Of a stretch of DNA of 64,000 nucleotides, positions 1-64,000 are shown piece after piece. Numbering within the stretch: the first letter of the stretch is position 1; every line of letters starts with the position of its first letter. The stretch is from Spartobacteria bacterium LR76 (GTDB lineage Bacteria; Verrucomicrobiota; Verrucomicrobiia; Chthoniobacterales; Terrimicrobiaceae). The stretch spans positions 310,001 through 374,000 of the forward strand of contig QAYZ01000014.1 in assembly GCA_003054655.1 (NCBI GenBank). The letters are read 5' to 3'. A program made the translations under genes and the position numbers. The notes under the pieces are model-generated. The model had not been told where the DNA came from. It did not search any database and saw nothing but the letters and a program-made list of their open reading frames with translations.

Positions 1-1
1 G

Positions 2-745
2 GAACCGGGCGATTATCCCAGCGGCGGACCGGTCTCGCGGATGCTCGACATCTGGCAGATCGCCGGTCCCGAGCTGTTCGCCCTTGCCCCCGATATCTAT
101 CTCGATGCCTTTGCCGGGATCTGTGCGGACTACGCAGGCAGCGGCAATCCGCTGTTGATACCCGAGGCGGGCAATCGTCGGCGGGAATCCGCCGCCCATG
201 CCATTTATGCCATCGGTCGGCACGATGCGCTGGCTTTCGCGCCATTCGGGATCGACAGCATGTCGGACCCGCTGCTTGCTCGCACGTATCAGTTGCTCGC
301 CGATCTCATGCCGCTCATCACCGCGCATACGGGCACGGGCCGGATGACCGCCGTCGTGCAGGGAGCCCCGGTGAATAGCGGCATCGGACCGGCGCCCGGC
401 GTGAATGGAGCGGAAAAAGAGGTGCTCCTCCTGGGGAAGTACCAGGTCGAGGTCTGCTACCACTCCGCCCCGCGCACCGACCGCCCTCCGGCGGCGGCAT
501 TGATCATCGAGGAAACGCCGGACTCGCTCACTGTCCTCGGCCTCGGAGGTATGGACCTGAACTTCTCCAGCCGGGAACTCACCCCGGAAGGTCGCCGGAT
601 GAATGTCGACTACCTGAGCATCGAGGAGGGCGAATACCGAAACGGCGCCTGGCTGCCCGGCCGCAGGTTGAACGGCGATGAATACGTCCTGCGATTCGGC
701 GACGAACCCGCCATCCGCCGAGCCCAGCTTTATAGTTATGCCTGA
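2..745 (+). CDS. DUF5597 GH35-like beta-galactosidase (3' part)
   Basis: The reading frame is open from the left edge, so the start lies outside the window and only the last 247 residues are seen. The visible part begins with the YPSGGPVSRMLDIWQ and LAPDIYLDAF segments typical of the end of the catalytic barrel in DUF5597-containing GH35-like enzymes, followed by PEAGNRR and FAPFGID. The remainder matches the beta-rich C-terminal DUF5597 region. The family hydrolyses terminal beta-galactosides or related sugars. Here the substrate is unknown. It is followed 100 bp later by a GntR/LacI hybrid regulator that may control it. The family call rests on recognised motifs; substrate is not inferred. 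Confidence 0.8.
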   Translation, partial: EPGDYPSGGPVSRMLDIWQIAGPELFALAPDIYLDAFAGICADYAGSGNPLLIPEAGNRRRESAAHAIYAIGRHDALAFAPFGIDSMSDPLLARTYQLLADLMPLITAHTGTGRMTAVVQGAPVNSGIGPAPGVNGAEKEVLLLGKYQVEVCYHSAPRTDRPPAAALIIEETPDSLTVLGLGGMDLNFSSRELTPEGRRMNVDYLSIEEGEYRNGAWLPGRRLNGDEYVLRFGDEPAIRRAQLYSYA

Positions 746-844
746 AACCTGCACACGCCAGGCGGCTCTCTTTTGCCGTACCACGCGAACGCCCTAGCGC
801 CCTCGGAAAGAGCCGCCCGTCACATTCCAACCCTTCCACACAGC

Positions 845-1948
845 ATGCATTCCGCACCCGTGAAACTGGACATCGCTCTATCGAAGAAACGATCCACCGT
901 CGATGAACTAGCGGACCGCGTGCGGGAGAAAATCCTCAGTGGGGAGATGCCCCCGGGGACGCGCCTGCCGACGACGCAGCAGCTCGCCGAGCAGTGGGGC
1001 ACCTATGTCCCGGCGGTGCATGCCGCCCTCTCGACCCTGGCGAAGGAAGGTCTCCTCGACCGCCGCCACCGCAAGGGGACATTCGTCAAGGAGCGCGAGT
1101 CCCGCCTGTCGCGCGTGGGCGTTCTCGCTCCGAGCCAGCTCTGGCAGGACGCGAGCGAGCTGTACTTCACCCGCGAAATCTTTCTCCGCCTCGAGAGCCG
1201 CTTTTTGCAGGAGAACATTCGCGCCAGCGTGTGGTTCGAGACGCGGCAGGGAGAAAAAACCTCCACGCCGCTCCCGCAGCTCATTAAGGCCGTGGAAAAG
1301 GGCGAGATCCAGGCGCTCATTGCCCTGAATGGCGGCGAATACAATGTCGGGTGGATCAACGACCTGCCCGTGCCGGTCACCGGCCTGAGCCGGCTGTTAG
1401 GCAACCACGTCGACTTTGACGTGCGCAGCTTCTTTGAGATTTCGCTCACCGCCCTGCGCGATCAGGGCTGCCGGAGCGTGGGGCTGATCAGTGCGGTGGA
1501 TTCCACCAAGACGGACCACTTTCATGTCTTTCGAAAGGTCGCGCAGCGCCTGAAGCTCCAGATCCGCGAGGCGTGGGTGAGAAACAACATCCGGCACCCC
1601 GAGCATCACGACGAGTTTGGCTATAAACAATTTCGCGAACTCTGGGAGTTGCCCGAGAAGCCGGACGGCCTCGTGGGCTACCCGGATACCTGCGCCAAGG
1701 GCATCGTGCTTGGCATTACCACCACCGGCGTGAAAGTGCCTGCGGAGTTGAAGGTGGCTTTTCACAAAAATGCGGAGCTGCCCTTCCTTTGCCCGATTCC
1801 CGCCACTATCGTTGGCAACTCCTGCGCGCAATGCGTGGACGCTCTTATCGACCAGCTCGCCCGCATCCATCGCGGGGAGGAATGCTCCGAGGTCCTCATC
1901 GGATATGACCTCATGAAGGAAAATGCAAACGTCCCCGGTCTCCTGTGA
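845..1948 (+). CDS. GntR-headed, LacI-type sensor transcriptional regulator
   Basis: A DNA-binding regulator of 367 residues if translation starts at the ATG before HSAPVKL. A longer start at 773 gives 24 extra residues with no domain features. Residues about 15-80 form a GntR winged helix-turn-helix (ADRVREKILSGEMPPGTRLPT, then LAEQWG and LLDRRHRKGTFV). The rest resembles the LacI/periplasmic-binding-protein ligand domain, with SVGLISAVDS near the middle and a C-terminal ending resembling LacI-family sensors. This hybrid architecture is common in Verrucomicrobiota near glycosidase genes, so it probably senses a sugar derivative and controls the neighbouring DUF5597 gene or the lipoprotein gene downstream. 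No operator was recognised. Confidence 0.8.
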   Translation: MHSAPVKLDIALSKKRSTVDELADRVREKILSGEMPPGTRLPTTQQLAEQWGTYVPAVHAALSTLAKEGLLDRRHRKGTFVKERESRLSRVGVLAPSQLWQDASELYFTREIFLRLESRFLQENIRASVWFETRQGEKTSTPLPQLIKAVEKGEIQALIALNGGEYNVGWINDLPVPVTGLSRLLGNHVDFDVRSFFEISLTALRDQGCRSVGLISAVDSTKTDHFHVFRKVAQRLKLQIREAWVRNNIRHPEHHDEFGYKQFRELWELPEKPDGLVGYPDTCAKGIVLGITTTGVKVPAELKVAFHKNAELPFLCPIPATIVGNSCAQCVDALIDQLARIHRGEECSEVLIGYDLMKENANVPGLL

Positions 1949-2008
1949 AGGAGGGTTTTTCACCAGCAAACTACGATGCGCCCCCCAGTCCTCATCCTAA
2001 GACAATAG

Positions 2009-2902
2009 ATGACTTTCGGATCGCAGATGATCCTCGATGATAATATTACGAAATCTCCTCCCGTGAATAATGATATGTTTTGCGCCTTGCGCGCTCCAGA
2101 GTCCCGACTCACTGTTTGGGGAAATCTGCCCGGCAGTAATCGCTTTGCCGCATCTGATGGGGCGATCCCTTCACGCCATCGCTCTGCGCTGGTGGGAGGC
2201 TGCTTGATCTTCCTCGCAATAACCGCAGCCTCCTGCGGGGAGTTGAGACCGGTCATTTCCGACCGGGACTTCGCCGGTTTTCCCAAGGCAACCCTCGGGG
2301 GATTTGACTGGGAGGTGAAGGCCTCGGGGGCCGCGAAGGCCGAGGTCGTGGCGGAGGCGCCCGCTGGCGGGCCGGATAAAAACAGCCTGCATCTGCTGGA
2401 CCCCGACCTCGATGCCGAGAGCTTCCGGCCTCTGGTGGCTGCGGCGCTTCTCAGCTCGCCCGCTTCCGATCCGTCGGTAAAGGCCGTGGTCATTTCCTTC
2501 GACTTCCGCATGGCAAATACCGGGACGAATTCCAACCTGCTTTTCCGCGTCTACGACGATGCCGGGAAAAATACGGAATACGTGGGCGTCATCCAGTTTT
2601 TCAACAACTGGAATGGAGAGGGCAGGGGAGTGCTCGTCGGCAACAAGCCGGGTGCGGAACTCGCCGCGCTCAAGTTCGACCAATGGTATCACGTCGAGGT
2701 CACTCTGCCGCCGCCGGGCACCGAGGGAACGCAATCTTTCCTCGTGAAGGAACCGGGGAACGACGAGCCGGTTCTGCAATACAGCGAAAGGATGTCCGCC
2801 GTATTGGGCGACTATACCCGCCTCTCGTTTTCGTCGGGATTCGGCGATGCCCGGCAGTTGGACGCGATGATTTCCAATGTGTCCGTAGCCACCCAGCACT
2901 AG
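2009..2902 (+). CDS. Putative secreted lipoprotein with LamG-like beta-sandwich
   Basis: No named family was recognised. The start is uncertain: with the first ATG, about 58 residues of hydrophilic sequence precede a hydrophobic segment (ALVGGCLIFLAITAASCGEL) that reads as a lipobox ending in Cys. A later start is therefore likely (for example the ATG at 2075). The mature part has the alternating pattern of a concanavalin-like sandwich: SFDFRMANTG, LLFRVYDD, YVGVIQFFNNW, FDQWYHVEVTL and a final ISNVSVA strand. Such domains bind carbohydrate or cap surface proteins. The prepilin gene 180 bp downstream is probably its functional neighbour. Confidence 0.55.
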   Translation: MTFGSQMILDDNITKSPPVNNDMFCALRAPESRLTVWGNLPGSNRFAASDGAIPSRHRSALVGGCLIFLAITAASCGELRPVISDRDFAGFPKATLGGFDWEVKASGAAKAEVVAEAPAGGPDKNSLHLLDPDLDAESFRPLVAAALLSSPASDPSVKAVVISFDFRMANTGTNSNLLFRVYDDAGKNTEYVGVIQFFNNWNGEGRGVLVGNKPGAELAALKFDQWYHVEVTLPPPGTEGTQSFLVKEPGNDEPVLQYSERMSAVLGDYTRLSFSSGFGDARQLDAMISNVSVATQH

Positions 2903-3085
2903 AGATTCACCTACATGACTCCCCCTTCAGATCGCATTCGGAAAGGAGCTTCCTTCCAGCCATCACGGCATCTCACCCATGGAGCACGCGCGCTGCCGGT
3001 CATCCCGCGGCAGGGTCCCTCGACCCGGTCTCCCTGGATCCGATCGCGTTTGGTTTGCGACCGGATTTCTCCAGAGCGCTCATTG

Positions 3086-3793
3086 ATGAGAAAAATCATG
3101 CGCTCCCACGGTGAAAATGGCAGAAGGAAATCGCACGAGTCGGGTTTCACGCTTCTGGAGTTGCTGGCGGCTGTGGCGATCATTGGCGTACTTGCCGCGC
3201 TCTTGATTGCGGGTCTCTCCAGGGTGAAAGGTTCCGCCACCGGAGCCGCCTGCCTCGGGAATCTCCGCCAGCTCGCGAATGCTACGGCATCCTACATGGC
3301 GGATAACTCCCAGCAGTACCCGGAATCAAACAACTGGGCGTATCAGCTGCTCCCGTATCTGGCGGATCGCCCCGGCACGCTAGCCGAGGGCCAGTTGTAT
3401 TTTGCGAACATCTCCCCGAAATCCAGCGTCTTTTTCTGCCCGGGCGCGGATCGCAATTCGCTGAACGGCAACACGCCGAAGTATCGTTACGGAAGCGGAG
3501 TCATCGCCTACGGCATCAACGCCACGATGGTCGCCAACGCCGCCCAGCCCGTTCCTCGCACGCCTTGGGTCCTTCAGGCCTCGGACGAGAGGCTCAAGCT
3601 CTCCCGGCTGATGCTCTACGGAGAGGGGAATCTGCTGAACCTCTTCTCGGGCGATGACGCGCGCTGCGCCGAGGGCCGCCACGGGCAGGGAATGAATGTC
3701 GCTTTCTGCGACTTTCACGTCGAGCATGTCCCCTATCGGCTCACCGATCCGAATTTCCAGAACCTCTATTTCGGATACGACCGCTTCAAGTGA
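3086..3793 (+). CDS. Prepilin-type N-terminal cleavage/methylation protein
   Basis: A pseudopilin-like secreted protein of 235 residues. The type IV prepilin signature is clear: a short basic leader, the GFTLLELLAAVAIIGVLAALL cleavage and methylation helix with Glu at +5, then a globular domain. It ends with the feature typical of the Planctomycetes/Verrucomicrobia prepilin group, a GMNVAFCDFHVEHV strand equivalent to the usual H-x9-DG motif. Starts at 3086 or 3098 give leaders of credible length; the frame is open further upstream (to 2915) but that extension looks non-coding. Its role is probably extracellular and exported by a type II-like system. Confidence 0.85.
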   Translation: MRKIMRSHGENGRRKSHESGFTLLELLAAVAIIGVLAALLIAGLSRVKGSATGAACLGNLRQLANATASYMADNSQQYPESNNWAYQLLPYLADRPGTLAEGQLYFANISPKSSVFFCPGADRNSLNGNTPKYRYGSGVIAYGINATMVANAAQPVPRTPWVLQASDERLKLSRLMLYGEGNLLNLFSGDDARCAEGRHGQGMNVAFCDFHVEHVPYRLTDPNFQNLYFGYDRFK

Positions 3794-3930
3794 TCTCTTT
3801 CCGACCCTCCTCCGTGCTGAGCTTCCGCGTTTGTGGAATGGGATTTAATAGTCCACATCAAGCTTATCCTGCTATCGTGCCCGCCGGGTAAGCGGAGTTT
3901 TAGAAAGTTTTACGCCGGGGGCTAGGAGCC

Positions 3931-4389
3931 TTGGTGAATCTGGCTCGTCAGATCGTTCCGGAACTCAAAAATCATCGGGGCCTCCTTGGCCTGCTGCGCC
4001 GCCATCCCAGCCGTCTGGAGGAACGCCAGCAGGGCAGGCTGCGCAAGCTGCTGGCCGATTATCCCGCCTTGCAGCCTCTCCACGAAAAAATGATCGAGCT
4101 ATGGGACCTCTTGCGGCTCAAACACCAAACCGCCCGAGCCTGCCGCCATCACATTGGCCGCCTGCTGCGCCTGATCGAAGACCTGCGGCAAAGCATCTTC
4201 GAACCCTTCGTGCGCCTGGCCAAGACCTTCCACCACTGGCGCGAGGCCCTCGTGACCATGTGGCGATTTACCAGAAACAACGGCATCACCGAAGGGTTCC
4301 ACCGCAAAATGAAACTCATCCAAAGACGAGCCTACGGCTTCAAAAACTTCCCCAACTACCGCTTGCGCGTCATCGCCCAATGCGGCTAA
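3931..4389 (+). pseudogene. ISL3-family transposase, C-terminal remnant
   Basis: 152 residues matching the end of IS204/IS1001/IS1096/IS1165 (ISL3) DDE transposases. The last catalytic Glu is present in NNGITEGFHRKMKLIQRRAYG, followed by FPNYRLRVIAQCG, the usual ending. A full transposase is two to three times longer. A stop (TAG at 3901-3903) lies just before the fragment in the same frame, so the N-terminal DNA-binding part and the first two catalytic Asp residues are gone. The fragment cannot be active. It marks the left edge of an insertion-rich stretch that includes an integrase. Confidence 0.85.
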
Positions 4390-4525
4390 CACAACATCAA
4401 CAATTGACCTCGTCCCCACTTTTTGGCGGAGAGCCCAATTTCGGAGCATGAGCCGGAGAGGCTTATAAATAGAGGCTCCAGTCTCGAAGAGTCCGTTGGA
4501 GTCCCAATCAGTCCCGAATGGGAAA

Positions 4526-4559
4526 TGGTGCGCGATACAGGGTTCGAACCTGTGACTCG
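4526..4559 (-). other. 3' end of a tRNA gene (attachment-site scar)
   Basis: Read on the minus strand this is a T-arm (stem ACAGG/CCTGT around the loop TTCGAAC), then seven acceptor bases ATCGCGC, discriminator A and an encoded CCA. The 5' part of a tRNA (matching acceptor strand GCGCGAT, D-arm, anticodon arm) is absent to the right, where the sequence runs instead into the integrase gene 170 bp away. A tRNA 3' end next to a tyrosine integrase is the usual footprint of site-specific integration. The tRNA identity cannot be told from this fragment. Confidence 0.75.
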
Positions 4560-4731
4560 TAACAGGCCCCTCTTTAAAATGTTCCACCTAGGTAAGAAAT
4601 TGTTCTACGACGGTAATTTTGCTCGGCGTTGTTATGACTTTTTTATGACTTTCTTCGCTGCGAAAAGCCCATCAAAGCTCTTGAAAATATGAGGCTCCGA
4701 TCGGTTATTCGTAACGGAAATACCATGAAAG

Positions 4732-5907
4732 ATGGCTAGCTTGCACAAAGATCCGAGGGGGCGATCCCCGTTCTATTACGGAGCGTATCGACTTGCCGAC
4801 GGGACCCGGCGGTTCCGTTCTACCCGGATGAAGAGAAAGTCGGAGGCCTGGAAAGTGTGCATGGCCTGGGAAGAGGCGGCGCGCGAGGCGGGGGCGACAG
4901 ACCGGGATATTGAGATCCTCAATCAGATGCGTTTGGCCCGCGGAAAGAAGCCAGTCGTGGTTCCTACTATCCGCGAGTATTTCCTGGGCTGGCTCGAGGC
5001 GAACAAGCCGCCTCAGCTTTCGCCTAGTACGCACACCCGTTATACGAGCAGCATCCGAAAGTTCCTTTCTTTCCTGGGCGGCGATGCAGATGCTGACCTT
5101 CAGGCCCTGTCGGCTGAGAGAATAGAAGCCTTCATCGTGCACGAAGCCGAAGAGGGATTGGCGCCGAAAAGTCAGAACCTGGATTTGAAGGCTTTGAGGG
5201 CCGCCCTTGGCAAAGCTTTCAAGCGGGGCTACATCAAGATCAATGTCGCGAACACGGTTGACACCAAGCCAGCCCACAGCGCCTCCAAAAAGGCATTCAG
5301 CCTCGATCAGGTGAGGCGACTTCTCGATGGAGCTCCAGATGACGAATGGTTTGGCTTGATCTACGCCGGTTACTTCACCGGGCTCAGACTGGGTGACATA
5401 TCCCGGCTGAAATGGGCTCAGATCGACATGGAACGGAAAAACATAACGATTTCTCCGGACAAAAGGTCAGAGAAACGGCCCCGGCCTCTTTTGGAGTTGC
5501 CAATACATCGAGATTTTTTGTTTTGGCTCAAGGGATGGAGAGCCGATGTGAAATCCCGAAGTCATCAGCCATTCGTTTTTCCTGCCTTGTCTCAGAAATC
5601 TCTCAACGGACATAGTGGGCTTTCTGATACGTTTATCCGTCAAATGGACACAGCGGGCATCCCGAATCCACCTCTACGGAAAAAGAGCTCAGCTGAAAAC
5701 GGTCGTGGGCGGGACGTCAAGACCTTCGGATTCCACTCCCTGCGCAAGTCGTTCAACACTCAGCTCGCTCTGGCCAAGGTCAGAGAAGAGGTCCGAATGA
5801 AGCTCGCGGATCACACGAGTCCAGAGGTACACAGACTCTACACGGAACCGGAATGGGTCGAACTCAGTGCCGAGTTGTCCAAGTTGCCGGGCTTATTCAA
5901 AGACTAG
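4732..5907 (+). CDS. Tyrosine recombinase / phage-type integrase
   Basis: 391 residues with the phage-integrase layout: an AP2-like arm-binding N-terminus, a SAM-like core-binding domain (about 80-170) and a C-terminal catalytic domain. Catalytic residues are visible as Arg in YFTGLRLGDISRLKW, His and Arg in FHSLRKSFNT, His in LADHTSPEV and the nucleophile Tyr in VHRLYTEP. All appear intact, so the enzyme could be functional. It lies 170 bp from a tRNA 3' fragment and reads away from it, suggesting an element that starts there and extends to the right. The far attachment site was not found in the window. Confidence 0.93.
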   Translation: MASLHKDPRGRSPFYYGAYRLADGTRRFRSTRMKRKSEAWKVCMAWEEAAREAGATDRDIEILNQMRLARGKKPVVVPTIREYFLGWLEANKPPQLSPSTHTRYTSSIRKFLSFLGGDADADLQALSAERIEAFIVHEAEEGLAPKSQNLDLKALRAALGKAFKRGYIKINVANTVDTKPAHSASKKAFSLDQVRRLLDGAPDDEWFGLIYAGYFTGLRLGDISRLKWAQIDMERKNITISPDKRSEKRPRPLLELPIHRDFLFWLKGWRADVKSRSHQPFVFPALSQKSLNGHSGLSDTFIRQMDTAGIPNPPLRKKSSAENGRGRDVKTFGFHSLRKSFNTQLALAKVREEVRMKLADHTSPEVHRLYTEPEWVELSAELSKLPGLFKD

Positions 5908-6478
5908 ACGGGACGAGTTTCTCGGACTCATTCGACATAGCACTTCGTTTGCACACTTTTGGCGGTGAGAGCGCGGGCTTGTTCCCGGCGACATCGTTCC
6001 CCAGAGCTTATTTCAGTTTTACGCGGTGCTGGCCGATGCCGTTTCCACAAGAAAAGACGACTTTTCGAGGCTGGAATGACGGAAGCTGAGTCCGGAGTCC
6101 CTGAAGCCGGGATGCATCCGGTCGCCGCGTGATTCCAGCGGAAACCCAAGCCGAACATCCTCACATCTGTCCCTCTCCAACGGGATAACTGGATCTTGCT
6201 TGAGTGGCACCGGATGCGGCAGTCGGTCACGCGGGAACGAATCGCGGCAGACGTCTCGGCGCTTTCCGTGCTGCTGAGATCCGTGTACTCCACAGCAGGC
6301 GCCTCGACATGGGGGGCGATGCGGTCGAGCAACGGGCCGGAGATGCGGTTGCGGTAATTCTCGATCTCGCGCGGCGAGCACCGGCACTCGCGCGTTGGGT
6401 CTCCATAGTAGCCGCATTTCTACGGATTCGATTTTCGGTGACTCCTGTTTGTGGCTTGAAAGCCCATTTTCTATCAAT

Positions 6479-6664
6479 GACTTACGTGATGAATATTGTC
6501 CGAATAAAGAAGGCAAAAAGCGTTGTCGTGTTTGTAAAAAGTTTCTCCCACTGGAGGAGTGCCGGACAATCACCCACAAGGGCAAGTCCTGGCTGTATTA
6601 CGCATGGCGTGCTTGTTCGCGGCAGCTACAAAGAGAGACCTATCAGCGAAGAAAATACCTTCCG
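6479..6664 (+). pseudogene. Cys-rich reading-frame remnant
   Basis: A stretch of about 60 codons with protein-like composition in an otherwise non-coding region. It has C-x8-C-x2-C-x8-C spacing (CPNKEGKKRC, then RVCKKFLPLEEC), which resembles a zinc-ribbon or HNH-type knuckle, followed by a basic segment (RQLQRETYQRRK). No family was recognised, there is no credible start with a ribosome-binding site, and the frame runs without a boundary into unrelated and IS-derived sequence. It may be the wreck of a mobile-element gene. Low confidence. Confidence 0.25.
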
Positions 6665-6792
6665 GACGTCAGGCAATCTGGACGAGTGGGTCAGAGCGGA
6701 CCATGTCATGCGGACCAACCGGATCCTCATGGGCCTCTCTGTGCTTGGGGGTTGGCGCAGCCACTGCTGAGAATGAAATCTGGAGTGTCTGC

Positions 6793-7090
6793 GCAACAAT
6801 GGCGGCTCCGAGTTCATTGCCGGGCAAGTTCAGCGCTGCCAACTGTAAATCGGGTTGGGACAATTTACAGTGATCGCCGATTAGATGTCCTTGGCACAAC
6901 GGGTTCAGCGAAGGCTTTCATGACCGCTTCCGAGATGAGTGCTTCAATCGGCAGCAGCTCTGGACGCCGACCGAAGTTCGTGTCGTCATCAAGGACGACT
7001 CGATGCGACTACAATCGTCGCCGACCGCACGTTAAGCTGGGCTGCCAGAGTTCTACACCCTTTTCGGACAGCCCGCCATCTTTGGCTCCA
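6793..7090 (+). pseudogene. IS3-family OrfB transposase remnant, frameshifted
   Basis: The last third of an IS3-type integrase core can be followed across different frames. NNGGSEFIAGQVQ corresponds to the conserved DNGPEF strand; WHNGFSEGFHDRFRDECFNRQQL to the catalytic Glu helix (usual form ENGYIESFHGRLRDECLN); CDYNRRRPHVKLG to the closing DYNTERPHSSLGY motif. At least one stop and one frame change separate these blocks, so the gene is dead. No inverted repeats were recognised. Together with the ISL3 remnant and the integrase it marks this stretch as a repeatedly invaded site. Confidence 0.8.
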
Positions 7091-7374
7091 GGCGACCACC
7101 GGGCTTCTTGCGCCAAAGATGGACAAACCTGAGCAGCCAACCTAGATATCAACTCTCTGCCGAGCTTCGGACTGGCTTCCATCTGGAGGCAATTAGCGAG
7201 TCCGAGCCAGCACCTTGGGGATTTTTCTCCGCACAAAAATATGCTTGTCGACAAATATTCTGAAAATGGGACAGGAGCCGGACAGGAACGGAAGCTGGCA
7301 TTGGTAGTACACCCCGTTTGGCGGTTTTCTGCGGAAGGAGATCGCTCGAAGAACCTTCCGCGAGGTAATGCGGT

Positions 7375-8553
7375 ATGACAAAGGTTGTTCTTGTCGGCGC
7401 TGGGGGGTATGGACGCTGGTACCTTGAGGCTCTTCTACGGGAGCAGAATGCAAGAGGATTTCGCCTGGCTGGGGTAGTGGAAAAAGTGGCCGGAGCCATT
7501 GATTCCGATCTCGCCGGGGCGCTTCAGAGGGAGGGGATTCCTGTCTTTGATGATCTGGCCGCTCTTTTGGGAAGTATCGGGTCGTGTGATCTCGTCGTGC
7601 TTTCCACTCCCATTCACTTTCACGCAGAGCAAACATGCCTCTCCCTCCGGCATGGTGCCAGCGTGTTATGCGAAAAGCCGCTGTGCTCCTCGCTTCCCGA
7701 GATTGAGAAAATGCTCCGGGCGGAATCTGCTGCCGGGAAGACGGTCACGATCGGCTACCAGTGGTCATTTACTCCTGCCATTCAGAAATTGAAAGCTGAT
7801 ATCCTGGCCGGGCGTTTTGGGCGTCCGATCCGGTTGAAATCCCTGGCGGGATTGCCTCGGCCAGTCGGGTACTACGAAAGAAACTCCTGGGCAGGGAGGT
7901 GTCATACCGATCTGGGGTGGCCAGTGTTTGACAGTCCCGTAAATAATGCTGCGGCGCACTTTTTGCACAATATGCTGTATGTGCTGGGACCGTCTCGGAG
8001 CGAGAGCGCGGAGGTCGTCGGAGCAGAGGCTGATCTATGGCGTCTCCATGATATTGAGAACTTCGATACGGCAGCGGTTCGCTTATGGACGGAGGCTCAG
8101 ACCGAGATTCTTTTCTACGCCTCCCATGCGGTGGAAGGCCGGGAAGGCCCCCGGTTTTCCTATGAGTTTGAGCTGGGAACGGTCGACTACGATACTTCTG
8201 CTTCGCCAGAAGGGGTAATAAATGCCTCTCTGAAAACGGGCGAGCTGATAGACTATGGATCTCCTGAGGAGGGTTACGAGATCAAGCTCTGGAACTCGCT
8301 GGAGTCGGCCCGGACCAATTCCGCCCCGCTATGCGGGATCGCGGCGGCGGCTTGTCATACGAGGGCGGTTCTGATGATCCAGGAGGCGGGTGGTGACATC
8401 TGTGCGTTTCCTGACTCATTGAAGAAGGAATCCGCAGAGCCGTTTCCTCATCGGTATGTGCCTGAGTTGCAGCCAGCGCTTCGCGAGTGTTACGTGAAAG
8501 GGATTCTCCTGCGAGACCTGGGAGAGAGAATATTCGACGCGAGGCGAGAGTGA
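7375..8553 (+). CDS. Gfo/Idh/MocA-family NAD(P)-dependent oxidoreductase
   Basis: 392 residues with an N-terminal Rossmann fold (VVLVGAGGYGRWYLEAL at residues 4-20) and the family hallmark CEKPL near residue 99, where the Lys contributes to catalysis. A C-terminal alpha/beta substrate domain follows. Members oxidise or reduce sugars, inositols or sugar acids, or cleave glycosides by an oxidation/elimination route. Substrate cannot be read from sequence. It precedes the glycosidases of locus 1 but its own upstream region shows no copy of the locus 1 operator, so its co-regulation is unproven. Translation starts at the ATG in GCGGTATGACAAAG. Confidence 0.88.
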   Translation: MTKVVLVGAGGYGRWYLEALLREQNARGFRLAGVVEKVAGAIDSDLAGALQREGIPVFDDLAALLGSIGSCDLVVLSTPIHFHAEQTCLSLRHGASVLCEKPLCSSLPEIEKMLRAESAAGKTVTIGYQWSFTPAIQKLKADILAGRFGRPIRLKSLAGLPRPVGYYERNSWAGRCHTDLGWPVFDSPVNNAAAHFLHNMLYVLGPSRSESAEVVGAEADLWRLHDIENFDTAAVRLWTEAQTEILFYASHAVEGREGPRFSYEFELGTVDYDTSASPEGVINASLKTGELIDYGSPEEGYEIKLWNSLESARTNSAPLCGIAAAACHTRAVLMIQEAGGDICAFPDSLKKESAEPFPHRYVPELQPALRECYVKGILLRDLGERIFDARRE

Positions 8554-8609
8554 AAAGCATCAGGCTGGGTTTTGCCTAAGGCGAACGAGGCATGCTGGCT
8601 GGCTCGCGG

Positions 8610-8623
8610 TTTATTTAAATAAG
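8610..8623 (+). promoter_or_regulatory. Locus 1 operator site 1
   Basis: TTTATTTAAATAAG, containing a perfect 12-bp palindrome, 47 bp before the preferred start of the clan GH-A glycosidase. It is one of seven copies of the same motif placed at nearly the same distance from start codons in locus 1. Confidence 0.75.
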
Positions 8624-8670
8624 CACTCGGCTTGTTGCGCGGGCGGAGGCGAAATGCTTTCTCCTTGCAA

Positions 8671-10692
8671 ATGAAGTTGTTTCCCTCTCTGTGTTTGTTG
8701 CTGCTGGCCTTCTTCGCCGGATGGACTTCGGGCAGGGCGGATGTCGCGCTGGAGATCGATTGGCGAGCGCCGAGGTTTCAGACGACAGGTCGGCAGTTTT
8801 CGGTGAATGCGCAGGGGGGATTTCATCGGGAGATGGCGGTGCAGCCTGCGTATCGTGAGGGATTAAAGTACCTGAATCCCGGTTTGTTGAGGTATCACAA
8901 TGCCGGGATGCCCAAAGGGGGGTGGATGAACCAGGAGACGAAGACGTGGGACGTTGCGGTGATCGCGGCCACGCTGGACGGGCCGGGGTGGCCGCCTGAG
9001 AAAGTGCTGATCAATATTTCCTCGTGGCCCGCGTGGATGGATGCGGATGGGAACAAGAAGCTGGACAAAGACCAGTACGAGGCGTTTGCGGCGCTTTGCG
9101 CCGAGCTGGTGCGCATCCTGAACGTGGAGCAGAAACGAGGCTTCAAGTATTTTGAGATCACGAACGAGAAGGACTTTGCCTACTGGCGCAACAAGGACGA
9201 GCCGGTGGAGGTTGATGATCTGGCGGATATCTACAACCTCGCGGCGAAGGCGATGAAGAAGGTCGATCCCACGATCAAGACAGGAGGACCGGCGGCGGCG
9301 AGCGGCGAGGATTGGGTCGAGGAGATTCATCGGAGATTTATAAAGCGGACGCTGCCTCAACTGGATTTCTTTTCCTTCCATACGTATCCGCGCACGCGGG
9401 ACTATACGCCTCAGGAAATCTATGACATGCCCGTGTGGATGGCCCGACTGGCAGCGGATCATCGGAAGATGCTCGATGAGTTGAGCCCGGACCGGCGCGT
9501 GGAGCTGCATGTGAACGAATTCAACATCGCGTCAAACTACAAGCTGGGGGACACGCGGATGCATACCAACGAGGGGGCGGTCTTCGACAGCCTCGTCCTG
9601 ATCCGCATGGCGGAGCAGGGAATAGACGTGGTGAATGCCTGGAGTGAGTGTGATGCGGCGTATGGCAAGATGGATAAGAAATTCAAGCTGCGTCCCCCGG
9701 CGCACGTGTTCCATTACTTCAACGAATTCCTTGTCGGCCAGGTGGTGGCGGGCGAGACCTTGGATCCGGCAAAAGTGGTGGTGATGGCGGTGGACTCGGA
9801 GGCCAGACGGGCTTTTGTCCTGGTGAACCGGGCGAGGGAGGCGGTGCGGGTCTCAGTGAGTTCCAAGGGGGCGGAGTTGCCGGCGAAGGGCGAGCGGGTG
9901 CGCATCGACGCAGAGGGACTGCACAAGGAGAGCGTTGTCCGGGAGGGACTGGCGGAGATGGAACTCCCGGCGGACTCGGTGACCTTTTTTTCCTTTCCCA
10001 AGCCCCGGCCTGAAGTCTGGCTCATCAGGGAACTCTACACGGCGGATTTTGACGGGCTGCTGGAGGCGAAGGCGGGCGTGTATGAGTGGACTGATGGCGT
10101 ACTGATGCCAGGGTGGCAGGCACAGACGCTGAAGGGCCCGGAGGTGCTGGAGCCAAAGTACTACCGGGCGACGACCGGGAAGGGCGTGAACCCGACCGTA
10201 AGCAAGGAGCAGCCGACATCGCTGCTGGCATTGCGGGATGGAAAGAACGAGAAGGAAGCTGCCCTGGGCATCGTGAGCAGGAGGGAATATACGGCGGTCT
10301 TTGGCGTGAAGTTTGCAAACAAAACCGGGGCGGCGATTTCGGGACTGGAAGTCAGCTACACGGGAGAGCAATGGGGGTTCAATACTGGAGGAGCCAATGC
10401 GCTGCATTGCGAGTACTCGGTCGACGCGGAGTCCCTCTCCTCCGGCACGTGGAAGGAAGTGAAGTCGCTGACGTTTGTCGCGCCTCACTCGGAGAACAGC
10501 ACGAATGACATGAGTGAGGGAAACGCCGAGGAAAACCGCAGGAGGCTGCCGGCGGTGATCGGGGGGCTTTCCATCGCCCCCGACGGAGTGATCTGGTTGC
10601 GCTGGCGGGATGATGCCAGCAGCACAGAGAGCGGAAGCGCGCAGGTGCTGGGCATTGATGAGCTCAGGGTGAAGGCAGTGACCGGAGAGTAG
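8671..10692 (+). CDS. Secreted clan GH-A glycosidase with C-terminal PEP-CTERM-type module
   Basis: 673 residues when started at the ATG before KLFPSLCLLLL, which gives a clean signal peptide ending near SGRA. A TTG 39 bp upstream would add a non-signal extension. Residues about 25-400 look like a TIM barrel related to GH39/GH51: acid/base Glu in FEITNEKD and nucleophile Glu in VELHVNEFN. A beta domain follows. The last 200 residues form a separate module (YYRATTGKG, SYTGEQWGFNTGGAN, SSGTW, IWLRWRDD, LGIDELRV) that is the same domain as the whole mature part of the PEP-CTERM protein at 14937-15797. The likely substrate is a plant hemicellulose, judged from the adjacent GH10 gene. Preceded by operator site 1. 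Confidence 0.8.
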   Translation: MKLFPSLCLLLLAFFAGWTSGRADVALEIDWRAPRFQTTGRQFSVNAQGGFHREMAVQPAYREGLKYLNPGLLRYHNAGMPKGGWMNQETKTWDVAVIAATLDGPGWPPEKVLINISSWPAWMDADGNKKLDKDQYEAFAALCAELVRILNVEQKRGFKYFEITNEKDFAYWRNKDEPVEVDDLADIYNLAAKAMKKVDPTIKTGGPAAASGEDWVEEIHRRFIKRTLPQLDFFSFHTYPRTRDYTPQEIYDMPVWMARLAADHRKMLDELSPDRRVELHVNEFNIASNYKLGDTRMHTNEGAVFDSLVLIRMAEQGIDVVNAWSECDAAYGKMDKKFKLRPPAHVFHYFNEFLVGQVVAGETLDPAKVVVMAVDSEARRAFVLVNRAREAVRVSVSSKGAELPAKGERVRIDAEGLHKESVVREGLAEMELPADSVTFFSFPKPRPEVWLIRELYTADFDGLLEAKAGVYEWTDGVLMPGWQAQTLKGPEVLEPKYYRATTGKGVNPTVSKEQPTSLLALRDGKNEKEAALGIVSRREYTAVFGVKFANKTGAAISGLEVSYTGEQWGFNTGGANALHCEYSVDAESLSSGTWKEVKSLTFVAPHSENSTNDMSEGNAEENRRRLPAVIGGLSIAPDGVIWLRWRDDASSTESGSAQVLGIDELRVKAVTGE

Positions 10693-10711
10693 GGCCGGAG
10701 CGGCTGTGGTA

Positions 10712-10725
10712 TTTATCTGAATAAG
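10712..10725 (+). promoter_or_regulatory. Locus 1 operator site 2
   Basis: TTTATCTGAATAAG, 46 bp before the start of the GH10 gene and just after the end of the preceding glycosidase, so it gives the xylanase operon its own regulated promoter. It differs from the consensus only at the first base. Confidence 0.75.
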
Positions 10726-10771
10726 GATGTGCGAAGTTTTGGAAACTTCGGCACGAGGTATGTAAGGTGGG

Positions 10772-12601
10772 ATGACTCCCCCCGTGATGAAAAGCTGTGC
10801 ATTGATCGCGATTTTTTCCGCTGCGACACTGGTCGCAGCAGAGCCGCCGGAGCCATACCTGAAGGGTGGGACGATGGTGTTGAGGGAGGCGGGACCGGAA
10901 ATGTTTTCCATCCGCTCTCCGAAGGTGAAGGTGGAGTGGGAGGACGGCACGGAGGCGGGCCGGGTGATGAAAATCACGACAAGCGGGCCGAGGCCGAAAC
11001 ATGACAGCGAGATTCAGTTGAAGGAGCCACTGCCGGCGGACTTCTCCCGAGGCGACGTGGTCTTCCTGCGATTCAAGCTGAGATGTCTGAGCACGGCGGA
11101 GGAGAGCGGAGTGGGAATAATGTCGCCGCTGATCGAACTGGTCGATGAGCCGTACACGAAGACGATCTGGGCGCGGTTTCCGGCGCAGGCGGAATGGACG
11201 GAATTCATGGTTCCCGGCCGGGTGGGACGAGATTACAAGAAGGGAGAACTGGTCCTCAGCTTGCGGGTGGGGTACGCGCCGCAAGTGCTGGAGGTGAAGG
11301 ATCTCGAGGTATGGAAACTGCCTCCGACCGTGGAACTGGCCGCACTGCCTTTCACCAGCCCCCCGCTGTATGCCGGACACGAAAAGAATGCGGCATGGAG
11401 ACAGGACGCCGAGGAACGAATCAATAAATACCGCAAGCAGGATGTGCGCGTGATCGTGACGGACGAGGCGGGGAAACCGGTGCCAGATGCGCAGGTGGTG
11501 CTGGAGCAGACGCGGCATGAGTTCGGATTTGGCACGGCGGTATCGATTCGCGAACTGCTGGGCAATGAAAAACCAGCGGATACGCGGACATACCAGGCGA
11601 CACTGCTGAGCGCCTTTGATTCGTGCGGGACGGAGAATGATCTGAAGTGGCCGGCATGGGACCAGGCGCAGCTCAGGACCAGGACGCTGCTGGGGCTGGA
11701 GTGGCTGCGGCAGGCGGGGTACACGTCGATACGCGGGCATGTCCTATTGTGGCCGAGCTTCTATGCGAACCGGTCGCCAGCGAGGCTCAGGGCGCTGGCA
11801 GGGGAACCGGCGAAGCTTCGCGAGGTGATCCTGGATCATGTAAGGGACGAGGTGACGGCGACGGCACCATTTGTGAACGAGTGGGATGTGATCAACGAGC
11901 CGAGGCTGAATCATGAAATCCTCGACCTGTTGGGCGGGGAGAAATTCATGGTGGAGGTATTCCACGAGGCCAGGAAGTGGTTGCCGGAGGGAAGGCTGTA
12001 CCTGAACGAGGCGCTGACCTTCACGCCGGACAGCCGAATCGAGGAGCTTGAGCGGGTGGCAAAACTCCTGCAGGACAACAGGGTGCCGATCGACGGGCTG
12101 GGCATCCAGTGCCATTACAACGGATGGGTGGTGACTCCGCCTGCGCAGATCGTGGAGACGCTGGACCGGCTGGCAAAGCTGGGGTTGTCGATCCGGGTGA
12201 CGGAGTTTGACATCGACACGATGGACAGTGAATTCCAGGCGAAGTATCTGGCGGATTTCTACACCGCAGTCTTCAGCCATCCGGCGGTGCGGGGAATCCA
12301 GATGTGGGGTTTCTGGGAAGGCCGGCACTGGAAGGCGTCGGCGGCCTTGTGGACACGGGACTGGACGCCGCGCCCGGCGGCGCGTGCGTATCTCGATCTC
12401 GTACGAGGAAAGTGGTGGACGCAAAGCGTGGGAAAGACGGATGGCGCGGGGACATGGGTGGAACGCGGATTCAAAGGTGATTACCGTGTGACGACATGGA
12501 TCGGCGAGCGTGTCGCGGATGTGAGGGAGGTGACGCTGGGGACGGAGCCGCTGGACGTGAAAGTGAAGATTTCCTCTGAAACAAAACTGACCAACAACTA
12601 A
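10772..12601 (+). CDS. Secreted GH10 endo-1,4-beta-xylanase with N-terminal CBM-like domain
   Basis: 609 residues. A signal peptide (MKSCALIAIFSAATLVAA) follows the start; an in-frame ATG 15 bp later is also possible, but AAGG is better placed for the first. Residues about 25-190 form a beta-sandwich resembling carbohydrate-binding modules. A barrel follows with the GH10 landmarks GHVLLWPSF, the acid/base Glu in NEWDVINEPRLN (about 375) and the nucleophile Glu in IRVTEFDID (about 478), then GIQMWGFWEG. The enzyme cleaves internal bonds in xylan. It heads an operon with two further secreted proteins (12608 and 13421) behind operator site 2. Confidence 0.92.
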   Translation: MTPPVMKSCALIAIFSAATLVAAEPPEPYLKGGTMVLREAGPEMFSIRSPKVKVEWEDGTEAGRVMKITTSGPRPKHDSEIQLKEPLPADFSRGDVVFLRFKLRCLSTAEESGVGIMSPLIELVDEPYTKTIWARFPAQAEWTEFMVPGRVGRDYKKGELVLSLRVGYAPQVLEVKDLEVWKLPPTVELAALPFTSPPLYAGHEKNAAWRQDAEERINKYRKQDVRVIVTDEAGKPVPDAQVVLEQTRHEFGFGTAVSIRELLGNEKPADTRTYQATLLSAFDSCGTENDLKWPAWDQAQLRTRTLLGLEWLRQAGYTSIRGHVLLWPSFYANRSPARLRALAGEPAKLREVILDHVRDEVTATAPFVNEWDVINEPRLNHEILDLLGGEKFMVEVFHEARKWLPEGRLYLNEALTFTPDSRIEELERVAKLLQDNRVPIDGLGIQCHYNGWVVTPPAQIVETLDRLAKLGLSIRVTEFDIDTMDSEFQAKYLADFYTAVFSHPAVRGIQMWGFWEGRHWKASAALWTRDWTPRPAARAYLDLVRGKWWTQSVGKTDGAGTWVERGFKGDYRVTTWIGERVADVREVTLGTEPLDVKVKISSETKLTNN

Positions 12602-12607
12602 ACAACA

Positions 12608-13420
12608 ATGAAAACAAAACACCTCCCTCTCTTCGGCAGCGCCGTGACGTGTGTGATCGCCATGGTGGTGCTGGCGGGCAAGGCAGAAGCGCAGAGCGCA
12701 AAGGCATTCTTCAAAGATGGACCCGGGATGAACCGCGTGGATCAGTACCCGGGCAAGCCGGGCGACGGTTGGGCGACGGCGTGGGCGGTGCGAAAGGTAA
12801 AGACGGTGGATATGCTGTCGACGGTTGAGGGAGCACCGGCCAATCCGCACCTGAATATCTGGATGTCGGTGCTCGACGGCGCGGCTGATTACAATAACGG
12901 CGCAGTAGTGAGGCTGTACGACCAGGCGGACAAGGACCATACGATCCGATTCAAGATCAAGGTGGAGAAGACAGCGGGACTGCCCTCATCGGCAGACTTC
13001 GTGGGAGCTTTTGGCGGGGAGTCTCCTGCAAGTAATTTCAACCCGAAATCGACGTGGGTGGTGCGGACGATTGGGAAGACGCCTGAGCAGTGGCGCTGGG
13101 GGGCTTATGACGGGCTGGCCGACGGCGGCTCCTACGATGGATCGTTGATGAAGGAGATCGGAGGCCTGGGGCAAGGGATGAAAGTGGCGATCGGCAGGAC
13201 CTATGCGTTCACCATCACGAACCATCCGCAAAAAGGAACGTATGACGTGCTGGTAAGCGACGGGGCAAACTCCGTGGAGACGCAGAATCTGAAGTATCGT
13301 ACCACCGAGGTCGATTGGGCGACGCCGCAGGCTGGGCTGGCCTTTCAGGCGCAAGGCCGGGAGGTGGGGAATTTGTTGGTCTTCTCGGTTTCTGAAGTAG
13401 AAATCGCCCCGGCACCGTAG
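12608..13420 (+). CDS. Secreted protein of unknown family, paralogue of 16004-16867
   Basis: 270 residues with a signal peptide ending at GKAEAQ. No named family was recognised. The mature part is a predicted beta-sandwich with recognisable blocks: DQYPGKPGDGWATAW, GAVVRLYDQ, FVGAFGGESPASNFNPKSTWVVRT, GGLGQGMKVAIGRTYAFTI and NHPQKGTYDVLVSDG. The same blocks in the same order occur in the protein at 16004-16867. The gene begins 6 bp after the GH10 stop and ends directly against the next start, so it is co-transcribed with the xylanase. A role in binding oligosaccharides or a cell-surface role is guesswork. Confidence 0.75.
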   Translation: MKTKHLPLFGSAVTCVIAMVVLAGKAEAQSAKAFFKDGPGMNRVDQYPGKPGDGWATAWAVRKVKTVDMLSTVEGAPANPHLNIWMSVLDGAADYNNGAVVRLYDQADKDHTIRFKIKVEKTAGLPSSADFVGAFGGESPASNFNPKSTWVVRTIGKTPEQWRWGAYDGLADGGSYDGSLMKEIGGLGQGMKVAIGRTYAFTITNHPQKGTYDVLVSDGANSVETQNLKYRTTEVDWATPQAGLAFQAQGREVGNLLVFSVSEVEIAPAP

Positions 13421-14641
13421 ATGACGAAGGGATGGATCGTGCTGGCGGTTCTGCTGCCAGGGGCATGGCTCCAGGCGGCGGACTCGGATGAGGTGCTGGC
13501 CGGCCTGGAGGCGGAGTATGCCGGAGTGCCGCACTGGATCGCGCGGCTGTACGATCCGCCAAGCGGGGGATTTTACGGTTCGCTGGCGGCAAAGGAGCCA
13601 AGGCCAGATCGGAGTTTCGCGCCCGACATTCAATCCACCTACTTTGCCATCCAGATCCTGAGCGAGGCGGGAGTGCTCGAGACGATGCCGCAGGGTCTGA
13701 GGGCGCGGATGGCCGGGTATTTCCGGGAAAGGCAGGACAGGAGGACGGGATATTTCGTCGATTCGGCGTATCCGGAAATGCGCGACGACCAGCGAACGTT
13801 GGGGCGGGCGCTGAAATTCTCAACGGCGGGGTTGCGTTATCTTGGATCGGAACCCCTGTATCCGCTTCCGGGTCAATCAAAGAAGACAGAGGGGGTGCCG
13901 AGCGGGATGGAAAGCCTGCCGAGTTCGGCGAGTGCGCCATCGGGAGCGCCAGAACATCTCCGAAACGTGGAAGCCTTCCGGCAGTGGCTGGATGAGAGGC
14001 CGTGGGCGGATGCCTGGAAGGCGCTGGATCAGGTGGCCTCTCAGGCGGACGCGATCAAACTGCTGCCAGGGCGGCAGCGCAGGGCGCTGGAGGACGAGGC
14101 GGAAGCCGCGATGGCGCGCCGCCGCGATCCCGAGACGGGCTTCGTCGGCGGGGGGACGACTATCGTGAAAATCTCAGGGGCCTTCAAGATCACCGCGTAC
14201 TGCCGCACGCTGGGGAGGGAGATCCCGGCGGCGGACAAGCTCAAGGAGTCCGTGCTGCGGTGGTATCGGAGCTACCCGATGGTGGATAATATTTTCTTCC
14301 TGAGAAATGGAGCGGAGCTGCTTGCGGAGCTGAAAATGAAGGAGGGCCAGAAGTTCACACCGGAGGAAATCGCAATGGTGGTTGACGTAAGCCGGAGACA
14401 GTTGCAGGCGTTTCGCTGCGAAGATGGCGGGTTTGCAAGTTTTATGAATAGGTATTACCTGAATCCGAATGATATGTTTGGCACGTGCTATGCCGCGGAA
14501 AACAGGCAGGGGGATATGAACGGAACCTCAAGCGCACGTGCGCTGAGAAAGGCGCTGCACGTGCTGGCGGGGAAGGATCTGCCACCGCTGCCGGGTGCGG
14601 GGCGGCAGTATTGGGCGGAGTTTCCGCAGGGTGATCAATAG
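13421..14641 (+). CDS. Secreted alpha/alpha-toroid-like protein of unknown function
   Basis: 406 residues. A signal peptide ends at LQAADS and the ATG follows the preceding stop codon without a gap. The mature sequence has the repeated helical pattern seen in alpha/alpha-toroid proteins such as prenyltransferase-like or lyase domains: DIQSTYFAIQILSEAG, GGFYGSL, DPETGFVGGG, FRCEDGGFASF, and Gly-Gly-rich turns between helices. No catalytic signature was recognised. It is the last gene of the GH10 operon. Its position parallels the toroid protein that follows the paralogue at 16004, so the two pairs probably arose together or do equivalent jobs. Confidence 0.7.
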   Translation: MTKGWIVLAVLLPGAWLQAADSDEVLAGLEAEYAGVPHWIARLYDPPSGGFYGSLAAKEPRPDRSFAPDIQSTYFAIQILSEAGVLETMPQGLRARMAGYFRERQDRRTGYFVDSAYPEMRDDQRTLGRALKFSTAGLRYLGSEPLYPLPGQSKKTEGVPSGMESLPSSASAPSGAPEHLRNVEAFRQWLDERPWADAWKALDQVASQADAIKLLPGRQRRALEDEAEAAMARRRDPETGFVGGGTTIVKISGAFKITAYCRTLGREIPAADKLKESVLRWYRSYPMVDNIFFLRNGAELLAELKMKEGQKFTPEEIAMVVDVSRRQLQAFRCEDGGFASFMNRYYLNPNDMFGTCYAAENRQGDMNGTSSARALRKALHVLAGKDLPPLPGAGRQYWAEFPQGDQ

Positions 14642-14870
14642 GGCGTTTCCCTCAAGGGAACCGCGGATTATTTGTCTAGGGCGGGGTGGATTCGTCCAGA
14701 CGGAAAGTGATCGCCAGCGGGAGCGGTGTTGCCGCCCTTATCCATGATGCCGCAAGGAATCGGTTACGAATTGGACGGAAGCGTTTCAAAAAAGGCACGC
14801 GCAGGAAACAACACTAGCCGCCGCATGACGGTCCAGAATTACTGGACTCCCCGGAGGGCGGGGACGCGAG

Positions 14871-14906
14871 AAAAACTCTCCCCCGATGCAGGCACCGGGA
14901 GAGAGC
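14871..14906 (-). terminator. Rho-independent terminator of the PEP-CTERM gene
   Basis: On the minus strand a GC-rich hairpin with arms CTCTCCC and GGGAGAG is followed directly by TTTTT. It lies 31 bp beyond the stop of the PEP-CTERM gene. Another inverted repeat (GTCCAG/CTGGAC, 14831-14847) lies further downstream. Apart from these structures the 295 bp between 14641 and 14937 hold nothing recognisable. Confidence 0.65.
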
Positions 14907-14936
14907 TGCTTATGAAGAAACGAAGCGGAAACACCC

Positions 14937-15797
14937 TCAGCGAGAGCAGCGACGGCGGCGAAGAATGACTGCGGCTCCCAGGCAGAAACCAACGACTGCG
15001 ATGCTGAGCGTGGATGGCTCGGGGACGGCAGTGAGGCTGAAGTCATCGATGCCAAGGCCCTGACCGACGCCCGTTCCGGAGAAATTATCACTCCAGCGAA
15101 TCCAGAGCGACTCACCCGCTCCGACCGAGAGTCCGGTGATCGTGGCCGAGATGGTGGTGTAGTTCAGTGCTCCCGGCCCGCCGGCCTGGCCAGCGGATTT
15201 GGCGACATAGGCACTGGAGACAAAGATGGTGTCGGAGTTGCCGTTGAGACCCTGGTTGGTCGAGTTGCTGCTATAGAGCGCGTTGAAGTCGAGGTTGTTA
15301 TTGTCCGTCCATGTCCCGGTGGAGAGGGAGGTGGCATCCTCGGAGTAGGCAAAGTCCAGAGTGTTGGCGGCGCCGGTATTCCATGCCCACTGTTCGCCGG
15401 TGTAGGTGATGGTGATGGAGGTGATGGTGAAGCCCGTGTTATTGACAAACTGGGCACCGAAGACTCCATGATAGGTGGAGTTGCTGACGGAGCCGAGCGC
15501 GACGTCGGTCTGGGAAGTACGAAAGGCCATGAGAGAAGTCGGGCTGGCGGCTGTGGTGGTGGGGGTCTGTCCGTTGCCATTGGTAGCCCGGTAGTACTGA
15601 GTGGTGGCTCCCGTTGTCGATCCGTACCAGCCGGAAAGCGTGCTGTTATTCGTCCAAGGGTAAAGGCCTGCCGTATTGGTGGGAATGGAATTGAAGTTCT
15701 GCGAGTAGCTCGACGAGGTCAGTACGATCTGGGAGTGGGAAGATATCATGCCGAGGAGGAGAGTCGTGAGCGCCAAGGGGAAGGTGAATTTCTTCAT
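14937..15797 (-). CDS. PEP-CTERM surface protein sharing its domain with the GH-A glycosidase
   Basis: 286 residues from the ATG before KKFTFPLALTT; a longer frame upstream adds residues before the signal peptide and is less likely. The signal peptide ends near SSHSQ. The single mature domain carries YYRATNGNGQ, TSLMAFRTS, YTGEQWAWNTGAAN, SLSTGTW, LWIRWSDN and LGIDDFSL, the same order of blocks as the C-terminal 200 residues of the glycosidase at 8671-10692. It ends VPEPSTLSIAVVGFCLGAAVILRRRR-like, the PEP-CTERM sorting signal recognised by exosortases (none encoded here). It probably sits at the cell surface or in extracellular polymer. Operator site 3 lies 50 bp upstream. Confidence 0.85.
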   Translation of the reverse strand: MKKFTFPLALTTLLLGMISSHSQIVLTSSSYSQNFNSIPTNTAGLYPWTNNSTLSGWYGSTTGATTQYYRATNGNGQTPTTTAASPTSLMAFRTSQTDVALGSVSNSTYHGVFGAQFVNNTGFTITSITITYTGEQWAWNTGAANTLDFAYSEDATSLSTGTWTDNNNLDFNALYSSNSTNQGLNGNSDTIFVSSAYVAKSAGQAGGPGALNYTTISATITGLSVGAGESLWIRWSDNFSGTGVGQGLGIDDFSLTAVPEPSTLSIAVVGFCLGAAVILRRRRCSR

Positions 15798-15847
15798 AGG
15801 TTCAGGCAGTTGTCGCCATTTCTGCGCGCCGCGCAATGGGTTCAGGA

Positions 15848-15861
15848 CTTATATAAATAAG
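15848..15861 (-). promoter_or_regulatory. Locus 1 operator site 3
   Basis: CTTATATAAATAAG, within a perfect 16-bp palindrome, 50 bp before the PEP-CTERM start on the minus strand. Sites 3 and 4 lie back to back in the divergent promoter region. Confidence 0.78.
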
Positions 15862-15940
15862 TGGAGTGACAGGTTGGCTGGCAGGAAGGATGTTAAGATG
15901 CGTCTTCCGTTGTGTGATCGAGAAGGCCGTTGACATGGCG

Positions 15941-15954
15941 CTTATATGAATAAG
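15941..15954 (+). promoter_or_regulatory. Locus 1 operator site 4
   Basis: CTTATATGAATAAG, flanked by G and C to give a 16-bp near-palindrome, 49 bp before the start of the secreted protein at 16004. Confidence 0.78.
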
Positions 15955-16003
15955 CGGACAGCGAGCTTTTGTTTCGCTCCGGGCATGGCAGGATGGCGGT
16001 GAA

Positions 16004-16867
16004 ATGATTCCTTCCCCTCCCCTCCCTAAACAAGGGCGTCAGCTATCCCACGAACGCCGCAATGATCGATTCTTCCACAGGATGGCCTGGAGCCTTGCCG
16101 CCGCGATCGCACTGTCTTTGCCGACGCCTGGCCGGGCACAGGAGGCCGTGGCGAGATTCCAGGCGGGGGCGGGTTCAAGCCAGGTGGATCAGTTTCCCGG
16201 AGTTGCAGGGGAAGGATGGGCCGACGCCTGGAAAACGTTTAGGTGGGGACCGATCAAAGTACGGACAGAGGTGCTGGGCGGGCCGGCTTCGCCCCGGCTG
16301 GAGGTGGAGATGGCGGCGAGCGAGTCGTCGGAGGAGTTCATTAACGGATCAATCGTTCGGATGTATCAGGCGGCAAATCGCCCGCATCAAATCCGGTTTC
16401 AGATCAGCCTCAACCGGGTGGAGGGAAACAATAATTCGGCAAATTTCATCGGGGCGTTTGGGGGAGTCGATCCGCATCAAAACACCAACAGGAGTTCCAC
16501 CTGGGTGATCCGTACCTGGGGAAGGAATCCCAGTGAGTGGAAATGGGCCGCATACCACGGAAATGGAGACGGTGGGGCGTTTACGTCGAAGCAACTCATG
16601 GAGATCGGCGGACGAGGGCAAGGCATGGCGGTGGAAATCGGGAAGACCTATGATGTGACAATCCAGAACCACCCGGAAAAAGGGACGTACGATGTGGCCA
16701 TCTCTGATGGATCACAAGCCGTCCATGAAGAAGGCCTGAAGTATCGCGCAGGTGCGGCGGAATGGGCACCGGAGCAGGCGGGCATCGCATTTCAAGGCCA
16801 GTTGAAAGACGGTGGCGACGCGATCACGTTTTCCGTTTCGCGGGTGGAGATCTCTCCTCTGCGCTAA
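16004..16867 (+). CDS. Secreted protein of unknown family, paralogue of 12608-13420
   Basis: 287 residues from the ATG at 16004. A second in-frame ATG at codon 27 would give a shorter signal peptide (MAWSLAAAIALSLPTPGRAQ). Shared blocks with the other copy are DQFPGVAGEGWADAW, GSIVRMYQ, FIGAFGGVDPHQNTNRSSTWVIRT, GGRGQGMAVEIGKTYDVTI and NHPEKGTYDVAISDG. Neither copy matches a family I know. It opens an operon with a toroid-type enzyme and an MFS transporter, under operator site 4. The duplicate pair in one regulon suggests a structural or binding role tuned to two related ligands, but that is inference. Confidence 0.75.
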   Translation: MIPSPPLPKQGRQLSHERRNDRFFHRMAWSLAAAIALSLPTPGRAQEAVARFQAGAGSSQVDQFPGVAGEGWADAWKTFRWGPIKVRTEVLGGPASPRLEVEMAASESSEEFINGSIVRMYQAANRPHQIRFQISLNRVEGNNNSANFIGAFGGVDPHQNTNRSSTWVIRTWGRNPSEWKWAAYHGNGDGGAFTSKQLMEIGGRGQGMAVEIGKTYDVTIQNHPEKGTYDVAISDGSQAVHEEGLKYRAGAAEWAPEQAGIAFQGQLKDGGDAITFSVSRVEISPLR

Positions 16868-16882
16868 GGTCCGGTGCTGAAA

Positions 16883-18817
16883 ATGAGCCGCAATGTGTGG
16901 AAATACCGGGTGGTGGTCGCAGCGGGACTAATCGCGGCGGTCGTCTTTCTGGTGACGCAGAAAAGAGAGACGGCTGGAGAGGCCATGCAAAAGCCTGTGC
17001 AGGCGGAGGTGCAGGCGGCCGCGCCGAAGAGCCAGGCGTCTGCTGATTCGAAAACGACCGGGTATGAAGCGCTAGGGCTGACGACACCGGAGCTCAGGGA
17101 GAGATTTGAGGAAAAAGTGGCGGCGAGAAAGGGGCCGACATTCGATCCGGATCTCAAGCTTTTGTATGTCGCAAAGCCCACACTCAAGACCTATGCAAAC
17201 CTGCCTCCCGGCGTGCCTGTGCACGTGACGCGGGACACGCTGTATCTGGCCTGCAGCATACTCAAGGGAGATGATGCTCCGCTGTATCCTGCCGCGCAGG
17301 CGATCCTGGCCAACCTCCTGACGATGCAGGACACGGACCCCGCTAGCCCGACGTATGGCACCTGGCCCCGTGCTTATGAACTTCCTCTGGCGACGGATGT
17401 GAAGCCGGATCTGAACTGGACCGCGTTCTTTGGCGAGGCGCTGCTCGACTTGCGTCTTTCCCACCCCGAGCGGCTACCGGACGCTCTCCGCAAATCCGTG
17501 GACCGCGCCATCGACGTGGCCGCTCGCGCGACACTGGCGCGCACAGGGAGACATGCCGATCCGGGTTATACCAATATCGCAGTCAAGGGAGCCGCCCTTG
17601 CCTGTCTGGCGGGACAGATCTCCGGTGATCCGGAGTTAAGCAAACAGGCCATGGAGAAACTCCGTGGCATCGCCGCATATACCGAACGGCACGGAGACTT
17701 CACCGAGTATAACAGCCCCACCTACGCATGGGTGACGATCAACGCGCTGCAAATCCTAAGGCAGCATTCGACGGACCCCGAGACGAGAGAGATCGCGCAA
17801 AAGCTCTACCATCTGGCATGGGAGGGGGTCGCCCTGCATTATCACGCGCCAAGCGGGCAATGGACGGGGCCATACAGCCGCACGTACTTTGATTTGCTGG
17901 GACCGGAGAATGAATTTGCCAAATGGCTGCCCCGGGCCTTGCTGGGGCCGCCCGATGCACTCTCCGTGCCGGAGGGCCTCAGGCGTTACTTCTCGCCGGA
18001 CAGCCTGCCGCGCATGGTGACACGCACTTACTATCGGGCGGAAGAGAAGACTCGGGGCACTATGGTGAACGGGGAGCTGCTCGGCATCCTTCCGTTGGCC
18101 GGCACCACTTACCTGACCCCGGAATATGCCTTGGGCAGCGTGAGCGCTGGGGACTTTTGGTGGCAGAAGCGCGCAGTGACGGCGCACTGGGGCACGCGGC
18201 AAGATCCCGGTTATTTCCGGCTGCGGTTCCTAAGCGATGACAAGGATTTCCAGGCTCCAGTGATTGTATCTGTCCAGTCGGACGGGCGGGTATTATCGGC
18301 TATTTCGTTTCCGACGGATGGAGCCAGGTACAACTATGATCGCATGCCGGGAGGCAAGCTCAAGACGTCATCCCTGCGCCTGAGGTTTGAATTTGGCGGG
18401 TCGGGCCGCTCCGCCGTCCTGCCTGAGCCCGGAGGGACCGGCAAGGTGATGCGAATTGATCTCGGCGAGATAAAGATGAATATCGACGTCCCGTTTGTGG
18501 CGTGGGATGGCGGCGAGGTCCAATACACGACGGGAGGCGATGGCAAGGCGTCGTGGATCGACCTGGTCCTGCATGATGGCGAGTCGGCGGAGATTGATTT
18601 CCATAAACTGAAATCCGCGCTCATCGTGGTCGCACTGGAGATCAGCAAGATCTCGGAGGATTCCACCGCGCTCACGCCGCCGGTCGTCGAGGTGCAGGGC
18701 AGCGAGGCGGAGATCACATGGGACGGACTCCGTCTCCGTGCGCCGTTGACGCCGGGAAGCAAGGAGGAGTTGTTGCGGCGATACCGGCTCGGGCCAGGCG
18801 CGGTCGTCGGACGATGA
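16883..18817 (+). CDS. Membrane-anchored or exported alpha/alpha-toroid, heparinase/lyase-like protein
   Basis: About 644 residues (a GTG at 16874 with a nearby AGG is an alternative start). An N-terminal hydrophobic helix (VVVAAGLIAAVVFLV) acts as signal anchor, followed by an Ala/Gln-rich linker. The central part shows helical-toroid motifs: YTNIAVKGAALACLAG, FTEYNSPTYAWVTINALQ, HYHAPSGQWTGPYSRTYFDLLG. A C-terminal beta-sandwich begins near FWWQKRAVTAHWGTR. This layout resembles heparinase II/III and alginate-lyase type enzymes, but I cannot assign a PL family or catalytic residues with confidence. Its stop overlaps the start of the transporter gene (ATGA), so the two are translationally coupled. 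Confidence 0.65.
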   Translation: MSRNVWKYRVVVAAGLIAAVVFLVTQKRETAGEAMQKPVQAEVQAAAPKSQASADSKTTGYEALGLTTPELRERFEEKVAARKGPTFDPDLKLLYVAKPTLKTYANLPPGVPVHVTRDTLYLACSILKGDDAPLYPAAQAILANLLTMQDTDPASPTYGTWPRAYELPLATDVKPDLNWTAFFGEALLDLRLSHPERLPDALRKSVDRAIDVAARATLARTGRHADPGYTNIAVKGAALACLAGQISGDPELSKQAMEKLRGIAAYTERHGDFTEYNSPTYAWVTINALQILRQHSTDPETREIAQKLYHLAWEGVALHYHAPSGQWTGPYSRTYFDLLGPENEFAKWLPRALLGPPDALSVPEGLRRYFSPDSLPRMVTRTYYRAEEKTRGTMVNGELLGILPLAGTTYLTPEYALGSVSAGDFWWQKRAVTAHWGTRQDPGYFRLRFLSDDKDFQAPVIVSVQSDGRVLSAISFPTDGARYNYDRMPGGKLKTSSLRLRFEFGGSGRSAVLPEPGGTGKVMRIDLGEIKMNIDVPFVAWDGGEVQYTTGGDGKASWIDLVLHDGESAEIDFHKLKSALIVVALEISKISEDSTALTPPVVEVQGSEAEITWDGLRLRAPLTPGSKEELLRRYRLGPGAVVGR

Positions 18818-20175
18818 CAACTCCGGCCACGTCCAGGAACGCACCCTCAACATGGAGGGCGGGAACGCTGGTGTACACCAGCGGCGGGATCGTCGTGTTG
18901 TTCCTGCTCTTGCTGTTTGGAGATTTCGCCTGGGCCATGAGGGAGCGCTCGGTGGGGCCGATGGCTCAGTGGTACCTGAAGCACCTGGATGTCCCAAATT
19001 TCCTTTACGGGTTGCTGATCAGTTCGGTGCCGGCGCTCATCGGGCTGATCTTCGCACCGATGATCAGCTATCGGTCCGACAGGCACCGGGGGCGGAGAGG
19101 GCGGCGCATTCCTTTTCTGCTGGTGACCACACCTCTGGCGGTTTCCGGCATGATCGGGCTGGCGATGTGCCCGATTCTCGGACCGTGGCTGCATCAGCTA
19201 TTGGGGGAGTACTCCCCCGGAGAGATGGTTTTGACTCTCGTGTGTTTCGGAGTGTTTTGGACGGCCTTTGAGTTTGCGACCATCGCGGTGACCGCGGTCT
19301 TCGGCGGGCTGGTCAATGATGTGGTGCCTCAGTGTCTGCTGGGGCGGTTCTACGGCTTGTTCCGTGCGGTAAGCCTGATCGATGGAATGATCTTCAATCG
19401 GTTTCTGATCGGAAAGGTCGAGACTCACTACACATTGATCCTCGGCCTGATTGGCCTGGGGTACGGGATCGCCTTCATGTGGGTGTGCCTGAAGGTCAGG
19501 GAGGGGCAATACCCGCCGCCGGAGCATCCGCCCGGGCGCTCGGGGGTGCTGGCGGGTGCGAAGATCTATCTGCGAGAGTGTTTCACGAGCAGGTACTATC
19601 TGCTGATCTTTCTGATGGTCACTGCGGCGACGCTCTCCTTCCTGCCGATCAATACCTTTGCGATACCATTTGCGAAGGAGATGGGGATGTCGATGCAGGA
19701 TTACGGCAACTGCCTGGCGCTGACGTTCTTCATCTCGTTGTGCCTGGCCTTTTTTATCGGCTGGCTGGCGGATATCTTCCATCCGTTGCGAATGTGCATT
19801 GCCTCCATGGCAGGCTATGTGCTGGTGGCGGCGTGGGGAGGGGCGTATGCGACGACGGCAGAGACCTTTTCGATTGCGCTTGTGCTGCACGGGGTGTTGT
19901 CCGGCTGCTATTTCACGAGCGCCGCGTCGCTTGGACAGAGGCTGTATCCGCATTCCAAGTTTGCGCAGTTTGCCTCGGCCGCTGGCATACTGGGATCATT
20001 GGGTGCCATGACACTGGGGCCATTGATCGGCACGGTGATCGATATGTCCGGCAACAGCTACCGGCACGCCTTCTCCGCTGGTGTGGTGCTGGCCGGGGTG
20101 GCGCTGCTGGCGGCCTTTGCCGTGCACGCGCGATTCATGAGACTGGGCGGTCCGAAGAACTACACCGCGCCCTAG
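18814..20175 (+). CDS. MFS / GPH-like sugar:cation symporter
   Basis: 453 residues from the ATG that overlaps the previous stop; the frame is open further upstream but only inside the preceding gene. About 12 hydrophobic segments are visible. The loop between helices 2 and 3 carries SYRSDRHRGRRGRRIPFLL, the basic motif of the GPH and related MFS sugar families, and helix 1 contains a GDFAWAMRE segment. It probably imports the oligosaccharides released by the secreted enzymes of this operon. No outer-membrane partner (SusC/TonB type) is encoded nearby. Confidence 0.88.
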   Translation: MTTPATSRNAPSTWRAGTLVYTSGGIVVLFLLLLFGDFAWAMRERSVGPMAQWYLKHLDVPNFLYGLLISSVPALIGLIFAPMISYRSDRHRGRRGRRIPFLLVTTPLAVSGMIGLAMCPILGPWLHQLLGEYSPGEMVLTLVCFGVFWTAFEFATIAVTAVFGGLVNDVVPQCLLGRFYGLFRAVSLIDGMIFNRFLIGKVETHYTLILGLIGLGYGIAFMWVCLKVREGQYPPPEHPPGRSGVLAGAKIYLRECFTSRYYLLIFLMVTAATLSFLPINTFAIPFAKEMGMSMQDYGNCLALTFFISLCLAFFIGWLADIFHPLRMCIASMAGYVLVAAWGGAYATTAETFSIALVLHGVLSGCYFTSAASLGQRLYPHSKFAQFASAAGILGSLGAMTLGPLIGTVIDMSGNSYRHAFSAGVVLAGVALLAAFAVHARFMRLGGPKNYTAP

Positions 20176-20182
20176 AGGGACT

Positions 20183-20206
20183 CTTTCCAGTGACTACTGG
20201 GGAAAG
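20183..20206. terminator. Candidate bidirectional hairpin between convergent genes
   Basis: CTTTCC-AGT and ACT-GG-GGAAAG form an imperfect stem between the converging transporter and prepilin genes, overlapping the prepilin stop codon. There is no long T run. Only 18 bp separate the two coding regions, so a shared terminator is plausible but unproven. Confidence 0.35.
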
Positions 20207-20868
20207 ATGGTCCAGAGGTCGGCATTATTAACGACCTCGGACCTCGAGAGCATTTCCGCATGGCCGTCGAAGAAGACCACGCCAGCCCTTCCCTCGTAGC
20301 GATAGGCAATGGCGCTGCCGATGAACTCCTCTTTGCCCGCATAGAGATCAGCAGCCATCATCTTGATCTGCCAGTCGAGGGCGTCGGCAAAGGCGAGGGT
20401 CTTGGAAGGAGATCTCATGCGCTGGGCCACGGCCTGCCGGATGGTGTTGGGCGTGCCGGCGACGCCTCCCAGGGATTCATAGTTATAGCCGTAGGAGCGA
20501 TCCGTCCGGCGGTATCCCTTGTCATTGCGGATGGTGGCGAGAGGCGAGAGCATCCCATCGGGCCACGGGCCGGTTTTGGAGATATTGAGGTAGTTCGCAC
20601 GGAACTCGGGATTCTCATGCCAGTTCACCCCCTTCCCCTCGCTATCCCAGATGGAACTGGCGACGAAACGTCCGTCGTGTTCTGCGGAATAGGCAATATT
20701 AGCGGCCTGAATGACGCGGAGATTGGCCAAGTTTTTCGCCTTTTGCGCGCTGAAGCGGGCGGACTGAAAGACCGGCAGGAGGAGGGCGGCAAGTACAGCG
20801 ACAATGGCAGCGCTAGAGAGGATCTCCAAGAGGCTGAAGGCGGAATCGCGATGACGGGTTGAGAGCAT
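20194..20868 (-). CDS. Prepilin-type N-terminal cleavage/methylation protein
   Basis: 224 residues with a basic leader then AFSLLEILSSAAIVAVLAALLLP, where Glu is at the expected +5 position and the pre-cleavage residue is Ala rather than Gly. The globular part ends with AGVVFFDGHAEML, the usual motif near the end of this large Planctomycetes/Verrucomicrobia prepilin group. It stands alone on the minus strand behind operator site 5, so it is probably expressed together with the xylan-type enzymes. A role in secretion or surface attachment is possible. Only its membership of the prepilin class is secure. Confidence 0.85.
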   Translation of the reverse strand: MLSTRHRDSAFSLLEILSSAAIVAVLAALLLPVFQSARFSAQKAKNLANLRVIQAANIAYSAEHDGRFVASSIWDSEGKGVNWHENPEFRANYLNISKTGPWPDGMLSPLATIRNDKGYRRTDRSYGYNYESLGGVAGTPNTIRQAVAQRMRSPSKTLAFADALDWQIKMMAADLYAGKEEFIGSAIAYRYEGRAGVVFFDGHAEMLSRSEVVNNADLWTIFPQ

Positions 20869-20930
20869 CCAAGGGGGAGGTGATGAGAGGAACTATAAGC
20901 CGGATCAGTGGCGGCGCAGGCGGACTGTGA

Positions 20931-20944
20931 CTTATTCAGATAAG
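20931..20944 (-). promoter_or_regulatory. Locus 1 operator site 5
   Basis: CTTATCTGAATAAG on the minus strand, 62 bp before the prepilin start. It matches the body of site 2 exactly. Confidence 0.75.
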
Positions 20945-20951
20945 AGATGCA

Positions 20952-21980
20952 TTAGGGGAGGGCGCGAACCGTGCGACCGGGAGCCCATGTGCCCTCGACG
21001 AGGATCGAGTTGGGGACGGAGGGGATGCCAGTTTCGCGACGGTGGATCATATCTACGACGAACTCGACAGCCTTGGCGCCGATGAGTCGGGGATTTTCCC
21101 AGATGCCGGAGAACTTGCGGCCCTCGTCGGGGACAGAGAGGAGGGCCAGACCGATGGTGCCGGGGACGGATTCGCCAGCTTCGACCAGCCAGTCGTATAC
21201 CGCGGGCCAGATGGCGAGGACGACATCGGGCCGGTGGCGAAAGAACCACTTGAGGAAGGATGCCTTGTCAAGCGAACGGGAGAGAAGGGGCGGAACGCGA
21301 TCTCGGGCTGGGAGGCGGCGCTGCTCGCTCCAGAAGGATGCGGACCAGTTATGATCGGCGCGGAGGTCGCTGTCGTCAGCCAGGGCCAGGCCGGGGCGGC
21401 GGTAGCCCAGGGAGAGAACCTCCCTTATGGCGATTCGCATGGAGCGGAACTGGTGGAGCGCGGCGAGATGGAGCTTGGGTTCGGAAAGGGTGTAGCCGAA
21501 GGTGACTGCAGAAAAGCGGTGGAAGGGAAATGTCATGCAGACGTGGGGGCGCGGCTGAGGAGCGATGAGGAGACCATTGATATTGCGCGTGATCAGGATG
21601 CGCTCCATGCGGGCGCTGGTCATCCCTTCGTCGTTGAGCCAGTGCTCCTCAAGCTTGTAGCCGAGCTCGGCGGCCCGGTGCAGGGCACCTTTGAAGTAGT
21701 TGAGAAACGTATAGGAACTGCGCCAGCCTTCGGCGTCCGGGTAGTTTGACAGCCAGGCCAGGGTGGCCTGGAAGTGGACAGGCCGGACGTGCTTGCGATA
21801 GGCGGAAAGACCAGAGAGATAGGGATCGGGAATGTATCCCATTTCGCGGGCGGCTGCCTGGACGCGCTCCTGGGTCTCGACGGGTATGCTGTGGTTGCTG
21901 GCGAGGGCGAGGGAGACGGCCGCCTGCGTGAGGCCGAGACGCTCGGCGATGGCTTTTTGGGTGACTCGGGGGGTGCCCAT
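20952..21980 (-). CDS. LacI-family transcriptional regulator of locus 1
   Basis: 342 residues from the ATG before GTPRVTQKAIAERLG; an in-frame alternative 15 bp upstream is less typical. The helix-turn-helix and hinge helix are complete (TQKAIAERLGLTQAAVSLAL, then IPVETQERVQAAAREMGYIPDPYL). The rest is a LacI/PBP ligand domain ending MIHRRETGIPSVPNSILVEGTW. It lies in the middle of locus 1, divergent from the PL22-like gene, and copies of the locus motif sit before both. It is therefore the obvious candidate for binding CTTATMTGAATAAG. It belongs to the same subfamily as the regulator at 53102-54187 (shared AKEMGY/AREMGY-PDP start and VEGTW end). Confidence 0.92.
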   Translation of the reverse strand: MGTPRVTQKAIAERLGLTQAAVSLALASNHSIPVETQERVQAAAREMGYIPDPYLSGLSAYRKHVRPVHFQATLAWLSNYPDAEGWRSSYTFLNYFKGALHRAAELGYKLEEHWLNDEGMTSARMERILITRNINGLLIAPQPRPHVCMTFPFHRFSAVTFGYTLSEPKLHLAALHQFRSMRIAIREVLSLGYRRPGLALADDSDLRADHNWSASFWSEQRRLPARDRVPPLLSRSLDKASFLKWFFRHRPDVVLAIWPAVYDWLVEAGESVPGTIGLALLSVPDEGRKFSGIWENPRLIGAKAVEFVVDMIHRRETGIPSVPNSILVEGTWAPGRTVRALP

Positions 21981-21992
21981 AAGTGCACTTAT
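21979..21992. repeat. Perfect palindrome over the regulator start codon
   Basis: ATAAGTGCACTTAT, perfectly symmetrical, overlaps the ATG of the regulator gene. Its half sites face the opposite way to those of the seven operator copies, so it may be an extra autoregulatory site or coincidence. Confidence 0.35.
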
Positions 21993-22036
21993 CAATATCA
22001 GTAAATCGCGGGTGCTCCGAGAGCAAAGAGGGGCTT

Positions 22037-22050
22037 GTTATATGTATAAG
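22037..22050 (-). promoter_or_regulatory. Locus 1 operator site 6
   Basis: GTTATATGTATAAG, 56 bp before the regulator start, suggesting autoregulation. Read in either direction it keeps the TTAT...ATAA arms. Confidence 0.65.
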
Positions 22051-22078
22051 TAAAATAACCAAAAAGACCCCCTCACCT

Positions 22079-22092
22079 CTTATCTGTATGAG
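22079..22092 (+). promoter_or_regulatory. Locus 1 operator site 7
   Basis: CTTATCTGTATGAG, 48 bp before the PL22-like gene, with one mismatch in the right arm. Sites 6 and 7 serve the divergent pair. Confidence 0.65.
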
Positions 22093-22140
22093 TGCGGAAG
22101 GAGTAGGAACCTGGACAGGACGGATGATGTGTAGGGGGAA

Positions 22141-23313
22141 ATGAACGCATCTCTAGCCTCGGTCGAGGCTGTTTCTGTCACACAGGGCGCAGGCCACCAC
22201 TTCTTTGGGTATTACGACAAATCCTGCTGGGATGCGGGCGGGCGGTGGATATTGGGGCAGGAGAGCGGGTTCATGCACCGTCCGCCGGGGGAGAACGATG
22301 TGCTGAAGATCGGGATGATCGACACGGCGAACGGGTGCGAGTGGATGCCGCTGGCAGAGACGCGGGCGTGGAACTGGCAGCAAGGGTGCATGTTGCAGTG
22401 GCTGGGAACCAGCAGAAAGGTGATCTTCAACGACCGGAAGGACGGGAGATATGTCGCGAGAATCCTCGATACCGCGACGGGCAAGGAGCAGGTCATCGAC
22501 AGGCCGGTGTACGGAGTCAACCGGGAGGGAACGTATGCGGTGTCGGTGAATTTCTCACGGCTGCATCACCAGCGTCCCGGGTACGGATATGCGGGAGTAC
22601 CCGATCCGTGGAAGGAAGAGGGTGAACCGGAGGAGGACGGGATATTTGCGGTGGATTTGCAGACGGGAGAGTCGCGGTTGATCCTGAGCACGGCGGAGGC
22701 GGCGGCATTTCTGCGGAATGCCTCGTTTGAAGGGAAAACGCATCGCTTCAACCATCTGCAGTTCGGGGCGAATGGGAGGAGGTTTGCTTTCCTGCATCGG
22801 TACAAGACGCCGGAGGAAGAGGTCGGGAGCACACGTCTGATGACGATGGATATCGATGGGAAAAATCTCTGCTGCCTCTCGGATCACCAACTGGTGTCGC
22901 ACTATGACTGGCGGGGGAGCGATGGCATCCTCGCCTGGGCGAACCGTAACGGGAGCGGAGCGCACTATTACTACTTCCGAGATCAGTCGAGCCAGATCGA
23001 GATGGTGGGTGACGGCGACCTGGCGTGCGATGGGCATTGCTCCTTCTCTCCGGACGGGAAATGGGTGCTGACCGATACATACCCCGACACGGAGCATTAC
23101 CGGACGCTTCTGTTATATGGTTGGGAGCGCCGGGAGCGGATCGACATCGGAAAATTCCTGTCACCGCCGATGGAGTGGCAAATCCGGTGCGACCTGCACC
23201 CGAGATGGAACCGCGACGGTCGAAAGATATGTATTGACTCTCTGCACGAGGGCCGCAGGCAGATGTACGTGCTGGACGTGAGCGAGATCGTCCTGAGCGG
23301 AGACTTTGCGTAG
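22141..23313 (+). CDS. PL22-like (oligogalacturonate-lyase-type) beta-propeller protein
   Basis: 390 residues without a signal peptide, so cytoplasmic. An AGGGGG ribosome-binding site precedes the ATG. The sequence has the repeated blades of a TolB/oligogalacturonate-lyase propeller: GHHFFGYYDKSCWD at the start, RFNHLQFGANGRRFAFLHR, DGHCSFSPDGKWVLTDTYP and CDLHPRWNRDGRKICIDS. The His residues in HLQF, DGHC and DLHP are placed like the metal-binding His of PL22. I infer a lyase or related enzyme acting on imported uronate oligosaccharides; a different propeller family is possible. The GH2 gene follows 55 bp later, with a short GCCCC/GGGGC hairpin between them. Confidence 0.65.
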   Translation: MNASLASVEAVSVTQGAGHHFFGYYDKSCWDAGGRWILGQESGFMHRPPGENDVLKIGMIDTANGCEWMPLAETRAWNWQQGCMLQWLGTSRKVIFNDRKDGRYVARILDTATGKEQVIDRPVYGVNREGTYAVSVNFSRLHHQRPGYGYAGVPDPWKEEGEPEEDGIFAVDLQTGESRLILSTAEAAAFLRNASFEGKTHRFNHLQFGANGRRFAFLHRYKTPEEEVGSTRLMTMDIDGKNLCCLSDHQLVSHYDWRGSDGILAWANRNGSGAHYYYFRDQSSQIEMVGDGDLACDGHCSFSPDGKWVLTDTYPDTEHYRTLLLYGWERRERIDIGKFLSPPMEWQIRCDLHPRWNRDGRKICIDSLHEGRRQMYVLDVSEIVLSGDFA

Positions 23314-23368
23314 GGATCCGAAGGCCCGCCCCATCATTAGGGGCGAGCCGAGATTCCTACTACTCATT

Positions 23369-25075
23369 ATGCCCATGATTGCGCATCACGTTCGTCCCTG
23401 GCAGTCGCTCGACGGTTTGTGGGACTTTACCTTTCTCGGAGCGGCAGATTTGCAGGGCTTTGACCCTGCGAGAGTGAAGTACACGGACGGGTTGCCGGTG
23501 CCGGCCGCTTTTGACGCGCTCCCGATGTATGCCGGGAAGCGCGGAGCGGCGGTGTATCGGAAACCCTTCACCGTCCCGGCGGGGCATCCGGCGCGGCTGG
23601 ACTTTGGAGCAGTAACGATGTGGACGCGGGTGTACGTGGACGGAGTGCCGCTGAAGGAGCATGCGTGCGGGTACTCGCCCTTCCGGGTGGAGGTGCCGGC
23701 GTCGGAGGCGGCGGAGCGCGAACTGGTGGTGCTGGTGGACAACCGGTTCGACTTTGAGCGCGTGCCGATGCACGAGGAGTACTTCGATTTTTATCAATAC
23801 GGGGGCATCATTCGCAGTGTGGGATTGAATGTGCTTCCCGCGAATGGGCCGCATATCGATGCAGTGCAGGTGACGCCGACGGCGGAGTACCGTGAGGGCG
23901 GCGTGAGCGTGCGGGTGAGGCTGGGCGGCGAACTGCCGCAACGGATCAAGCTGGGAGCAGCCTTCGATGGCGGTGGCACGCAATGGCTGGAAGTCGTTCC
24001 GATGTCAGGCGAGGTCGTGCTGGCCTTGCGCGTGCCCCACCCCCGCGTGTGGTCGATGGAGAATCCGATCCTGCATGTCCTGCGCGTCAGCCTCGCTGAC
24101 CCCGAGGGGAAGCAGGCGGACGATCTAGCAGTGAGATTTGGCCTGCGCCGTATCGAGACGGCCGGTACGGAACTGCGATTGAATGGCGAGAAGCTGATCC
24201 TCAAGGGATACAACCGGCACGAGTGGCACCCAAACTTCGGCCCCTGCACGCCCCGCCTGCAGATGTTCATCGACCTGCGAATGATGCGGGACATGGGGTG
24301 CAATTTCATCCGGGGCTGCCATTATCCGCAGGATCAGGAATTTCTCGATTTGTGCGACGAACTGGGGTTCCTCGTGTGGGAGGAGAATCTGGGCTGGGGC
24401 CAGCGGGAAAAGACGTTCCAGAGTGAGAAGTTCGCAACGGACCATGCCGAGGCGCTGGAGGAAATGGTGGAAGCGAGCTTCAACCACCCGTCGATCATCA
24501 TGTGGGGATTCCTGAACGAGGCTGGATCGGACCACGAGTATGCTCGGGAGATCTTTGAGCAAACCGCCGCCACGCTCAGGCGGCTCGACCCGTCACGGCT
24601 CGTGACGTCTGCCTCGATGTACTCCACCCAGGATCTGTTTTTTCACCTCGCAGACGTGGTGAGCATCAATATTTACCCGGGCTGGTACGGCTGCGAGGGA
24701 GCAGAGGCGCCGCTGGAGCTGATCAAGGCGCGGGTGGACGACGAGGCGAAGTGGATCGATGAACACGGCTGCGCGGACAAGCCTCTCCTGGTCTCGGAAA
24801 TCGGAGCGGAGGGACTCTACGGGTGGCATGATCCACACAATGATTTCTATACAGAGGAGTATCAGGCGGAGTATCTGCGACTGGCCTGTGAATCGACGCT
24901 GGGAAACTCCCGATACTGCGGGATCGCGCTCTGGCACTTCAGCGACGTGCGCACCTACGGCGGCGGGTGGTCAATGAAACGTCCGCGGACCTTTAACAAC
25001 AAGGGCACTGTAACCGAATACCGGCAGCCGAAACTGGCCTATCGGGCGGTGAAAGCCGTTTTTAGGCGCGAGTAA
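23369..25075 (+). CDS. GH2 glycosidase, beta-glucuronidase-like
   Basis: About 568 residues starting at the ATG before PMIAHH (a second ATG is two codons on); no signal peptide, so probably cytoplasmic. The three GH2 regions are in order: N-terminal jelly roll (SLDGLWDF, YRKPF), immunoglobulin-like domain, and a barrel with GYNRHEWHPNFG, RGCHYPQDQEFLDLCDELG, the acid/base Glu in WGFLNEAGSDH and the nucleophile Glu in LLVSEIGAEGLYG. The NRHE...RGCHYP and SEIGAEG forms favour beta-glucuronidase over beta-galactosidase. In this operon it would remove uronic acid branches from imported oligosaccharides. Confidence 0.87.
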   Translation: MPMIAHHVRPWQSLDGLWDFTFLGAADLQGFDPARVKYTDGLPVPAAFDALPMYAGKRGAAVYRKPFTVPAGHPARLDFGAVTMWTRVYVDGVPLKEHACGYSPFRVEVPASEAAERELVVLVDNRFDFERVPMHEEYFDFYQYGGIIRSVGLNVLPANGPHIDAVQVTPTAEYREGGVSVRVRLGGELPQRIKLGAAFDGGGTQWLEVVPMSGEVVLALRVPHPRVWSMENPILHVLRVSLADPEGKQADDLAVRFGLRRIETAGTELRLNGEKLILKGYNRHEWHPNFGPCTPRLQMFIDLRMMRDMGCNFIRGCHYPQDQEFLDLCDELGFLVWEENLGWGQREKTFQSEKFATDHAEALEEMVEASFNHPSIIMWGFLNEAGSDHEYAREIFEQTAATLRRLDPSRLVTSASMYSTQDLFFHLADVVSINIYPGWYGCEGAEAPLELIKARVDDEAKWIDEHGCADKPLLVSEIGAEGLYGWHDPHNDFYTEEYQAEYLRLACESTLGNSRYCGIALWHFSDVRTYGGGWSMKRPRTFNNKGTVTEYRQPKLAYRAVKAVFRRE

Positions 25076-25364
25076 TGAGAAGTCGGCTCGTAACTCCGCG
25101 GATTCTCAGAGATATCTTCTTTCAAGCACAGAATTTTTGCCCGCTACGCAAAGTTGCGTTCGGTGAATTGTGGGATGCGACAAGGCCTTAAGGTTAGAAA
25201 ACTCGCCTCTTCAATCCTCTCCGATCCGCCATTTTGGTCGGTTGGGTTTGGGTAGCCTACGACTCTGGGTATCGTTCTCTCATTGGCATTTGACGCTAGA
25301 CCTCCGATAGCGACCACGGGGCCATGAGGTTTCAAGAGTCCAGGCTATTCACGTGGAAAATGCG
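25076..25364. other. Intergenic stretch without recognisable genes
   Basis: Separates locus 1 from the NAD genes. It contains short imperfect repeats but no coding frame, terminator or operator copy that I can support. Confidence 0.5.
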
Positions 25365-25402
25365 TTGACGCTGCTGTTTATCTTAGTGTATTTTTTACAC
25401 CA
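25365..25402 (+). promoter_or_regulatory. pncB promoter with NrtR-type operator
   Basis: A -35 box TTGACG at 25365-25370 is followed after 16 bp by TGTATT. The element TAGTGT-N7-ACACCA (25384-25402) overlaps this -10 box and ends on the first base of the pncB start codon. The same arms and spacing occur before nrtR. The predicted transcription start is only a few bases before the ATG, so the transcript may be leaderless. Confidence 0.7.
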
Positions 25403-26865
25403 TGAATGGCGCGCATAAAAAATACTCGGTGCTGTTGACCGATCTTTATCAACTCACGATGGCGTATGGTTACTGGAAGAATCGAGTTCATGAGCGGGAA
25501 GCCGTCTTTCACCTTTTTTTCCGCAAAAATCCCTTTCAAAGCGGATATAGCGTGGCCTGCGGACTGGCCGATGCGATCGAATATATTCAGCAATTTCGGG
25601 TCGATGAGGAGGAACTCGCCTATCTTGGCACTCTGCGAGGAAATGATGGCCAGGCTCTTTTCGAAAAAGGCTTTCTCGACTACCTGCGTGATCTCAAGTT
25701 CACCTGCGATATTGATGCTGTACCGGAAGGCACGGTCATTTTTCCGCACGAGCCGCTTATTCGGGTTCGAGGTCCCATTTTACAAGGACAGCTCCTCGAA
25801 ACAGCCCTGCTCAACATCATCAACTTCCAGACGCTGATCGCGACGAAGGCCGCCCGTGTTTGCCAGGCGACGGAGGGCGAGCCTGTGCTGGAATTTGGCT
25901 TGCGCCGCGCCCAAGGCATTGATGGCGGGATGGCGGCAAGCCGGGCGGCTCACATTGGGGGCTGTGCCGCGACCTCGAACGTACTGGCCGGCATGCGCTA
26001 CGGCATACCGGTGCGAGGGACGCATGCCCATAGCTGGGTGATGTCGTTCGACACGGAAGAGGAAGCGTTCAATGCCTATGCGCACGCCATGCCAAACAAT
26101 TGCGTTTTCCTCGTGGATACCTACGACACATTGGAAGGCGTTCAGCATGCGGTGCAGGTCGGTCGGAAGCTGCGCGAGCAAGGCCATGAGATGGTGGGAA
26201 TCCGGCTGGATTCGGGCGACTTGGCCTATCTGAGCATCGAGGCCAGAAAGATCTTGGATGACGCCGGCTTCCCCCAGGCGCTCATCGTCGCGAGCAACGA
26301 CCTCGACGAACACATCATCACCAGTCTGAAGCAACAGGGGGCTCGCATCAGCATCTGGGGCGTAGGCACAAAGCTCGTCACGGCCTACGACCAGCCGGCC
26401 ATGGGAGGAGTCTACAAACTTGGTGCTGTGCGGGATGCGGCCGGAGAATGGCATTACCGCCTGAAACTATCGGAACAGGCGATTAAGATTTCGAATCCCG
26501 GTATCCAACAGGTCCGGCGCTTCTTCCACGAAGGGGAATTCATTGGCGACATGATTTACAACGAAGGCCGACCGGTGAAAAATGACCATCTTATCGTGGA
26601 CCCGACCAATATGACTCGCAGCAAGAAGATCCCGCCGAGTGCCACCGCCGAAGATCTTCTCGTGCCCGTCTTTCGCGAAGGCGCACTCAATTACGAGGCC
26701 CCCTCGATTGCGCAGATTCGCGAACGAACGGCCTCCCAGCTCGCCGGTTTTCATCCCGGTATCAAGCGGTTTCTCAATCCCCATCTATACCCCGTCGGCC
26801 TGGAACTCGGACTTTATCACTTGAAGACCGATCTGATCCTAAAAGCCCGCGGCATCGAGGCCTGA
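25402..26865 (+). CDS. pncB: Nicotinate phosphoribosyltransferase
   Basis: 487 residues, the usual length. It joins nicotinate and PRPP to form nicotinate mononucleotide with ATP hydrolysis, the entry step of the Preiss-Handler salvage route. Recognisable blocks are LLTDLYQLTMAYGYWK at the N-terminus, FGLRRAQGIDGGMAASRAAHIGG, GTHAHSWVMSF (with the His that is phosphorylated in this family), VGIRLDSGDL and SNDLDE, and GVGTKLVTAYDQPAMGGVYKL. No Shine-Dalgarno sequence is visible, matching the leaderless promoter just upstream. A 58-bp gap containing a small CCCGCC/GGCGGG hairpin separates it from nadE. Confidence 0.95.
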   Translation: MNGAHKKYSVLLTDLYQLTMAYGYWKNRVHEREAVFHLFFRKNPFQSGYSVACGLADAIEYIQQFRVDEEELAYLGTLRGNDGQALFEKGFLDYLRDLKFTCDIDAVPEGTVIFPHEPLIRVRGPILQGQLLETALLNIINFQTLIATKAARVCQATEGEPVLEFGLRRAQGIDGGMAASRAAHIGGCAATSNVLAGMRYGIPVRGTHAHSWVMSFDTEEEAFNAYAHAMPNNCVFLVDTYDTLEGVQHAVQVGRKLREQGHEMVGIRLDSGDLAYLSIEARKILDDAGFPQALIVASNDLDEHIITSLKQQGARISIWGVGTKLVTAYDQPAMGGVYKLGAVRDAAGEWHYRLKLSEQAIKISNPGIQQVRRFFHEGEFIGDMIYNEGRPVKNDHLIVDPTNMTRSKKIPPSATAEDLLVPVFREGALNYEAPSIAQIRERTASQLAGFHPGIKRFLNPHLYPVGLELGLYHLKTDLILKARGIEA

Positions 26866-26923
26866 CCATGACGGAAATTCCCGCCCTGGCGGGCCTGCTC
26901 ATCAACGCATTAAAGGAACATCC

Positions 26924-28915
26924 ATGAAATTGATTCGGGTCGCGACCGCTGCCTTGAACCAGACTCCGCTGGATTGGGGTGGCAATGAACGCCGCATCCG
27001 GCAGGCCATCACCGAGGCCCGCGACGCCAGCGTCAGTATTCTCTGCCTGCCGGAGCTGTGCCTGACGGGCTACGGGTGCGAAGATGCCTTTCACGCTCAC
27101 GGCACCCGCGAGGCGGCACTCCGGATGCTCGAGCGGCTGCTGCCGGAAACGCAGGGCATGGTTGTCAGCTTTGGACTTCCTCTCCTCTTCCAAAATGCCC
27201 TCTTCAATACGATCTGCCTCGTGGTTAACGGGCGTATCCTCGGTTTCTGCGCGAAGCAGTTTCTGGCTGGAGATGGCATTCATTACGAACCGCGCTGGTT
27301 CAAGGCATGGCCAGGACAAGTCCGGCAAATGGTTGAAGTCCTGGGCGAAGAATATCCGATCGGCGACCTTTTCTTCCGCTGCGGCGACGTCAACATCGGC
27401 TTTGAAATCTGCGAAGATGCCTGGGTGGCGGCGCGGCCCGGAGCCAAACTCGCGCTCCAGGGCGTGGATTTGATTCTCAATCCCAGCGCGAGCCACTTCG
27501 CCTTCGGAAAGATCCAGATCCGGGAACGCTTTGTTCTCGAAGGAGCCCGCGCTTTCAATGTTACTTATCTTTACAGCAATCTTCTCGGTAACGAGTCAGG
27601 GCGGGCCATCTATGACGGAGGCACCCTGATTGCCAGCGGAGACCGGCTTTTAGCCAAGGGGCCACGCTTCTCTTACCAGGATGTTGTATTGACGTCGGCA
27701 GTGATCGATGTGGATGCCACCCGAATGAGCCAGGCTCGCTCGGCCAGCTATCGGCCGCAGATCGGCGGCGCCGCGGAAGAACCTGTAGCAACTGATTTCG
27801 CCTGGATCGAGGTGGAACCCGCCAAAACGGCTCCCGCCACCCGAGCGGGATGGGAAAACAGCCCCACGCTTAAAGAGGAGGAATTTACTCGAGCCGTAGC
27901 TCTGGCCCTGTTCGACTACCTGCGCAAAAGCCATTCGCGGGGTTTTGTCGTCTCGCTCAGCGGGGGTGCGGATTCGGCGGCTGTAAGCTGTCTCGTCTCC
28001 CTGATGAGTCAATTGGTCGCAACGGAGTTGGGACTGGCTGCCGCTTGCGAAAAGATCGGCGTGAGCCCGGAAGGCATTGCAGACCGGGACGCCCTGACAG
28101 GTCGACTTCTCACCTGTGTCTACCAGGCCAGCCGGAATAGCTCGGAAACCACGCGGTATGCGGCGAAAGAAGTTGCCCGGGCCATCGGAGCCGCCTACCA
28201 CGAATTCGACATCGGCGCACTGGTCGATGGTTACACGCAAATGGTGGAGGCGGGCCTGGGGCGAAAACTGAGCTGGCAAACCGACGACATCGCCCTGCAA
28301 AACATTCAGGCCCGCGTCCGCTCGCCCGGCATCTGGATGGTCGCCAACCTGCAAAACGCCCTTCTGCTGTCGACCAGCAACCGCTCGGAAGCAGCGGTCG
28401 GCTATGCCACGATGGACGGCGACACCAGCGGAGGCCTGAGCCCCATCGCTGGCATTGACAAGGCCTTCCTCCGGCAATGGCTGGCGTGGCTGGAAAAAGA
28501 AGGGCTGGAAGGTATCGGCCCCATTCCGGCCTTGAGATGGATCAATGAACAAGCCCCTACGGCCGAGCTTCGCCCGTTGGAGAACAGACAGACCGATGAG
28601 GACGATCTCATGCCATATCCCGTGCTGGACGCCATCGAAAAGGCCGCCATCCGTGACAAACTTTTTCCCCTGGAGGTCTTCCGCCGCCTGCGCCCCGAAT
28701 TTCCTGACTACACCGACGCGCAGTTTGGCCTCTGGATCGAGCGGTTTTTCAAACTCTGGTGCCACAACCAATGGAAGAGGGAACGCTATGCGCCATCCTT
28801 TCATCTCGATGACGAGAACCTCGATCCCAAGACCTGGTGCCGGTTTCCAATCCTCTCGGGAGGGTTTGAGAGGGAACTGGACGAGTTCAGGAAGTTTCTT
28901 CGGGAGAAAAGGTAG
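26924..28915 (+). CDS. nadE: Glutamine-dependent NAD+ synthetase
   Basis: 663 residues, two enzymes in one chain. Residues about 1-270 are a nitrilase-type glutaminase with the Glu in LCLPELCLTGYGCED and the Cys in FEICEDAW. The C-terminal half is the synthetase, with the ATP pyrophosphatase loop SLSGGADSAAV and STSNRSEAAVGYATMDGDTSGGLSPI. Ammonia from glutamine is used to amidate nicotinate adenine dinucleotide to NAD+. AAAGGA lies 7 bp before the ATG. Its stop overlaps the GTG start of pnuC by one base. Confidence 0.95.
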   Translation: MKLIRVATAALNQTPLDWGGNERRIRQAITEARDASVSILCLPELCLTGYGCEDAFHAHGTREAALRMLERLLPETQGMVVSFGLPLLFQNALFNTICLVVNGRILGFCAKQFLAGDGIHYEPRWFKAWPGQVRQMVEVLGEEYPIGDLFFRCGDVNIGFEICEDAWVAARPGAKLALQGVDLILNPSASHFAFGKIQIRERFVLEGARAFNVTYLYSNLLGNESGRAIYDGGTLIASGDRLLAKGPRFSYQDVVLTSAVIDVDATRMSQARSASYRPQIGGAAEEPVATDFAWIEVEPAKTAPATRAGWENSPTLKEEEFTRAVALALFDYLRKSHSRGFVVSLSGGADSAAVSCLVSLMSQLVATELGLAAACEKIGVSPEGIADRDALTGRLLTCVYQASRNSSETTRYAAKEVARAIGAAYHEFDIGALVDGYTQMVEAGLGRKLSWQTDDIALQNIQARVRSPGIWMVANLQNALLLSTSNRSEAAVGYATMDGDTSGGLSPIAGIDKAFLRQWLAWLEKEGLEGIGPIPALRWINEQAPTAELRPLENRQTDEDDLMPYPVLDAIEKAAIRDKLFPLEVFRRLRPEFPDYTDAQFGLWIERFFKLWCHNQWKRERYAPSFHLDDENLDPKTWCRFPILSGGFERELDEFRKFLREKR

Positions 28916-29595
28916 TGGCGAACTCAACGGCAACGAACGCTCCAAGCCGGGCCTCAGCCTCCGAATGGGCTCTGCTGCTGCTGATTTCGGGAACTCTGCT
29001 CGGACTTTCCTGGTTTCAGGTCTGGCCGCTTGGTCTCACCGAAGTGTTGGGATTCGCTACCGGAGGAATCTGCGTCTGGCTCGTCGTTCGCGAAGACATG
29101 CTCAACTGGCCCCTCGGCCTGGCGAATAACCTCGTCTTCTTTGTGCTCTTTCTTTCTGCACGACTCTACGCCGATATGGCCTTGCAAGTGGTCTATTTGG
29201 GTCTTGGTCTTTACGGCTGGTGGGAATGGCTTCATGGCGGACCGAACAAACGGCCCTTGCATATCTCAAGAACCCGCAGACACGAGTGGATCGCCCTTGC
29301 CATCGTCATTCCCATCGCATTGTGGCTGATGGTGACGATACTGGCAGCCATCGGCGATGCCGCGCCTTTTCTGGATGGTTTGACTACGATCCTCAGTCTC
29401 GCGGCTCAGTTTCTTCTCTGCCGAAAGCGGCTGGAAAACTGGTTTTTCTGGATTGCCGCTGACCTCATCTACATCCCTCTTTATTTCAGCCGGTCCTTGC
29501 CATTGACGGCTATTCTCTACGGCATCTTTCTTGTCATGTGCCTCATTGGTTTGACCGAGTGGAAACGAAAGTGGCGGGAACCCCAAACAGCATGA
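28915..29595 (+). CDS. pnuC: PnuC-type nicotinamide riboside transporter
   Basis: 226 residues with seven or so membrane helices. Family motifs are WPLGLANNLVFFVLF, LYGWWEWLHGG and RLENWFFWIAADLIYIPLY. PnuC proteins let nicotinamide riboside diffuse in and rely on a kinase to trap it; the kinase is the next gene. The start is GTG, overlapping the nadE stop. The stop overlaps the next ATG (ATGA). Confidence 0.93.
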   Translation: MANSTATNAPSRASASEWALLLLISGTLLGLSWFQVWPLGLTEVLGFATGGICVWLVVREDMLNWPLGLANNLVFFVLFLSARLYADMALQVVYLGLGLYGWWEWLHGGPNKRPLHISRTRRHEWIALAIVIPIALWLMVTILAAIGDAAPFLDGLTTILSLAAQFLLCRKRLENWFFWIAADLIYIPLYFSRSLPLTAILYGIFLVMCLIGLTEWKRKWREPQTA

Positions 29596-30584
29596 GATTT
29601 CGCACTGCGGTTGTAATTGGAAAATTCTATCCTCCGCATCGGGGACATAAATTCCTGATCGATACTGCTGCATCGCAGGCTGAGCACGTCACCGTCATTG
29701 TTTGCGGCAAAAAGGAGCACGACATACCCGGAGAAGTTCGCGGAAATTGGCTTCGGGAAATTCATCCTAGTGTCACAGTGCTCGTGATCGACGACATCTA
29801 CAGCGATGACGACTCGAAAGAGTGGGCCGACCTCACCATAGGGTGGCTGGGATACACGCCGGACGCGGTTTTCACCTCGGAAGATTACGGAGATCGCTAT
29901 GCCGCCTTCATGGGTTCCACTCACGTGCTCGTCGACAAAGCTCGCTTGCAGGTCCCGTGCTCCGGCACGGCCATCCGGACCCAACCTTTCGCGCAATGGG
30001 AATATTTAGAGCCTCCGGTCAGAGCCTGGTTCGTGAAACGCATCTGTGTCCTTGGAGCGGAGTCGACCGGCACCACCACGCTTGCCCAAGCTTTGGCGCG
30101 GGAGTTAAATACCTGCTGGGTGCCGGAATATGGCCGGGAATACTCAGAGGAGAAAATGCGGCGGGGCGACGATCTCTGGACCACGGAGGAATTCGTCCAC
30201 ATCGCAGAGGAACAAAACCGGCGTGAAAATGCCGCAGCCCGCCAGGCAAACAAAGTTCTCATCTGCGATACCGATGCCTTTGCCACCACTCTCTGGCACA
30301 GGCGCTATATGGGCTTTGAAAATGCCAATGTAGCCAGCGTGGCCGCCGAGAGATGCTGCCACCTTTACATTCTCACCGGTGACGAAATTCCCTTCGTGCA
30401 AGATGGCTATCGCGACGGCGAACACATCCGGCATGAAATGCATGGTTGGTTCAAGCAGGCTCTGGCATGCCAGCCTGTCCCGTGGCGGCTCGTCCAAGGG
30501 TCGCCGGAGAAACGGTTGTCGGAAACTTTATCTCTCATCCAGGAGCACTTTTTCGGCGGCATTTCAGATTCCAAGTTGACATAG
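29592..30584 (+). CDS. nadR: NadR-like NMN adenylyltransferase / ribosylnicotinamide kinase
   Basis: 330 residues from the ATG overlapping the pnuC stop. The N-terminal nucleotidyltransferase has VVIGKFYPPHRGHKFLID (HxGH motif) and a SGTAIR segment. The C-terminal P-loop kinase has CVLGAESTGTTTLAQALA, the catalytic ICDTDAFATTLWH and VQDGYRDG. There is no N-terminal helix-turn-helix, unlike enterobacterial NadR, so it is purely enzymatic; regulation is left to nrtR. The Walker A Lys is replaced by Thr (STGTTT instead of STGKTT), which makes kinase activity worth testing. Fits pnuC next door: import, phosphorylate and adenylate nicotinamide riboside. Confidence 0.9.
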   Translation: MRFRTAVVIGKFYPPHRGHKFLIDTAASQAEHVTVIVCGKKEHDIPGEVRGNWLREIHPSVTVLVIDDIYSDDDSKEWADLTIGWLGYTPDAVFTSEDYGDRYAAFMGSTHVLVDKARLQVPCSGTAIRTQPFAQWEYLEPPVRAWFVKRICVLGAESTGTTTLAQALARELNTCWVPEYGREYSEEKMRRGDDLWTTEEFVHIAEEQNRRENAAARQANKVLICDTDAFATTLWHRRYMGFENANVASVAAERCCHLYILTGDEIPFVQDGYRDGEHIRHEMHGWFKQALACQPVPWRLVQGSPEKRLSETLSLIQEHFFGGISDSKLT

Positions 30585-30604
30585 TGTAATTTCAACACTA
30601 TCGT
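30576..30604 (+). promoter_or_regulatory. nrtR promoter with NrtR-type operator
   Basis: TTGACA (30576-30581) and a weak TATCGT (30599-30604) are 17 bp apart. Between them lies TAGTGT-N7-ACACTA (30582-30600), a perfect six-base inverted repeat with the same spacing as the pncB site. The -35 box overlaps the end of nadR, so the genes from nrtR onward can be transcribed separately. Confidence 0.75.
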
Positions 30605-30627
30605 TGCCGTCAAGATAACGAATCGCG

Positions 30628-31317
30628 ATGGCACACACCTACCAATATTCCCGCGCCGCACTGACCGTTGACTGTGTCGTTTTCGGCTTTGACGAAGGCG
30701 ACCTGAAGCTCCTCCTCATCCAGCGCGACATCGAGCCTTTCGAGGGACGCTGGGCGTTGCCCGGTGGATTCGTCCACGTGGAGGAGTCGCTGGAAGACGC
30801 CGCTCTGCGCGAACTTCAGGAGGAGACCGGCCTGAGTAAAGTGTATCTCGAGCAGCTCTACACCTTCGGCCAGCCTGATCGCGATCCGCGGGAGCGTGTT
30901 GTTACCGTAGCCTACTACGCGCTGGTGAAGCTGAGCAGCCATAGCGTGAAAGCGGCTACTGATGCCCGCAATGCCGCCTGGTTCGACGTTAGCGATCTAC
31001 CGCGGCTGGCCTTCGATCACGAGAACATTATCGAGGCTGCGCTCCTTCGCCTCAAAGGCAAGGTCCGCTACGAGCCGCTCGGATTCGAGCTTCTTCCACC
31101 AAAATTTACCCTCACCCAACTGCAACATCTCTACGAAACTATTCTGGAAGCACCTCTGGATAAGCGGAATTTCCGCAAGAAGATCCTCGCGATGGATCTC
31201 CTGTTGGAGACCGATGAGATCGAGCAGGACGTCGCCCATCGAGCCGCCCGTCTCTACCGCTTCGACGAGGGAAAATACAAACAACTGAAGAAGAAGGGGT
31301 TCCATTTCGAACTATGA
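30628..31317 (+). CDS. nrtR: NrtR-type Nudix-related transcriptional regulator of NAD metabolism
   Basis: 229 residues. Residues about 1-145 are a Nudix domain with an intact box ([24 protein letters not shown]). The C-terminal part is the winged helix typical of NrtR ([28 protein letters not shown]). NrtR proteins repress NAD biosynthesis genes and release DNA when they bind ADP-ribose or related products. Here matching operators lie before pncB and before nrtR itself. The intact Nudix box, not always kept in the family, leaves open that it also hydrolyses ADP-ribose. Its stop overlaps the pncA start. Confidence 0.92.
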
Positions 31318-31961
31318 AAGCTCTCATTATTGTCGACCTGCAAAACGACTTCGTGGAAGGCGGCGCACTGGCCGTCCAGGGCGGGAAGGAACTGGTTCCT
31401 CTTATCAACGAAATCCAGCAACGCTTTGACCTTATCCTCGCGACGCAGGACTGGCATCCCGCGAACCACGGAAGCCACGCCAATAACCATCCCGACGCCA
31501 GTCCTGGCGATGTGGTGGAGCTCGCAGGACGACCACAGATCCTGTGGCCCGCCCACTGCGTGCAGGAGACACGTGGTGCGGACTTCGTTCCCGGCTTGAA
31601 TCAAGATCGCTGGGCCGCCGTCTTTCAGAAGGGAGCGGTCCGGCACATCGACAGCTACAGCGGCTTTTTCGACAATGGGAAGGAACGCGCTACCGGCTTG
31701 GGCGACTATCTCAAGGAACAAGGCGTGACCGACCTGTACATTCTCGGACTGGCCACTGACTACTGCGTGAAATTCACCGCCCTCGATGCGGTGGAACTCG
31801 GTTTTCGCACCCACTTGGTGCTCGACGCTTGCCGCGCAGTGAATCTCCAGCCCGGAGATGAACGCGAAGCCGTCGAGGCAATGCGACAGGCGGGAGTCGA
31901 AATCACGACTTCGCAGGAACTTTTCCCAATCGAAACCATCCCACTCGAACAAAAACTATGA
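31314..31961 (+). CDS. pncA: Nicotinamidase (isochorismatase-like)
   Basis: 215 residues. Deamidates nicotinamide to nicotinate, feeding pncB. Catalytic triad visible: Asp in [10 protein letters not shown], Lys in [15 protein letters not shown], Cys in [15 protein letters not shown]. Metal ligands are in ATQDWHP and LWPAHCV. ATGA overlaps on both sides place it in a tightly coupled operon. Confidence 0.94.
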
Positions 31962-33196
31962 TCGGATTCTACACTGTCCCTCAAGGCGAGCGCGCGGCGG
32001 TCTGGCGCGTCAATGGCGCGGTACGATACACCGATGGCCCTCGGCGGATGTTTCTCTTTCGCGAGCGTCCCGAGCGGTTGAGGAGGTTTTCGGCAGAGCC
32101 CGATCAGTTCCTCATCATTCGGCAGAAGGATGGCACGACGGTACATCTGCCTGGCCCGGCTTCGACCTGGTTCGATCCAGTGGACCATCTCGCAATCGAA
32201 ATCGGCGAAGCGACAAAGATCGATGCCAACGAGGCCTTGGTGGTTTATCACCGCGAGCCTGCAAGCGTGAGCCGACGAATCATTCGCGGGCCGGCTCTGT
32301 TCGTCCCGACGCCGGAGGAGTGGACACACCAGTTCCGCTGGCATGGGAGCGACGCAAAGCTCGGCAATCGCAAGATCCCGAACGCGCTTCAGTTTACCAA
32401 GTTGCGTGTCATTCCCGACCAGATGTATTTCGACGTCGAGAATGTCCGCACCGCCGACGACGCGCTTTTGATCATCAAGGTGATGGTGTTCTTCGAATTG
32501 GTGGACATCGAAAAGATGCTCGACCAGACGCACGACCCCATTGCCGATTTCATCAACGCCCTTAGTGCGGATGTGGTGGACTTTGTCGGGGGCAATGAAT
32601 TCGATGCCTTCAAAGGCCAGACCGATGCACTGAACCAGCTCGCGACCTATCCCCAACTGATACAAAGAGCAGAAAAGATCGGCTACCGCATCAGCAAGGT
32701 GGTTTATCGCGGCTACTATGCGAGCGACAAGTTGCAGGCGATGCACGATGGCGCGATCGAATGCCGCACCAAGCTTCACCTCGAGGCCGAAACAGAACGC
32801 CAGGCCCAGGAACTCGCCGACATGAAGCTCACCCGCGAGCTGGAGCGGACTGCGAAGCGTCAACAGATGGAGGAGGGCGAGACCCGGCACGGGAATCACC
32901 TCAAGCAATTGCAGCACGATGAACAACTCCGCCAACTGGAGGTCGAACAAAAGCAGACCCTCGAAGCGCGCCGCCGCGAGGAGGACCTCTCGGCCGCCAT
33001 CAAGCGTGAGCAAAACGATCTCACGCTCAACCACGAGCGAGCTATGCACGAGGAACAGGCTCAATTCTTTAGCCGCATGCGCGAGCTCCAGGTCGACCTG
33101 ACCCGCTACCTCGTTGCCCAATACCAAAACCCGGACAAAGTTATACGGATCGATCAAGGGCAGGCCACACCACAACTGCACCTGCATGAAACCTAG
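31958..33196 (+). CDS. Band-7 (SPFH) protein resembling the shoulder of major vault protein
   Basis: 412 residues, no signal peptide or membrane helix. The N-terminal 150 residues look like two beta repeats (for example IDANEALVVYHREPA, then IRGPALFVPTPEEW) of the kind found in major vault protein (MVP). Residues about 160-265 form an SPFH domain: YFDVENVRTADDALLIIKVMVFF, then DFINALSADVVDFV and FDAFKG, which read like the MVP shoulder (FFTDV, ETADHARLQLQL, DFVGDACKAIASRVRG). About 265-385 is a charged coiled coil like the MVP cap helix. It lacks most of MVP's N-terminal repeats. The ordinary alternative is a flotillin/stomatin-like scaffold. Its place inside an NAD/ADP-ribose operon, coupled by ATGA, is unusual. 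Confidence 0.65.
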   Translation: MIGFYTVPQGERAAVWRVNGAVRYTDGPRRMFLFRERPERLRRFSAEPDQFLIIRQKDGTTVHLPGPASTWFDPVDHLAIEIGEATKIDANEALVVYHREPASVSRRIIRGPALFVPTPEEWTHQFRWHGSDAKLGNRKIPNALQFTKLRVIPDQMYFDVENVRTADDALLIIKVMVFFELVDIEKMLDQTHDPIADFINALSADVVDFVGGNEFDAFKGQTDALNQLATYPQLIQRAEKIGYRISKVVYRGYYASDKLQAMHDGAIECRTKLHLEAETERQAQELADMKLTRELERTAKRQQMEEGETRHGNHLKQLQHDEQLRQLEVEQKQTLEARRREEDLSAAIKREQNDLTLNHERAMHEEQAQFFSRMRELQVDLTRYLVAQYQNPDKVIRIDQGQATPQLHLHET

Positions 33197-33204
33197 GACA
33201 CTTT

Positions 33205-33423
33205 ATGTTAAAGAAAGAAAAATACCGCGAACAGGTCGCGCTCTGGCCCAGGAGAGGCCAGCACATCCTCGCCCAATACGATGACAAGGGCGTGGTCGTT
33301 TACCAAGCCTACAGGCAAATCGTCACAGCCAACGAAGACGTCTATCCGGTGTACGACCCGGAAATCGCGCACCATCTCGGGGGCGATATGTATAGCCCCA
33401 AAGCGGAAAGGAGCCTGGCATGA
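33205..33423 (+). pseudogene. DUF4291-like stub with foreign C-terminus
   Basis: 72 codons starting at an ATG with AGGA 7 bp upstream. The first 38 residues (REQVALWPRRGQHILAQYDD, VVVYQAYR) look like the beginning of DUF4291 proteins, which are normally near 190 residues. After YQAYRQ the family match stops and a different tail follows (YPVYDPEIAHHLGGDMYS). The stop overlaps the kptA start (ATGA), as expected for the true end of an upstream operon gene. The simplest reading is an internal deletion joining the head of one gene to the tail of another. It could still be a small expressed protein. Confidence 0.5.
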
Positions 33424-33929
33424 GCAAGCAAGATGTCCGCAAAAGCAAATTCCTCAGCCTCGTACTTCGCCATGAGCCCGAAAGAATCGGCGTGAAACTC
33501 GACGAGAGTGGCTGGATTGACGTTGAGGCGCTTCTCGCCGCGATGACAGCCCATGGTAAGCCTCTCAGCCGTGCGGAACTCGACCAACTGGTCAGGGAGA
33601 ACGACAAACAGCGTTTCGCGTTCAATAGTGACGGCACACGCATTCGTGCCAACCAGGGCCATTCCGTGGAGGTTGACCTCGCGTTGGAGGCTCAGATGCC
33701 CCCAGAGAAGCTCTATCATGGAACAGTGGAAAAGTTTCTCGCTTCCATCTTCCGCGAGGGCCTGCTCAAAGGCGAGCGGCATCATGTGCATCTCTCGCCG
33801 AATCTGGAGACAGACTGGAAGAGTTCAACAGCCGAATCATCGGCCTTATTGAAATCCTCGACGTCTTTCGCGGCGAGGGATGTACCGAGGAACTCGACGA
33901 CAACCAAAAGGTTCCCAAAGCTTGGCTGA
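33420..33929 (+). pseudogene. kptA: RNA 2'-phosphotransferase (Tpt1/KptA) lacking its C-terminal part
   Basis: KptA transfers an RNA 2'-phosphate to NAD+, releasing ADP-ribose 1'',2''-cyclic phosphate. The N-terminal 125 residues are well preserved: KFLSLVLRHEPE, DESGWIDVEALL, LYHGTVEKF and HHVHLSPNLET. After that the expected C-terminal strands (the GKPVVL and GVWLT regions) are missing and the frame runs through about 45 unrelated residues. Family members need this region to complete the NAD-binding site, so the gene is probably inactive. A different frame takes over at the break and reaches the next gene's start. Confidence 0.8.
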
Positions 33930-33940
33930 CCACGATATGA
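33803..33940 (+). pseudogene. C-terminal tail of a lost gene, out of frame with kptA
   Basis: In the +2 frame, 45 codons read like a genuine helical protein end (DRLEEFNSRIIGLIEILDVF, then LDDNQKVPKAWLTTI). Its TGA overlaps the NUDIX start as ATGA, the junction type used throughout this operon. It begins where the kptA homology stops. I read it as the 3' end of a gene that stood between kptA and the NUDIX gene before a deletion. The family is unknown. Confidence 0.5.
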
Positions 33941-34473
33941 GCGGGAAAACTTCAGATTCGGACACGCCTTACGAGGGGAAATATCTGCGTATCAAGCGCT
34001 CCAATGGATGGGAGTTTGTCCAGCGGACCAAAGTCACAGGCGTGGTGGCGATGTTAGCCATCACGGACGAGAACAAGGTGCTGCTCATCGAGCAGTTCCG
34101 CCCGCCCCTGGGCAAAACAGTGGTGGAGATTCCGGCCGGACTGGCGGGAGACATCTCCGAAGGCGAACCTCTGGTCGAAGCCGCACGACGCGAGCTCCTC
34201 GAGGAGACAGGCTACGATGCCGCGGAACTGGAGCAGGTTTTTGAAGGTCCATCCTCGGCAGGGCTGACCGATGAGGTAATCACCATCTTTCTCGCGCGTG
34301 AGCTGAAGAAAGCCGGGATGGGGGTGGGGGACGGTTCGGAAAAGATCACGCTCCACGAGATACCTCTCGCCGAGGTGGATCGTTGGTTGAAATCACGGCA
34401 GGCTCTCGGACACATCGTTGACAGCCGGGTTTACACAGCGCTTTATTTCGAACTTCGTTCTCGGGGCCGATGA
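33937..34473 (+). CDS. NUDIX hydrolase, ADP-ribose pyrophosphatase-like
   Basis: 178 residues from the ATG overlapping the preceding tail's stop. It resembles ADP-ribose pyrophosphatases: LIEQFRPPLGKTVVEIPAG before the Nudix box GDISEGEPLVEAARRELLEETGY, and SSAGLTDEVITIFLA after it. It would split ADP-ribose into AMP and ribose 5-phosphate, recycling what the ADP-ribosylglycohydrolase and NAD-consuming enzymes release. Coupled by ATGA to the next gene. Confidence 0.9.
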   Translation: MSGKTSDSDTPYEGKYLRIKRSNGWEFVQRTKVTGVVAMLAITDENKVLLIEQFRPPLGKTVVEIPAGLAGDISEGEPLVEAARRELLEETGYDAAELEQVFEGPSSAGLTDEVITIFLARELKKAGMGVGDGSEKITLHEIPLAEVDRWLKSRQALGHIVDSRVYTALYFELRSRGR

Positions 34474-35513
34474 AGTCTCCTCTCGAAAACGTGCTGCTCG
34501 GCACGGCGGTGGGCGACAGTCTGGGACTGCCTGCGGAAGGGCTCACCGCCCGACGTATTGCGCGCCGCTGGCCCGGTCCATGGCGGCAGAGGTTTTTTCT
34601 CGGTCGCGGCATGGTGAGCGACGATACGGAACATACCGTCTTCGTCGCGCAGAGCCTCGCAAGGTTCGACGATGATCCCCGGAATTTCCAGCGCACCCTC
34701 GCTTGGCGGCTACGCTTTTGGCTGCTCTGCCTGCCTGCTGGAATCGGCCTCGCGACCCTCCGCGCCATCCTGAAACTCTGGCTCGGATTTCCTCCTTCCC
34801 GCAGCGGAGTCTTCTCGGCGGGCAATGGACCCGCCATGCGTAGCGCGGTAATCGGTGTTTTCTTCGCAGACGATCCCGCGCGCCTCAGGGCTTTCGTCCA
34901 GGCCTCCACCCGATTGACCCACACTGACCCGAAAGCCGAGATCGGCGCCCTGGCCGTCGCAATGACGGCGGCCTTCGCGGTAAGTTCTCCATTATCTTCC
35001 AGGAATGACAGAGCTGAAATCGGAGCGTTGTGGAAAAGCGCCGGTGCCGATGACTCCGACTGGCAACAACTGATCGACCATATTTTCTCGGCTCATGAAC
35101 AAAACCTCTCCGTGCAGGATTTTGCCCGCATTATCGGCTGCAAAAGTGGCGTTAGCGGTTACGTCTACCAGACCGTGCCAGTAGCACTCTATGCCTGGCT
35201 GCACCATTTCGGGGATTTCCGCGCTTCGATAGAATCCGTGCTTACCTGTGGCGGTGACACCGATACTGTAGGAGCCATCACTGGCGCCTTGGCGGCCCTG
35301 AACGCTCCGATTCCTCTGGAATGGATCGAGAATCTCGGTGACTACCCGATTTCTTCTGCCTACCTGGCGGACCTCGCCTCCGCGTTGGAGACGGTGCAAC
35401 ATGGCGGAGGTCTCCCCATGCCGCCCTTTCACTGGTTCGCGCTGCCACTACGGAACCTTATCTTTCTTGTTATCGTGCTCGCCCACGCATTCCGCCGCCT
35501 CATTCCCTTATGA
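34470..35513 (+). CDS. ADP-ribosylglycohydrolase (DraG/ARH family)
   Basis: 347 residues. The binuclear metal and ADP-ribose sites are recognisable: LLGTAVGDSLGLPAEG near the N-terminus, MVSDDTEHT (usual form SDDT) and CGGDTDTVGAITGALAAL near residue 265. The family removes ADP-ribose from proteins or small molecules. The C-terminus ends with a hydrophobic, basic segment (RNLIFLVIVLAHAFRRL) that might tether it to the membrane. No partner ADP-ribosyltransferase is visible in this operon; the two damaged genes upstream leave room for one having been lost. Confidence 0.92.
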   Translation: MKSPLENVLLGTAVGDSLGLPAEGLTARRIARRWPGPWRQRFFLGRGMVSDDTEHTVFVAQSLARFDDDPRNFQRTLAWRLRFWLLCLPAGIGLATLRAILKLWLGFPPSRSGVFSAGNGPAMRSAVIGVFFADDPARLRAFVQASTRLTHTDPKAEIGALAVAMTAAFAVSSPLSSRNDRAEIGALWKSAGADDSDWQQLIDHIFSAHEQNLSVQDFARIIGCKSGVSGYVYQTVPVALYAWLHHFGDFRASIESVLTCGGDTDTVGAITGALAALNAPIPLEWIENLGDYPISSAYLADLASALETVQHGGGLPMPPFHWFALPLRNLIFLVIVLAHAFRRLIPL

Positions 35514-36055
35514 ACCCGCCATTCCCTCGGTCCTACTGGGCTATACCCGGTCAGATTCTCGCCGGCTGTTATCCCGGCGACCTCGACGCAGCCCAAATGG
35601 ACGTGAAGCTTGATGCATTGCTACGAAGTGGTGTCACTTTAGTTGTCAACCTCATGGAAGAATCCGAAAAGGATCATTTCGGAAACCCTTTTCAAGATTA
35701 TCTTCCCCGCCTCACCGAGCTTGCGCAATCGCGGGGTCAAGCCGTGCAAATGGTGCGATTCCCGATCAGGGATCAGGACATACCCATCCCCGCTCAGATG
35801 CGGGAAATTCTCTCTACCATCCATACGGCCAACACTTCCGGCGGTGTGGTCTACGTTCACTGCTGGGGAGGAAAAGGCCGCACCGCCACCGTCATTGGGT
35901 GCTATCTGATTCAGAGGAACCTGGAAACCAAGGCAACTATACTGGATAGGCTGAAAGCACTGACCGCGCATGCAAGCAAATCCTTTTGGCCCACCCCACA
36001 GACCGCGGAGCAAGGCGAATTCATTACAAACTGGAATTCAGTAAACTCTCGCTGA
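35510..36055 (+). CDS. Dual-specificity / tyrosine phosphatase-like protein
   Basis: 181 residues. The active-site loop YVHCWGGKGRTATVIG fits HCx5R, with Cys as nucleophile. The general acid is probably an Asp in FPIRDQDIP. It resembles the CDKN3/dual-specificity class and the phosphatase domain often found with ADP-ribosylglycohydrolases. The start overlaps the previous stop (ATGA), and this is the last gene of the operon. Substrate unknown; a phosphorylated ADP-ribose or NAD derivative is as likely as a protein. Confidence 0.82.
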   Translation: MNPPFPRSYWAIPGQILAGCYPGDLDAAQMDVKLDALLRSGVTLVVNLMEESEKDHFGNPFQDYLPRLTELAQSRGQAVQMVRFPIRDQDIPIPAQMREILSTIHTANTSGGVVYVHCWGGKGRTATVIGCYLIQRNLETKATILDRLKALTAHASKSFWPTPQTAEQGEFITNWNSVNSR

Positions 36056-36121
36056 ATCCGAGGAATCGCTTGAGCAGCGCGCACTCGACGGAGCCCGGCT
36101 TCCCGAGCGTCATCGTTGCAC

Positions 36122-36403
36122 TTATCTGTTTGCTGCGACGACATCGGCAGCGGCCCCGCCTGGCACCTGCTCAAATCGCGCAGGCGTCATCGAGTGCTCC
36201 GCGCGGCCGCGGGACAGACTGCGGATGGAATTGGCGTAGCCGAACATCTCGCCCAGCGGTACCTCGGCATGGATTGAGCCGCCGCCGTTTTTCTCGCCGA
36301 CGGTCGTGATCCGACCGCGCCGACGGTTAAGGTCGCCGAGAAGATCGCCTTGGTGATCCACTGGCACGGTGTACTCCACTTGCATGATTGGCTCGAGAAG
36401 CAC
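36122..36403 (-). pseudogene. Elongation factor G, C-terminal fragment
   Basis: Domain V of an EF-G: LLEPIMQVEYTV, GDLLGDLNRRRGRI, AEVPLGEMFGYANSIRSLSRGRAEHSM. A stop codon in the same frame lies just upstream, so domains I-IV are absent, and the GTPase part is nowhere in the window. It is a relic of a paralogous fusA-type gene, trapped between the NAD operon and the relaxase module. The 250 bp on its upstream side hold only degraded sequence. Confidence 0.85.
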
Positions 36404-36649
36404 CGGTGGTTGTTGGGGCCGCTATCGGATCTGAACCGGGGTACCTCCCACTTTCGGAAAGTAGGCGTAGGGCTGGTCGAGGTTCTAAGGTCCGGTCTAC
36501 ATCCCATTTACCTGCAACCGCCTGATTGCCGAAGCTTACCAAGTCGACCTATAATCTTGGTCCTCGAGTCAACTGCTGTCGAACCTGCAAAAAAGCCTCA
36601 AGAAAATCGGACGATTTCTTTGTCTCGGCTCGCTATTCCAAGCGGAAAG

Positions 36650-37015
36650 TTATTCGTCCTGATTAACTCTGCTTGAACGCTGTTGAACGTGTATCTCCGA
36701 GATGGTGAAGTGAACGAGTTCGGTTGACTTCTTGTGTGGAGGTTGAAAATCGAAGCTACCCAGCGATATCGCTTGAACTTTCGATGATTGGAGCATGCGA
36801 AAAACTTCCCGCAAGTTTGTTCCGCAGATGTTTACTTCATGGGCGGCGTAGTAGAGATAAATCTCTTCTTCATTATTATCGTCTCTGGGCTGAAGGTTAC
36901 CATATAGCAGATGTCCGTATGGAAGCAGGTGCGCTTCGCCTCCCCCGCTTTCAAAGCGAATGAAGGCTTGAGGAACAGTTTGAACTGTAAATTTAGGTCG
37001 TTCTTGCTCTGGCAT
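36650..37015 (-). CDS. Small protein coupled to the relaxase gene
   Basis: 121 residues starting at the ATG that overlaps the relaxase stop as TAATG; the frame is open further upstream, but only inside the relaxase. No family recognised. It is mixed alpha/beta, with RPKFTVQTVPQAFIRFESG, EEIYLYYAAHEVNICGTNLREVF and LGSFDFQPP. Its tight coupling suggests a role in mobilisation, for instance as an accessory to the relaxase. Confidence 0.6.
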   Translation of the reverse strand: MPEQERPKFTVQTVPQAFIRFESGGGEAHLLPYGHLLYGNLQPRDDNNEEEIYLYYAAHEVNICGTNLREVFRMLQSSKVQAISLGSFDFQPPHKKSTELVHFTISEIHVQQRSSRVNQDE

Positions 37016-37878
37016 TATCTGTGTATTTCTGGTGAGTCGATTGAAGGCGGCTGCATCGATTGGAGGATTTTCCCTTGGCTCGCGAACATCTGCTGCCAGT
37101 ACGGGCTGAGAGGGGCGATCGGCGGCAATCTGCGAAGGCAATCCCTCCAGTAACGGCGACTGGGGAAGAGGGCATGTGTAGTTGTTGAATCCAGTCGCAA
37201 ACGATCGAGCTTATGCTGCAGACGTTCTTTCAGCCGGGTGTGGATCTGTTGAGCAAGGCCAGTCTTTACCGTGCTTTGCGAGGAATTTGGAGTGAGCACG
37301 ATTGTAATGCTTTTTGCATGGGGAAACCGATCGATCAAGTTTCGAATCAGCTCGTGATTTTCCAGTATTATGAGATGATCGATCCCATGAGCACTAGGAG
37401 GTATTCCTCGGGTAAGTACCGCCGGTATCAGGAGTCGATAATCTGCTGGGATTGATTGCCCTCCCACGAGCTGTATCGAGCCATCTGCGGATAGATTCTC
37501 AAATTGTACGATCTGGCCTTTCAGGAGCTTCATTGGGCCACGACGAAAATTGCATTGCGCCTGGAGCTGCTGACCTTTTCTGAGTTCCGTTTTCCGAAAC
37601 TCCAAGGCCATTACGTTTGCGTTGCGGATGAGTTCGTCAAGCTCCTGACTGGTCACCACGCGGGTAGTTCTTTTGGACTGGACTTGCCATCCACCCAAGT
37701 GCTCAAGAGCCTTTACCGTGCAAAGGCGTCCTCGGGGAAATTCGTCCCACCGCTTTTGCACAAGAAGATAGTACGTCTGTTTGGCGCGATAATCGGATAT
37801 GGGATATCCAAGTTCGATAACCGTACAGGGGTCGCCCAGGCGTTTTCGCTCCTCAACGAAACACTGCGGCTCTATCGC
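37015..37878 (-). pseudogene. MobF-type relaxase, C-terminal half beyond an in-frame stop
   Basis: Continues the relaxase frame for 287 codons after the TGA at 37881-37879, with no further stop until TAA at 37015. The first 39 codons before the next start codon (EPQCFVEERKRLGDP, GYPISDYRAKQTYYLL) look coding, which argues that one long gene was interrupted. The later part (KGQIVQFENLSADG, then HGIDHLIILEN) is reminiscent of the end of the TraI/TrwC helicase region, but the match is weak. It could be made only by read-through or by reinitiation at the codon at 37761. Confidence 0.6.
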
Positions 37879-39483
37879 TCAGAAACTTCTTTCTGATAAA
37901 CTTGAGGCGAGTACGGCAACCACTCCATCTGCTCTGTTCTCAAACGCGTTCATGGCAATCTGTAAGGCAGATTCAAAATGGATCACGGAATATCGCGTGC
38001 GCCCTGCTCGTAACTGGCGACTATTGACCAGAGAGCGAGCTGCTGGCGGGGAGACCATTTTTAAAACCAAGGAGAGAAAATCTCCAACGTGAGGCGTCTC
38101 CCGGGTGACGATGCAAAGCTCCCCGGGGCAGTCCCGGATCTTGCGGCTAACGGCAAGGGTGTCCCATTGGGATTGCTTCAGTAATGTCAGTTCTCCCGCT
38201 TCAACAACAGGAGGTACTGGTTCGCCATAGAGGCTCACGACCCGGAGGGCATCTGGCCGGATAGCTGCGGCAGCCAGAGATCGGCGAGATCGGGCGGAGG
38301 CTCTCGACGTGAACTTGAATTTCAATCGGTGGCTCTTGCCGGTGCCGAGGCCTTCCCGCAAGGCATGCAAAATCCGATTCTCTGCGGCAAAAGCTCGCCC
38401 GTAGCAGAGCGTTCCGTTCTCTCCACGTAAAATCCGGCCGGTTCTTGCCTCAGCGGCCACCCTTTCTTCAATCATGCGCATGACTTCGGCCAAGGGGACC
38501 GTGGAGCCTAGATTTGCCGCGAGGATGCGACCGCTCAGACACATCAGGGTCTGGGTGCTGGCCACCCGAAAATGCCGGTAGAAATCATCCAGCAGAAGCG
38601 GGTGCTCAGTCGTGGCGGTACGGACAGGCATGATCATGACACCATTGGCAAGTTTTCGCCATCTTTTACGCTGGTCCCTAAGTGAAGCGCCGCTAGTCGT
38701 CTGCGGCAAAGTGCGACGAGAGGACAATGCTGCAATTCGTTGCTCAAGGGACTGGGAGAAGTATCGTCCGCCAATTTCAGCAGCTTTTGCTGCAGTGTAT
38801 TCAGCCCGACGCGAGAAAGATCGCAGTAGTTGCTCGGTTATTCCCTGCATCTCCCATAGCAGGGATCCTGGCGGTCCAAGATCGATGCCGTATCCTGTCG
38901 CTCTCAGCGCCGACACCAGCGAGTAATGGTACGCCGCGCGAATCGCCATCTGATGGTAAAACAGCGGGTAGGCATCGAGGGCTCCGAGATCCGGCGCTAC
39001 CCGCAGAAGAACATGCTCGTGGAGTTGAGGCTCCAGGGTGCGGTTCCACGGATGAGCGAAAGCCCAAGCCTCTACGGGTACAGGGTCAAGCCGCCGCCGT
39101 CCCCCAGTCATCCGGCGGGTCATGTAGTACCGACTGGCGAAGCAAATGGTTTCTTGCGCGGCCTTGCGGTGGTACCGCAGAAAATCGACAAGAATCTCAG
39201 GTCCAGCCAGAGCCGCCACACTGAAAGACTTGGGCGCTCCAAAGCAGCATTCATACGCGATGACTCGATTCGTTCCGCAAGGTGAGGCCATTACGCCAGC
39301 GTGATATGTCCCGGGCTCCAACGGTATCCATAAGGCGTCACCTTCGATGTCTGGAGCAATGACCGTTCTCTGAGGCAAACAAATTGGGGCAGGCGTAGCA
39401 TCCCACATGCGAGAGCGGTCGAAGTCTCCCTCAAAGTACTGCAATAACTTTGTGCGATTCTTTCTCGTAATCAGGTTTAGCAT
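37879..39483 (-). CDS. MobF-type (TrwC-like) relaxase, N-terminal part
   Basis: 534 residues up to an in-frame TGA. TrwC-like landmarks: ECCFGAPKSFSVAALAG (usual form TFSAPKSVS) and WAFAHPWNRTLEPQLHEHVLL, which holds the metal-binding His cluster (usual form QLHTH). A Tyr near residue 16 (LLQYFEGD) is in the position of the nicking tyrosine. The following region has GRILRGENGTLCYGR and should lead into the helicase part. The protein would nick an origin of transfer and lead DNA into a recipient cell. An AT-rich region with ATGCAAAATGCAAAAT repeats lies just before the start. Confidence 0.75.
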   Translation of the reverse strand: MLNLITRKNRTKLLQYFEGDFDRSRMWDATPAPICLPQRTVIAPDIEGDALWIPLEPGTYHAGVMASPCGTNRVIAYECCFGAPKSFSVAALAGPEILVDFLRYHRKAAQETICFASRYYMTRRMTGGRRRLDPVPVEAWAFAHPWNRTLEPQLHEHVLLRVAPDLGALDAYPLFYHQMAIRAAYHYSLVSALRATGYGIDLGPPGSLLWEMQGITEQLLRSFSRRAEYTAAKAAEIGGRYFSQSLEQRIAALSSRRTLPQTTSGASLRDQRKRWRKLANGVMIMPVRTATTEHPLLLDDFYRHFRVASTQTLMCLSGRILAANLGSTVPLAEVMRMIEERVAAEARTGRILRGENGTLCYGRAFAAENRILHALREGLGTGKSHRLKFKFTSRASARSRRSLAAAAIRPDALRVVSLYGEPVPPVVEAGELTLLKQSQWDTLAVSRKIRDCPGELCIVTRETPHVGDFLSLVLKMVSPPAARSLVNSRQLRAGRTRYSVIHFESALQIAMNAFENRADGVVAVLASSLSERSF

Positions 39484-40090
39484 TTCCTGATGGGACCTAA
39501 AAATGCGATATACTCATGCAAAATGCAAAATATTTACGAAATTAGCCCTATGGTAAGCTGGAAAGCTCTCTGTTCCAGAGAGTCCGAGGTCTGGCGTTTT
39601 CCACCCAAAGCGCAATATCAAAGTGTGCCAAAATGGCGCACTCTTACTGAGTCGATTGAGCATCGTCGGCAGGCGATTGCACCGCGCGAGCCTTTGGTCG
39701 CGTGGTGGAGGTCATCCATGGTGATTGTAGTGGATCCGGGGAGATCGCGCTGATCCACTTCGAGCAGGGCGTCGGCATCGGGTTCTTTTTGAATCACGTG
39801 GCCAGTCTATTCTTTGCTGAACTACCCCGGAGAAGAACGCTGCAAACCGCCGTTTGCATGATGTCCGGCAGCTGATAGCCTCGCTAGTCCAAACCTTCGG
39901 GGATCAGTGGGCGCGATTTCATCAAAATCATCTGGTTAACGCTCTGGGCGGTACCGAGACCCGGTTGCTGCCCGTTCTTGACTATCTGCAACCGCTTGGC
40001 CTGACAGCCGGTCAGTCGTGGGTCACGCGGCGGCAAAGAACGCCATCGTCAATCAGGCTGCTCCACTGTCCGGGTTATCTCGCGAACGCA
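39484..40090. other. Intergenic region before the relaxase gene
   Basis: The 60 bp next to the relaxase start are AT-rich and hold a tandem ATGCAAA(A)TGCAAAAT repeat, which could include the promoter or an origin of transfer. Beyond that there is no frame I would call a gene and no operator copy. The rest appears to be degraded DNA. Confidence 0.4.
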
Positions 40091-40564
40091 TTATCTCAGC
40101 CAAAGGTGAGCCCGGTCGGCCTTCAGGCGGAGATGCCACATGTGCGCAACGGTGATGACGTCCGTGGAAACCGGCAACGGGAAGAAATGAACGTCTTCGT
40201 TCTCGACTCCCGCCAGCACGGACGACACCGCCGCCACGAGATCCGAGGCCAGAACGATATTCATCGCCTCGCCGAAGGAAGCAACTATCGCAACCAGCCT
40301 GCTCCGGTACCCGCGCGACTCGATCTCCCTATCGACTGGGCTCTCCAGTGATCCGCGACGAGACACTCCGATGTGCTCCGCATCCGCATATTTCCGTAGG
40401 GTGATATGATCACCACTGAGCGGAGGTCTGTTTCGGACCACTCCGATGTAGCGATCTCGAAACAACCGCTGAATGCGAATTTCAGGTCCGGTCTGTCCAA
40501 CCACGCCGATATAGAGTTCGACCCTCCCCTCCGTTAACAGGCACTCCAGGGCGGTCAGGAGCAA
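40091..40564 (-). pseudogene. LysR-family regulator, C-terminal fragment
   Basis: The last 157 codons of a LysR-type effector domain: ELYIGVVGQTG, LFRDRYIGVVR, RLVAIVASFGEAMNIVLASDLVAAV and the closing TVAHMWHLRLKADRAHLWLR. The N-terminal winged helix-turn-helix is missing, so it cannot bind DNA. It is a relic at the junction between the mobilisation genes and locus 2. Confidence 0.8.
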
Positions 40565-40654
40565 TTGTGATCACCATGGACGATGCTCCTTATCGGGATG
40601 GAGCGAGCGTGGGGACTGTTTTCGCAATATCTCGCTAAATGAGAACGTTAGTCT

Positions 40655-41755
40655 CTAGGTGCAGCGATCGTAGGCGGAAAGGGAAACCGTGCCACGAAGG
40701 GGCATTCGGTTTAGGAAACGGCGAAGATTCTCGGAGGCGAACTCGCCGTAAATGTGCGTCATGTCTGCAGTTGGGGCTCCGATGTGAGGAGAGAGGACTG
40801 CATTTGGGTAGGTCCAAAAGGAATGCTCAGGAGTGAGCGGCTCCGTTGCCACGACATCCAGAGCTGCTCGGATCCGGCCTGATTGGAGTTCCCGCTGGAG
40901 TGCCTCTTCATTCACAAGATGACCGCGAGCGATGTTCACGAAAACCGCCCCATCGGGAAGTCGGGAAAGGAGGTTTTCGTCCACGCATTGGAAGGTATTC
41001 GGAGTCAATGCCTCGCATTCGAAGAGGACCTCGCTTTTGGAGAACAGCGAGGAAAGAGAATCGCACGGATTTACCCTGGCCTGTTCCATGACTTCCGTCG
41101 GAACTCCATGGGAGTAGGCGAACACCTGAACGTCGAACGGGCGGAGGAGTCGGACGAGGCTTTGTGCAATTTGGCCGAAACCGTGTAAACCGACCCGGCG
41201 TCCGAAGAGCGTTTGCGTCTGCAGGGTTTCCACCATGTCCCAAAATGGCGTGTGGCTGAACTCCTCGGTTTGGGATCGCCAGGCACCCTGGTTTCTCAAA
41301 GCCGACAGCGCGAGGAGAAGGGCTTGCTCGGCAACTTGTCCCGCCGCGAGGTTTCCCCAGTTGGTGACGATCCCGCCACGTTCAAAGAACGATCTCGGAA
41401 CCAAACCCTTCGGGCTGCCAGTGACGTGGCAGATATACTTCAGCGGCGACTCCGGGTCTGCTGCGATATCATCCGGGACCCGCGGAGTCGACCAGCAGGA
41501 CAGAATTGCAGTCGGTTGATAATCCCTGAGAACGGCTTGCCATTCCTCTGCCTTGAGGCAGCAGGCCTCGACACTTCGCGTTTCAGGAAAGATGGAGTTG
41601 AGGAGACTGGCGTCCGGAAAGAACTTTCGCATTTCATACCGATTGAGCGTCACCAGGAGTCGGCTTGTCGTGGAAAGCACACAGTCCGATTTCTCAGTTT
41701 CAACGGCGGCGATTTTCTGTTCCAAAATATCGGGGACGGTGTTCAAAAGTTCCAT
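40655..41755 (-). CDS. D-isomer-specific 2-hydroxyacid dehydrogenase family protein
   Basis: 366 residues from the ATG before ELLNTVPDI; the frame is open upstream but overlaps the regulatory motif and neighbouring gene. The NAD-binding Rossmann motif is VGLHGFGQIAQSLVRLL; ECEALTPNTFQCVD and FVNIARGHLVNEEAL follow, with the active-site Arg (NIARG) and His (SPHIGAPT). The family reduces 2-keto acids or oxidises 2-hydroxy acids. The N-terminal part is atypical. A copy of the locus 2 motif lies 67 bp upstream, so it probably belongs to that regulon; the substrate may be a sugar-acid catabolite. Confidence 0.85.
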   Translation of the reverse strand: MELLNTVPDILEQKIAAVETEKSDCVLSTTSRLLVTLNRYEMRKFFPDASLLNSIFPETRSVEACCLKAEEWQAVLRDYQPTAILSCWSTPRVPDDIAADPESPLKYICHVTGSPKGLVPRSFFERGGIVTNWGNLAAGQVAEQALLLALSALRNQGAWRSQTEEFSHTPFWDMVETLQTQTLFGRRVGLHGFGQIAQSLVRLLRPFDVQVFAYSHGVPTEVMEQARVNPCDSLSSLFSKSEVLFECEALTPNTFQCVDENLLSRLPDGAVFVNIARGHLVNEEALQRELQSGRIRAALDVVATEPLTPEHSFWTYPNAVLSPHIGAPTADMTHIYGEFASENLRRFLNRMPLRGTVSLSAYDRCT

Positions 41756-41822
41756 GATTCTTGAGTGCCGGATTACGAAAATGATCCCCCAGTTGGTGGA
41801 TTCACGACAACCGCACCTGTAC

Positions 41823-41836
41823 TCGTACAATAGAGC
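41823..41836 (-). promoter_or_regulatory. Locus 2 motif, copy 1
   Basis: GCTCTATTGTACGA on the minus strand, between the esterase stop and the dehydrogenase start (67 bp before it). The least conserved copy in the right half. Confidence 0.6.
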
Positions 41837-41868
41837 CGTAAAACCCACCGATCCCAGTGCGCCAAAAT

Positions 41869-43206
41869 CTATTCCGACGGCTTGGCGATTTCTTTGGTCC
41901 AGGAAATGAGCGGGATGCTTTTCCCTTCCAGAATCGCGCGGCGCCATGCCGCCGCCCGGGTTTGAAATGGGGCCTGCGAGTTCTTTGTTCCTCCATGGTC
42001 GGAGGCTGGCATGATGACCACCTCTTTCGGGCATTGAAGCTGATTCACGAGTGTAAAGACACCAGTCGGTGGCGAGGTGGTGTCGATGAGACCGAGGCCG
42101 ATGAGCGCAGGGCATTTAATGCGGTGCGCGAAGTTTACCGCATCAAAATAGCGGGATGTTTCGAGCACTGCCTCGGGCTCACCTGATCCGGCATTGGCGA
42201 TCCAGAACGGCCAGCCGGGCTGCCGCTTCGCTTCGCGGCCCGTATGGTCGCAACCTGCCGGAACAAGAGCCGTCACGCCCGTGACTGCGGGATGCAGTGC
42301 AGCAGCAGCCAGGGCTTGCAGAGCGCCCTGGCTTGCGCCAGATGCCAAAAGATTTTGGCCATCCCAGTCCGGCCGCCGGGTTAGGTATTCGATCGCCTGA
42401 TAGCAGCCTAGAAACATCCGAAGAAAGTAGCTCTTTTCGCGATTATCGTTTCCGATACTAGCGTAGTTATTGAGCGACGTTGATGCCTCGTGATCGTAGA
42501 ACGCCTGGGATTCATCAATGGGGAGATCGTGAGCCATGATGTTCAGTGCCAGCCATCCCTCAGCGGCGCGATCCACTACCCACTCCTTCTTCAGCGGATA
42601 AACTCCCGCCCACTGAAAGATGACGAGTGCAGGCAGTTTATTGGTTCCCGTTGGACGTGCGATCTGACCCTGCACCTGTGTCCCATCGTATCCTCTCAAG
42701 GTGATTTTCCAGCACACGACTCCAGTGCGTCCGCTCTCCACCTTTTCGAGCATGGCATCCGGCGGAATGGACGCCATCCGGCTCACCATGGAATCCCAGA
42801 AGGAATCGAAGTCGTCGGGCAATGGGACAGAGGGAGCCAGTTTCCAAGGCTCAATAGCCGCACCCGAGGCGGCGCGAACCACCGGTTTCCCGGGCTGTGA
42901 GGCGGTAGTTTCCAGCAAGAGCGTGGAGGCGGTGTCTGTCTGAACCTCGATGATACCGCGGCCGTCACTCAGATTTACCTGATCCCGAAGAACGATATCC
43001 GCGCCGTTTCGCTTTATCACGTAGGCGATCTTGGTCGGCGTCGCCGCGTTTCCACCGGTGTACGAAACATTCCAAACGATCTTGTCTCCTGTTTGCCAGA
43101 CGCCCGAGGAGTGAACCGGAGAAATGGACAGCGCGGGAGCGGGATCGGCAGCGAGCCCATGAGCAAAGGGCACCAGGCACGCCCATCCGATATGCAGCAG
43201 TTTCAT
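41869..43206 (-). CDS. Secreted acetyl xylan esterase-like (CE7) hydrolase
   Basis: 445 residues from the ATG before KLLHIGWACLVPFAHGLAADP, a signal peptide; it overlaps the deacetylase stop (ATGA). An immunoglobulin-like N-terminal domain is followed by an alpha/beta hydrolase of the acetyl xylan esterase/cephalosporin deacetylase type: nucleophile Ser in LLASGASQGALQALA, Asp in LGLIDTTSPP and His in MPASDHGG. It probably removes acetyl groups from the target glycan. It shares an operon with the CE4 deacetylase. Confidence 0.85.
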   Translation of the reverse strand: MKLLHIGWACLVPFAHGLAADPAPALSISPVHSSGVWQTGDKIVWNVSYTGGNAATPTKIAYVIKRNGADIVLRDQVNLSDGRGIIEVQTDTASTLLLETTASQPGKPVVRAASGAAIEPWKLAPSVPLPDDFDSFWDSMVSRMASIPPDAMLEKVESGRTGVVCWKITLRGYDGTQVQGQIARPTGTNKLPALVIFQWAGVYPLKKEWVVDRAAEGWLALNIMAHDLPIDESQAFYDHEASTSLNNYASIGNDNREKSYFLRMFLGCYQAIEYLTRRPDWDGQNLLASGASQGALQALAAAALHPAVTGVTALVPAGCDHTGREAKRQPGWPFWIANAGSGEPEAVLETSRYFDAVNFAHRIKCPALIGLGLIDTTSPPTGVFTLVNQLQCPKEVVIMPASDHGGTKNSQAPFQTRAAAWRRAILEGKSIPLISWTKEIAKPSE

Positions 43207-44048
43207 TGATAAAGGGAGAACGAGGTGAGGTTCCGGGAGTTCATCAGGTTCCCAGGGGCGAGCTTCACCGCCACGCCATCGACCTCGAACCAGATGGTGC
43301 GGGCGCTGAGATTCAGGATATGAATCCCGTCGAGGGACATCTTCACCTGCTTGAGAGCCTCCATGTAGTCTTTGATTTCGATATTCGTTGCGAACCAAAG
43401 GTCTTGCTGATGGATCCTTGCTCTCTTCGCAAAGTCTTCCACGATTTCCCAGTTATCCTCGCGGTGGAACTCGAAGCTGTGACCCCAGAAATAAAACAAC
43501 GCCATTTCCACCCAGGGGTCGCTGGCGACAAAAGCGTCAAATCGCTCGCAAAGCCGGTCCTTGTGATGGCAGGTCGGGTGCCAGTCCAGCCAATCGTCCG
43601 GCATGGCGTAGTCGTTCCGGCTTTCTGCGACGACTCTGGCGTACTCGATTCCGTAAGCCTCGAGCCTTGTCGAAAGCTCTGTGCTTTTCGTTCCGAAGGG
43701 ATAGGACATCCCACGAATCGGATAGCCCACCAGAGATTCTAGATTTCGACGATCGGCCATGATTTCGTAGGACAGCTGGATCGGCGACAGGGTAGTCAAA
43801 TGAGGATGCGTCATGCTGTGGATGGCCACTTCATGTCCGGTAAACAGAGTGCCTATCTCCTCCTCCGTAAGGACATCATGCCTTCCCAATAGTCCAGAGT
43901 TGAGGTGGAAGGTTCCCTTCAACCCGGCCTCATTGAAGATGGAGACGAGACGACGGTCATGAACCGAGCCGTCGTCGTAGCTGGCGGTGACAGCCTTTTG
44001 GGTTCCTCCCGGAAATCGATTCAGCCGAACGACGGAGTAGTCAGGCAT
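43203..44048 (-). CDS. Polysaccharide deacetylase (NodB/CE4)-like protein
   Basis: 281 residues. The NodB motifs are present: TASYDDGSVHD (motif 1, Asp pair), VAIHSMTHPHL (motif 2, metal-binding His pair) and MSYPFGTKS (motif 3). There is no obvious signal peptide, so it may act in the cytoplasm, or the start may be misplaced. A C-terminal beta extension (GIHILNLSARTIWFEVDGVAVKL) is unusual for the family. Starts 40 bp after the CBM protein. Confidence 0.85.
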   Translation of the reverse strand: MPDYSVVRLNRFPGGTQKAVTASYDDGSVHDRRLVSIFNEAGLKGTFHLNSGLLGRHDVLTEEEIGTLFTGHEVAIHSMTHPHLTTLSPIQLSYEIMADRRNLESLVGYPIRGMSYPFGTKSTELSTRLEAYGIEYARVVAESRNDYAMPDDWLDWHPTCHHKDRLCERFDAFVASDPWVEMALFYFWGHSFEFHREDNWEIVEDFAKRARIHQQDLWFATNIEIKDYMEALKQVKMSLDGIHILNLSARTIWFEVDGVAVKLAPGNLMNSRNLTSFSLYQ

Positions 44049-44087
44049 GGTTGATCTCGAGATCCAGATTGCCGCAGACTGCTGCGA

Positions 44088-44633
44088 TCAGGGTTTTGTC
44101 ACCTTCGAGATGGTAAACTCGTCGAAATCCACATTGCAGCGATTCCTCGACCACGAGTGTATGAAGATCGCGGCGTAGGCGGCATTGGCCGGCGCAGGGG
44201 CCTCGACTTTATATTCCGTCCAATCTCCGACTTCCATCGGGAGGATTTGCTTGGCATCGCCGACAATGGAGAACCCTTCGTTGTAGAACTGCAGCATGAC
44301 ACCGATGCCGCTCTTTTCATTGGAGCGGGCGTAAAAAGTCAGGCGGTAGACGCTGCCAGGCTCGACCGGCACCTTGTTGCTCAGCACGCTCGATCCCATG
44401 GGGGCTTGTTCGCCATCTGCCACGATGACACTCAGGCCCAGCTTGCCTTTGTACGCGCTCTCGGTGGTAACGCGGCTCAACTCGGATTCCGCGTCTTCCT
44501 TTCCCCACACCCAACCTTGACGGTCGGCTTCAAACCCGGGGTTCTCCAGATTGAGAACTTCATCTGCGTGGCAGAAAGAAGAGAACGATGCCATGGCGGC
44601 AACAGAGAGGATGAGGGAAACTCGATGTGACAT
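44088..44633 (-). CDS. Secreted CBM4/9-like carbohydrate-binding protein
   Basis: 181 residues: a signal peptide ending at SFCHA, then one beta-sandwich with the CBM4/9 pattern (LNLENPGFEADRQGWVWG at the start, VYRLTFYARSNEKSGIGVMLQF in the middle, VDFDEFTISKV at the end). With no catalytic domain it would be a free binding protein or a surface cap. It opens the minus-strand operon with the two deacetylases, 47 bp after a locus 2 motif. Confidence 0.8.
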   Translation of the reverse strand: MSHRVSLILSVAAMASFSSFCHADEVLNLENPGFEADRQGWVWGKEDAESELSRVTTESAYKGKLGLSVIVADGEQAPMGSSVLSNKVPVEPGSVYRLTFYARSNEKSGIGVMLQFYNEGFSIVGDAKQILPMEVGDWTEYKVEAPAPANAAYAAIFIHSWSRNRCNVDFDEFTISKVTKP

Positions 44634-44680
44634 GCTAACACTGTGAGCAGGGCCGGACTATGGGTCAAATTTCCGACTCC

Positions 44681-44694
44681 TCAAACAATAGAGT
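44681..44694 (-). promoter_or_regulatory. Locus 2 motif, copy 2
   Basis: ACTCTATTGTTTGA on the minus strand, 47 bp before the CBM protein start, within the 95-bp gap after the GH16 gene. Confidence 0.7.
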
Positions 44695-44728
44695 TACCGC
44701 AGGCACGCTGCATTCTCCGGGAGTCAGG

Positions 44729-46663
44729 CTAAGGCTGCCTTGTCCCGCTCCAGACACGCACCCAATCGATCTGGGTCAGTTGGTTGTTTACCTGTGAACC
44801 GGGAGCGTTGGCCGGATCCCATCCGCCAAGCTGCAAGGAGAGCAGGAGGTAACACGGGACGCTGCAGGCTCGTGAGTTTGCAAACGTATAGGTTTTCGTT
44901 CCATCCACATAAAACTCCATCAATCCATTCTCCCAGTAGATCCCGTAAGTGTGAAAGCCGTCCGCAGTCGGAGTGATATTTTGAAGACCCGTGCCGACGG
45001 ATTGGTGATCTACGCCGTACCCGTCCCAATGAAGTGTCTGATAAGCCGCGTTCTGTCCCTGAAATGACAGCGACTCCCAAATATCCACTTCCATGCCCCC
45101 GTTGTAGGTCGAGGAGGTATCTCCCCAGTCGTCGCGGACAACCAATTCGGGCGAAGAACCAAAATTCGTATTGGCGGCAGTTCCGTTTTGCAGGCAGGAA
45201 TCGGCGACCGGATAATAGGTGACCCCGTTTACGACCAACTGAGGCCGCATCGAGGCGGATGACCATTCCTTGCTGTAGAACTTTATCTGTCTTACCCGGC
45301 GAAAAGTATCAGCAAGAAGCAAAGAGATCTGGCTATTACCCGCGAGCTTCTCGGTGACAAAGTCCTTCACATCGAAGGTCAGTTGTTGGCCTGAGCTATA
45401 GGTTTGATTGTAGGCCTGTGCAATCCAGCCGGGATCCTGCACTGGCTGGTTGTTCCAGGTCACCCCGCTCTCCGTCCATGAGTCATCCCGAACTTTCAAA
45501 AGGAGCAGGTTGTTGCCTGATCCCTGATCTGCGGAAGATACCGTGAGCTTGATATAGGCGGAGTTGACCTGGGCGATATTTGCTCCACTCAGGTCAAACT
45601 TCAGCAAGGATCGGTAGTATCCATTGAGGTTGCCATAAACCCCTCGGTCTGGCATCAGCCAAAATGCGGGCCACAGCCCAGCAATGAAGGGAAACCGAGC
45701 GCGGACTTCAAAGTAGCCATACTGCTGCCGGAAAAGCCCGAAGGTCGAAATCTCGGCTCCGGTATAAGCATAGTTGATGCCGCCGAAGGTATTGTTTCGC
45801 ACTTGAGAACGCAGATTGAGCACCCCCAATCCCTGCGAAATATTCCCTGGATCGTTTCCGCCCTGGCCGTTGATCCACAGACTTGCCTGGCCGACCTTCC
45901 ATTTTAATCCATCGAGATAGGTGTTTACCGATTTGAACTCGTCCGAGAACGTCAGGAGCCAGTTGCCATTGAGTGGCGGTAAGGGAGTGACTGAGAGGGA
46001 GTCAATATATACCCCAAGATTGGTTCCAGATCCGTAACCTGCCGACAGGTCAAACTTGCGGATCGACCAATTCGTCGCGGTGTCGGCGGACGTCAGCACG
46101 GTTGTGCCGTTGAGGAGCACGGCGGCGCTGTTGGTGGCTTCGTTGAACCGAACCTCCAGGTTTGCCCAAGAAGCGAGTGTAGTGAGGAGGCTGGCATTCG
46201 TGTAGGTTGCCAGGGTTGTCGTTCCAGCCGTCCCTCCCGTCAGGGAGATGGTGCTGGTTCCATCACAGACCAGCCCGAAGACTTTGGCATTCGAGGCATT
46301 ATAAAAATTCAAGTACCATGCCGTGGCGCTGGATGTAGCCCTACGTACGGCAACTTTCAATACCCCGGAAGTGCAGTTTTCCCCAAGGTCGCAGGTTACG
46401 ACCGGACGGTTGGCTGTGTTGTTATCCTGAATCAGGAGCGATTGTGTGCCAGCGTTCGCTATTGCAGTCGTGACAGTGACGGCTGAGGATCCCGTTCCAG
46501 CTCCATTGTTCAGCGCCACAGACCATGTGGCGGAACTGCCGAGGTTTCCCGGAGAGTATCCTTCGCTGGCCTCGAAGCCGCACGAAAGGATCTGGGCGGA
46601 ACATGGTAGAGTCAGGGTGATGGCCGCAATGAGGCCCATGCGCAGGGATGCCAGGGGGGACAT
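44729..46663 (-). CDS. Secreted GH16 enzyme with LamG-like head and inserted DNRLRE-type domain
   Basis: 644 residues. A signal peptide (to PCSA) is followed by a LamG-like domain (about 24-228) identical in layout to the PEP-CTERM protein at 54329. The GH16 sandwich starts at WLLTFSDEF (about 234) and runs to GLWPAFWLMPDRG (about 333). It is then broken by about 185 residues and resumes at GGMEVDIWES (about 520) with the catalytic Glu-x-Asp-x-x-Glu, ending QIDWVRVW. The insert is a CBM96/DNRLRE-like domain in permuted order: its later half (YYRSLLKFDLSG, DDSWTESGVTWNNQPV) comes first and its opening strand (ADSCLQNGTAANTNFGSSPELVVRD) last. GH16 enzymes cleave beta-glucans or galactans; which one is unknown. 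Confidence 0.87.
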   Translation of the reverse strand: MSPLASLRMGLIAAITLTLPCSAQILSCGFEASEGYSPGNLGSSATWSVALNNGAGTGSSAVTVTTAIANAGTQSLLIQDNNTANRPVVTCDLGENCTSGVLKVAVRRATSSATAWYLNFYNASNAKVFGLVCDGTSTISLTGGTAGTTTLATYTNASLLTTLASWANLEVRFNEATNSAAVLLNGTTVLTSADTATNWSIRKFDLSAGYGSGTNLGVYIDSLSVTPLPPLNGNWLLTFSDEFKSVNTYLDGLKWKVGQASLWINGQGGNDPGNISQGLGVLNLRSQVRNNTFGGINYAYTGAEISTFGLFRQQYGYFEVRARFPFIAGLWPAFWLMPDRGVYGNLNGYYRSLLKFDLSGANIAQVNSAYIKLTVSSADQGSGNNLLLLKVRDDSWTESGVTWNNQPVQDPGWIAQAYNQTYSSGQQLTFDVKDFVTEKLAGNSQISLLLADTFRRVRQIKFYSKEWSSASMRPQLVVNGVTYYPVADSCLQNGTAANTNFGSSPELVVRDDWGDTSSTYNGGMEVDIWESLSFQGQNAAYQTLHWDGYGVDHQSVGTGLQNITPTADGFHTYGIYWENGLMEFYVDGTKTYTFANSRACSVPCYLLLSLQLGGWDPANAPGSQVNNQLTQIDWVRVWSGTRQP

Positions 46664-46722
46664 GCTTCCTCCCTAGCGGAAAGACCTTCAGGTGAGGAAG
46701 CGTTCGATGTCTTCTAAAACAC

Positions 46723-46736
46723 TCCCACAATAGAGT
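46723..46736 (-). promoter_or_regulatory. Locus 2 motif, copy 3
   Basis: ACTCTATTGTGGGA on the minus strand, 59 bp before the GH16 start. Copies 3 and 4 share the divergent GH16/heparinase promoter region. Confidence 0.7.
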
Positions 46737-46803
46737 GTTCATATCGATAGGCCATCCAATTTGCAGACCCTTAGTTTCCGAAGCAAATGGCGCCCAGAAC
46801 GAT

Positions 46804-46817
46804 ACTCTATTGTTAGA
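46804..46817 (+). promoter_or_regulatory. Locus 2 motif, copy 4
   Basis: ACTCTATTGTTAGA, 46 bp before the heparinase-like gene, identical over 14 bp to copy 6. Its arms TCTA/TAGA are complementary. Confidence 0.75.
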
Positions 46818-46863
46818 TTCTTCGCTCGATTGCCCCTGCCGAGGGGTGTATTGATGGTATGGA

Positions 46864-48807
46864 ATGCGTTCGCCCTTGTATTGCCTTCATGCCGTAGGAA
46901 TTGCTGCCGCGGCGGTCTGTGGTGTTTTTTGCGAGAAGGCCGTCGGTATTGAGCCGCTTTCGTCGGAGAGAGTCGCCGAGATCGCGAAGGTGCTTCCTGC
47001 CAGGCCTGTCGGAGTCGGAGTGCCGATAGAAGATCGCGCTGCGTGGGACAAGTTGACCGGGCGACCGCATTACGCTGAGGAGATCCTGCGATCGGCTAAT
47101 CGCTTGATCGAACAAAAATCTCCCGAAACTTCGGAAGCCGACTATTTCGAGTTTTCCAGGAACGGAAATCGCTCCAACTATGAGGGCAAGGCCGATTCGC
47201 GGCGGCATCGTCTCTCGATTTTCGTGCAGGCCGAGGGACTGGAAAACCAGGGGCGGTTTTTGCCGTACATCAACGAGGAGCTGGCCAAGATTCTCGCCGA
47301 ACCGACATGGGTTCTTCCCTCCCACGACAAAGGGCTGGAGAACTTCAAGGGAACCAAGACCGAGATTGATTTATGGACGGCAATGACGGTGTGGAATCTC
47401 GCCACTGCCGACACCATACTCGGAGACCGTCTTGGGTCTGAAACGCGGGCGAAGATCCGGACAGAGGCGCAGAGACGGGTCTTCGTACCGATGCTGGCTC
47501 AAATAAGGGGGGAGGCGCCTCCTGCGTGGTGGATTGACAGCAGCTTTAACTGGAACGCCGTCGTCCATGCCGGCGTCACCGGAGCGGCGCTCGCCCTGGT
47601 GGAGAGTCCGGAGGAACGCGCGGAGTTTGTCGTCGAGGCGGAGCGGGACATACGCCCCTATCTCGGAGGATTCAAAGCTGACGGGTACGCGGAAGAGGGC
47701 CTCAGCTATTGGAACTACGGCTTCGGGCATTACGTACTCCTCGCGGAGACTTTGCTCCAGGCGACCAACGGCAGGATCAACCTGTATGCCGAAGATCGAG
47801 CCCGACGGGTAGCTCAGTTTCCGAAAGCTCTCGAGGTCCTTCCCGGAACCTATCCGGCGTTTGGAGATTGTGTTGTCTCCATGGAGCCATCTGCCTGGGC
47901 GCTTCGTATCCTGAACGCCCGCTATCAGTTTGGCTGGAAGGAGGGGGCTGCGTTTCCCATGCTTGATTCGATGTATGCGCCGCTCCTTTATGCGGCGGCG
48001 ATCAGCACGGCCTTCTCCCCCGGGGAGGCGGCGGTTTCTTCGCCTGGGCAGGAAGATTTCAGCAATTTGTTAACCACGTGGTTTCCTGAGTCACAGGTCT
48101 TGGTCGCTCGCCCCGCAGACGCCGCGATGGGATTGGGTCTGGCCTGCAAAGGAGGGAACAACGGCGAAAGCCACGGGCATCTGGATCAGGGATCTTTTGC
48201 TGTTTTCAACGGGGATCAGGGAATGATCATTGATCCTGGGGCAGCGGTCTATAGTGCGGCGACTTTCGACGAGCGGCGTTACGAGAACAAAATCCTGAAC
48301 TCATACGGCCATCCGGTTCCGGTCGTGGCCGGTCAATTGCAGAAGGCGGGAACCAAACATGGTTCCAGGATTTTCGAAAGAACCTCTACGGAAGACCGGG
48401 ACTCCCTTGTGCTGGATATATCCGGGGCTTACGCCGTCCCTGCCGTAAAGCAGCTCCTGCGACGATTTGACTATGATCGCACAGGAACGACCAGCGTCAC
48501 TATTACGGATACTTTCGAGTTTTCTTCCCCGGAGACATTTTCCACGGCACTGGTGACATTCGGCACGGTGCGAGAGATCAAGCCGGGGGTCCTGACGATA
48601 ACCAAGGGAGGCCGCAGCGTTCAGGTGGAGGTGAGAGCCGGGGGGGCAGCATTTGCCTGGAAGGAAGAGATCATCTCGGAGAAATTGAAAAGCGGGCCAG
48701 AACAAGTCCGCCGCATCGAGATCGCCTTGAAGGAAAAGACCACCGCCGGCCAGATCGTGATGCGGATCACCCCGGCAGTATCCGCCAATACGGCATTTCA
48801 GCCGTAA
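46864..48807 (+). CDS. Heparinase II/III-like polysaccharide lyase
   Basis: 647 residues with an N-terminal signal sequence (LHAVGIAAAAVCGVF). An alpha/alpha toroid (about 60-370) includes WWIDSSFNWNAVVHAGVTGAAL and YAEEGLSYWNYGFGHYVLL with likely catalytic Asn, His and Tyr residues. The C-terminal beta-sandwich starts with the family hallmark GESHGHLDQGSFAVFNGDQGMIIDPG and continues RYENKILNSYGHPVPVV. The family cleaves uronate-containing polysaccharides by beta-elimination. Substrate cannot be read, but with two deacetylases and a GH16 in the same regulon an acetylated uronate polymer is plausible. Confidence 0.88.
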   Translation: MRSPLYCLHAVGIAAAAVCGVFCEKAVGIEPLSSERVAEIAKVLPARPVGVGVPIEDRAAWDKLTGRPHYAEEILRSANRLIEQKSPETSEADYFEFSRNGNRSNYEGKADSRRHRLSIFVQAEGLENQGRFLPYINEELAKILAEPTWVLPSHDKGLENFKGTKTEIDLWTAMTVWNLATADTILGDRLGSETRAKIRTEAQRRVFVPMLAQIRGEAPPAWWIDSSFNWNAVVHAGVTGAALALVESPEERAEFVVEAERDIRPYLGGFKADGYAEEGLSYWNYGFGHYVLLAETLLQATNGRINLYAEDRARRVAQFPKALEVLPGTYPAFGDCVVSMEPSAWALRILNARYQFGWKEGAAFPMLDSMYAPLLYAAAISTAFSPGEAAVSSPGQEDFSNLLTTWFPESQVLVARPADAAMGLGLACKGGNNGESHGHLDQGSFAVFNGDQGMIIDPGAAVYSAATFDERRYENKILNSYGHPVPVVAGQLQKAGTKHGSRIFERTSTEDRDSLVLDISGAYAVPAVKQLLRRFDYDRTGTTSVTITDTFEFSSPETFSTALVTFGTVREIKPGVLTITKGGRSVQVEVRAGGAAFAWKEEIISEKLKSGPEQVRRIEIALKEKTTAGQIVMRITPAVSANTAFQP

Positions 48808-48829
48808 ATCCGACGTTGAAATCTGATCC

Positions 48830-49528
48830 TCAATGTCCGGTCTTGAGGAGTTCCCGCCGCTTTTCGAGTTTGAGATATCTGTCGAGAGTTGCTTTTACCG
48901 GGTCTGGTAATACAAGCGCAGAGCCCGGTTCCGCACCAAACTGGTAGACGTAGGTTGCACTTCCATCCCGATAAGCGACGGGCAGGGACGTGCTGACATT
49001 GACCCATGCCTCCTGCCCGGCGTTGAGGACATAGTGGTAACACACGACTCCATCGAACGCCTCCACTTTGTCGAAATACGGCAATGCGATCCACGACACC
49101 CCGGGAAATCCGGCAAATGAAAGAGGGGCGAACCTTGCCGCATCCGTGATCGATGAATCCTCTCCGAGGACCGTTCCGGTACTTTTCGTGGGACAAATCG
49201 AGACTTCGCTGCCGGCGTCCACCAGATAGGCTCTCTCTGTGTACCAGATGTCCTGCGTGCGTCCGTTGCGGAATGTCACCCGGTCATGCCCGATACCATC
49301 CGTCCATATACTCTCGACGCGTTCGATTTCATTGGCTTCGGGGGCGGCGTTGGTCTGATTGGCTTCGTTCGCCGCCTTGCGCGCTATGATGGTCCATTGA
49401 ATCTTCCCCGAGGCCTTCCTGATCAATGGTGGCGAAGGGAGCGGAGTAGTTGATGCCGCGTGCAGAGTGGCGGAGATCAATGCGCACGCCGTCATGATGA
49501 GCAGTGGAAATCGAATGATGTTTCTCAT
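48830..49528 (-). CDS. Secreted protein of unknown function coupled to a Verru_Chthon A-like gene
   Basis: 232 residues with a signal peptide ending at LHAAS. No family recognised. The mature part is beta-rich, with ERVESIWTDGIGHDRVTFRNG, DIWYTERAYLV, VCYHYVLN and ATYVYQFGAEP. Its ATG overlaps the stop of the large upstream protein (ATGA), so the two probably function together. Only 22 bp separate its stop from the converging heparinase gene. Confidence 0.7.
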   Translation of the reverse strand: MRNIIRFPLLIMTACALISATLHAASTTPLPSPPLIRKASGKIQWTIIARKAANEANQTNAAPEANEIERVESIWTDGIGHDRVTFRNGRTQDIWYTERAYLVDAGSEVSICPTKSTGTVLGEDSSITDAARFAPLSFAGFPGVSWIALPYFDKVEAFDGVVCYHYVLNAGQEAWVNVSTSLPVAYRDGSATYVYQFGAEPGSALVLPDPVKATLDRYLKLEKRRELLKTGH

Positions 49529-52500
49529 GGGTTAACCAATTCCATCTGTCGATCGAGGACTTCGCCCGTGAAGCGATCTATCGCCACGTGCAACCAATAC
49601 CGCCTTTCGCCCTCGACGACAAATTGGTCGAGATTGGAAGCGTTCTGCGGGTATCGTCCTGTCTGAGCCACGACATCGATCAGGAGATTCCATGTGCGCG
49701 TCTGCCCCACATCGGTGAGCGCCCGCACTGCTGCCTCCCGCCGGGTTTTGATATTCTGCTCCATGGTATTTCCAAAGGATGATCCGCCGAGCCCCGAGGC
49801 GATTTTGGTAACAAGCTCATCCTTGCCGGCCAGAGGAGCACTCTGGGTGAGTGAGGTGATGTTGGAGGCCATCGCTGACGCGTTCCCCACGGTCGCTCCC
49901 CCGATGACGTCCGCCATTGTATTTTTCAGGACGGCAGCCAGTGCCAGCTTGTTCGGACTGTTTAGGCTGATGCAGCCATGCCGCACGCGATCCATGCTCT
50001 GCCCGACCGTAAACAGATCGAGCAATCCCGCATCTCCGCTCAGGTCCGTAAAGAAGTCCAGCGTGCGCCAAGGGTAGTCGCGGGCGACGTAGCCCAGCTC
50101 CCCGACACTATAGAAGGGGCGGTTGAGAATTACCGGGCGGTCCGCGCTCCGTGCATAAGGATCACCCTCCCATGAGCTCGTGGACGGCGTGGAGGTATAG
50201 AGGCCGGAATCCGCCAGACGACGGACACCATCGGGATCGGTATAGCCTACGACCTTCGTGGTCGCGCTGGCGTTGTTGCGGCTGAACTTGGCGAGAAAGT
50301 ACTGATCATAGGGAGGCGGCTGTGGAAACGTGGCCGGAACGATCTGTTTTGCCGGAGTGCCATCGGTCTGGAGAGCAGGCATCGTGTCTGCCGACCACAG
50401 CGAGGCTTTCCAGTACTGGCGCTTGGTTACGCTCTCGACCTGAGCAAGATTGAACCGCGTGGATCGAGGATCAGAGATCGCCCAGAATGGTGCCTGATCA
50501 TTTGAGATATTCGAGGCGTCGAACTTCTGTGGCGTAGCCTTGGCTCCGACTGCTCCCCCCATGCTCCCGGAATACATGGACCAGGAACCGGACATTCCGG
50601 TCGCTTCGTCATTAATGCCGACTCCATAATTGTACGGGATCCACACCCCGCCCGGGGTCAGGTATTCCAGCCAGACATTAAACAGATCCGCGACATTGTT
50701 GCTCAGGGTCAGACGGAGCGAACTCCAGGCCAGCCCTCCCGTGGATGTCTTACTCTGGGAGATGGGAAAATCGGGGAGCCGGTATCCGAGATAGTTTGCC
50801 CCGTCGGTCGTGCTGACCGCTGGCATGAGCGCCCACGCGTTTACAGCGCTGCCGGGAGCTGAGGTCAAGTCGCTCCCAACCGGCACATTGGGTTCCGAGA
50901 AGCCATTCACGCCGCGTCCTGCCGTGGAGGATAACTCGATCGTGCCGTTCATGCTGCCATGCTCTCCGGCAAAGACGGAGGGCGGGCTGCCCGCGGTGAA
51001 GGAATTGCTCCCGCTGTAATAGCCATTGCTCGTTCCAAAGGAGCCTTTGATCCGCAGCCGGATTCGCGGTCGGGATGCCACGGAGCCGACGGCCTGATGC
51101 GGGTTCCAGAGCGAAACCGTCATGTACTGCTCCAGCGATGATGGCGTGGAGGTGTATCCCCAAAGGTAGCGGACGAAATTGAGGTAGGGCAGGTTCTCTA
51201 TACCGCAAGCCTGCCAGGGAGCTCCGCTTTGATCGTATTCAACGACTGCCGGGCAACTGGACGATTCATATTGCGAGATGATCGATGCCCCGATCCGGAA
51301 GACATGGAATGCGGATTTTCTCTGATGAAAAGTGGTGAACGGATCCTTCGCTCCTCCATCCTTCGCGAGGGAACCCGAGAGTATCCCGGCCTGGAGCAGC
51401 TCGAAGAAATTCGGCTCGCGGGCAGGAGTATCGGCGAGAACCTGAGCGAGTGTTTTGATCTCGCTCTGTTCCGTGGAACCTGATGGCCCGACATATTTCC
51501 AGAGATTTGCCGCCGGGTCCCATTTTAAACCGAAACACGCCTGAATATTTTCCTCCGTTCCGCCGTTCTGCGGTCCGTTCGACCCCAGCCAACGAATACG
51601 ATCAAGTGGGAAGCGAAAGTACACGAGCGGATCCCCGGCTTCCACCTCGTAGGTGAACGAAGCACCATCAACCTGATAAGTTTTAATCGTTGCGGCTTTG
51701 TCTCTGCGAATGAGCGGGATGAAAACATTAGTCGAGGTTGTCGTGCGAGCCTGTGTCCCATAGTCGATCGTACTGCCTGCAGGCGTGCGCGGGAAATAGC
51801 TTGGGGCATTTCTCTCCCGGGAAAAGACGGAGAGATTGGGCAACGCATTGGTGGACAATCCAGCCACCGACATCTTTGCCGCCTTGATCAGGTCCTGGCG
51901 GCTGAGAAATGTCGTGTCTCCAGTAGCGACCTCCTTGAAACCATTCGGAATGGCGGTGTTGGTGATATAATTGAGATAGATCGTTCCCGACGAAGCGGAT
52001 TTCGCATTGCGCCACTTCGTCAACGCCTCCGGATCGATGCCCAATACCGAGAGATCAGCTCCTGCCAGCGTTCCCTTGATGGCTTGGGCGGCGGCGACAG
52101 AAATCGACTGCGTGGGGTATCCCGCCATGCTGATGTCGAGCAACCCGCCGACATCATATACGGCATAGGCAAAACGCGCCCCGATGTAGTTGCCGTTGTC
52201 CGGAGCCGGATTATTTACGGCGTTTGCTCCGGTGAACAGAGCCCCTGCCCCATTTGTCGCACCCATGCGCGAGAGGAAAATCCAGCCCGGCACGGGTTGG
52301 TTGGTGAAATCGCCCAGATAGACCTCGGCCCATCGTTGGGCGCTCACATAACGACCGTTCATCGACGGCGTGGAGGAGAGATTGGTGGAACCTCTGAGGC
52401 CGCTGACTGCTCCCGGGCTATTGGTAAAAGACGAGTCGCCGCTGACTCGAACGAGATTTGTCATCGACGATGACACTCCGATCCGCTGCGGGCGAATGTT

Positions 52501-52848
52501 TGCGCTGGTGATGTTTGTGTAGAGCGGTTTACCGGGAAATGTCAGGTCGGCAGCGCCACCCGCATCCATTTCCTTTTGCAAGTCCGCCACCACCAACGTG
52601 AGTGCGCCGAGTGCGGTTTCATCTGCGCGCAGCGAACTGCTGTAGCTCGCTGAGGCTGTTTGTTCCAGCCTCATGGCTGTAACGAAAGCTACGAGAATCA
52701 GACTGACGATGACTATAAAACTCAGTACGACGACGAGCGCGATACCCCTCTCCCGGAACAGTCTCCTCGGAGAGCGTCGCCGGCGAGAACCCGCCCTGTT
52801 TTCGAGAGCGTTCCTCCTTTCAGCCTCGCGATCGATGCTCTTGTTCAT
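49525..52848 (-). CDS. Verru_Chthon cassette protein A-like giant prepilin-class protein
   Basis: 1107 residues. A basic N-terminus and a single hydrophobic segment (GIALVVVLSFIVIVSLILVAFV) with the sequence after it (MRLEQTASASYSSSLRADETA) resemble the pilin-like start of Verru_Chthon cassette protein A and GspK-type proteins. The large exported domain carries Tyr/Trp-rich blocks also seen in that family, for example YIGARFAYAVYDVGGLLDISMAGYP, and ends with LHVAIDRFTGEVLDRQMELV. I assign the class, not a function: these genes usually sit with small pilins and may build a surface or secretion structure. A locus 2 motif lies 195 bp upstream, so it appears to be in that regulon. Confidence 0.75.
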   Translation of the reverse strand: MNKSIDREAERRNALENRAGSRRRRSPRRLFRERGIALVVVLSFIVIVSLILVAFVTAMRLEQTASASYSSSLRADETALGALTLVVADLQKEMDAGGAADLTFPGKPLYTNITSANIRPQRIGVSSSMTNLVRVSGDSSFTNSPGAVSGLRGSTNLSSTPSMNGRYVSAQRWAEVYLGDFTNQPVPGWIFLSRMGATNGAGALFTGANAVNNPAPDNGNYIGARFAYAVYDVGGLLDISMAGYPTQSISVAAAQAIKGTLAGADLSVLGIDPEALTKWRNAKSASSGTIYLNYITNTAIPNGFKEVATGDTTFLSRQDLIKAAKMSVAGLSTNALPNLSVFSRERNAPSYFPRTPAGSTIDYGTQARTTTSTNVFIPLIRRDKAATIKTYQVDGASFTYEVEAGDPLVYFRFPLDRIRWLGSNGPQNGGTEENIQACFGLKWDPAANLWKYVGPSGSTEQSEIKTLAQVLADTPAREPNFFELLQAGILSGSLAKDGGAKDPFTTFHQRKSAFHVFRIGASIISQYESSSCPAVVEYDQSGAPWQACGIENLPYLNFVRYLWGYTSTPSSLEQYMTVSLWNPHQAVGSVASRPRIRLRIKGSFGTSNGYYSGSNSFTAGSPPSVFAGEHGSMNGTIELSSTAGRGVNGFSEPNVPVGSDLTSAPGSAVNAWALMPAVSTTDGANYLGYRLPDFPISQSKTSTGGLAWSSLRLTLSNNVADLFNVWLEYLTPGGVWIPYNYGVGINDEATGMSGSWSMYSGSMGGAVGAKATPQKFDASNISNDQAPFWAISDPRSTRFNLAQVESVTKRQYWKASLWSADTMPALQTDGTPAKQIVPATFPQPPPYDQYFLAKFSRNNASATTKVVGYTDPDGVRRLADSGLYTSTPSTSSWEGDPYARSADRPVILNRPFYSVGELGYVARDYPWRTLDFFTDLSGDAGLLDLFTVGQSMDRVRHGCISLNSPNKLALAAVLKNTMADVIGGATVGNASAMASNITSLTQSAPLAGKDELVTKIASGLGGSSFGNTMEQNIKTRREAAVRALTDVGQTRTWNLLIDVVAQTGRYPQNASNLDQFVVEGERRYWLHVAIDRFTGEVLDRQMELVNP

Positions 52849-53042
52849 GGAGTCCTTCTGAGCTCAGGATGCCCTGCGTAAGCCTATTCGCAGCGAGAAT
52901 GCTGCGGGGGCTGAGCGTCAGGCAATGCTTGCTGGATGGGGTACGGAAGCATGTGTGGGTGACTGGTTGGAGATCCGTTCAGACGTGGAAGAGGATGTAT
53001 TTACATTGCCGCCAAAATCTCGCGGTGCCACGTCAGGGTTAC

Positions 53043-53056
53043 TCCAACAATAGAGC
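53043..53056 (-). promoter_or_regulatory. Locus 2 motif, copy 5
   Basis: GCTCTATTGTTGGA on the minus strand, 195 bp before the Verru_Chthon A-like start, farther than the other copies. Either the 5' leader is long or the start codon is misplaced. Confidence 0.6.
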
Positions 53057-53101
53057 CTGCTCTGCATCCGTATTGAGCGGGATGCCCAACTCATATTTCG
53101 T

Positions 53102-54187
53102 CTAGGATTTAGGAGGCGAAGTCGTGTCTTTCTTACCTAATTTAGAAATTTTTGACATGGACCGAGGTAGGGATGGCCCATTGATCCAGGTGCCTTCCAC
53201 AAGAATGCGTAGGGGGATTTGCGGCACGCCTCGTTCTCCGCGATGGATCATGTCGACGAGAAAATCCACGGCGGTACGACCGATTTTTTCGTCATTCTGA
53301 TAGATGCCCGCGAAGGGGCCTCCCGGTTGGGTGAGACTCATCGAGGCGTAGCCGCATGTTTCCGCAGAGATTCCCAGCCTTTCCAGCGACTGCGGAATCT
53401 CGTCATCAAAAGCCAGGATTGCATCGGGTTGATGGACTGAGATCCATTTGGAGAAGCCTTTGAGGAATGTCTTTCGGAGGGTCTCCTTCACATCGTTGTA
53501 AACGAAAACCGGAATCTTGGCTTTCTTGCCGAGACGTTGCTCTGCCAGATAGCCAGAGGAGAGATTTTGATCCGTCCTCAGCTCATTGTCATAGGTCGTC
53601 GCGAAGCCGATGCGGCGATAACCACAGGACCGCATCGCCCGCACCGCTGTGCGTGTTGACTGGTATTGCGCATTCGTGACCAGATGCAAACGAGGTCGAG
53701 CCAGCGTGAAGCCGAAGGAAACGGCAGAGAAGGACTCCCACTCAAAATTCAGATGAGACAGGCGACGAGGCTGCGGCGGGAGGAGCACTCCGGTGATGTT
53801 ACGCGCCTGAAGAATCCGCGCCAAGCGAGCCAGGGGAAGCTCGTCGAGTCGAAATTCTTCCAGGACATAGCCGAGTTCCGCACAGCGTGCCTCGGCTCCT
53901 CTGCGGTAGCTTCGAAAACTGTCCCCATAGGCTATCGTGTCCCGTTTCGTCGCATTCAGCCACCCGAGCGTCCCCTGGTGGTGGGGGCGCTGGGCGTTCC
54001 GGCGATAAACCGTCAGCGCCGAGAGCATGGGATCGGGATGATAGCCCATCTCCTTCGCCAGATTCTGAATGCGCTCCCGAGTACTCTTGGGAAGGCAGGG
54101 ATCGTCGCGGAGCGCAAGGGATACAGTCGTGACATGAACGCCTGCGCGTTCTGCGATATGTTTCTGGAAGACTCTCTTGATGGACAT
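53102..54187 (-). CDS. LacI-family transcriptional regulator of locus 2
   Basis: 361 residues. The helix-turn-helix and hinge are complete (KHIAERAGVHVTTVSLALRD, then CLPKSTRERIQNLAKEMGYHPDPMLSALTVYR). The ligand domain ends MIHRGERGVPQIPLRILVEGTW, closely parallel to the locus 1 regulator, followed by a basic tail. The two share subfamily and gene context but differ in the recognition helix (GVHVTTVSLAL here, GLTQAAVSLAL there), in line with the two different motif sets. It is divergent from the PEP-CTERM gene, with a motif copy 75 bp before its start. Confidence 0.92.
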   Translation of the reverse strand: MSIKRVFQKHIAERAGVHVTTVSLALRDDPCLPKSTRERIQNLAKEMGYHPDPMLSALTVYRRNAQRPHHQGTLGWLNATKRDTIAYGDSFRSYRRGAEARCAELGYVLEEFRLDELPLARLARILQARNITGVLLPPQPRRLSHLNFEWESFSAVSFGFTLARPRLHLVTNAQYQSTRTAVRAMRSCGYRRIGFATTYDNELRTDQNLSSGYLAEQRLGKKAKIPVFVYNDVKETLRKTFLKGFSKWISVHQPDAILAFDDEIPQSLERLGISAETCGYASMSLTQPGGPFAGIYQNDEKIGRTAVDFLVDMIHRGERGVPQIPLRILVEGTWINGPSLPRSMSKISKLGKKDTTSPPKS

Positions 54188-54262
54188 GACTTTTAGGGGG
54201 AGTCGAGGCGTGTGGCGTCTCGATATGGGGGGATCTCAAAGCCAGAACACGAGCAGTATTTT

Positions 54263-54276
54263 ACTCTATTGTTAGA
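54263..54276 (+). promoter_or_regulatory. Locus 2 motif, copy 6
   Basis: ACTCTATTGTTAGA, 52 bp before the PEP-CTERM start and 75 bp from the divergent regulator start. Identical to copy 4. Confidence 0.75.
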
Positions 54277-54328
54277 GGCCAAATCTACTGGTCAGCGCCT
54301 CGTTGTGTCAATAGCAGGGGAGGAAATC

Positions 54329-55129
54329 ATGAAGCCCCAAACATTTCTCCCACTGATAGCTGCCGTGTCCCAAATGGCGTTCTTCGCCACTGGTGCTAAC
54401 GCTCAGGTTTTCATCGGATTCGAACCCAACGAGGTCGCCACGCCCAGTCCGGGGTATACAGTGGGAAATCTCGGCACGCAGGGTGGATGGGTTAGCACAT
54501 TGAATAATGGCTCAGGCTCGGGAACCTCTACGATCACTGTGTCAAGTGCCCAGGCCTATGCCGGCACACAATCATTGCTGATTTACGATAATAACACAGC
54601 AAACCGTCCCAGCGCATCATACACTCTGGCGAGCAATATTACGGCAGGAACGTTCAGCGATGCGATGCTTCAGCTGGCAGGTACTTCGGATGCAAATTTC
54701 TACACGAATTTCTATACTACGAGCGGAACGGCGACCTTTTCAATCTGGTACACCCCGGCAGCCAACTCGGGAACGATCACGCTCTATCGCGGAACGGGAG
54801 GCGTGAGCCTGGGAACCTATACCGCCAATCTCTCGACGACATTTGATAGCTGGGCAACGCTCGGCATTGTCTTTAGCGAAAGTACCAATACGGCGACCGT
54901 CCTTCTTAACGGCACGCAGATCATAACGTCTTCCGATACGACGACAAACTGGACGATCGGTAAAGTCGAGATGTCGGTAGGCTATAGTGGCGGAACGAAT
55001 CTCGGCTATTACTTCGACTCGGTCTCCGTGGTCCCCGAGCCCTCGTCTCTCTCCCTCGTAATCCTCGCCTGCGGCATGGGACTGCTCATAATCCGCCGCC
55101 ACCGTAAATGGCAGGTAGCGCGCGATTAA
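54329..55129 (+). CDS. PEP-CTERM surface protein sharing its domain with the GH16 enzyme
   Basis: 266 residues from the ATG behind a good GGGGAGG ribosome-binding site; the frame is open upstream across the operator, so the longer form is rejected. The signal peptide ends at TGANAQ. The LamG-like domain (YTVGNLGTQGGWVSTLNNGSG, AGTQSLLIYDNNTANRP, TATVLLNGTQIITSSDTTTNW, GYSGGTNLGYYFDSVSV) repeats, block by block, residues 24-228 of the GH16 enzyme at 44729-46663. It ends VVPEPSSLSLVILACGMGLL then RRHRK, a PEP-CTERM signal. It is probably exposed at the cell surface and may bind the glycan that the GH16 attacks. Confidence 0.87.
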   Translation: MKPQTFLPLIAAVSQMAFFATGANAQVFIGFEPNEVATPSPGYTVGNLGTQGGWVSTLNNGSGSGTSTITVSSAQAYAGTQSLLIYDNNTANRPSASYTLASNITAGTFSDAMLQLAGTSDANFYTNFYTTSGTATFSIWYTPAANSGTITLYRGTGGVSLGTYTANLSTTFDSWATLGIVFSESTNTATVLLNGTQIITSSDTTTNWTIGKVEMSVGYSGGTNLGYYFDSVSVVPEPSSLSLVILACGMGLLIIRRHRKWQVARD

Positions 55130-55526
55130 TTCATTCGCTAAAGCTTAAGTGATTAACCGTGAGCGGTCGGAAGCGGTCGATCGAAATATCGAGATGAGCT
55201 TCCGAACTTCATTCGGAAGCTCTGCCGTTAATCTGTTGGTCCGGACCGCCCTCATATCCCCGACATGTTCGTACCCCGACTTGGCAGGCACATCCATACG
55301 ACCATCGTGGTTGTGGAAACGGTGTACTCTGTCTTTGGGACTGTCTGAGAGGTTAGGACTTCCACCACGACAATCATCACTGCTGGGAGCGCGATCTCTC
55401 GGCGTTGGAATGGATCGACTAAAGTCATGTGGCCGCCTCCGACCATCACGGTGTGGCAAAAGCAGGCGTGAAACTGGAGGCACCTGACCCGGAAGACTAC
55501 CTCCCAGACAGTTCCCGGGGGTGCGA
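55130..55526. other. Intergenic stretch at the end of locus 2
   Basis: Lies beyond the stops of the converging PEP-CTERM and coupling-protein genes. A minus-strand frame with a hydrophobic segment (ALPAVMIVVVEVL) exists here but has no recognisable family and no clear ribosome-binding site, so it is not called. No operator copy or att-like repeat was found. Confidence 0.4.
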
Positions 55527-56963
55527 TCAGGATTTGCGGCACGGGTAGAAGGATGGGAAAGTCATCTGCTCCGCAGCTCCGCCGGGCTCGATGAGGATGC
55601 CCTCGCCGGTTTTGAGGGTGCGCAGGACGGAGGCGTCGAAACGAGGTTGGCGCTGGGTGGTTACGCTTTTCCCTTGGAGAGACCAGCATCGCGGCGAGCC
55701 GAAGCGGTAGCTCGGGAGATGGAAGATCGCAGGGGAATCCACCGGAGCGAGATGGAGCGTGGATTCATCGACTTCTTCGTGGGGAACCGCCTGGGAAAAG
55801 TAATCGAGAGTCTCCGGGCAATCGCAGGAAAGGAAAATCTTGTACGAGCAGTTGTTGAGAAGGTGGTGACATCGCGATGGGTGAAGGAATTGCCCGCGAA
55901 GTCCGCTGATACCCTGAGCGGACAGCAGGCAGGCAACCTTCGATTCCCGTGCCTTGTCGATAAAGTAGGCGTCTCCGTCATCTCCCGTGCCGGGAGTCAC
56001 CAGCGCAGGGAATTCATCGATCATCATGCACACCGGCCGGTTCCGATTAACGGGCCGTACGCGTTTGCCGTCAAAGTATACCCGCGTGTAGCGGGCGAGG
56101 GCGGACTGCTGGAAGGCGGTCTTGAGCATCATCTGATAGGCTCTCGCCGCCGGGCCGTAATAAATGGGGCTGAGGTTGATCAGAACCACGAGTCCAAGAT
56201 CCATCACCTGGTCGGGAAGAAATTGATGCGGGCGCGCCGGGGAGGGCGCGAGTATCTCCGCGATCTTGCTGTCGCGGAGGCAGGACACGTAGGATTGGGC
56301 GTAGTTGCATACCACAGACCATGTGTTACGGGCCAGATGGATCGCGTCGGTCTGGAGGAAGGTAGTTAACATCTCGGCATCACGATCACAGATCCACTGA
56401 TTGGAGGCGGCGGATCGCACTTGTTCCATCGTGGCGCGGGGTATGGCGCGGCCCTCGTCGATGGACTGGAGAGAGGCGAGGAGTTTTACGGCGCGAAACA
56501 ATCCTTCTGGTCCTCCCATGTCTCCATAGCCGTTGACTGTGGCCAGAACCGCGGAGGCCTGGAGGAACCGGCGCAGGTTCTCGCCCCAGAAGTCCTCGTA
56601 GTTGCCGTGGGAGCGATCGGAGCGAAGGGACTGGACGATCGCGATGAGCCGTTCGGCGACTGTCCGGCAATCCGTCTGGATGTCGTGGAAGGGATCAAAC
56701 CAGGAGTTTCCTCCGCGGCCGATAACTCGGAGATCATCGGGGTTGCGACCAGCGCTCTGCATGGCGGCAGAGATATGGGCGGTCATGTCTCCCTTGACGT
56801 CGAAAATGATCGCACCGCATTTGCGGTGAGGATCATCTGCGCCCTGCGAAAGCAGGTTGGCGAGCAAGGGCATGAGAACGTGCCGGGTCTTGCCCGACCC
56901 GGTGGCACCGAGGACGAGAAGATGACGAAAGAGATCCTTTTGGGCGAGGGGAGAGGGCGTCAT
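55527..56963 (-). CDS. VirD4/TraD-like type IV coupling protein
   Basis: 478 residues. Walker A is LVLGATGSGKTRHVLMP near residue 20 and Walker B is VCMMIDEFPAL near 318, followed by LLSAQGISGL and NNCSYKIFLSC as in TraG/VirD4 ATPases. The proteins link a relaxase-DNA complex to a transfer channel. The N-terminal membrane helices of classical VirD4 are missing, since the P-loop starts almost at the N-terminus. The start overlaps the upstream gene (ATGA). No mating-pair channel genes are seen, so the element is mobilisable rather than self-transmissible on this evidence. Confidence 0.85.
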   Translation of the reverse strand: MTPSPLAQKDLFRHLLVLGATGSGKTRHVLMPLLANLLSQGADDPHRKCGAIIFDVKGDMTAHISAAMQSAGRNPDDLRVIGRGGNSWFDPFHDIQTDCRTVAERLIAIVQSLRSDRSHGNYEDFWGENLRRFLQASAVLATVNGYGDMGGPEGLFRAVKLLASLQSIDEGRAIPRATMEQVRSAASNQWICDRDAEMLTTFLQTDAIHLARNTWSVVCNYAQSYVSCLRDSKIAEILAPSPARPHQFLPDQVMDLGLVVLINLSPIYYGPAARAYQMMLKTAFQQSALARYTRVYFDGKRVRPVNRNRPVCMMIDEFPALVTPGTGDDGDAYFIDKARESKVACLLSAQGISGLRGQFLHPSRCHHLLNNCSYKIFLSCDCPETLDYFSQAVPHEEVDESTLHLAPVDSPAIFHLPSYRFGSPRCWSLQGKSVTTQRQPRFDASVLRTLKTGEGILIEPGGAAEQMTFPSFYPCRKS

Positions 56964-57334
56964 AAATTAAAAACAGTTTCTGCCTCCGGTTCGATGGTTA
57001 GAGGCTGGGGCAACGTCAGGCGTTGGTGGATGTCGGTTGTTGAGAGTCGATAGAGATCCTCGGGAGCCGATGCCATGGAGCGAATCAGGGTGACGGCGGC
57101 ACGGATCTCGGGAGTTTCGGACAACTCCTCCTGGGAGAGGGCGGTCAGGAGTTTGCGACACGCCGTCGTGACGCACCTTTGCTGGAGGCTGGTCGACTTT
57201 AGCTGCTCGCTTTCGGTGTCCGGATAATAGCCCGATCTGCGGCCTTTCGCGCGAAACCTCAAAAGGTCATCGCGCAAACTCTCGATGTGTCGGATTGCCC
57301 GCGGTGCGGGGAAGGTGAAGATTTCTTGAGTCAT
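56960..57334 (-). CDS. Small conserved-looking protein of the mobilisation operon
   Basis: 124 residues, mainly helical, no signal peptide, no family recognised. A basic N-terminal region (HIESLRDDLLRFRAKGRRSGYYPDTE) could contact DNA. ATGA overlaps join it to the ClpP-like gene upstream and the coupling protein downstream. Confidence 0.55.
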   Translation of the reverse strand: MTQEIFTFPAPRAIRHIESLRDDLLRFRAKGRRSGYYPDTESEQLKSTSLQQRCVTTACRKLLTALSQEELSETPEIRAAVTLIRSMASAPEDLYRLSTTDIHQRLTLPQPLTIEPEAETVFNL

Positions 57335-57870
57335 AGGATGTGATCGATCAGGCCCATGTATTTTGCCTCGTGGCTCGTGAGGAATTGTTCTCTTGGAAGC
57401 AGTTGGCGAAGTTGAGATTTGGTCAGTCGGGTGTGCCTGAGGAGGATCTGCTCAATCCGGCGCGCGCTCTCCTGCTGCAGGCGGGCGGATGATGCGACCT
57501 TCTCGGGGTGGCCTGAGACAGCACCGGAAACCTCGTGAACCAGAATGCGAGTATGTGTGAAGGCGTAACGGTAGCCAGGCTGGCCGACCGCCAGAATGAT
57601 GGCTCCCATGGAGGCGACCATCCCCATGGCAATCGTAAAAACGGGGGAGCGGATATGTGCCATGACGTCGATCAGCGCCAGGCCCGAATGAACGCATCCT
57701 CCTGGGGTGGTAAGACAAAGTACGATAGGTTGCTGGCTCTCGGCGTCGAATCGGAGCAGAGCGTCTGTGAGCGCGCCGGAACTGTCGGGCGTTATCTCGC
57801 CCACCAGCCGCAGGGTGCGATGAGGATCGCCATCGGGAAGAATGGTCTTTGGGAGAGGACGCATGATCAC
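57331..57870 (-). CDS. ClpP-like serine protease of the mobilisation operon
   Basis: 179 residues from a GTG start that overlaps the preceding stop (an ATG two codons later is also possible). The ClpP fold is clear: LCLTTPGGCVHSGLALIDVM, the nucleophile Ser87 in GMVASMGAIILAVG and His112 in RILVHEVSGA. Where ClpP has the catalytic Asp (DRF) this protein has Glu in PREQFLT, a conservative change. Typical bacterial clpP sits with clpX; here it sits among DNA-transfer genes, so it is a specialised copy that may process relaxase or channel components. Confidence 0.85.
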   Translation of the reverse strand: MIMRPLPKTILPDGDPHRTLRLVGEITPDSSGALTDALLRFDAESQQPIVLCLTTPGGCVHSGLALIDVMAHIRSPVFTIAMGMVASMGAIILAVGQPGYRYAFTHTRILVHEVSGAVSGHPEKVASSARLQQESARRIEQILLRHTRLTKSQLRQLLPREQFLTSHEAKYMGLIDHIL

Positions 57871-58259
57871 TCAGCTCCTTGAGCCAGGGAGTAGATCCCG
57901 TAGCCGATCTTGCGGATGTGGGTATTCTTCGGCTGATTGAGAATGTCGCCGACCTTGGACTTGAGGGATTCAGTTACAGGGCGACCTGCTGCCTCCGCCA
58001 CGGCGACGATGATGTCGCTGCGTCGTTGCGGGGACTTGCGGGCCAGGGTCTGGTGAACCAATTCCCCGAGACTTGGCGGATGGGCGGAGGTACGCGAGAC
58101 GGAGGATTCCGGGGATGGCCGTGAATCTTCGGATTGCGCAGAGGAGACCATGCGCTGCTTGAGATCACGGATCGTGGTGATCGTCTGCATCAATGCCGTC
58201 AGATCGTTGATCGACATGGCGCAGAGATCCTGGAGGAGGGTTTCGCTAAGGATGCTCAT
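57867..58259 (-). CDS. Protein with C-terminal winged-helix-like domain
   Basis: 130 residues from the ATG overlapping the previous stop (ATGA); the frame is open upstream only inside that gene. A short helical N-terminus and a Ser/Pro-rich linker lead to a 60-residue basic domain (SLGELVHQTLARKSPQRRSD, then LKSKVGDILNQPKN and KIGYGIYSL) that looks like a winged helix. Probably a DNA-binding or adaptor protein of the mobilisation module. Family not recognised. Confidence 0.6.
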   Translation of the reverse strand: MSILSETLLQDLCAMSINDLTALMQTITTIRDLKQRMVSSAQSEDSRPSPESSVSRTSAHPPSLGELVHQTLARKSPQRRSDIIVAVAEAAGRPVTESLKSKVGDILNQPKNTHIRKIGYGIYSLAQGAE

Positions 58260-59599
58260 CGGGTGGGGATAAAGGGATGCAGGGTGGAGGCCAGGCTCGG
58301 GGGCAGGTCGTAGATGGAGGGCCAGGACGCTGGCGCACGGGCGAGACGAAGCTCGTGTGTTTCGGTTTTGCCCTCTACAGGGTCGACAAAGAACAGGGTC
58401 TGACTGGGCGGGGAGGGGGCGAAGGCCTGGTTGAAGCAATCCTCTCCGACGAGCGAACCCGACATAATGACCGCCCCATGGCCTACCGGAAACGAGGCGG
58501 TGATATGCTTGTCGCCGATCACGTAGTAGTCGGGAGCTCGACCGCCTCGGGCCGCCTGACGAAACATGGTGTTGGTCACCTCTCGTTGAAAGCCGGTGAC
58601 ACAGTAGCTGCCGCCACGTATTTCGTCACCGTGCTGCAATTGCACCAGATGATTGCCAACTTCGATCAAGCGGCGCCCGGCGATCCGATCGTCGATAACG
58701 ATCTTCTGACTAAGGTCACAGGCCCGCACCAATTCACCGACCTGACGAATGACGATGGTGTCGAGATTGGAGTAACGGCGATCCGCCGGAGTACGCTTGA
58801 GACCGGGCCAGCGCCCATGATTTCCCGCGACCCCGTAAACCTCCACGGACTCCACCTCATGGGAGAGAGCCACGACCAGTTGAAAGAGCAGGCTGGTGGC
58901 AAGAAGGACCTGGTCCGCCAGGGGCATGGTGAGATTGTCCTCGAGGGCGTGACCCAGATGACCTTCCACCAGATCGCCAGCCGCCAGAATGATCAGCTTG
59001 CGCGTACCCTTTGCCTGGAGAATCGCGGTGGTTCGGCGTTGCAACTCGGCTACGCGCGAGATGGCGATGACGGGATTGAATGCGGTCGAGAGGTCGAGCT
59101 CGCGAGGGTCGACGGCCTTGCCGATATGCCAGTCCGAAGCGACCAGAACCGCGGTTGCAGAAGCCGGGTCGGGTTGAGGCTCACTGCGGGTTGCAGAGAC
59201 AGGGATCGTGATATGCCGCGGGTAGTGAACAAGGTGTTCCCGAAACACGGCCAGGATCCGATCTTCGAGAAGCTCGATTTTGGCTTCATCGACCCGGATG
59301 CGAAACTCCCGTCGCTCTTGTGTCCGGGCCAGTTCGCGGGCTGCCTGTGCCTGCAAAAAGGAGTCGCGAGGCATAGGCTCGGCCTCGGAGTCCGGAGCTG
59401 GCTGGTTCTCTCTGAGATCCAGGGCACTGTCGTCCGAGGGAAGCTGGCGCTGGCTGGATCGGCCAAGGGCGTGAAGCTTGAGCCGGCACGCCATTTCCGT
59501 GCGGGCCACCAACCTTGCGATGTCCCTGATCTCATGACCTTGCTGGTGGAAATGTAAAAGCTTCTCCACCTGTTCGGATGTCCACTTCTGGCAGGTCAT
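58256..59599 (-). CDS. Calcineurin-like metallophosphoesterase with N-terminal Myb/SANT-like domain
   Basis: 447 residues from the ATG before TCQKWTSEQVEK. The N-terminal 45 residues resemble a SANT or homeodomain-like DNA-binding unit (WTSEQVEKLLHFHQQG, ending KLHALGR). The phosphoesterase motifs follow in order: ASDWHIG (D-x-H), AAGDLVEGH (GD), GVAGNHGR (GNH), LQHGDEIRG and GDKHIT. Similar phage and plasmid proteins are DNA nucleases or phosphatases. With a coupling protein and sigma-like regulator alongside, a role in processing element DNA is a fair guess. Confidence 0.8.
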   Translation of the reverse strand: MTCQKWTSEQVEKLLHFHQQGHEIRDIARLVARTEMACRLKLHALGRSSQRQLPSDDSALDLRENQPAPDSEAEPMPRDSFLQAQAARELARTQERREFRIRVDEAKIELLEDRILAVFREHLVHYPRHITIPVSATRSEPQPDPASATAVLVASDWHIGKAVDPRELDLSTAFNPVIAISRVAELQRRTTAILQAKGTRKLIILAAGDLVEGHLGHALEDNLTMPLADQVLLATSLLFQLVVALSHEVESVEVYGVAGNHGRWPGLKRTPADRRYSNLDTIVIRQVGELVRACDLSQKIVIDDRIAGRRLIEVGNHLVQLQHGDEIRGGSYCVTGFQREVTNTMFRQAARGGRAPDYYVIGDKHITASFPVGHGAVIMSGSLVGEDCFNQAFAPSPPSQTLFFVDPVEGKTETHELRLARAPASWPSIYDLPPSLASTLHPFIPTR

Positions 59600-59600
59600 G

Positions 59601-59846
59601 TCAGTCGTTGTTGATTTCGCGAAGGATGAAATCCGCGCTGGCCGCGACCGCGATGGCGGTGAGGCGAACCAGCTCCTGGAGCAGGATCTCGGCATCGTAT
59701 TCATCCTCGCCCAAGGCAGCGTGAATGTTGTGAAGCTGCTGGTGAATCATCCCGAGAGCTTCTGGCAGTGAGGCCGGGCGGGGGCCGGAAACATCACGCA
59801 GTTGCTGCTCAAGGAGCGTTAGTACGGTGTTGGTGGGAGAGTCCAT
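59601..59846 (-). CDS. Small helical protein, first gene of the mobilisation operon
   Basis: 81 residues, acidic and helical (TVLTLLEQQLRDV, EALGMIHQQLHNIHAALGEDEYDAEILLQELVRL), with no family recognised. Its stop is one base from the next ATG. Transcribed away from the sigma-like gene, so the 127 bp between them should hold both promoters. Confidence 0.6.
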   Translation of the reverse strand: MDSPTNTVLTLLEQQLRDVSGPRPASLPEALGMIHQQLHNIHAALGEDEYDAEILLQELVRLTAIAVAASADFILREINND

Positions 59847-59973
59847 TGCGTCATGGATATAGAAGCAACTCAGACGACGAACTTGCGCGAAAAGCGCTTA
59901 AAGGCTGCGCTTGCGTCAAGTCCTGGCGGTTGTCGGACTGTCGCATCAGGCGGAGGAGGGAGTGGGGAACCGT

Positions 59974-60672
59974 ATGAAGATCGAAATGGATACTATGGGC
60001 CTTTCCCGGAAGGCGTACTCCCTAAATGAAACCCTGGAAACAGCCGTGACCGGCTGGGAACAATATCAGCGCGCACCGTCGATGACGAACCGGGAGCGCC
60101 TCGTGGAGGCGCTCGACCTGCTGGTTCACCAGCGGGTGCGCGCGGTTTGCTCGCAGTCTGATGTATTAACCTCTCTTAGCGAGGACATTCGCCAGCGCGC
60201 TCACGAGCGATTGCTCGGCTATCTCGGGCAGAACCGAAATCTTCGGATGGCCGTCTTCGATGGCGACCGGGCCTCAATGGCGGAAGCGATTGAGGCGGTA
60301 GTCCGGCGAGTGGTCGGCTACGCCAAGAGCGAGGAACTGCGCGAGCGCACCCGGACCGTGCAGCATGAACTCTCCATGGCCGAGGTGCCCGAACTCCCCG
60401 CCTACCATCCGAGCCTGAGAAGCGCGGTCAGTGATCTGACCGGCGACGAGATATTTTCTCTTGCCCGCCGGATTCTGCGTCGGGCCGCCCGTCAGAGAGT
60501 ATTGCCGCGGGGACACGCCGCGCTGGGGCGTCTCGTCTATCTCGACGGAATTCCACAACGCGACGTTGCGCGCCGCCTCGGGGTTTCCGAGTCAACCATC
60601 TGCCGTTGGCTCAAGGTCGTCCGCACGTATCTCCATGGAGCAGTCGATGCAGAGGAATTCATCTCCGGGTGA
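59974..60672 (+). CDS. Sigma-70-like regulator with C-terminal region 4 helix-turn-helix
   Basis: 232 residues from the ATG before KIEMDTMG, preceded by GGGG at a suitable distance; an earlier in-frame start lacks support. The C-terminus is a sigma region 4-like helix-turn-helix (YLDGIPQRDVARRLGVSESTICRWLKVV). The middle part (DLLVHQRVRAV, ILRRAARQRVLPRGHAALGRLVYL) recalls the compact region 2/4 arrangement of ECF-type factors, but the region 2 match is weak. It probably switches on the divergent mobilisation operon. Confidence 0.75.
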   Translation: MKIEMDTMGLSRKAYSLNETLETAVTGWEQYQRAPSMTNRERLVEALDLLVHQRVRAVCSQSDVLTSLSEDIRQRAHERLLGYLGQNRNLRMAVFDGDRASMAEAIEAVVRRVVGYAKSEELRERTRTVQHELSMAEVPELPAYHPSLRSAVSDLTGDEIFSLARRILRRAARQRVLPRGHAALGRLVYLDGIPQRDVARRLGVSESTICRWLKVVRTYLHGAVDAEEFISG

Positions 60673-60751
60673 ACTCGTGGTGCCCAACCTCGATGAAAGA
60701 AGGGTTCTCCCCTTTCTTTGCGCGAGGCCCTCCCAAGAGTCACGGTTGATT

Positions 60752-60916
60752 TTATTGAGGCGGACGGAGTGAAACGGTGACTGACCCGCTGCTGTTAATA
60801 TTCAGGGACTTTGCCGAAATGGAACCAATCAGCTTCGAGTTGACGGTCACTCCGCCGCTGGGCGCGTTGATGGCTCCATACACGGCTCCACTGTTGAGGG
60901 TGGTGCCGCCGCTCAG
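60752..60916 (-). pseudogene. C-terminal remnant of a pilus/PilX-type surface protein
   Basis: A minus-strand frame with the repeated turns of a right-handed beta structure, LSGGTTLNSGAVYGAINAPSGG then GSISAKSLNINSSGSVTV, ending at TAA. This is the typical closing part of DUF7305/PilX-like proteins. A TAA just upstream in frame cuts it off, so the rest is lost. The remainder of the interval 60673-61084 holds nothing recognisable. Confidence 0.5.
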
Positions 60917-61084
60917 AAATTATGCTGGAGCTCCATGGCAGCCGCGATAGACCCCGACGGTACGTCAGCCGACGATAACTCAGCCCGGAGAGGAATAGAC
61001 CTTTAGCGATAGGCAGGAGTTCTCGTGTTCGGCGGCCAAAGATCATTGATCAAAGTGACGATGACCAGGAACGCGAATGCCCAC

Positions 61085-64000
61085 TCAGGGATTAAACTCG
61101 CGGGCATTGACGATCCGCCATTTGTAAAAACTCCCCAAGTCCTGTGGAGTTGCTGCAGGGTTCCCGGAATAGATCGAGGCGTAATCCGGGATGCCGCTCT
61201 CGCTCGGCTTGATGAAGCGCTCCATTGTCACAGAACCCCGCATCTCACCGAGGACAACGTCCTTTTGCTCATTCCATTTCGCGTACTCCGCAGTGCTGGC
61301 TCTAGGCACCTGCTTGAGGGACTGGACGCGATAGTGAACTGTGAACGTGTTTGACTTGGTGGTCAACCGGCCCTGGAGGTTGGCATAGGGACGCTCTCGA
61401 GAATTGTCCCCCGTCAGCGAGTTTACCGACCAAAATCCCGCCATCACGCTGTCGGCATTGCTTCCATTCCCGGTGAGTTGCTGGCCTTTGGGAACAAGAT
61501 GGATTTCGCAGATTTCCGTTGCTGATCGGAAAACCTTCCCGTCCGAGAATCGCAAGTCAAATTGCTTCAGGGTTTCCTGCGCGTCGATCGGCAGGCGAAG
61601 GTTTACCGACAATGGGGCGATGTCGTTCAGTTTGTAATCTGCGGATCGCGCGGCTGTTGGGATCGCGAGCATTTCTTCCGCTCGGAGCAGTGACACCAGC
61701 CCGGTCGCCCTTTTGATGTACGAGAAGGGCTCGATGGCGTAGTTCATATTGATCTTTCCCGCCGTTGAAAAGGGCTCGCTAATGGCATATGGCTCTACGA
61801 CCGGCATCCAAAAGAAGTCCAGCCACAGATGGTCCGGAGGGTCGCTCGCGCCGGAGTGCCCTGGCTGGGGTCTCAACAAAAGCGTGCACCATGTGTTTCC
61901 CGTGTTTTTTGACGGATTACTGCTATCGAAGGCTTGGTTTCCTGATTTCAGCCGCGTGGGCAGGGAGCCAAACATTCCCGGGCCAGGGGTCTGGCGATTG
62001 GGTGAAAAAAACGTCTTTCCGACTGCGACCTGACTGAAGTTGTCTTTGAAGTAGGGCACCTTGCTGCCGTCGCCCCGATAGTTATTGCCCTCGTCTGGCT
62101 TGTTGATATAGGCGCCATCGGCCGTAACCGCCACGCCATTGTCAAAATCCCCGTACGCCTGAAATGCCTTGGCGGATCGGTCTGGCGCTCCGGCGCTCTC
62201 TTTGAATTTGGGGAACTTGGGAAAGAACTTGTTGTCATATTTGGCATTTGCCACGAGCCGATCCGCGAGCGGCGGCTCGAAAAAACCGGCGCCAAAACCG
62301 GGCGATGGCCCGCCTTCGGTGTCGGACAACGCGCTTCCCGTCATCTGATTGAGGATTTGTGGCAGGGGGTTCAGATAGTTTTCGGCACCTGCCGCCACCC
62401 TTGTGGTGTTGAAGTATCCCAAGGTCGGCATGAAGACTCCCGGCGGAACGTAGGAACTGCCGGCGACCAGTCGGAAATCGCCGTGGTACGGGATGACCGT
62501 CCGAAAGGTATCTGTCGGCCAGATGATGGACCCCGCTCCATTCCTGGGTCGCCCATCGGGATTCGTCAATCGTCCGCCACCGTGGCCATCGATCGCACCA
62601 TCTCGCTGGAACGCCCACCAATACTGCATGTCCGTCGCGGGAGTGCCTTGGCCTCTATTTCCCTCGGCACTGGCGGGCGTACCGGAGGTTTTCAACTCAG
62701 GAATAGGGAAATCTGCCGCCGGAAATTCCAGGTCGATAGTTTGCACGACGGCGGAGCGACTTAGGATCTTTACCCGCACCGTGCCGCCGGAAAACTGCAT
62801 CACCGGGTTTGGCCCGCTTGGCACCGAAATCGTAATGGGAACCCCGACGAGGTTGTACGGAGTCAGGTAGGGTTTGGATTGGACATCGGCTGGCAGCGGT
62901 GCGCGGGCCTCCGAGACATAGCGGTCAACGAGCCCTTTGCGGCTTCCGATATAAGATCCCCACGGATGGTATCCCCAGACTCCGGTATCGCCAAAATCTA
63001 CAGTCACCGGAGACGGAATCCCGAGAGAGATGCCGTTGACCTGCAAACCACCCAGTTGCTCGACTTCCAGCGTGTAATCCATGGCAAACTGCGTCCAGCC
63101 GTGCGCAGGCGCAAAGAAGTCAAAGATCAGCATCGCCTGAATGCGGCGCTCGGTCGCTGCCAAGGGAGCTACGAGGGTCTTGTTTTTCGGATAGGTGGCA
63201 TCTCCCGGAAAACTGTTGCTTGCGCGCTTGGCATCCGCTACCGAATCGCTTCCGTTGGGAGGACCGACGGGCGCACTTGCGGTTCCTGCGGCGCCGTCTG
63301 CACAGCAGATAAAAAAAAGTCCAGCTTCGGAGATCGTTGCAAAGCGCCCGAAGCCCTGAAGCGAGGTGGTATCTGGAACGCCCGAGGGATAAGAGGAGCC
63401 CAAGCCTTGAGGAACCTTCAGCGGCGTGACTGTCCCATGGCCTTTCCAGACATCCAGCGTGGTGGTTTTTCGCCCTGTGGTAAATTGCACGGCATTGTCG
63501 GCGGCACTCTGGGAGCTATAGCCGTTCGGCGTGAGATTATCGTCATAGAGGTTTGTGCAGCGGATATAGTCCAATATCTCGACGAGCAATTGATCCCGAT
63601 CGTCGACGCTCGTTTTTGATCGCAAGGTGCTTCCGTACCCGGGTAACGGCAGATCCGACAGGGCGCGCAAATAGCGGAGTAGTTCCTGGTTGCGCGGAAT
63701 GCCAGCCCAGTCGGCGGTGGGACTCTTGGAGTTTTCTCTTTGGAAATAGTAGGGTTCCCCGCCGATGGTCGAGCAGAAGGCTATCAACCGGTCATATGCT
63801 GTCGCACGGGATGCATTGGTTGTAAGATGATTATAGACTACCGGCCAGACTGCGACGCGGGGTGTGTTGAAAAGAGTGACTTCTGGAGCGCGGCTGGAGG
63901 CAGTGAGAAAGAACCTCGCCGCCTCGAGTTTTTTGCTCGTTAACCCCGACGCTGCGGTCTGCGATGTCCTGTTACTGCTAAATATTAACTCGTCAACGCT
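61085..64000 (-). CDS. Verru_Chthon cassette protein A (5' end outside window)
   Basis: The frame is open to the right edge, so at least 971 residues are encoded and the N-terminal signal lies outside. The visible start (KLEAARFFLTASSRAPEVTLFNTPRVAVWPV) and the blocks LLVEILDYIRCTNLYDD, PFSTAGKINMNYAIEPFSYIKRATG and the final GSFYKWRIVNAREFNP match what I know of Verru_Chthon cassette protein A. These giant exported proteins are tied to small prepilins in Verrucomicrobiota. Function unknown. The pilin-type remnant just downstream suggests a cassette was once longer here. Confidence 0.87.
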   Translation of the reverse strand, partial: SVDELIFSSNRTSQTAASGLTSKKLEAARFFLTASSRAPEVTLFNTPRVAVWPVVYNHLTTNASRATAYDRLIAFCSTIGGEPYYFQRENSKSPTADWAGIPRNQELLRYLRALSDLPLPGYGSTLRSKTSVDDRDQLLVEILDYIRCTNLYDDNLTPNGYSSQSAADNAVQFTTGRKTTTLDVWKGHGTVTPLKVPQGLGSSYPSGVPDTTSLQGFGRFATISEAGLFFICCADGAAGTASAPVGPPNGSDSVADAKRASNSFPGDATYPKNKTLVAPLAATERRIQAMLIFDFFAPAHGWTQFAMDYTLEVEQLGGLQVNGISLGIPSPVTVDFGDTGVWGYHPWGSYIGSRKGLVDRYVSEARAPLPADVQSKPYLTPYNLVGVPITISVPSGPNPVMQFSGGTVRVKILSRSAVVQTIDLEFPAADFPIPELKTSGTPASAEGNRGQGTPATDMQYWWAFQRDGAIDGHGGGRLTNPDGRPRNGAGSIIWPTDTFRTVIPYHGDFRLVAGSSYVPPGVFMPTLGYFNTTRVAAGAENYLNPLPQILNQMTGSALSDTEGGPSPGFGAGFFEPPLADRLVANAKYDNKFFPKFPKFKESAGAPDRSAKAFQAYGDFDNGVAVTADGAYINKPDEGNNYRGDGSKVPYFKDNFSQVAVGKTFFSPNRQTPGPGMFGSLPTRLKSGNQAFDSSNPSKNTGNTWCTLLLRPQPGHSGASDPPDHLWLDFFWMPVVEPYAISEPFSTAGKINMNYAIEPFSYIKRATGLVSLLRAEEMLAIPTAARSADYKLNDIAPLSVNLRLPIDAQETLKQFDLRFSDGKVFRSATEICEIHLVPKGQQLTGNGSNADSVMAGFWSVNSLTGDNSRERPYANLQGRLTTKSNTFTVHYRVQSLKQVPRASTAEYAKWNEQKDVVLGEMRGSVTMERFIKPSESGIPDYASIYSGNPAATPQDLGSFYKWRIVNAREFNP

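Follow-up and report, generated by a model that had tools for sequence, protein, structure and literature searches.

The locus raises the question of why a secreted glycosidase and a PEP-CTERM surface protein carry one and the same domain. The window, i.e., the whole stretch of 64,000 nucleotides that was analysed, holds the following pair of genes and module copies:

8671–10692, plus strand: GH39-like secreted enzyme of 673 aa with a C-terminal jelly-roll module (PF01229, PDB beta-xylosidases)
10036–10671, plus strand: module copy fused to the enzyme (copy 1; profile envelope)
14937–15797, minus strand: PEP-CTERM surface protein of 286 aa, made up of signal peptide, one module and exosortase tail (PF07589; signal peptide by eye)
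15033–15710, minus strand: module copy of the anchored protein (copy 2; profile envelope)

Analysis of the enzyme with PF01229 gave 54.2 bits (cut-off 26; E = 1.4e-14) over residues 132–326, and beta-xylosidases of the PDB matched at E = 4.9e-10. Residues E166 and E283 were aligned with E160 and E277 of 1px8, which we take to be the GH39 catalytic residues. By profile and both glutamates, the product of 8671–10692 is a GH39 beta-xylosidase-like enzyme, sharing catalytic domain and glutamates with 1px8 and 1w91 and differing from these beta-xylosidases in its C-terminal module. The PEP-CTERM protein begins with a typical signal-peptide start, as judged by eye, and its tail reached 21.1 bits with PF07589 against a Pfam cut-off of 20.7; the host genome encodes a single exosortase (PF09721, E = 1.1e-44). 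The sequence-only reading, which had placed one copy on a catalytic domain and the other on an exosortase anchor, is borne out by these matches. With its putative signal peptide, a short mature part, the PEP-CTERM tail and an exosortase gene in the genome, the protein resembles the system described by Haft et al. 2006 (PMC1569441), the difference being that the mature part here doubles as accessory domain of an enzyme with the same operator.

Comparison of the C-terminal ~220 residues of the enzyme with the mature PEP-CTERM protein revealed the two to be homologous, with 36% identity and 49% positives over 263 aa (E = 3e-39). The stretches align end to end, with 43% identity between the two modules in a MAFFT pairwise alignment that contains every sequence block named in the sequence-only reading, where the last ~200 residues of the enzyme had been equated with the surface protein. 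The trimmed domains scored 163 bits, as opposed to a maximum of 26.2 bits among 1000 shuffled versions of the enzyme module, which rules out chance or composition as the source of the similarity. A search of the host genome found these two as its only full module copies.

A shared operator had also been proposed, and this was confirmed by a palindrome with 10 strand matches when as many as 2 mismatches were allowed, versus 0.19 expected. Exact matches to a relaxed form of the pattern number three in the 4.75 Mb genome, all three in this locus. In total, seven operators were found, one per transcription unit and 40–61 bp ahead of the start codons, serving the GH39, GH10, PEP-CTERM, pilin and lacI genes as well as the GH2 and transporter operons:

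8609–8624: operator of the GH39-like enzyme gene, 46 bp before the start
10711–10726: operator of the GH10 gene, 45 bp before the start
15847–15862: operator of the PEP-CTERM gene, 49 bp before the start
15940–15955: operator of the 16004 operon, 48 bp before the start
20930–20945: operator of the pilin-like gene, 61 bp before the start
22036–22051: operator of the lacI gene, 40 bp before the start
22078–22093: operator of the 22141 gene, 47 bp before the start

The other genes of the locus are:

10772–12601, plus strand: GH10 enzyme of the same regulon (PF00331, E = 2e-38)
12608–13420, plus strand: secreted protein with no Pfam or NCBIfam match, paralogue of 16004–16867 (45% identity)
13421–14641, plus strand: p406, alpha/alpha-toroid secreted protein, which accompanies the clade module (see below) in two other genomes
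16004–16867, plus strand: paralogue of 12608–13420
16874–18817, plus strand: 647-aa protein in the same operon as 16004–16867, no family match in Pfam or NCBIfam
18718–20175, plus strand: MFS transporter (PF07690, E = 5.3e-16)
20194–20868, minus strand: pilin-like protein with an N-terminal methylation motif below cut-off (PF07963, 18.7 bits, cut-off 21.2)
20952–21995, minus strand: LacI-family regulator, proposed operator reader (PF00356, E = 7.9e-7)
22141–23313, plus strand: p390, conserved in one further genome together with LacI and GH2 (63.5% in L194)
23306–25075, plus strand: GH2 enzyme (PF02836, E = 5.4e-41)

Since the PEP-CTERM gene lies on the opposite strand between two plus-strand operons, it and the enzyme gene are separate units of one regulon and not parts of one operon. 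Judging from the operator sites, the enzyme and the surface protein appear to share a single on-switch. That the LacI of the locus reads these operators is inferred from where its gene lies and from the matching arrangement of genome G701.

Phylogenetic analysis placed both modules of the window in a seven-member clade, with support of 98/91 in a reduced tree (39 rows picked from 96, long branches left out) and of 85/87 in a fuller tree of 94 rows, where the group comes without the G701 copy and with the long-branch row L146. All seven clade modules, distributed over four genomes, are near a related LacI gene, the homologues in the three other genomes (3/3) being 47–60% identical to that of the window. 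Of 23 loci with stand-alone modules that do not belong to the clade, only two had a LacI homologue nearby, at about 30% identity or less; for L101, which has clade and non-clade copies, the distances of this comparison mix the two kinds and were taken from a separate analysis instead. Genomes G220 and G423 each have one anchored-type and one unanchored clade copy and belong to one family, and are therefore not independent. In G701, a single clade copy without anchor was found at an E-value cut of 1e-15, which hides weaker members. Operator-like sites precede clade genes in G701 and in Cerasicoccus arenae, and the operator search in G220 gave 3 matches, a number reached by 4 of 200 shuffles. 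The clade locus of G701 includes GH3, GH2, GH28 and GH16, and that of G220 an alginate-lyase-family protein. Two residues set the clade apart, namely Arg at module position 72 (7/7 clade members vs. 2/32 others) and Gln at position 208 (7/7 vs. 5/32).

The module had been called the enzyme's own, and this was not supported. None of 19 further proteins that match the GH39 catalytic part in 387 genomes of the phylum carries it, including the enzyme of G255, which ends ~220 bases from its contig end with the frame closed by a stop codon before; a module native to this GH39 family is thereby ruled out. Furthermore, no GH39 enzyme was found in the other three clade genomes (G220, G423, G701). We conclude from both results that the enzyme gained the module of the regulon and not the reverse, i.e., that on sequence comparison the module predates its GH39 fusion within the locus. 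With the fusion seen in one genome only and the copies 4 kb apart, it could be a recent, functionless accident, in which the GH39 gene picked up an in-frame copy of the module gene. This is highly improbable, because the enzyme module is no young copy of its neighbour: in addition to the low identity (36–43%), it forms a long branch outside the subclade of the anchored copies, without nesting, and lacks an insert that is common to these copies. The same grounds rule out that the PEP-CTERM gene was recently duplicated into the enzyme. The conserved core of the enzyme module has been kept, which argues that the module is maintained.

A profile search, as had been suggested, defined a module of about 210 residues in 51 of the 387 genomes. 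No model of Pfam or NCBIfam, including the Pfam CBMs, matches it, and the module profile gave no match to the sequences of solved chains; a literature search found no paper on it, which does not prove that there is none. Across the phylum, the module stands alone with a PEP-CTERM tail or is fused to nucleases, phosphatases, lyases, porphyranase-type enzymes and others, and further partners are GDSL lipase, RCC1, Ig, PATR and LTD. It cannot, therefore, be classed as a glycosidase part, nor as a PEP-CTERM filler pure and simple; the latter is ruled out by the 53 of 84 module frames that have at least 400 aa. Among the families listed, glycan-enzyme profiles were found on at least 6 of the 52 long module proteins outside the window, as porphyranase-type (2), pectate lyase (3) and PL6-like (1) fusions, and nuclease or phosphatase profiles on more. 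Of these 52 frames, 44 were tabulated singly with Pfam, 7 entered a tally with 25 of 47 families listed, among which the third pectate lyase and other Endonuclease_1 members were placed by subtraction, and L140 was left out. Since most enzyme partners are nucleases or phosphatases, a glycan ligand is no family-wide rule. The suspicion that the domain might be a generic PEP-CTERM filler unconnected with glycosidases is half right: taken as a whole, the family is generic and for the most part found without glycosidases. The clade, however, is linked to glycan loci, and there are family members on porphyranase-type and pectate-lyase proteins as well.

The breadth of partners and the stand-alone copies at 24 loci outside the clade would fit a passive structural or extracellular-matrix module, which serves stability, spacing or matrix embedding without a specific ligand and is reused in many secreted proteins. 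The link of PEP-CTERM proteins to exopolysaccharide, made in PMC1569441, would fit as well. However, the clade of this locus is distinct and tracks one regulon, and it has conserved residues of its own (Arg 72, Gln 208), as expected with a specific ligand; we consider a passive role rather unlikely.

Structure prediction, also suggested earlier, covers the enzyme's copy of the two modules (10012–10689) and yielded a jelly roll (beta-sandwich) with pLDDT 84.9 and pTM 0.87. The top Foldseek match was 8jiy, the CBM of a putative chondroitinase (E = 6.6e-6, TM only 0.37–0.39). VIA neighbours include CBM4-2 (Z 10.9), a porphyran-binding CBM (Z 10.4) and 8jiy (Z 10.2), with adhesin, MAM and Eph domains at Z 10–12, equal to or above the CBMs; reelin domains are among the fold neighbours, and absence from this list does not count against a family. 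Nearest by VIA are the cleaved-adhesin (K) domains of Lys-gingipain (Z 11.3–11.9), likewise parts of a secreted hydrolase, which differ in secretion and anchoring system and have 8–10% identity to the module. Jelly-roll CBMs (CBM4, CBM16, CBM61, the porphyran CBM 8xmz and 8jiy) resemble the module in predicted fold, size range and terminal place on glycan enzymes, whereas the module lacks sequence matches to them and most enzymes fused to it are not glycan enzymes.

MAM domains of meprin and RPTP-mu, at Z 10.4–11.2, raise the alternative of a matched docking pair, in which homotypic contact between modules lets the anchored copy recruit the module-bearing enzyme to the surface. Both copies belonging to one regulon, and the anchored-type and unanchored copies of G220 and G423, would agree with this, but the catalytic partner is not conserved, the clade modules of G220, G423 and G701 occurring without GH39, and G701 has a single clade copy. 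Docking is, in our estimation, improbable.

Capture of one glycan is the best reading, given a predicted fold like that of CBMs and a clade that, in four genomes, goes with glycan loci under LacI control. The shared stretch would then be an accessory module of jelly-roll type, belonging to an unnamed family, and most likely, in a view of about even confidence, both copies bind the polymer degraded by the locus, the anchored one at the surface and the fused one on the enzyme. The LacI-controlled glycan-degradation regulon would produce a surface-anchored module, with signal peptide and a PEP-CTERM tail processed by exosortase, together with a second copy, here the C-terminal domain of the secreted GH39 beta-xylosidase-like enzyme. 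The task of the anchored copy would be to retain the polymer on the cell and that of the fused copy to keep the enzyme on this same polymer, and products entering via the MFS transporter would relieve LacI. Against capture counts that the same fold serves protein–protein contacts (MAM, Eph) and adhesins, that the GH39 fusion is seen in a single genome and the three other clade genomes lack GH39, that the only clade copy of G701 is unanchored and that nuclease and phosphatase partners dominate the wider family.

SusE/SusF and the surface glycan-binding proteins of Bacteroidota are non-catalytic lipoproteins co-regulated with the glycan enzymes of their own locus. The anchored protein resembles SusE/SusF as a non-catalytic surface protein with such co-regulation, but has an exosortase anchor and a module common to an enzyme; no SusC/SusD was noted among the locus genes read. 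A wider generalisation, which we regard as doubtful, is that LacI-controlled glycan loci of Verrucomicrobiota use the clade for substrate capture, by means of an exosortase-anchored module and a released second copy (free in two genomes, GH39-fused here). A single domain would then cover the tasks for which Bacteroidota have surface glycan-binding proteins as well as CBMs on enzymes, and the family at large would form a sizeable, uncharacterised class of surface-binding modules. If the capture function holds, it bears on how bacteria without the Bacteroidota Sus system may hold polymers at their surface. For this unnamed module, spread over the phylum on nucleases, phosphatases, lyases and stand-alone anchored proteins, the window offers the cleanest handle on function, with anchored and enzyme-borne copies that share a small regulon whose inducer class can be identified.

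Concerning the remaining proteins, sequence searches of solved structures with p390 and the 647-aa protein returned only designed proteins (E = 1 and E = 0.0013), the p406 profile gave no useful match there (0.14), and a search of a plasmid collection gave no match. Relatives of the pilin-like protein, at 48–51% identity, adjoin clade modules elsewhere.

Two copies of an unnamed domain of about 210-220 residues, the module, are encoded near a LacI-type regulator:

8671-10692, plus strand: GH39-like enzyme of 673 aa, with a signal-like start, a GH39-like barrel and then the C-terminal module
14937-15797, minus strand: PEP-CTERM protein, whose mature part is the module
20952-21995, minus strand: LacI regulator (LacI head, PF00356)

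A profile search matched PF01229 in the enzyme (E 1.4e-14), and a sequence search of solved structures returned beta-xylosidases as its closest chains (E 4.9e-10). Both GH39 glutamates are present, E166 and E283 aligning with E160 and E277 of 1px8, which we take to be the catalytic residues of GH39. Full-length alignment of the enzyme's C-terminal stretch with the mature PEP-CTERM part gave 36% identity over 263 aa (E 3e-39), and pair alignment of the two module copies 43% identity; the real pair scored 163 bits versus a best of 26.2 bits in 1000 shuffles of the enzyme's module. The sequence-only reading, which had placed the same domain on a glycosidase and a PEP-CTERM protein, was thereby confirmed. 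In a whole-genome search (4.75 Mb, 96% complete), this pair was the only one with full module copies. Besides the two of them, the four matches comprised a second piece of the enzyme's module and, at another place in the genome, a short match to the C-terminal region of the PEP-CTERM protein (query residues 212-283).

The proposal that both genes have the same operator also held, with sites 46 and 49 bp before their starts. CTTATWTRAATAAG and its variants had 10 strand matches in the window versus 0.19 expected. A relaxed operator pattern with at most one mismatch had 15 strand matches genome-wide, seven of them in this locus, where all three exact matches in the genome also fall. Seven sites stand 40-61 bp upstream of seven start codons:

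Distance from operator site to start codon
GH39-like enzyme: 46 bp
GH10: 45 bp
PEP-CTERM protein: 49 bp
16004 operon: 48 bp
pilin-like gene: 61 bp
lacI: 40 bp
p390 (22141-23313, plus strand): 47 bp

Judged from sequence, this layout matches that of a local LacI regulon, and we infer that the regulator at 20952-21995 reads the sites. Two operons of the same regulon encode the secreted paralogues 12608-13420 and 16004-16867 (45% identical), for which no Pfam or NCBIfam match was found; they are a second duplicated pair in the regulon, of a module type without a family.

No profile in Pfam or NCBIfam matched the module. With the own genome counted, 13 of 97 relatives (E up to 1e-3) and 51 of 387 genomes sampled from the phylum (E up to 1e-5) contained it; within the order it occurred in 18 of 213 genomes (E up to 1e-15). 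The fetched stretches contained 84 module-bearing reading frames, 53 of at least 400 aa and 31 shorter. The long frames number 52 when the window is set aside; 44 of these were Pfam-scanned with their own table, seven were covered in a tally only and one was unscanned. Six of the 52 bore a glycan-enzyme profile: Chondroitinase_B accompanied the module in L112, pectate lyase in three frames of the tally (L143 and L144 among them), and porphyranase-type and CBM domains in L137 and L138. Nuclease and phosphatase partners were Endonuclease_NS (3), Exo_endo_phos (6), Endonuclease_1 (L039 and two in the tally) and calcineurin-like phosphatase (2); further partners were a GDSL lipase, a BD-FAE esterase, RCC1, LTD, LamG, PATR and many Ig-like domains. 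Because the partners are so varied, the reading of the module as a glycosidase part was dismissed; by its sequence associations, the family is an accessory module that secreted proteins use generally.

The two porphyranase-type proteins (L137:1633-6738 and L138:1388-6547, about 1700 aa each) have the module N-terminally, together with CBM6/CBM35-like domains. G180, one of the two genomes, also has a stand-alone PEP-CTERM module, L117, which is their nearest tree neighbour; the pairing resembles that of enzyme and anchor in the window.

When 94 modules were placed in a tree, the window copies grouped with those of two compared genomes, G423 and G220, plus a single long-branch row (support 85/87). 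Addition of the G701 copy, in an author-chosen subset of 39 rows, gave a seven-row clade (98/91) of two window, two G220, two G423 and one G701 modules. The enzyme's module lies outside the anchored subclade, with no nesting, and lacks an insert common to the three anchored-type copies. At module position 72, Arg (7/7 clade rows versus 2/32 others) replaces the family-typical Gly, and at position 208, Gln (7/7 versus 5/32) replaces varied, often Asp, residues; the two changes are possibly a swap in the ligand site.

The GH39 catalytic part was found in 18 of 387 genomes, the own genome counted, with 19 matches besides the window's. The module was absent from all 19 frames and their flanking frames, and the best of them (G255, 48%) ends after the catalytic part. 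No GH39 match was found in G220, G423 or G701, and neither module, p406 (a secreted protein, 13421-14641, plus strand) nor GH39 in two searched genomes of the same genus. These three observations argue that the enzyme gained the module, so that the description of it as the enzyme's own did not stand; as read from sequence, the regulon's module predates the enzyme link and was acquired by the enzyme in the window's lineage.

Homologues of p406 (36-42%), which is rare (6/384 genomes of the class), the pilin-like protein (48-51%) and LacI (47-48%) stand within a few kb of the clade copies in G423 and G220. The neighbours of the G701 copy, some 5-8 kb away, are homologues of LacI (60%), p390 (64%) and the GH2 at 23306-25075 (61%), on a contig with GH3, GH28 and GH16 genes. 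As a control, stand-alone modules outside the clade had a LacI homologue in 2/23 loci (24 minus L101), both at about 30% identity or below. Exact TCTATATGTATAGA precedes both clade genes in G423 (5 matches versus 0.9 expected); in G701, operator-like sites near the window consensus stand on the module gene's start side, with 7 strand matches in 20 kb versus 0.6 expected. For G220, the indication of an operator before the clade genes is weak. The PEP-CTERM tail of the window copy exceeds the Pfam cut-off and that of one G220 copy is slightly below it (19.8 versus 20.7); the anchored-type G423 copy has a PEF-type tail by eye only, with no Pfam match, and the Pfam scan revealed no such tail on the second G220, second G423 or G701 copies. 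In G701, L193:15747-18713 and L193:15125-15949 are divergent: they comprise a PEP-CTERM frame of 989 aa that has PATR repeats and the unanchored clade module gene, next to whose start side two operator-like sites stand; this is a further anchored and unanchored pair, mutually non-homologous.

The enzyme's module was modelled from a 28-module alignment as an all-beta jelly roll (pLDDT 84.9, pTM 0.87), and a sequence search of solved chains gave no match. The top solved Foldseek match was 8jiy, the carbohydrate-binding domain of a putative chondroitinase (E 6.6e-6, TM 0.37-0.39). Realignment of 1000 Foldseek chains gave Z scores of 11.3-11.9 for gingipain K domains, 10.9 for CBM4-2, 10.4 for a porphyran CBM and 10.2 for 8jiy, with meprin MAM, reelin and Eph ligand-binding domains in the same span of about 2 Z units. 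The predicted fold is therefore compatible with glycan and protein ligands alike. Most likely, both copies would bind the polymer digested by the locus, the anchored one acting as a surface receptor and the fused one as the enzyme's targeting domain; the family names GH39, GH10 and GH2 in the window point to a substrate that is probably xylan-like or a mixed plant polymer. Docking, in which the two modules bind each other, is possible. The main rival to polymer binding is a passive matrix or spacer role, because the partners of the wide family are so mixed. PEP-CTERM proteins, which PMC1569441 associates with exopolysaccharide, are a known kind, as are GH39 enzymes, LacI regulons and jelly-roll CBMs; new are the unnamed module family with a clade bound to the regulon, and the sharing of one module by an enzyme and an exosortase anchor whose genes have the same operator. 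A literature search at the level of titles found no paper on this module.

The p406 protein was modelled as an alpha/alpha toroid (pLDDT 82) with a squalene-hopene-cyclase-type entry as best Foldseek match (E 7.6e-4) and GH154, GH76, GH105 and GH88 weaker; on this model it is possibly a new glycan enzyme. A phage-type integrase gene (4732-5907) lies about 1.5 kb before the glycan locus, and no tRNA gene was found in the window. With the integrase gene so close, and with module, p406 and GH39 all missing from the two same-genus genomes, this may be a variable or mobile region. Directly after the glycan locus follows a NAD salvage cluster (25402-29595) with NAPRTase, NAD synthase and an NMN transporter.

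Follow-up and report, generated by a model that had tools for sequence, protein, structure and literature searches.

The window analysed in this study is a 64-kb stretch of DNA (C9:310001-374000) from an assembly of 4.75 Mb in 16 contigs. Locus 2 of the window is a putative regulon block of 14.5 kb (40655-55129). The original prediction had described this locus as a regulator, a private motif, an enzyme-linked module, an anchored twin of that module and a prepilin-class protein, and all of these parts were present (Table 1). No glycosyltransferase was found within the block, and Rfam and tRNA scans of the 64-kb window were empty.

Table 1. Features of locus 2, with the twin genes of the remaining window at the end (window positions)
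Feature	Position	Strand	Remarks
D-2-hydroxyacid dehydrogenase-like protein	40655..41755	-	PF02826; start inferred from operator position
Putative operator copy GCTCTATTGTACGAGT	41821..41836	-	upstream of dehydrogenase
Acetyl xylan esterase-like protein (AXE1)	41869..43206	-	PF05448; start taken from sister-species ORF
Polysaccharide deacetylase-like protein	43203..44048	-	PF01522
Small secreted CBM4_9-like protein	44088..44633	-	borderline, 25.8 bits against cut-off 25.9
Putative operator copy ACTCTATTGTTTGAGG	44679..44694	-	upstream of CBM4_9-like gene
GH16 enzyme, 644 aa	44729..46663	-	signal peptide, module 27-229, GH16 first part 229-341, permuted CBM96 insert about 345-519, GH16 second part
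Predicted lectin-like module, twin copy 1	45977..46585	-	GH16 enzyme residues about 24-229; by sequence comparison
Putative operator copy ACTCTATTGTGGGAGT	46721..46736	-	upstream of GH16 gene
Putative operator copy ACTCTATTGTTAGATT	46804..46819	+	upstream of heparinase II/III-like gene
Heparinase II/III-like protein	46864..48807	+	PF07940
Secreted protein without family, 232 aa	48830..49528	-	operon partner of pseudopilin-class protein
Pseudopilin-class protein, 1107 aa	49525..52848	-	weak N-terminal matches to TIGR02600 Verru_Chthon_A and T2SS GspK
Putative operator copy GCTCTATTGTTGGAGT	53041..53056	-	upstream of pseudopilin operon
LacI-family regulator	53102..54187	-	divergent from PEP-CTERM gene
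Putative operator copy ACTCTATTGTTAGAGG	54263..54278	+	upstream of PEP-CTERM gene
Putative PEP-CTERM surface protein, 266 aa	54329..55129	+	entire body is the module (twin copy 2); TIGR02595 24.8 bits, cut-off 16
Soluble twin; its PEP-CTERM counterpart lies just beyond the window (C9:308043-308879)	2009..2902	+	
GH39-like enzyme (locus 1)	8632..10692	+	C-terminal module from residue about 467 matches PEP-CTERM protein 14937-15836
PEP-CTERM twin of GH39-like enzyme (locus 1)	14937..15836	-	

The body of the PEP-CTERM protein is homologous to the N-terminal module of the GH16 enzyme. BLASTP aligned the two with 47% identity over 233 aa (E 2e-52), and the identity across the module was 52% in the MAFFT alignment. 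Both reading frames were recovered, and the relation proposed between residues 24-228 of the enzyme and the protein encoded at 54329 was thus borne out. Among the motifs listed as shared, GNLG, LNNG.G, AGTQSLLI.DNNTANRP, TNW and GTNLG.Y.DS.SV were common to both proteins, but TVLLNGT and GGTNLG occurred only in the PEP-CTERM protein; the enzyme reads AAVLLNGT where TVLLNGT had been given, and YGSGTNLG where Y.GGTNLG had been given. AGTQSLLI.DNNTANRP is the best-conserved block of the twins, with 16 of 17 positions identical compared with 52% overall. The dN/dS was about 0.1 for both twins and low in all parts, indicating purifying selection and therefore that both genes have been kept.

The module has a narrow distribution. 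Within the order, 1 of 45 genera had its profile; across the class, 8 of 384 genomes did. It occurred in PEP-CTERM proteins (L142), in stand-alone secreted proteins (L143 and L004) and in fusions to enzymes or beta-helix proteins (L003, L141 and the GH16 enzyme). The module had no significant match to a Pfam family, and its profile had none among PDB sequences. The structure model of the module (pLDDT 62.5, with residues 1-65 below 50) showed a jelly roll near L-type lectins, galectins and CBM66 (Z about 12-14). This model of moderate confidence suggests a lectin-like fold, as in LamG or concanavalin A-like lectins and CBM66, although a shared fold alone does not prove carbohydrate binding; the difference from these families lies in the lack of a significant sequence match. 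A related twin pair elsewhere in the genome carries Laminin_G_3. The proposed difference in fold between the modules of locus 1 and locus 2 is conjectural: the two showed no detectable similarity in sequence comparison, the structure model having been made for the locus 2 module only.

The GH16 assignment of the enzyme was supported by PF00722, which scored 73 bits with the insert removed, and by the catalytic motif EVDIWE (ExDxxE type) at residues 525-530 in the second GH16 part. A CBM96/DNRLRE domain lies inside the catalytic domain (residues about 345-519), directly ahead of the catalytic EVDIWE strand. This insert is circularly permuted, with profile positions 40-163 followed by 3-38. A full-length CBM96 match was obtained only with the halves reordered (a single match over 3-162 of 164 positions, 105 bits), whereas the native order gave two pieces. 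The permuted insert is kept in a sister species and is under purifying selection. On plasmids, the whole GH16 enzyme had no full match, only partial ones to GH16 or CBM96. An AlphaFold model of GH16 plus CBM96, built with two sequences, reached a pLDDT of 34 and was discarded.

The putative operator ACTCTATTGTtnGAGT is present in six copies at six promoters of the block, and the same six promoters carry it in the sister species. The exact 13-base pattern occurred 5 times in the 4.75-Mb genome, all within the block, and the sixth site deviates from it; the pattern was written from these very sites, so the independent evidence is their clustering and conservation. The LacI protein is the obvious candidate for binding the operator (ACTCTATTGTtnGAGT; ACTCTATTGTTNGAGT). 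A private motif had been predicted as part of a repeated design. It was found at locus 2, but the search for a repeated operator at six other loci gave nothing clear beyond chance-like pairs and shared divergent regions.

The sister species ('Verrucomicrobia bacterium isolate SCN18_30_10_14_R3_B_61_17', JAFKMU010000035.1) carries the same block. The DNA similarity was 77-84% over 40655-55116, a span bounded by the ends of the dehydrogenase and PEP-CTERM genes, and the flanks of the block differ between the two genomes. The flanks in this genome contain a MobF-type relaxase (37879-39483), a TraD/TraG-like coupling protein (55527-56963) and a ClpP-like gene nearby. The block therefore probably moved as a unit, and a conjugative element may carry it as cargo. 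A short conserved sequence, which may code for a small Cys-rich protein, was seen at 6212-6654 of the window, L048:3985-4382 and L138:763-1008. It sits near an integrase gene (4732-5907) and, in the sister species, on either side of the block. A paralogous locus (L049, C11:566500-582000) encodes a 2-hydroxyacid dehydrogenase, a GH42 enzyme, a LacI protein, heparinase II/III, Verru_Chthon cassette proteins A and C, and a stand-alone relative of the module without PEP-CTERM tail.

The protein at 54329-55129 resembles the substrates of the PEP-CTERM/exosortase (EpsH) sorting system (Haft et al. 2006, PMC1569441) in its C-terminal PEP motif, hydrophobic segment and basic tail. Its PEP-CTERM domain was recognised by TIGR02595 (Table 1) and PF07589 (20.9 bits with neighbours, cut-off 20.7). 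As in the known system, the genome has many PEP-CTERM copies and an exosortase gene, a single one at C10:566938 (PF09721, E 1e-44). The known description covers the tag, whereas the proteins here have a secreted or enzyme-fused partner with the same body domain. We found no description of such twins in open-licence PubMed Central papers on PEP-CTERM with glycoside hydrolases, prepilins, LacI or Verrucomicrobia.

How large polysaccharides are retained at the cell in Verrucomicrobiota without SusC/SusD is the question addressed here; these bacteria have dozens of PEP-CTERM proteins. The genome had no PF07980 (SusD/RagB) match, in agreement with the earlier assumption of bacteria lacking Sus genes as far as SusD is concerned. 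Locus 2 is like the SusC/SusD polysaccharide utilization loci of Bacteroidota in that a candidate surface glycan-handling protein and glycan enzymes are apparently co-regulated in one island. The difference is that SusD is absent and the candidate surface protein is a PEP-CTERM-tagged jelly-roll twin of the enzyme's own module. A SusD-type lipoprotein identity was rejected for the PEP-CTERM protein, which has no SusD/RagB domain and was modelled as a jelly roll. The pseudopilin-class protein is comparable to the Verru_Chthon cassette proteins (TIGR02599/TIGR02600), which are pseudopilin-class proteins of Verrucomicrobiota; proteins A and C of this cassette stand beside the related module protein at L049. 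In the locus 2 protein, the match to TIGR02600 is limited to about the first 70 positions of that model, and its identification as cassette protein A was rejected (19 bits against a cut-off of 332).

We surveyed 1.65 Mb around the PEP-CTERM genes of this genome, comparing 109 PEP-CTERM bodies with all other predicted proteins. A non-PEP match within 10 kb was found for 11 of the 109 bodies; true twin pairs numbered ten, as one of the partners has a PEP-CTERM end of its own. Among the cross-class homologous pairs, 11 of 44 lay no more than 10 kb apart. The near/far enrichment per pair was 30-fold for PEP-CTERM proteins, compared with 4.8-fold for signal-peptide-like proteins and 3.3-fold for all non-PEP proteins used as controls (Fisher p 2e-5 and 3e-7 for the difference). 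The survey thus answered whether such pairs are more frequent than expected: in this genome they are. A catalytic domain was carried by 4 of the 10 twin partners, namely GH16 (locus 2), GH39 (locus 1), GH71 and alpha-1,3-glucanase, and no recognised enzyme was fused to the other 6. One cassette has both a stand-alone twin and a separate GH71, and this twin is a homologue of the module at the N-terminus of the GH71 enzyme in another cassette; judged by homology, this case is a fusion link between twin and enzyme. In the trees of two groups of duplicated cassettes, the anchored copies clustered with anchored copies and the soluble with soluble (support 0.995 and 1.000). The pairs therefore predate cassette duplication and were inherited as units, and because of these two related groups the ten pairs amount to about eight independent cases.

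Gene order gave a second handle on PEP-CTERM function. The genome contains 101 PEP-CTERM, 103 prepilin and 50 LacI sites. A prepilin start followed within 300 bp downstream of PEP-CTERM in 12 cases against an expectation of 0.2, and within 1.5 kb in 21 against 1.6, and LacI lay within 3 kb of PEP-CTERM in 20 against 6; the expectations assume random placement and ignore gene clustering, so these factors are upper bounds. The order LacI/PEP-CTERM, twin, prepilin and then a glycan enzyme or beta-helix protein was found at C11:516183 and C11:1469473. In two open frames, C13:152451-153977 (L111) and C10:458528-461326 (L087), the PEP-CTERM end appears to run into a prepilin N-terminus. PEP-CTERM protein and prepilin may thus be fused in these cases.

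The breadth of the arrangement was assessed in G493, a genome of another family, with a sample of 45 of its 65 PEP-CTERM sites and 27 more found by their ends. None of these 72 proteins had a twin, and their bodies matched no non-PEP protein, near or far. A prepilin adjoined PEP-CTERM in 1 of the 72 by a regular expression, which is an insensitive measure. In a search of 147 genomes of the order, the related pair at C11:1469473 was recovered as a pair in this species alone. The general strategy that had been proposed holds in so far as the pairs recur far above chance in this genome, several of them with regulator, prepilin and glycan enzymes, but the result in G493 makes it lineage-restricted on present evidence.

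Twin homology, the shared operator, island conservation, the recurrence of pairs and their inheritance as units form the observed basis of the interpretation. The best explanation, to which we give about an even chance, is that a single glycan is both captured at the surface and targeted by the enzyme, a SusD-like role. A LacI-type regulator acting through the operator would switch on a glycan-degradation island, and one lectin-like jelly-roll module would be made for two addresses. One copy would be fused to a secreted GH16 endo-beta-glucanase. Processing by the single exosortase would leave the other at the cell surface or in the exopolysaccharide. The glycan delivered to the catalytic domain by the enzyme's copy would also be retained at the cell by the anchored copy, and cleavage products would be released beside the cell, a role comparable to that of SusD/SusE but performed by different proteins. 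The prepilin-class protein may take part in the capture. Pili-like fibres bind dextran in Planctomycetes (PMC5394234), which makes a prepilin role in glycan capture conceivable, although these fibres say nothing about the genes here. More broadly, we speculate that in this lineage LacI, a PEP-CTERM surface lectin, a soluble or enzyme-fused twin and a cassette-specific prepilin may make up a modular cassette for Sus-independent glycan uptake, which would capture a specific substrate at the surface and exist in many versions within one genome; this extension is doubtful.

Tandem duplication is common, and the pairs could be its by-products without joint function if PEP-CTERM proteins and secreted enzymes draw on one jelly-roll pool. 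Some pairs are indeed adjacent genes, and the controls also showed a 3-5-fold near/far excess. However, PEP-CTERM pairs show an excess 6-9 times that of the controls, the pairs are old and inherited as pairs, and the locus 2 twins lie 7.5 kb apart, share one operator and are kept in the sister species. We consider this explanation unlikely. It is also improbable that the anchored module binds the module of the enzyme homotypically and so keeps an otherwise free GH16 enzyme at the surface, in the manner of a miniature cellulosome. Both proteins have the same module, and jelly-roll lectins of this kind often self-associate, but most twin pairs are only 22-49% identical and no conserved interface is known. 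The stand-alone soluble twins of other cassettes were counted for such docking, yet docking by itself leaves them unexplained.

The PEP-CTERM twin and the pseudopilin might instead organise the cell's own exopolysaccharide, with the island enzymes remodelling that polymer rather than digesting food. It was with exopolysaccharide production that PEP-CTERM proteins were first connected (PMC1569441), and a deacetylase and an acetyl esterase are encoded in the island. Substrate induction is the better match for LacI-type control through one private operator and for the hydrolase/lyase content, and the block had no glycosyltransferase; a matrix function appears distinctly improbable to us. The simplest reading is that the anchored module would capture the same glycan to which the enzyme is targeted by its own copy. 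Each PEP-CTERM protein in a twin pair gains a partner that can be tested, its predicted ligand being the glycan on which the partner enzyme acts. About ten such pairs suggest a way to keep a polysaccharide and its enzyme at the cell without Sus proteins.

Two further cassettes (C16:76433-78956 and C11:1343043-1345211) encode a small secreted protein between PEP-CTERM and prepilin that is dissimilar to the PEP-CTERM body. A soluble partner may therefore be general even without twinning.
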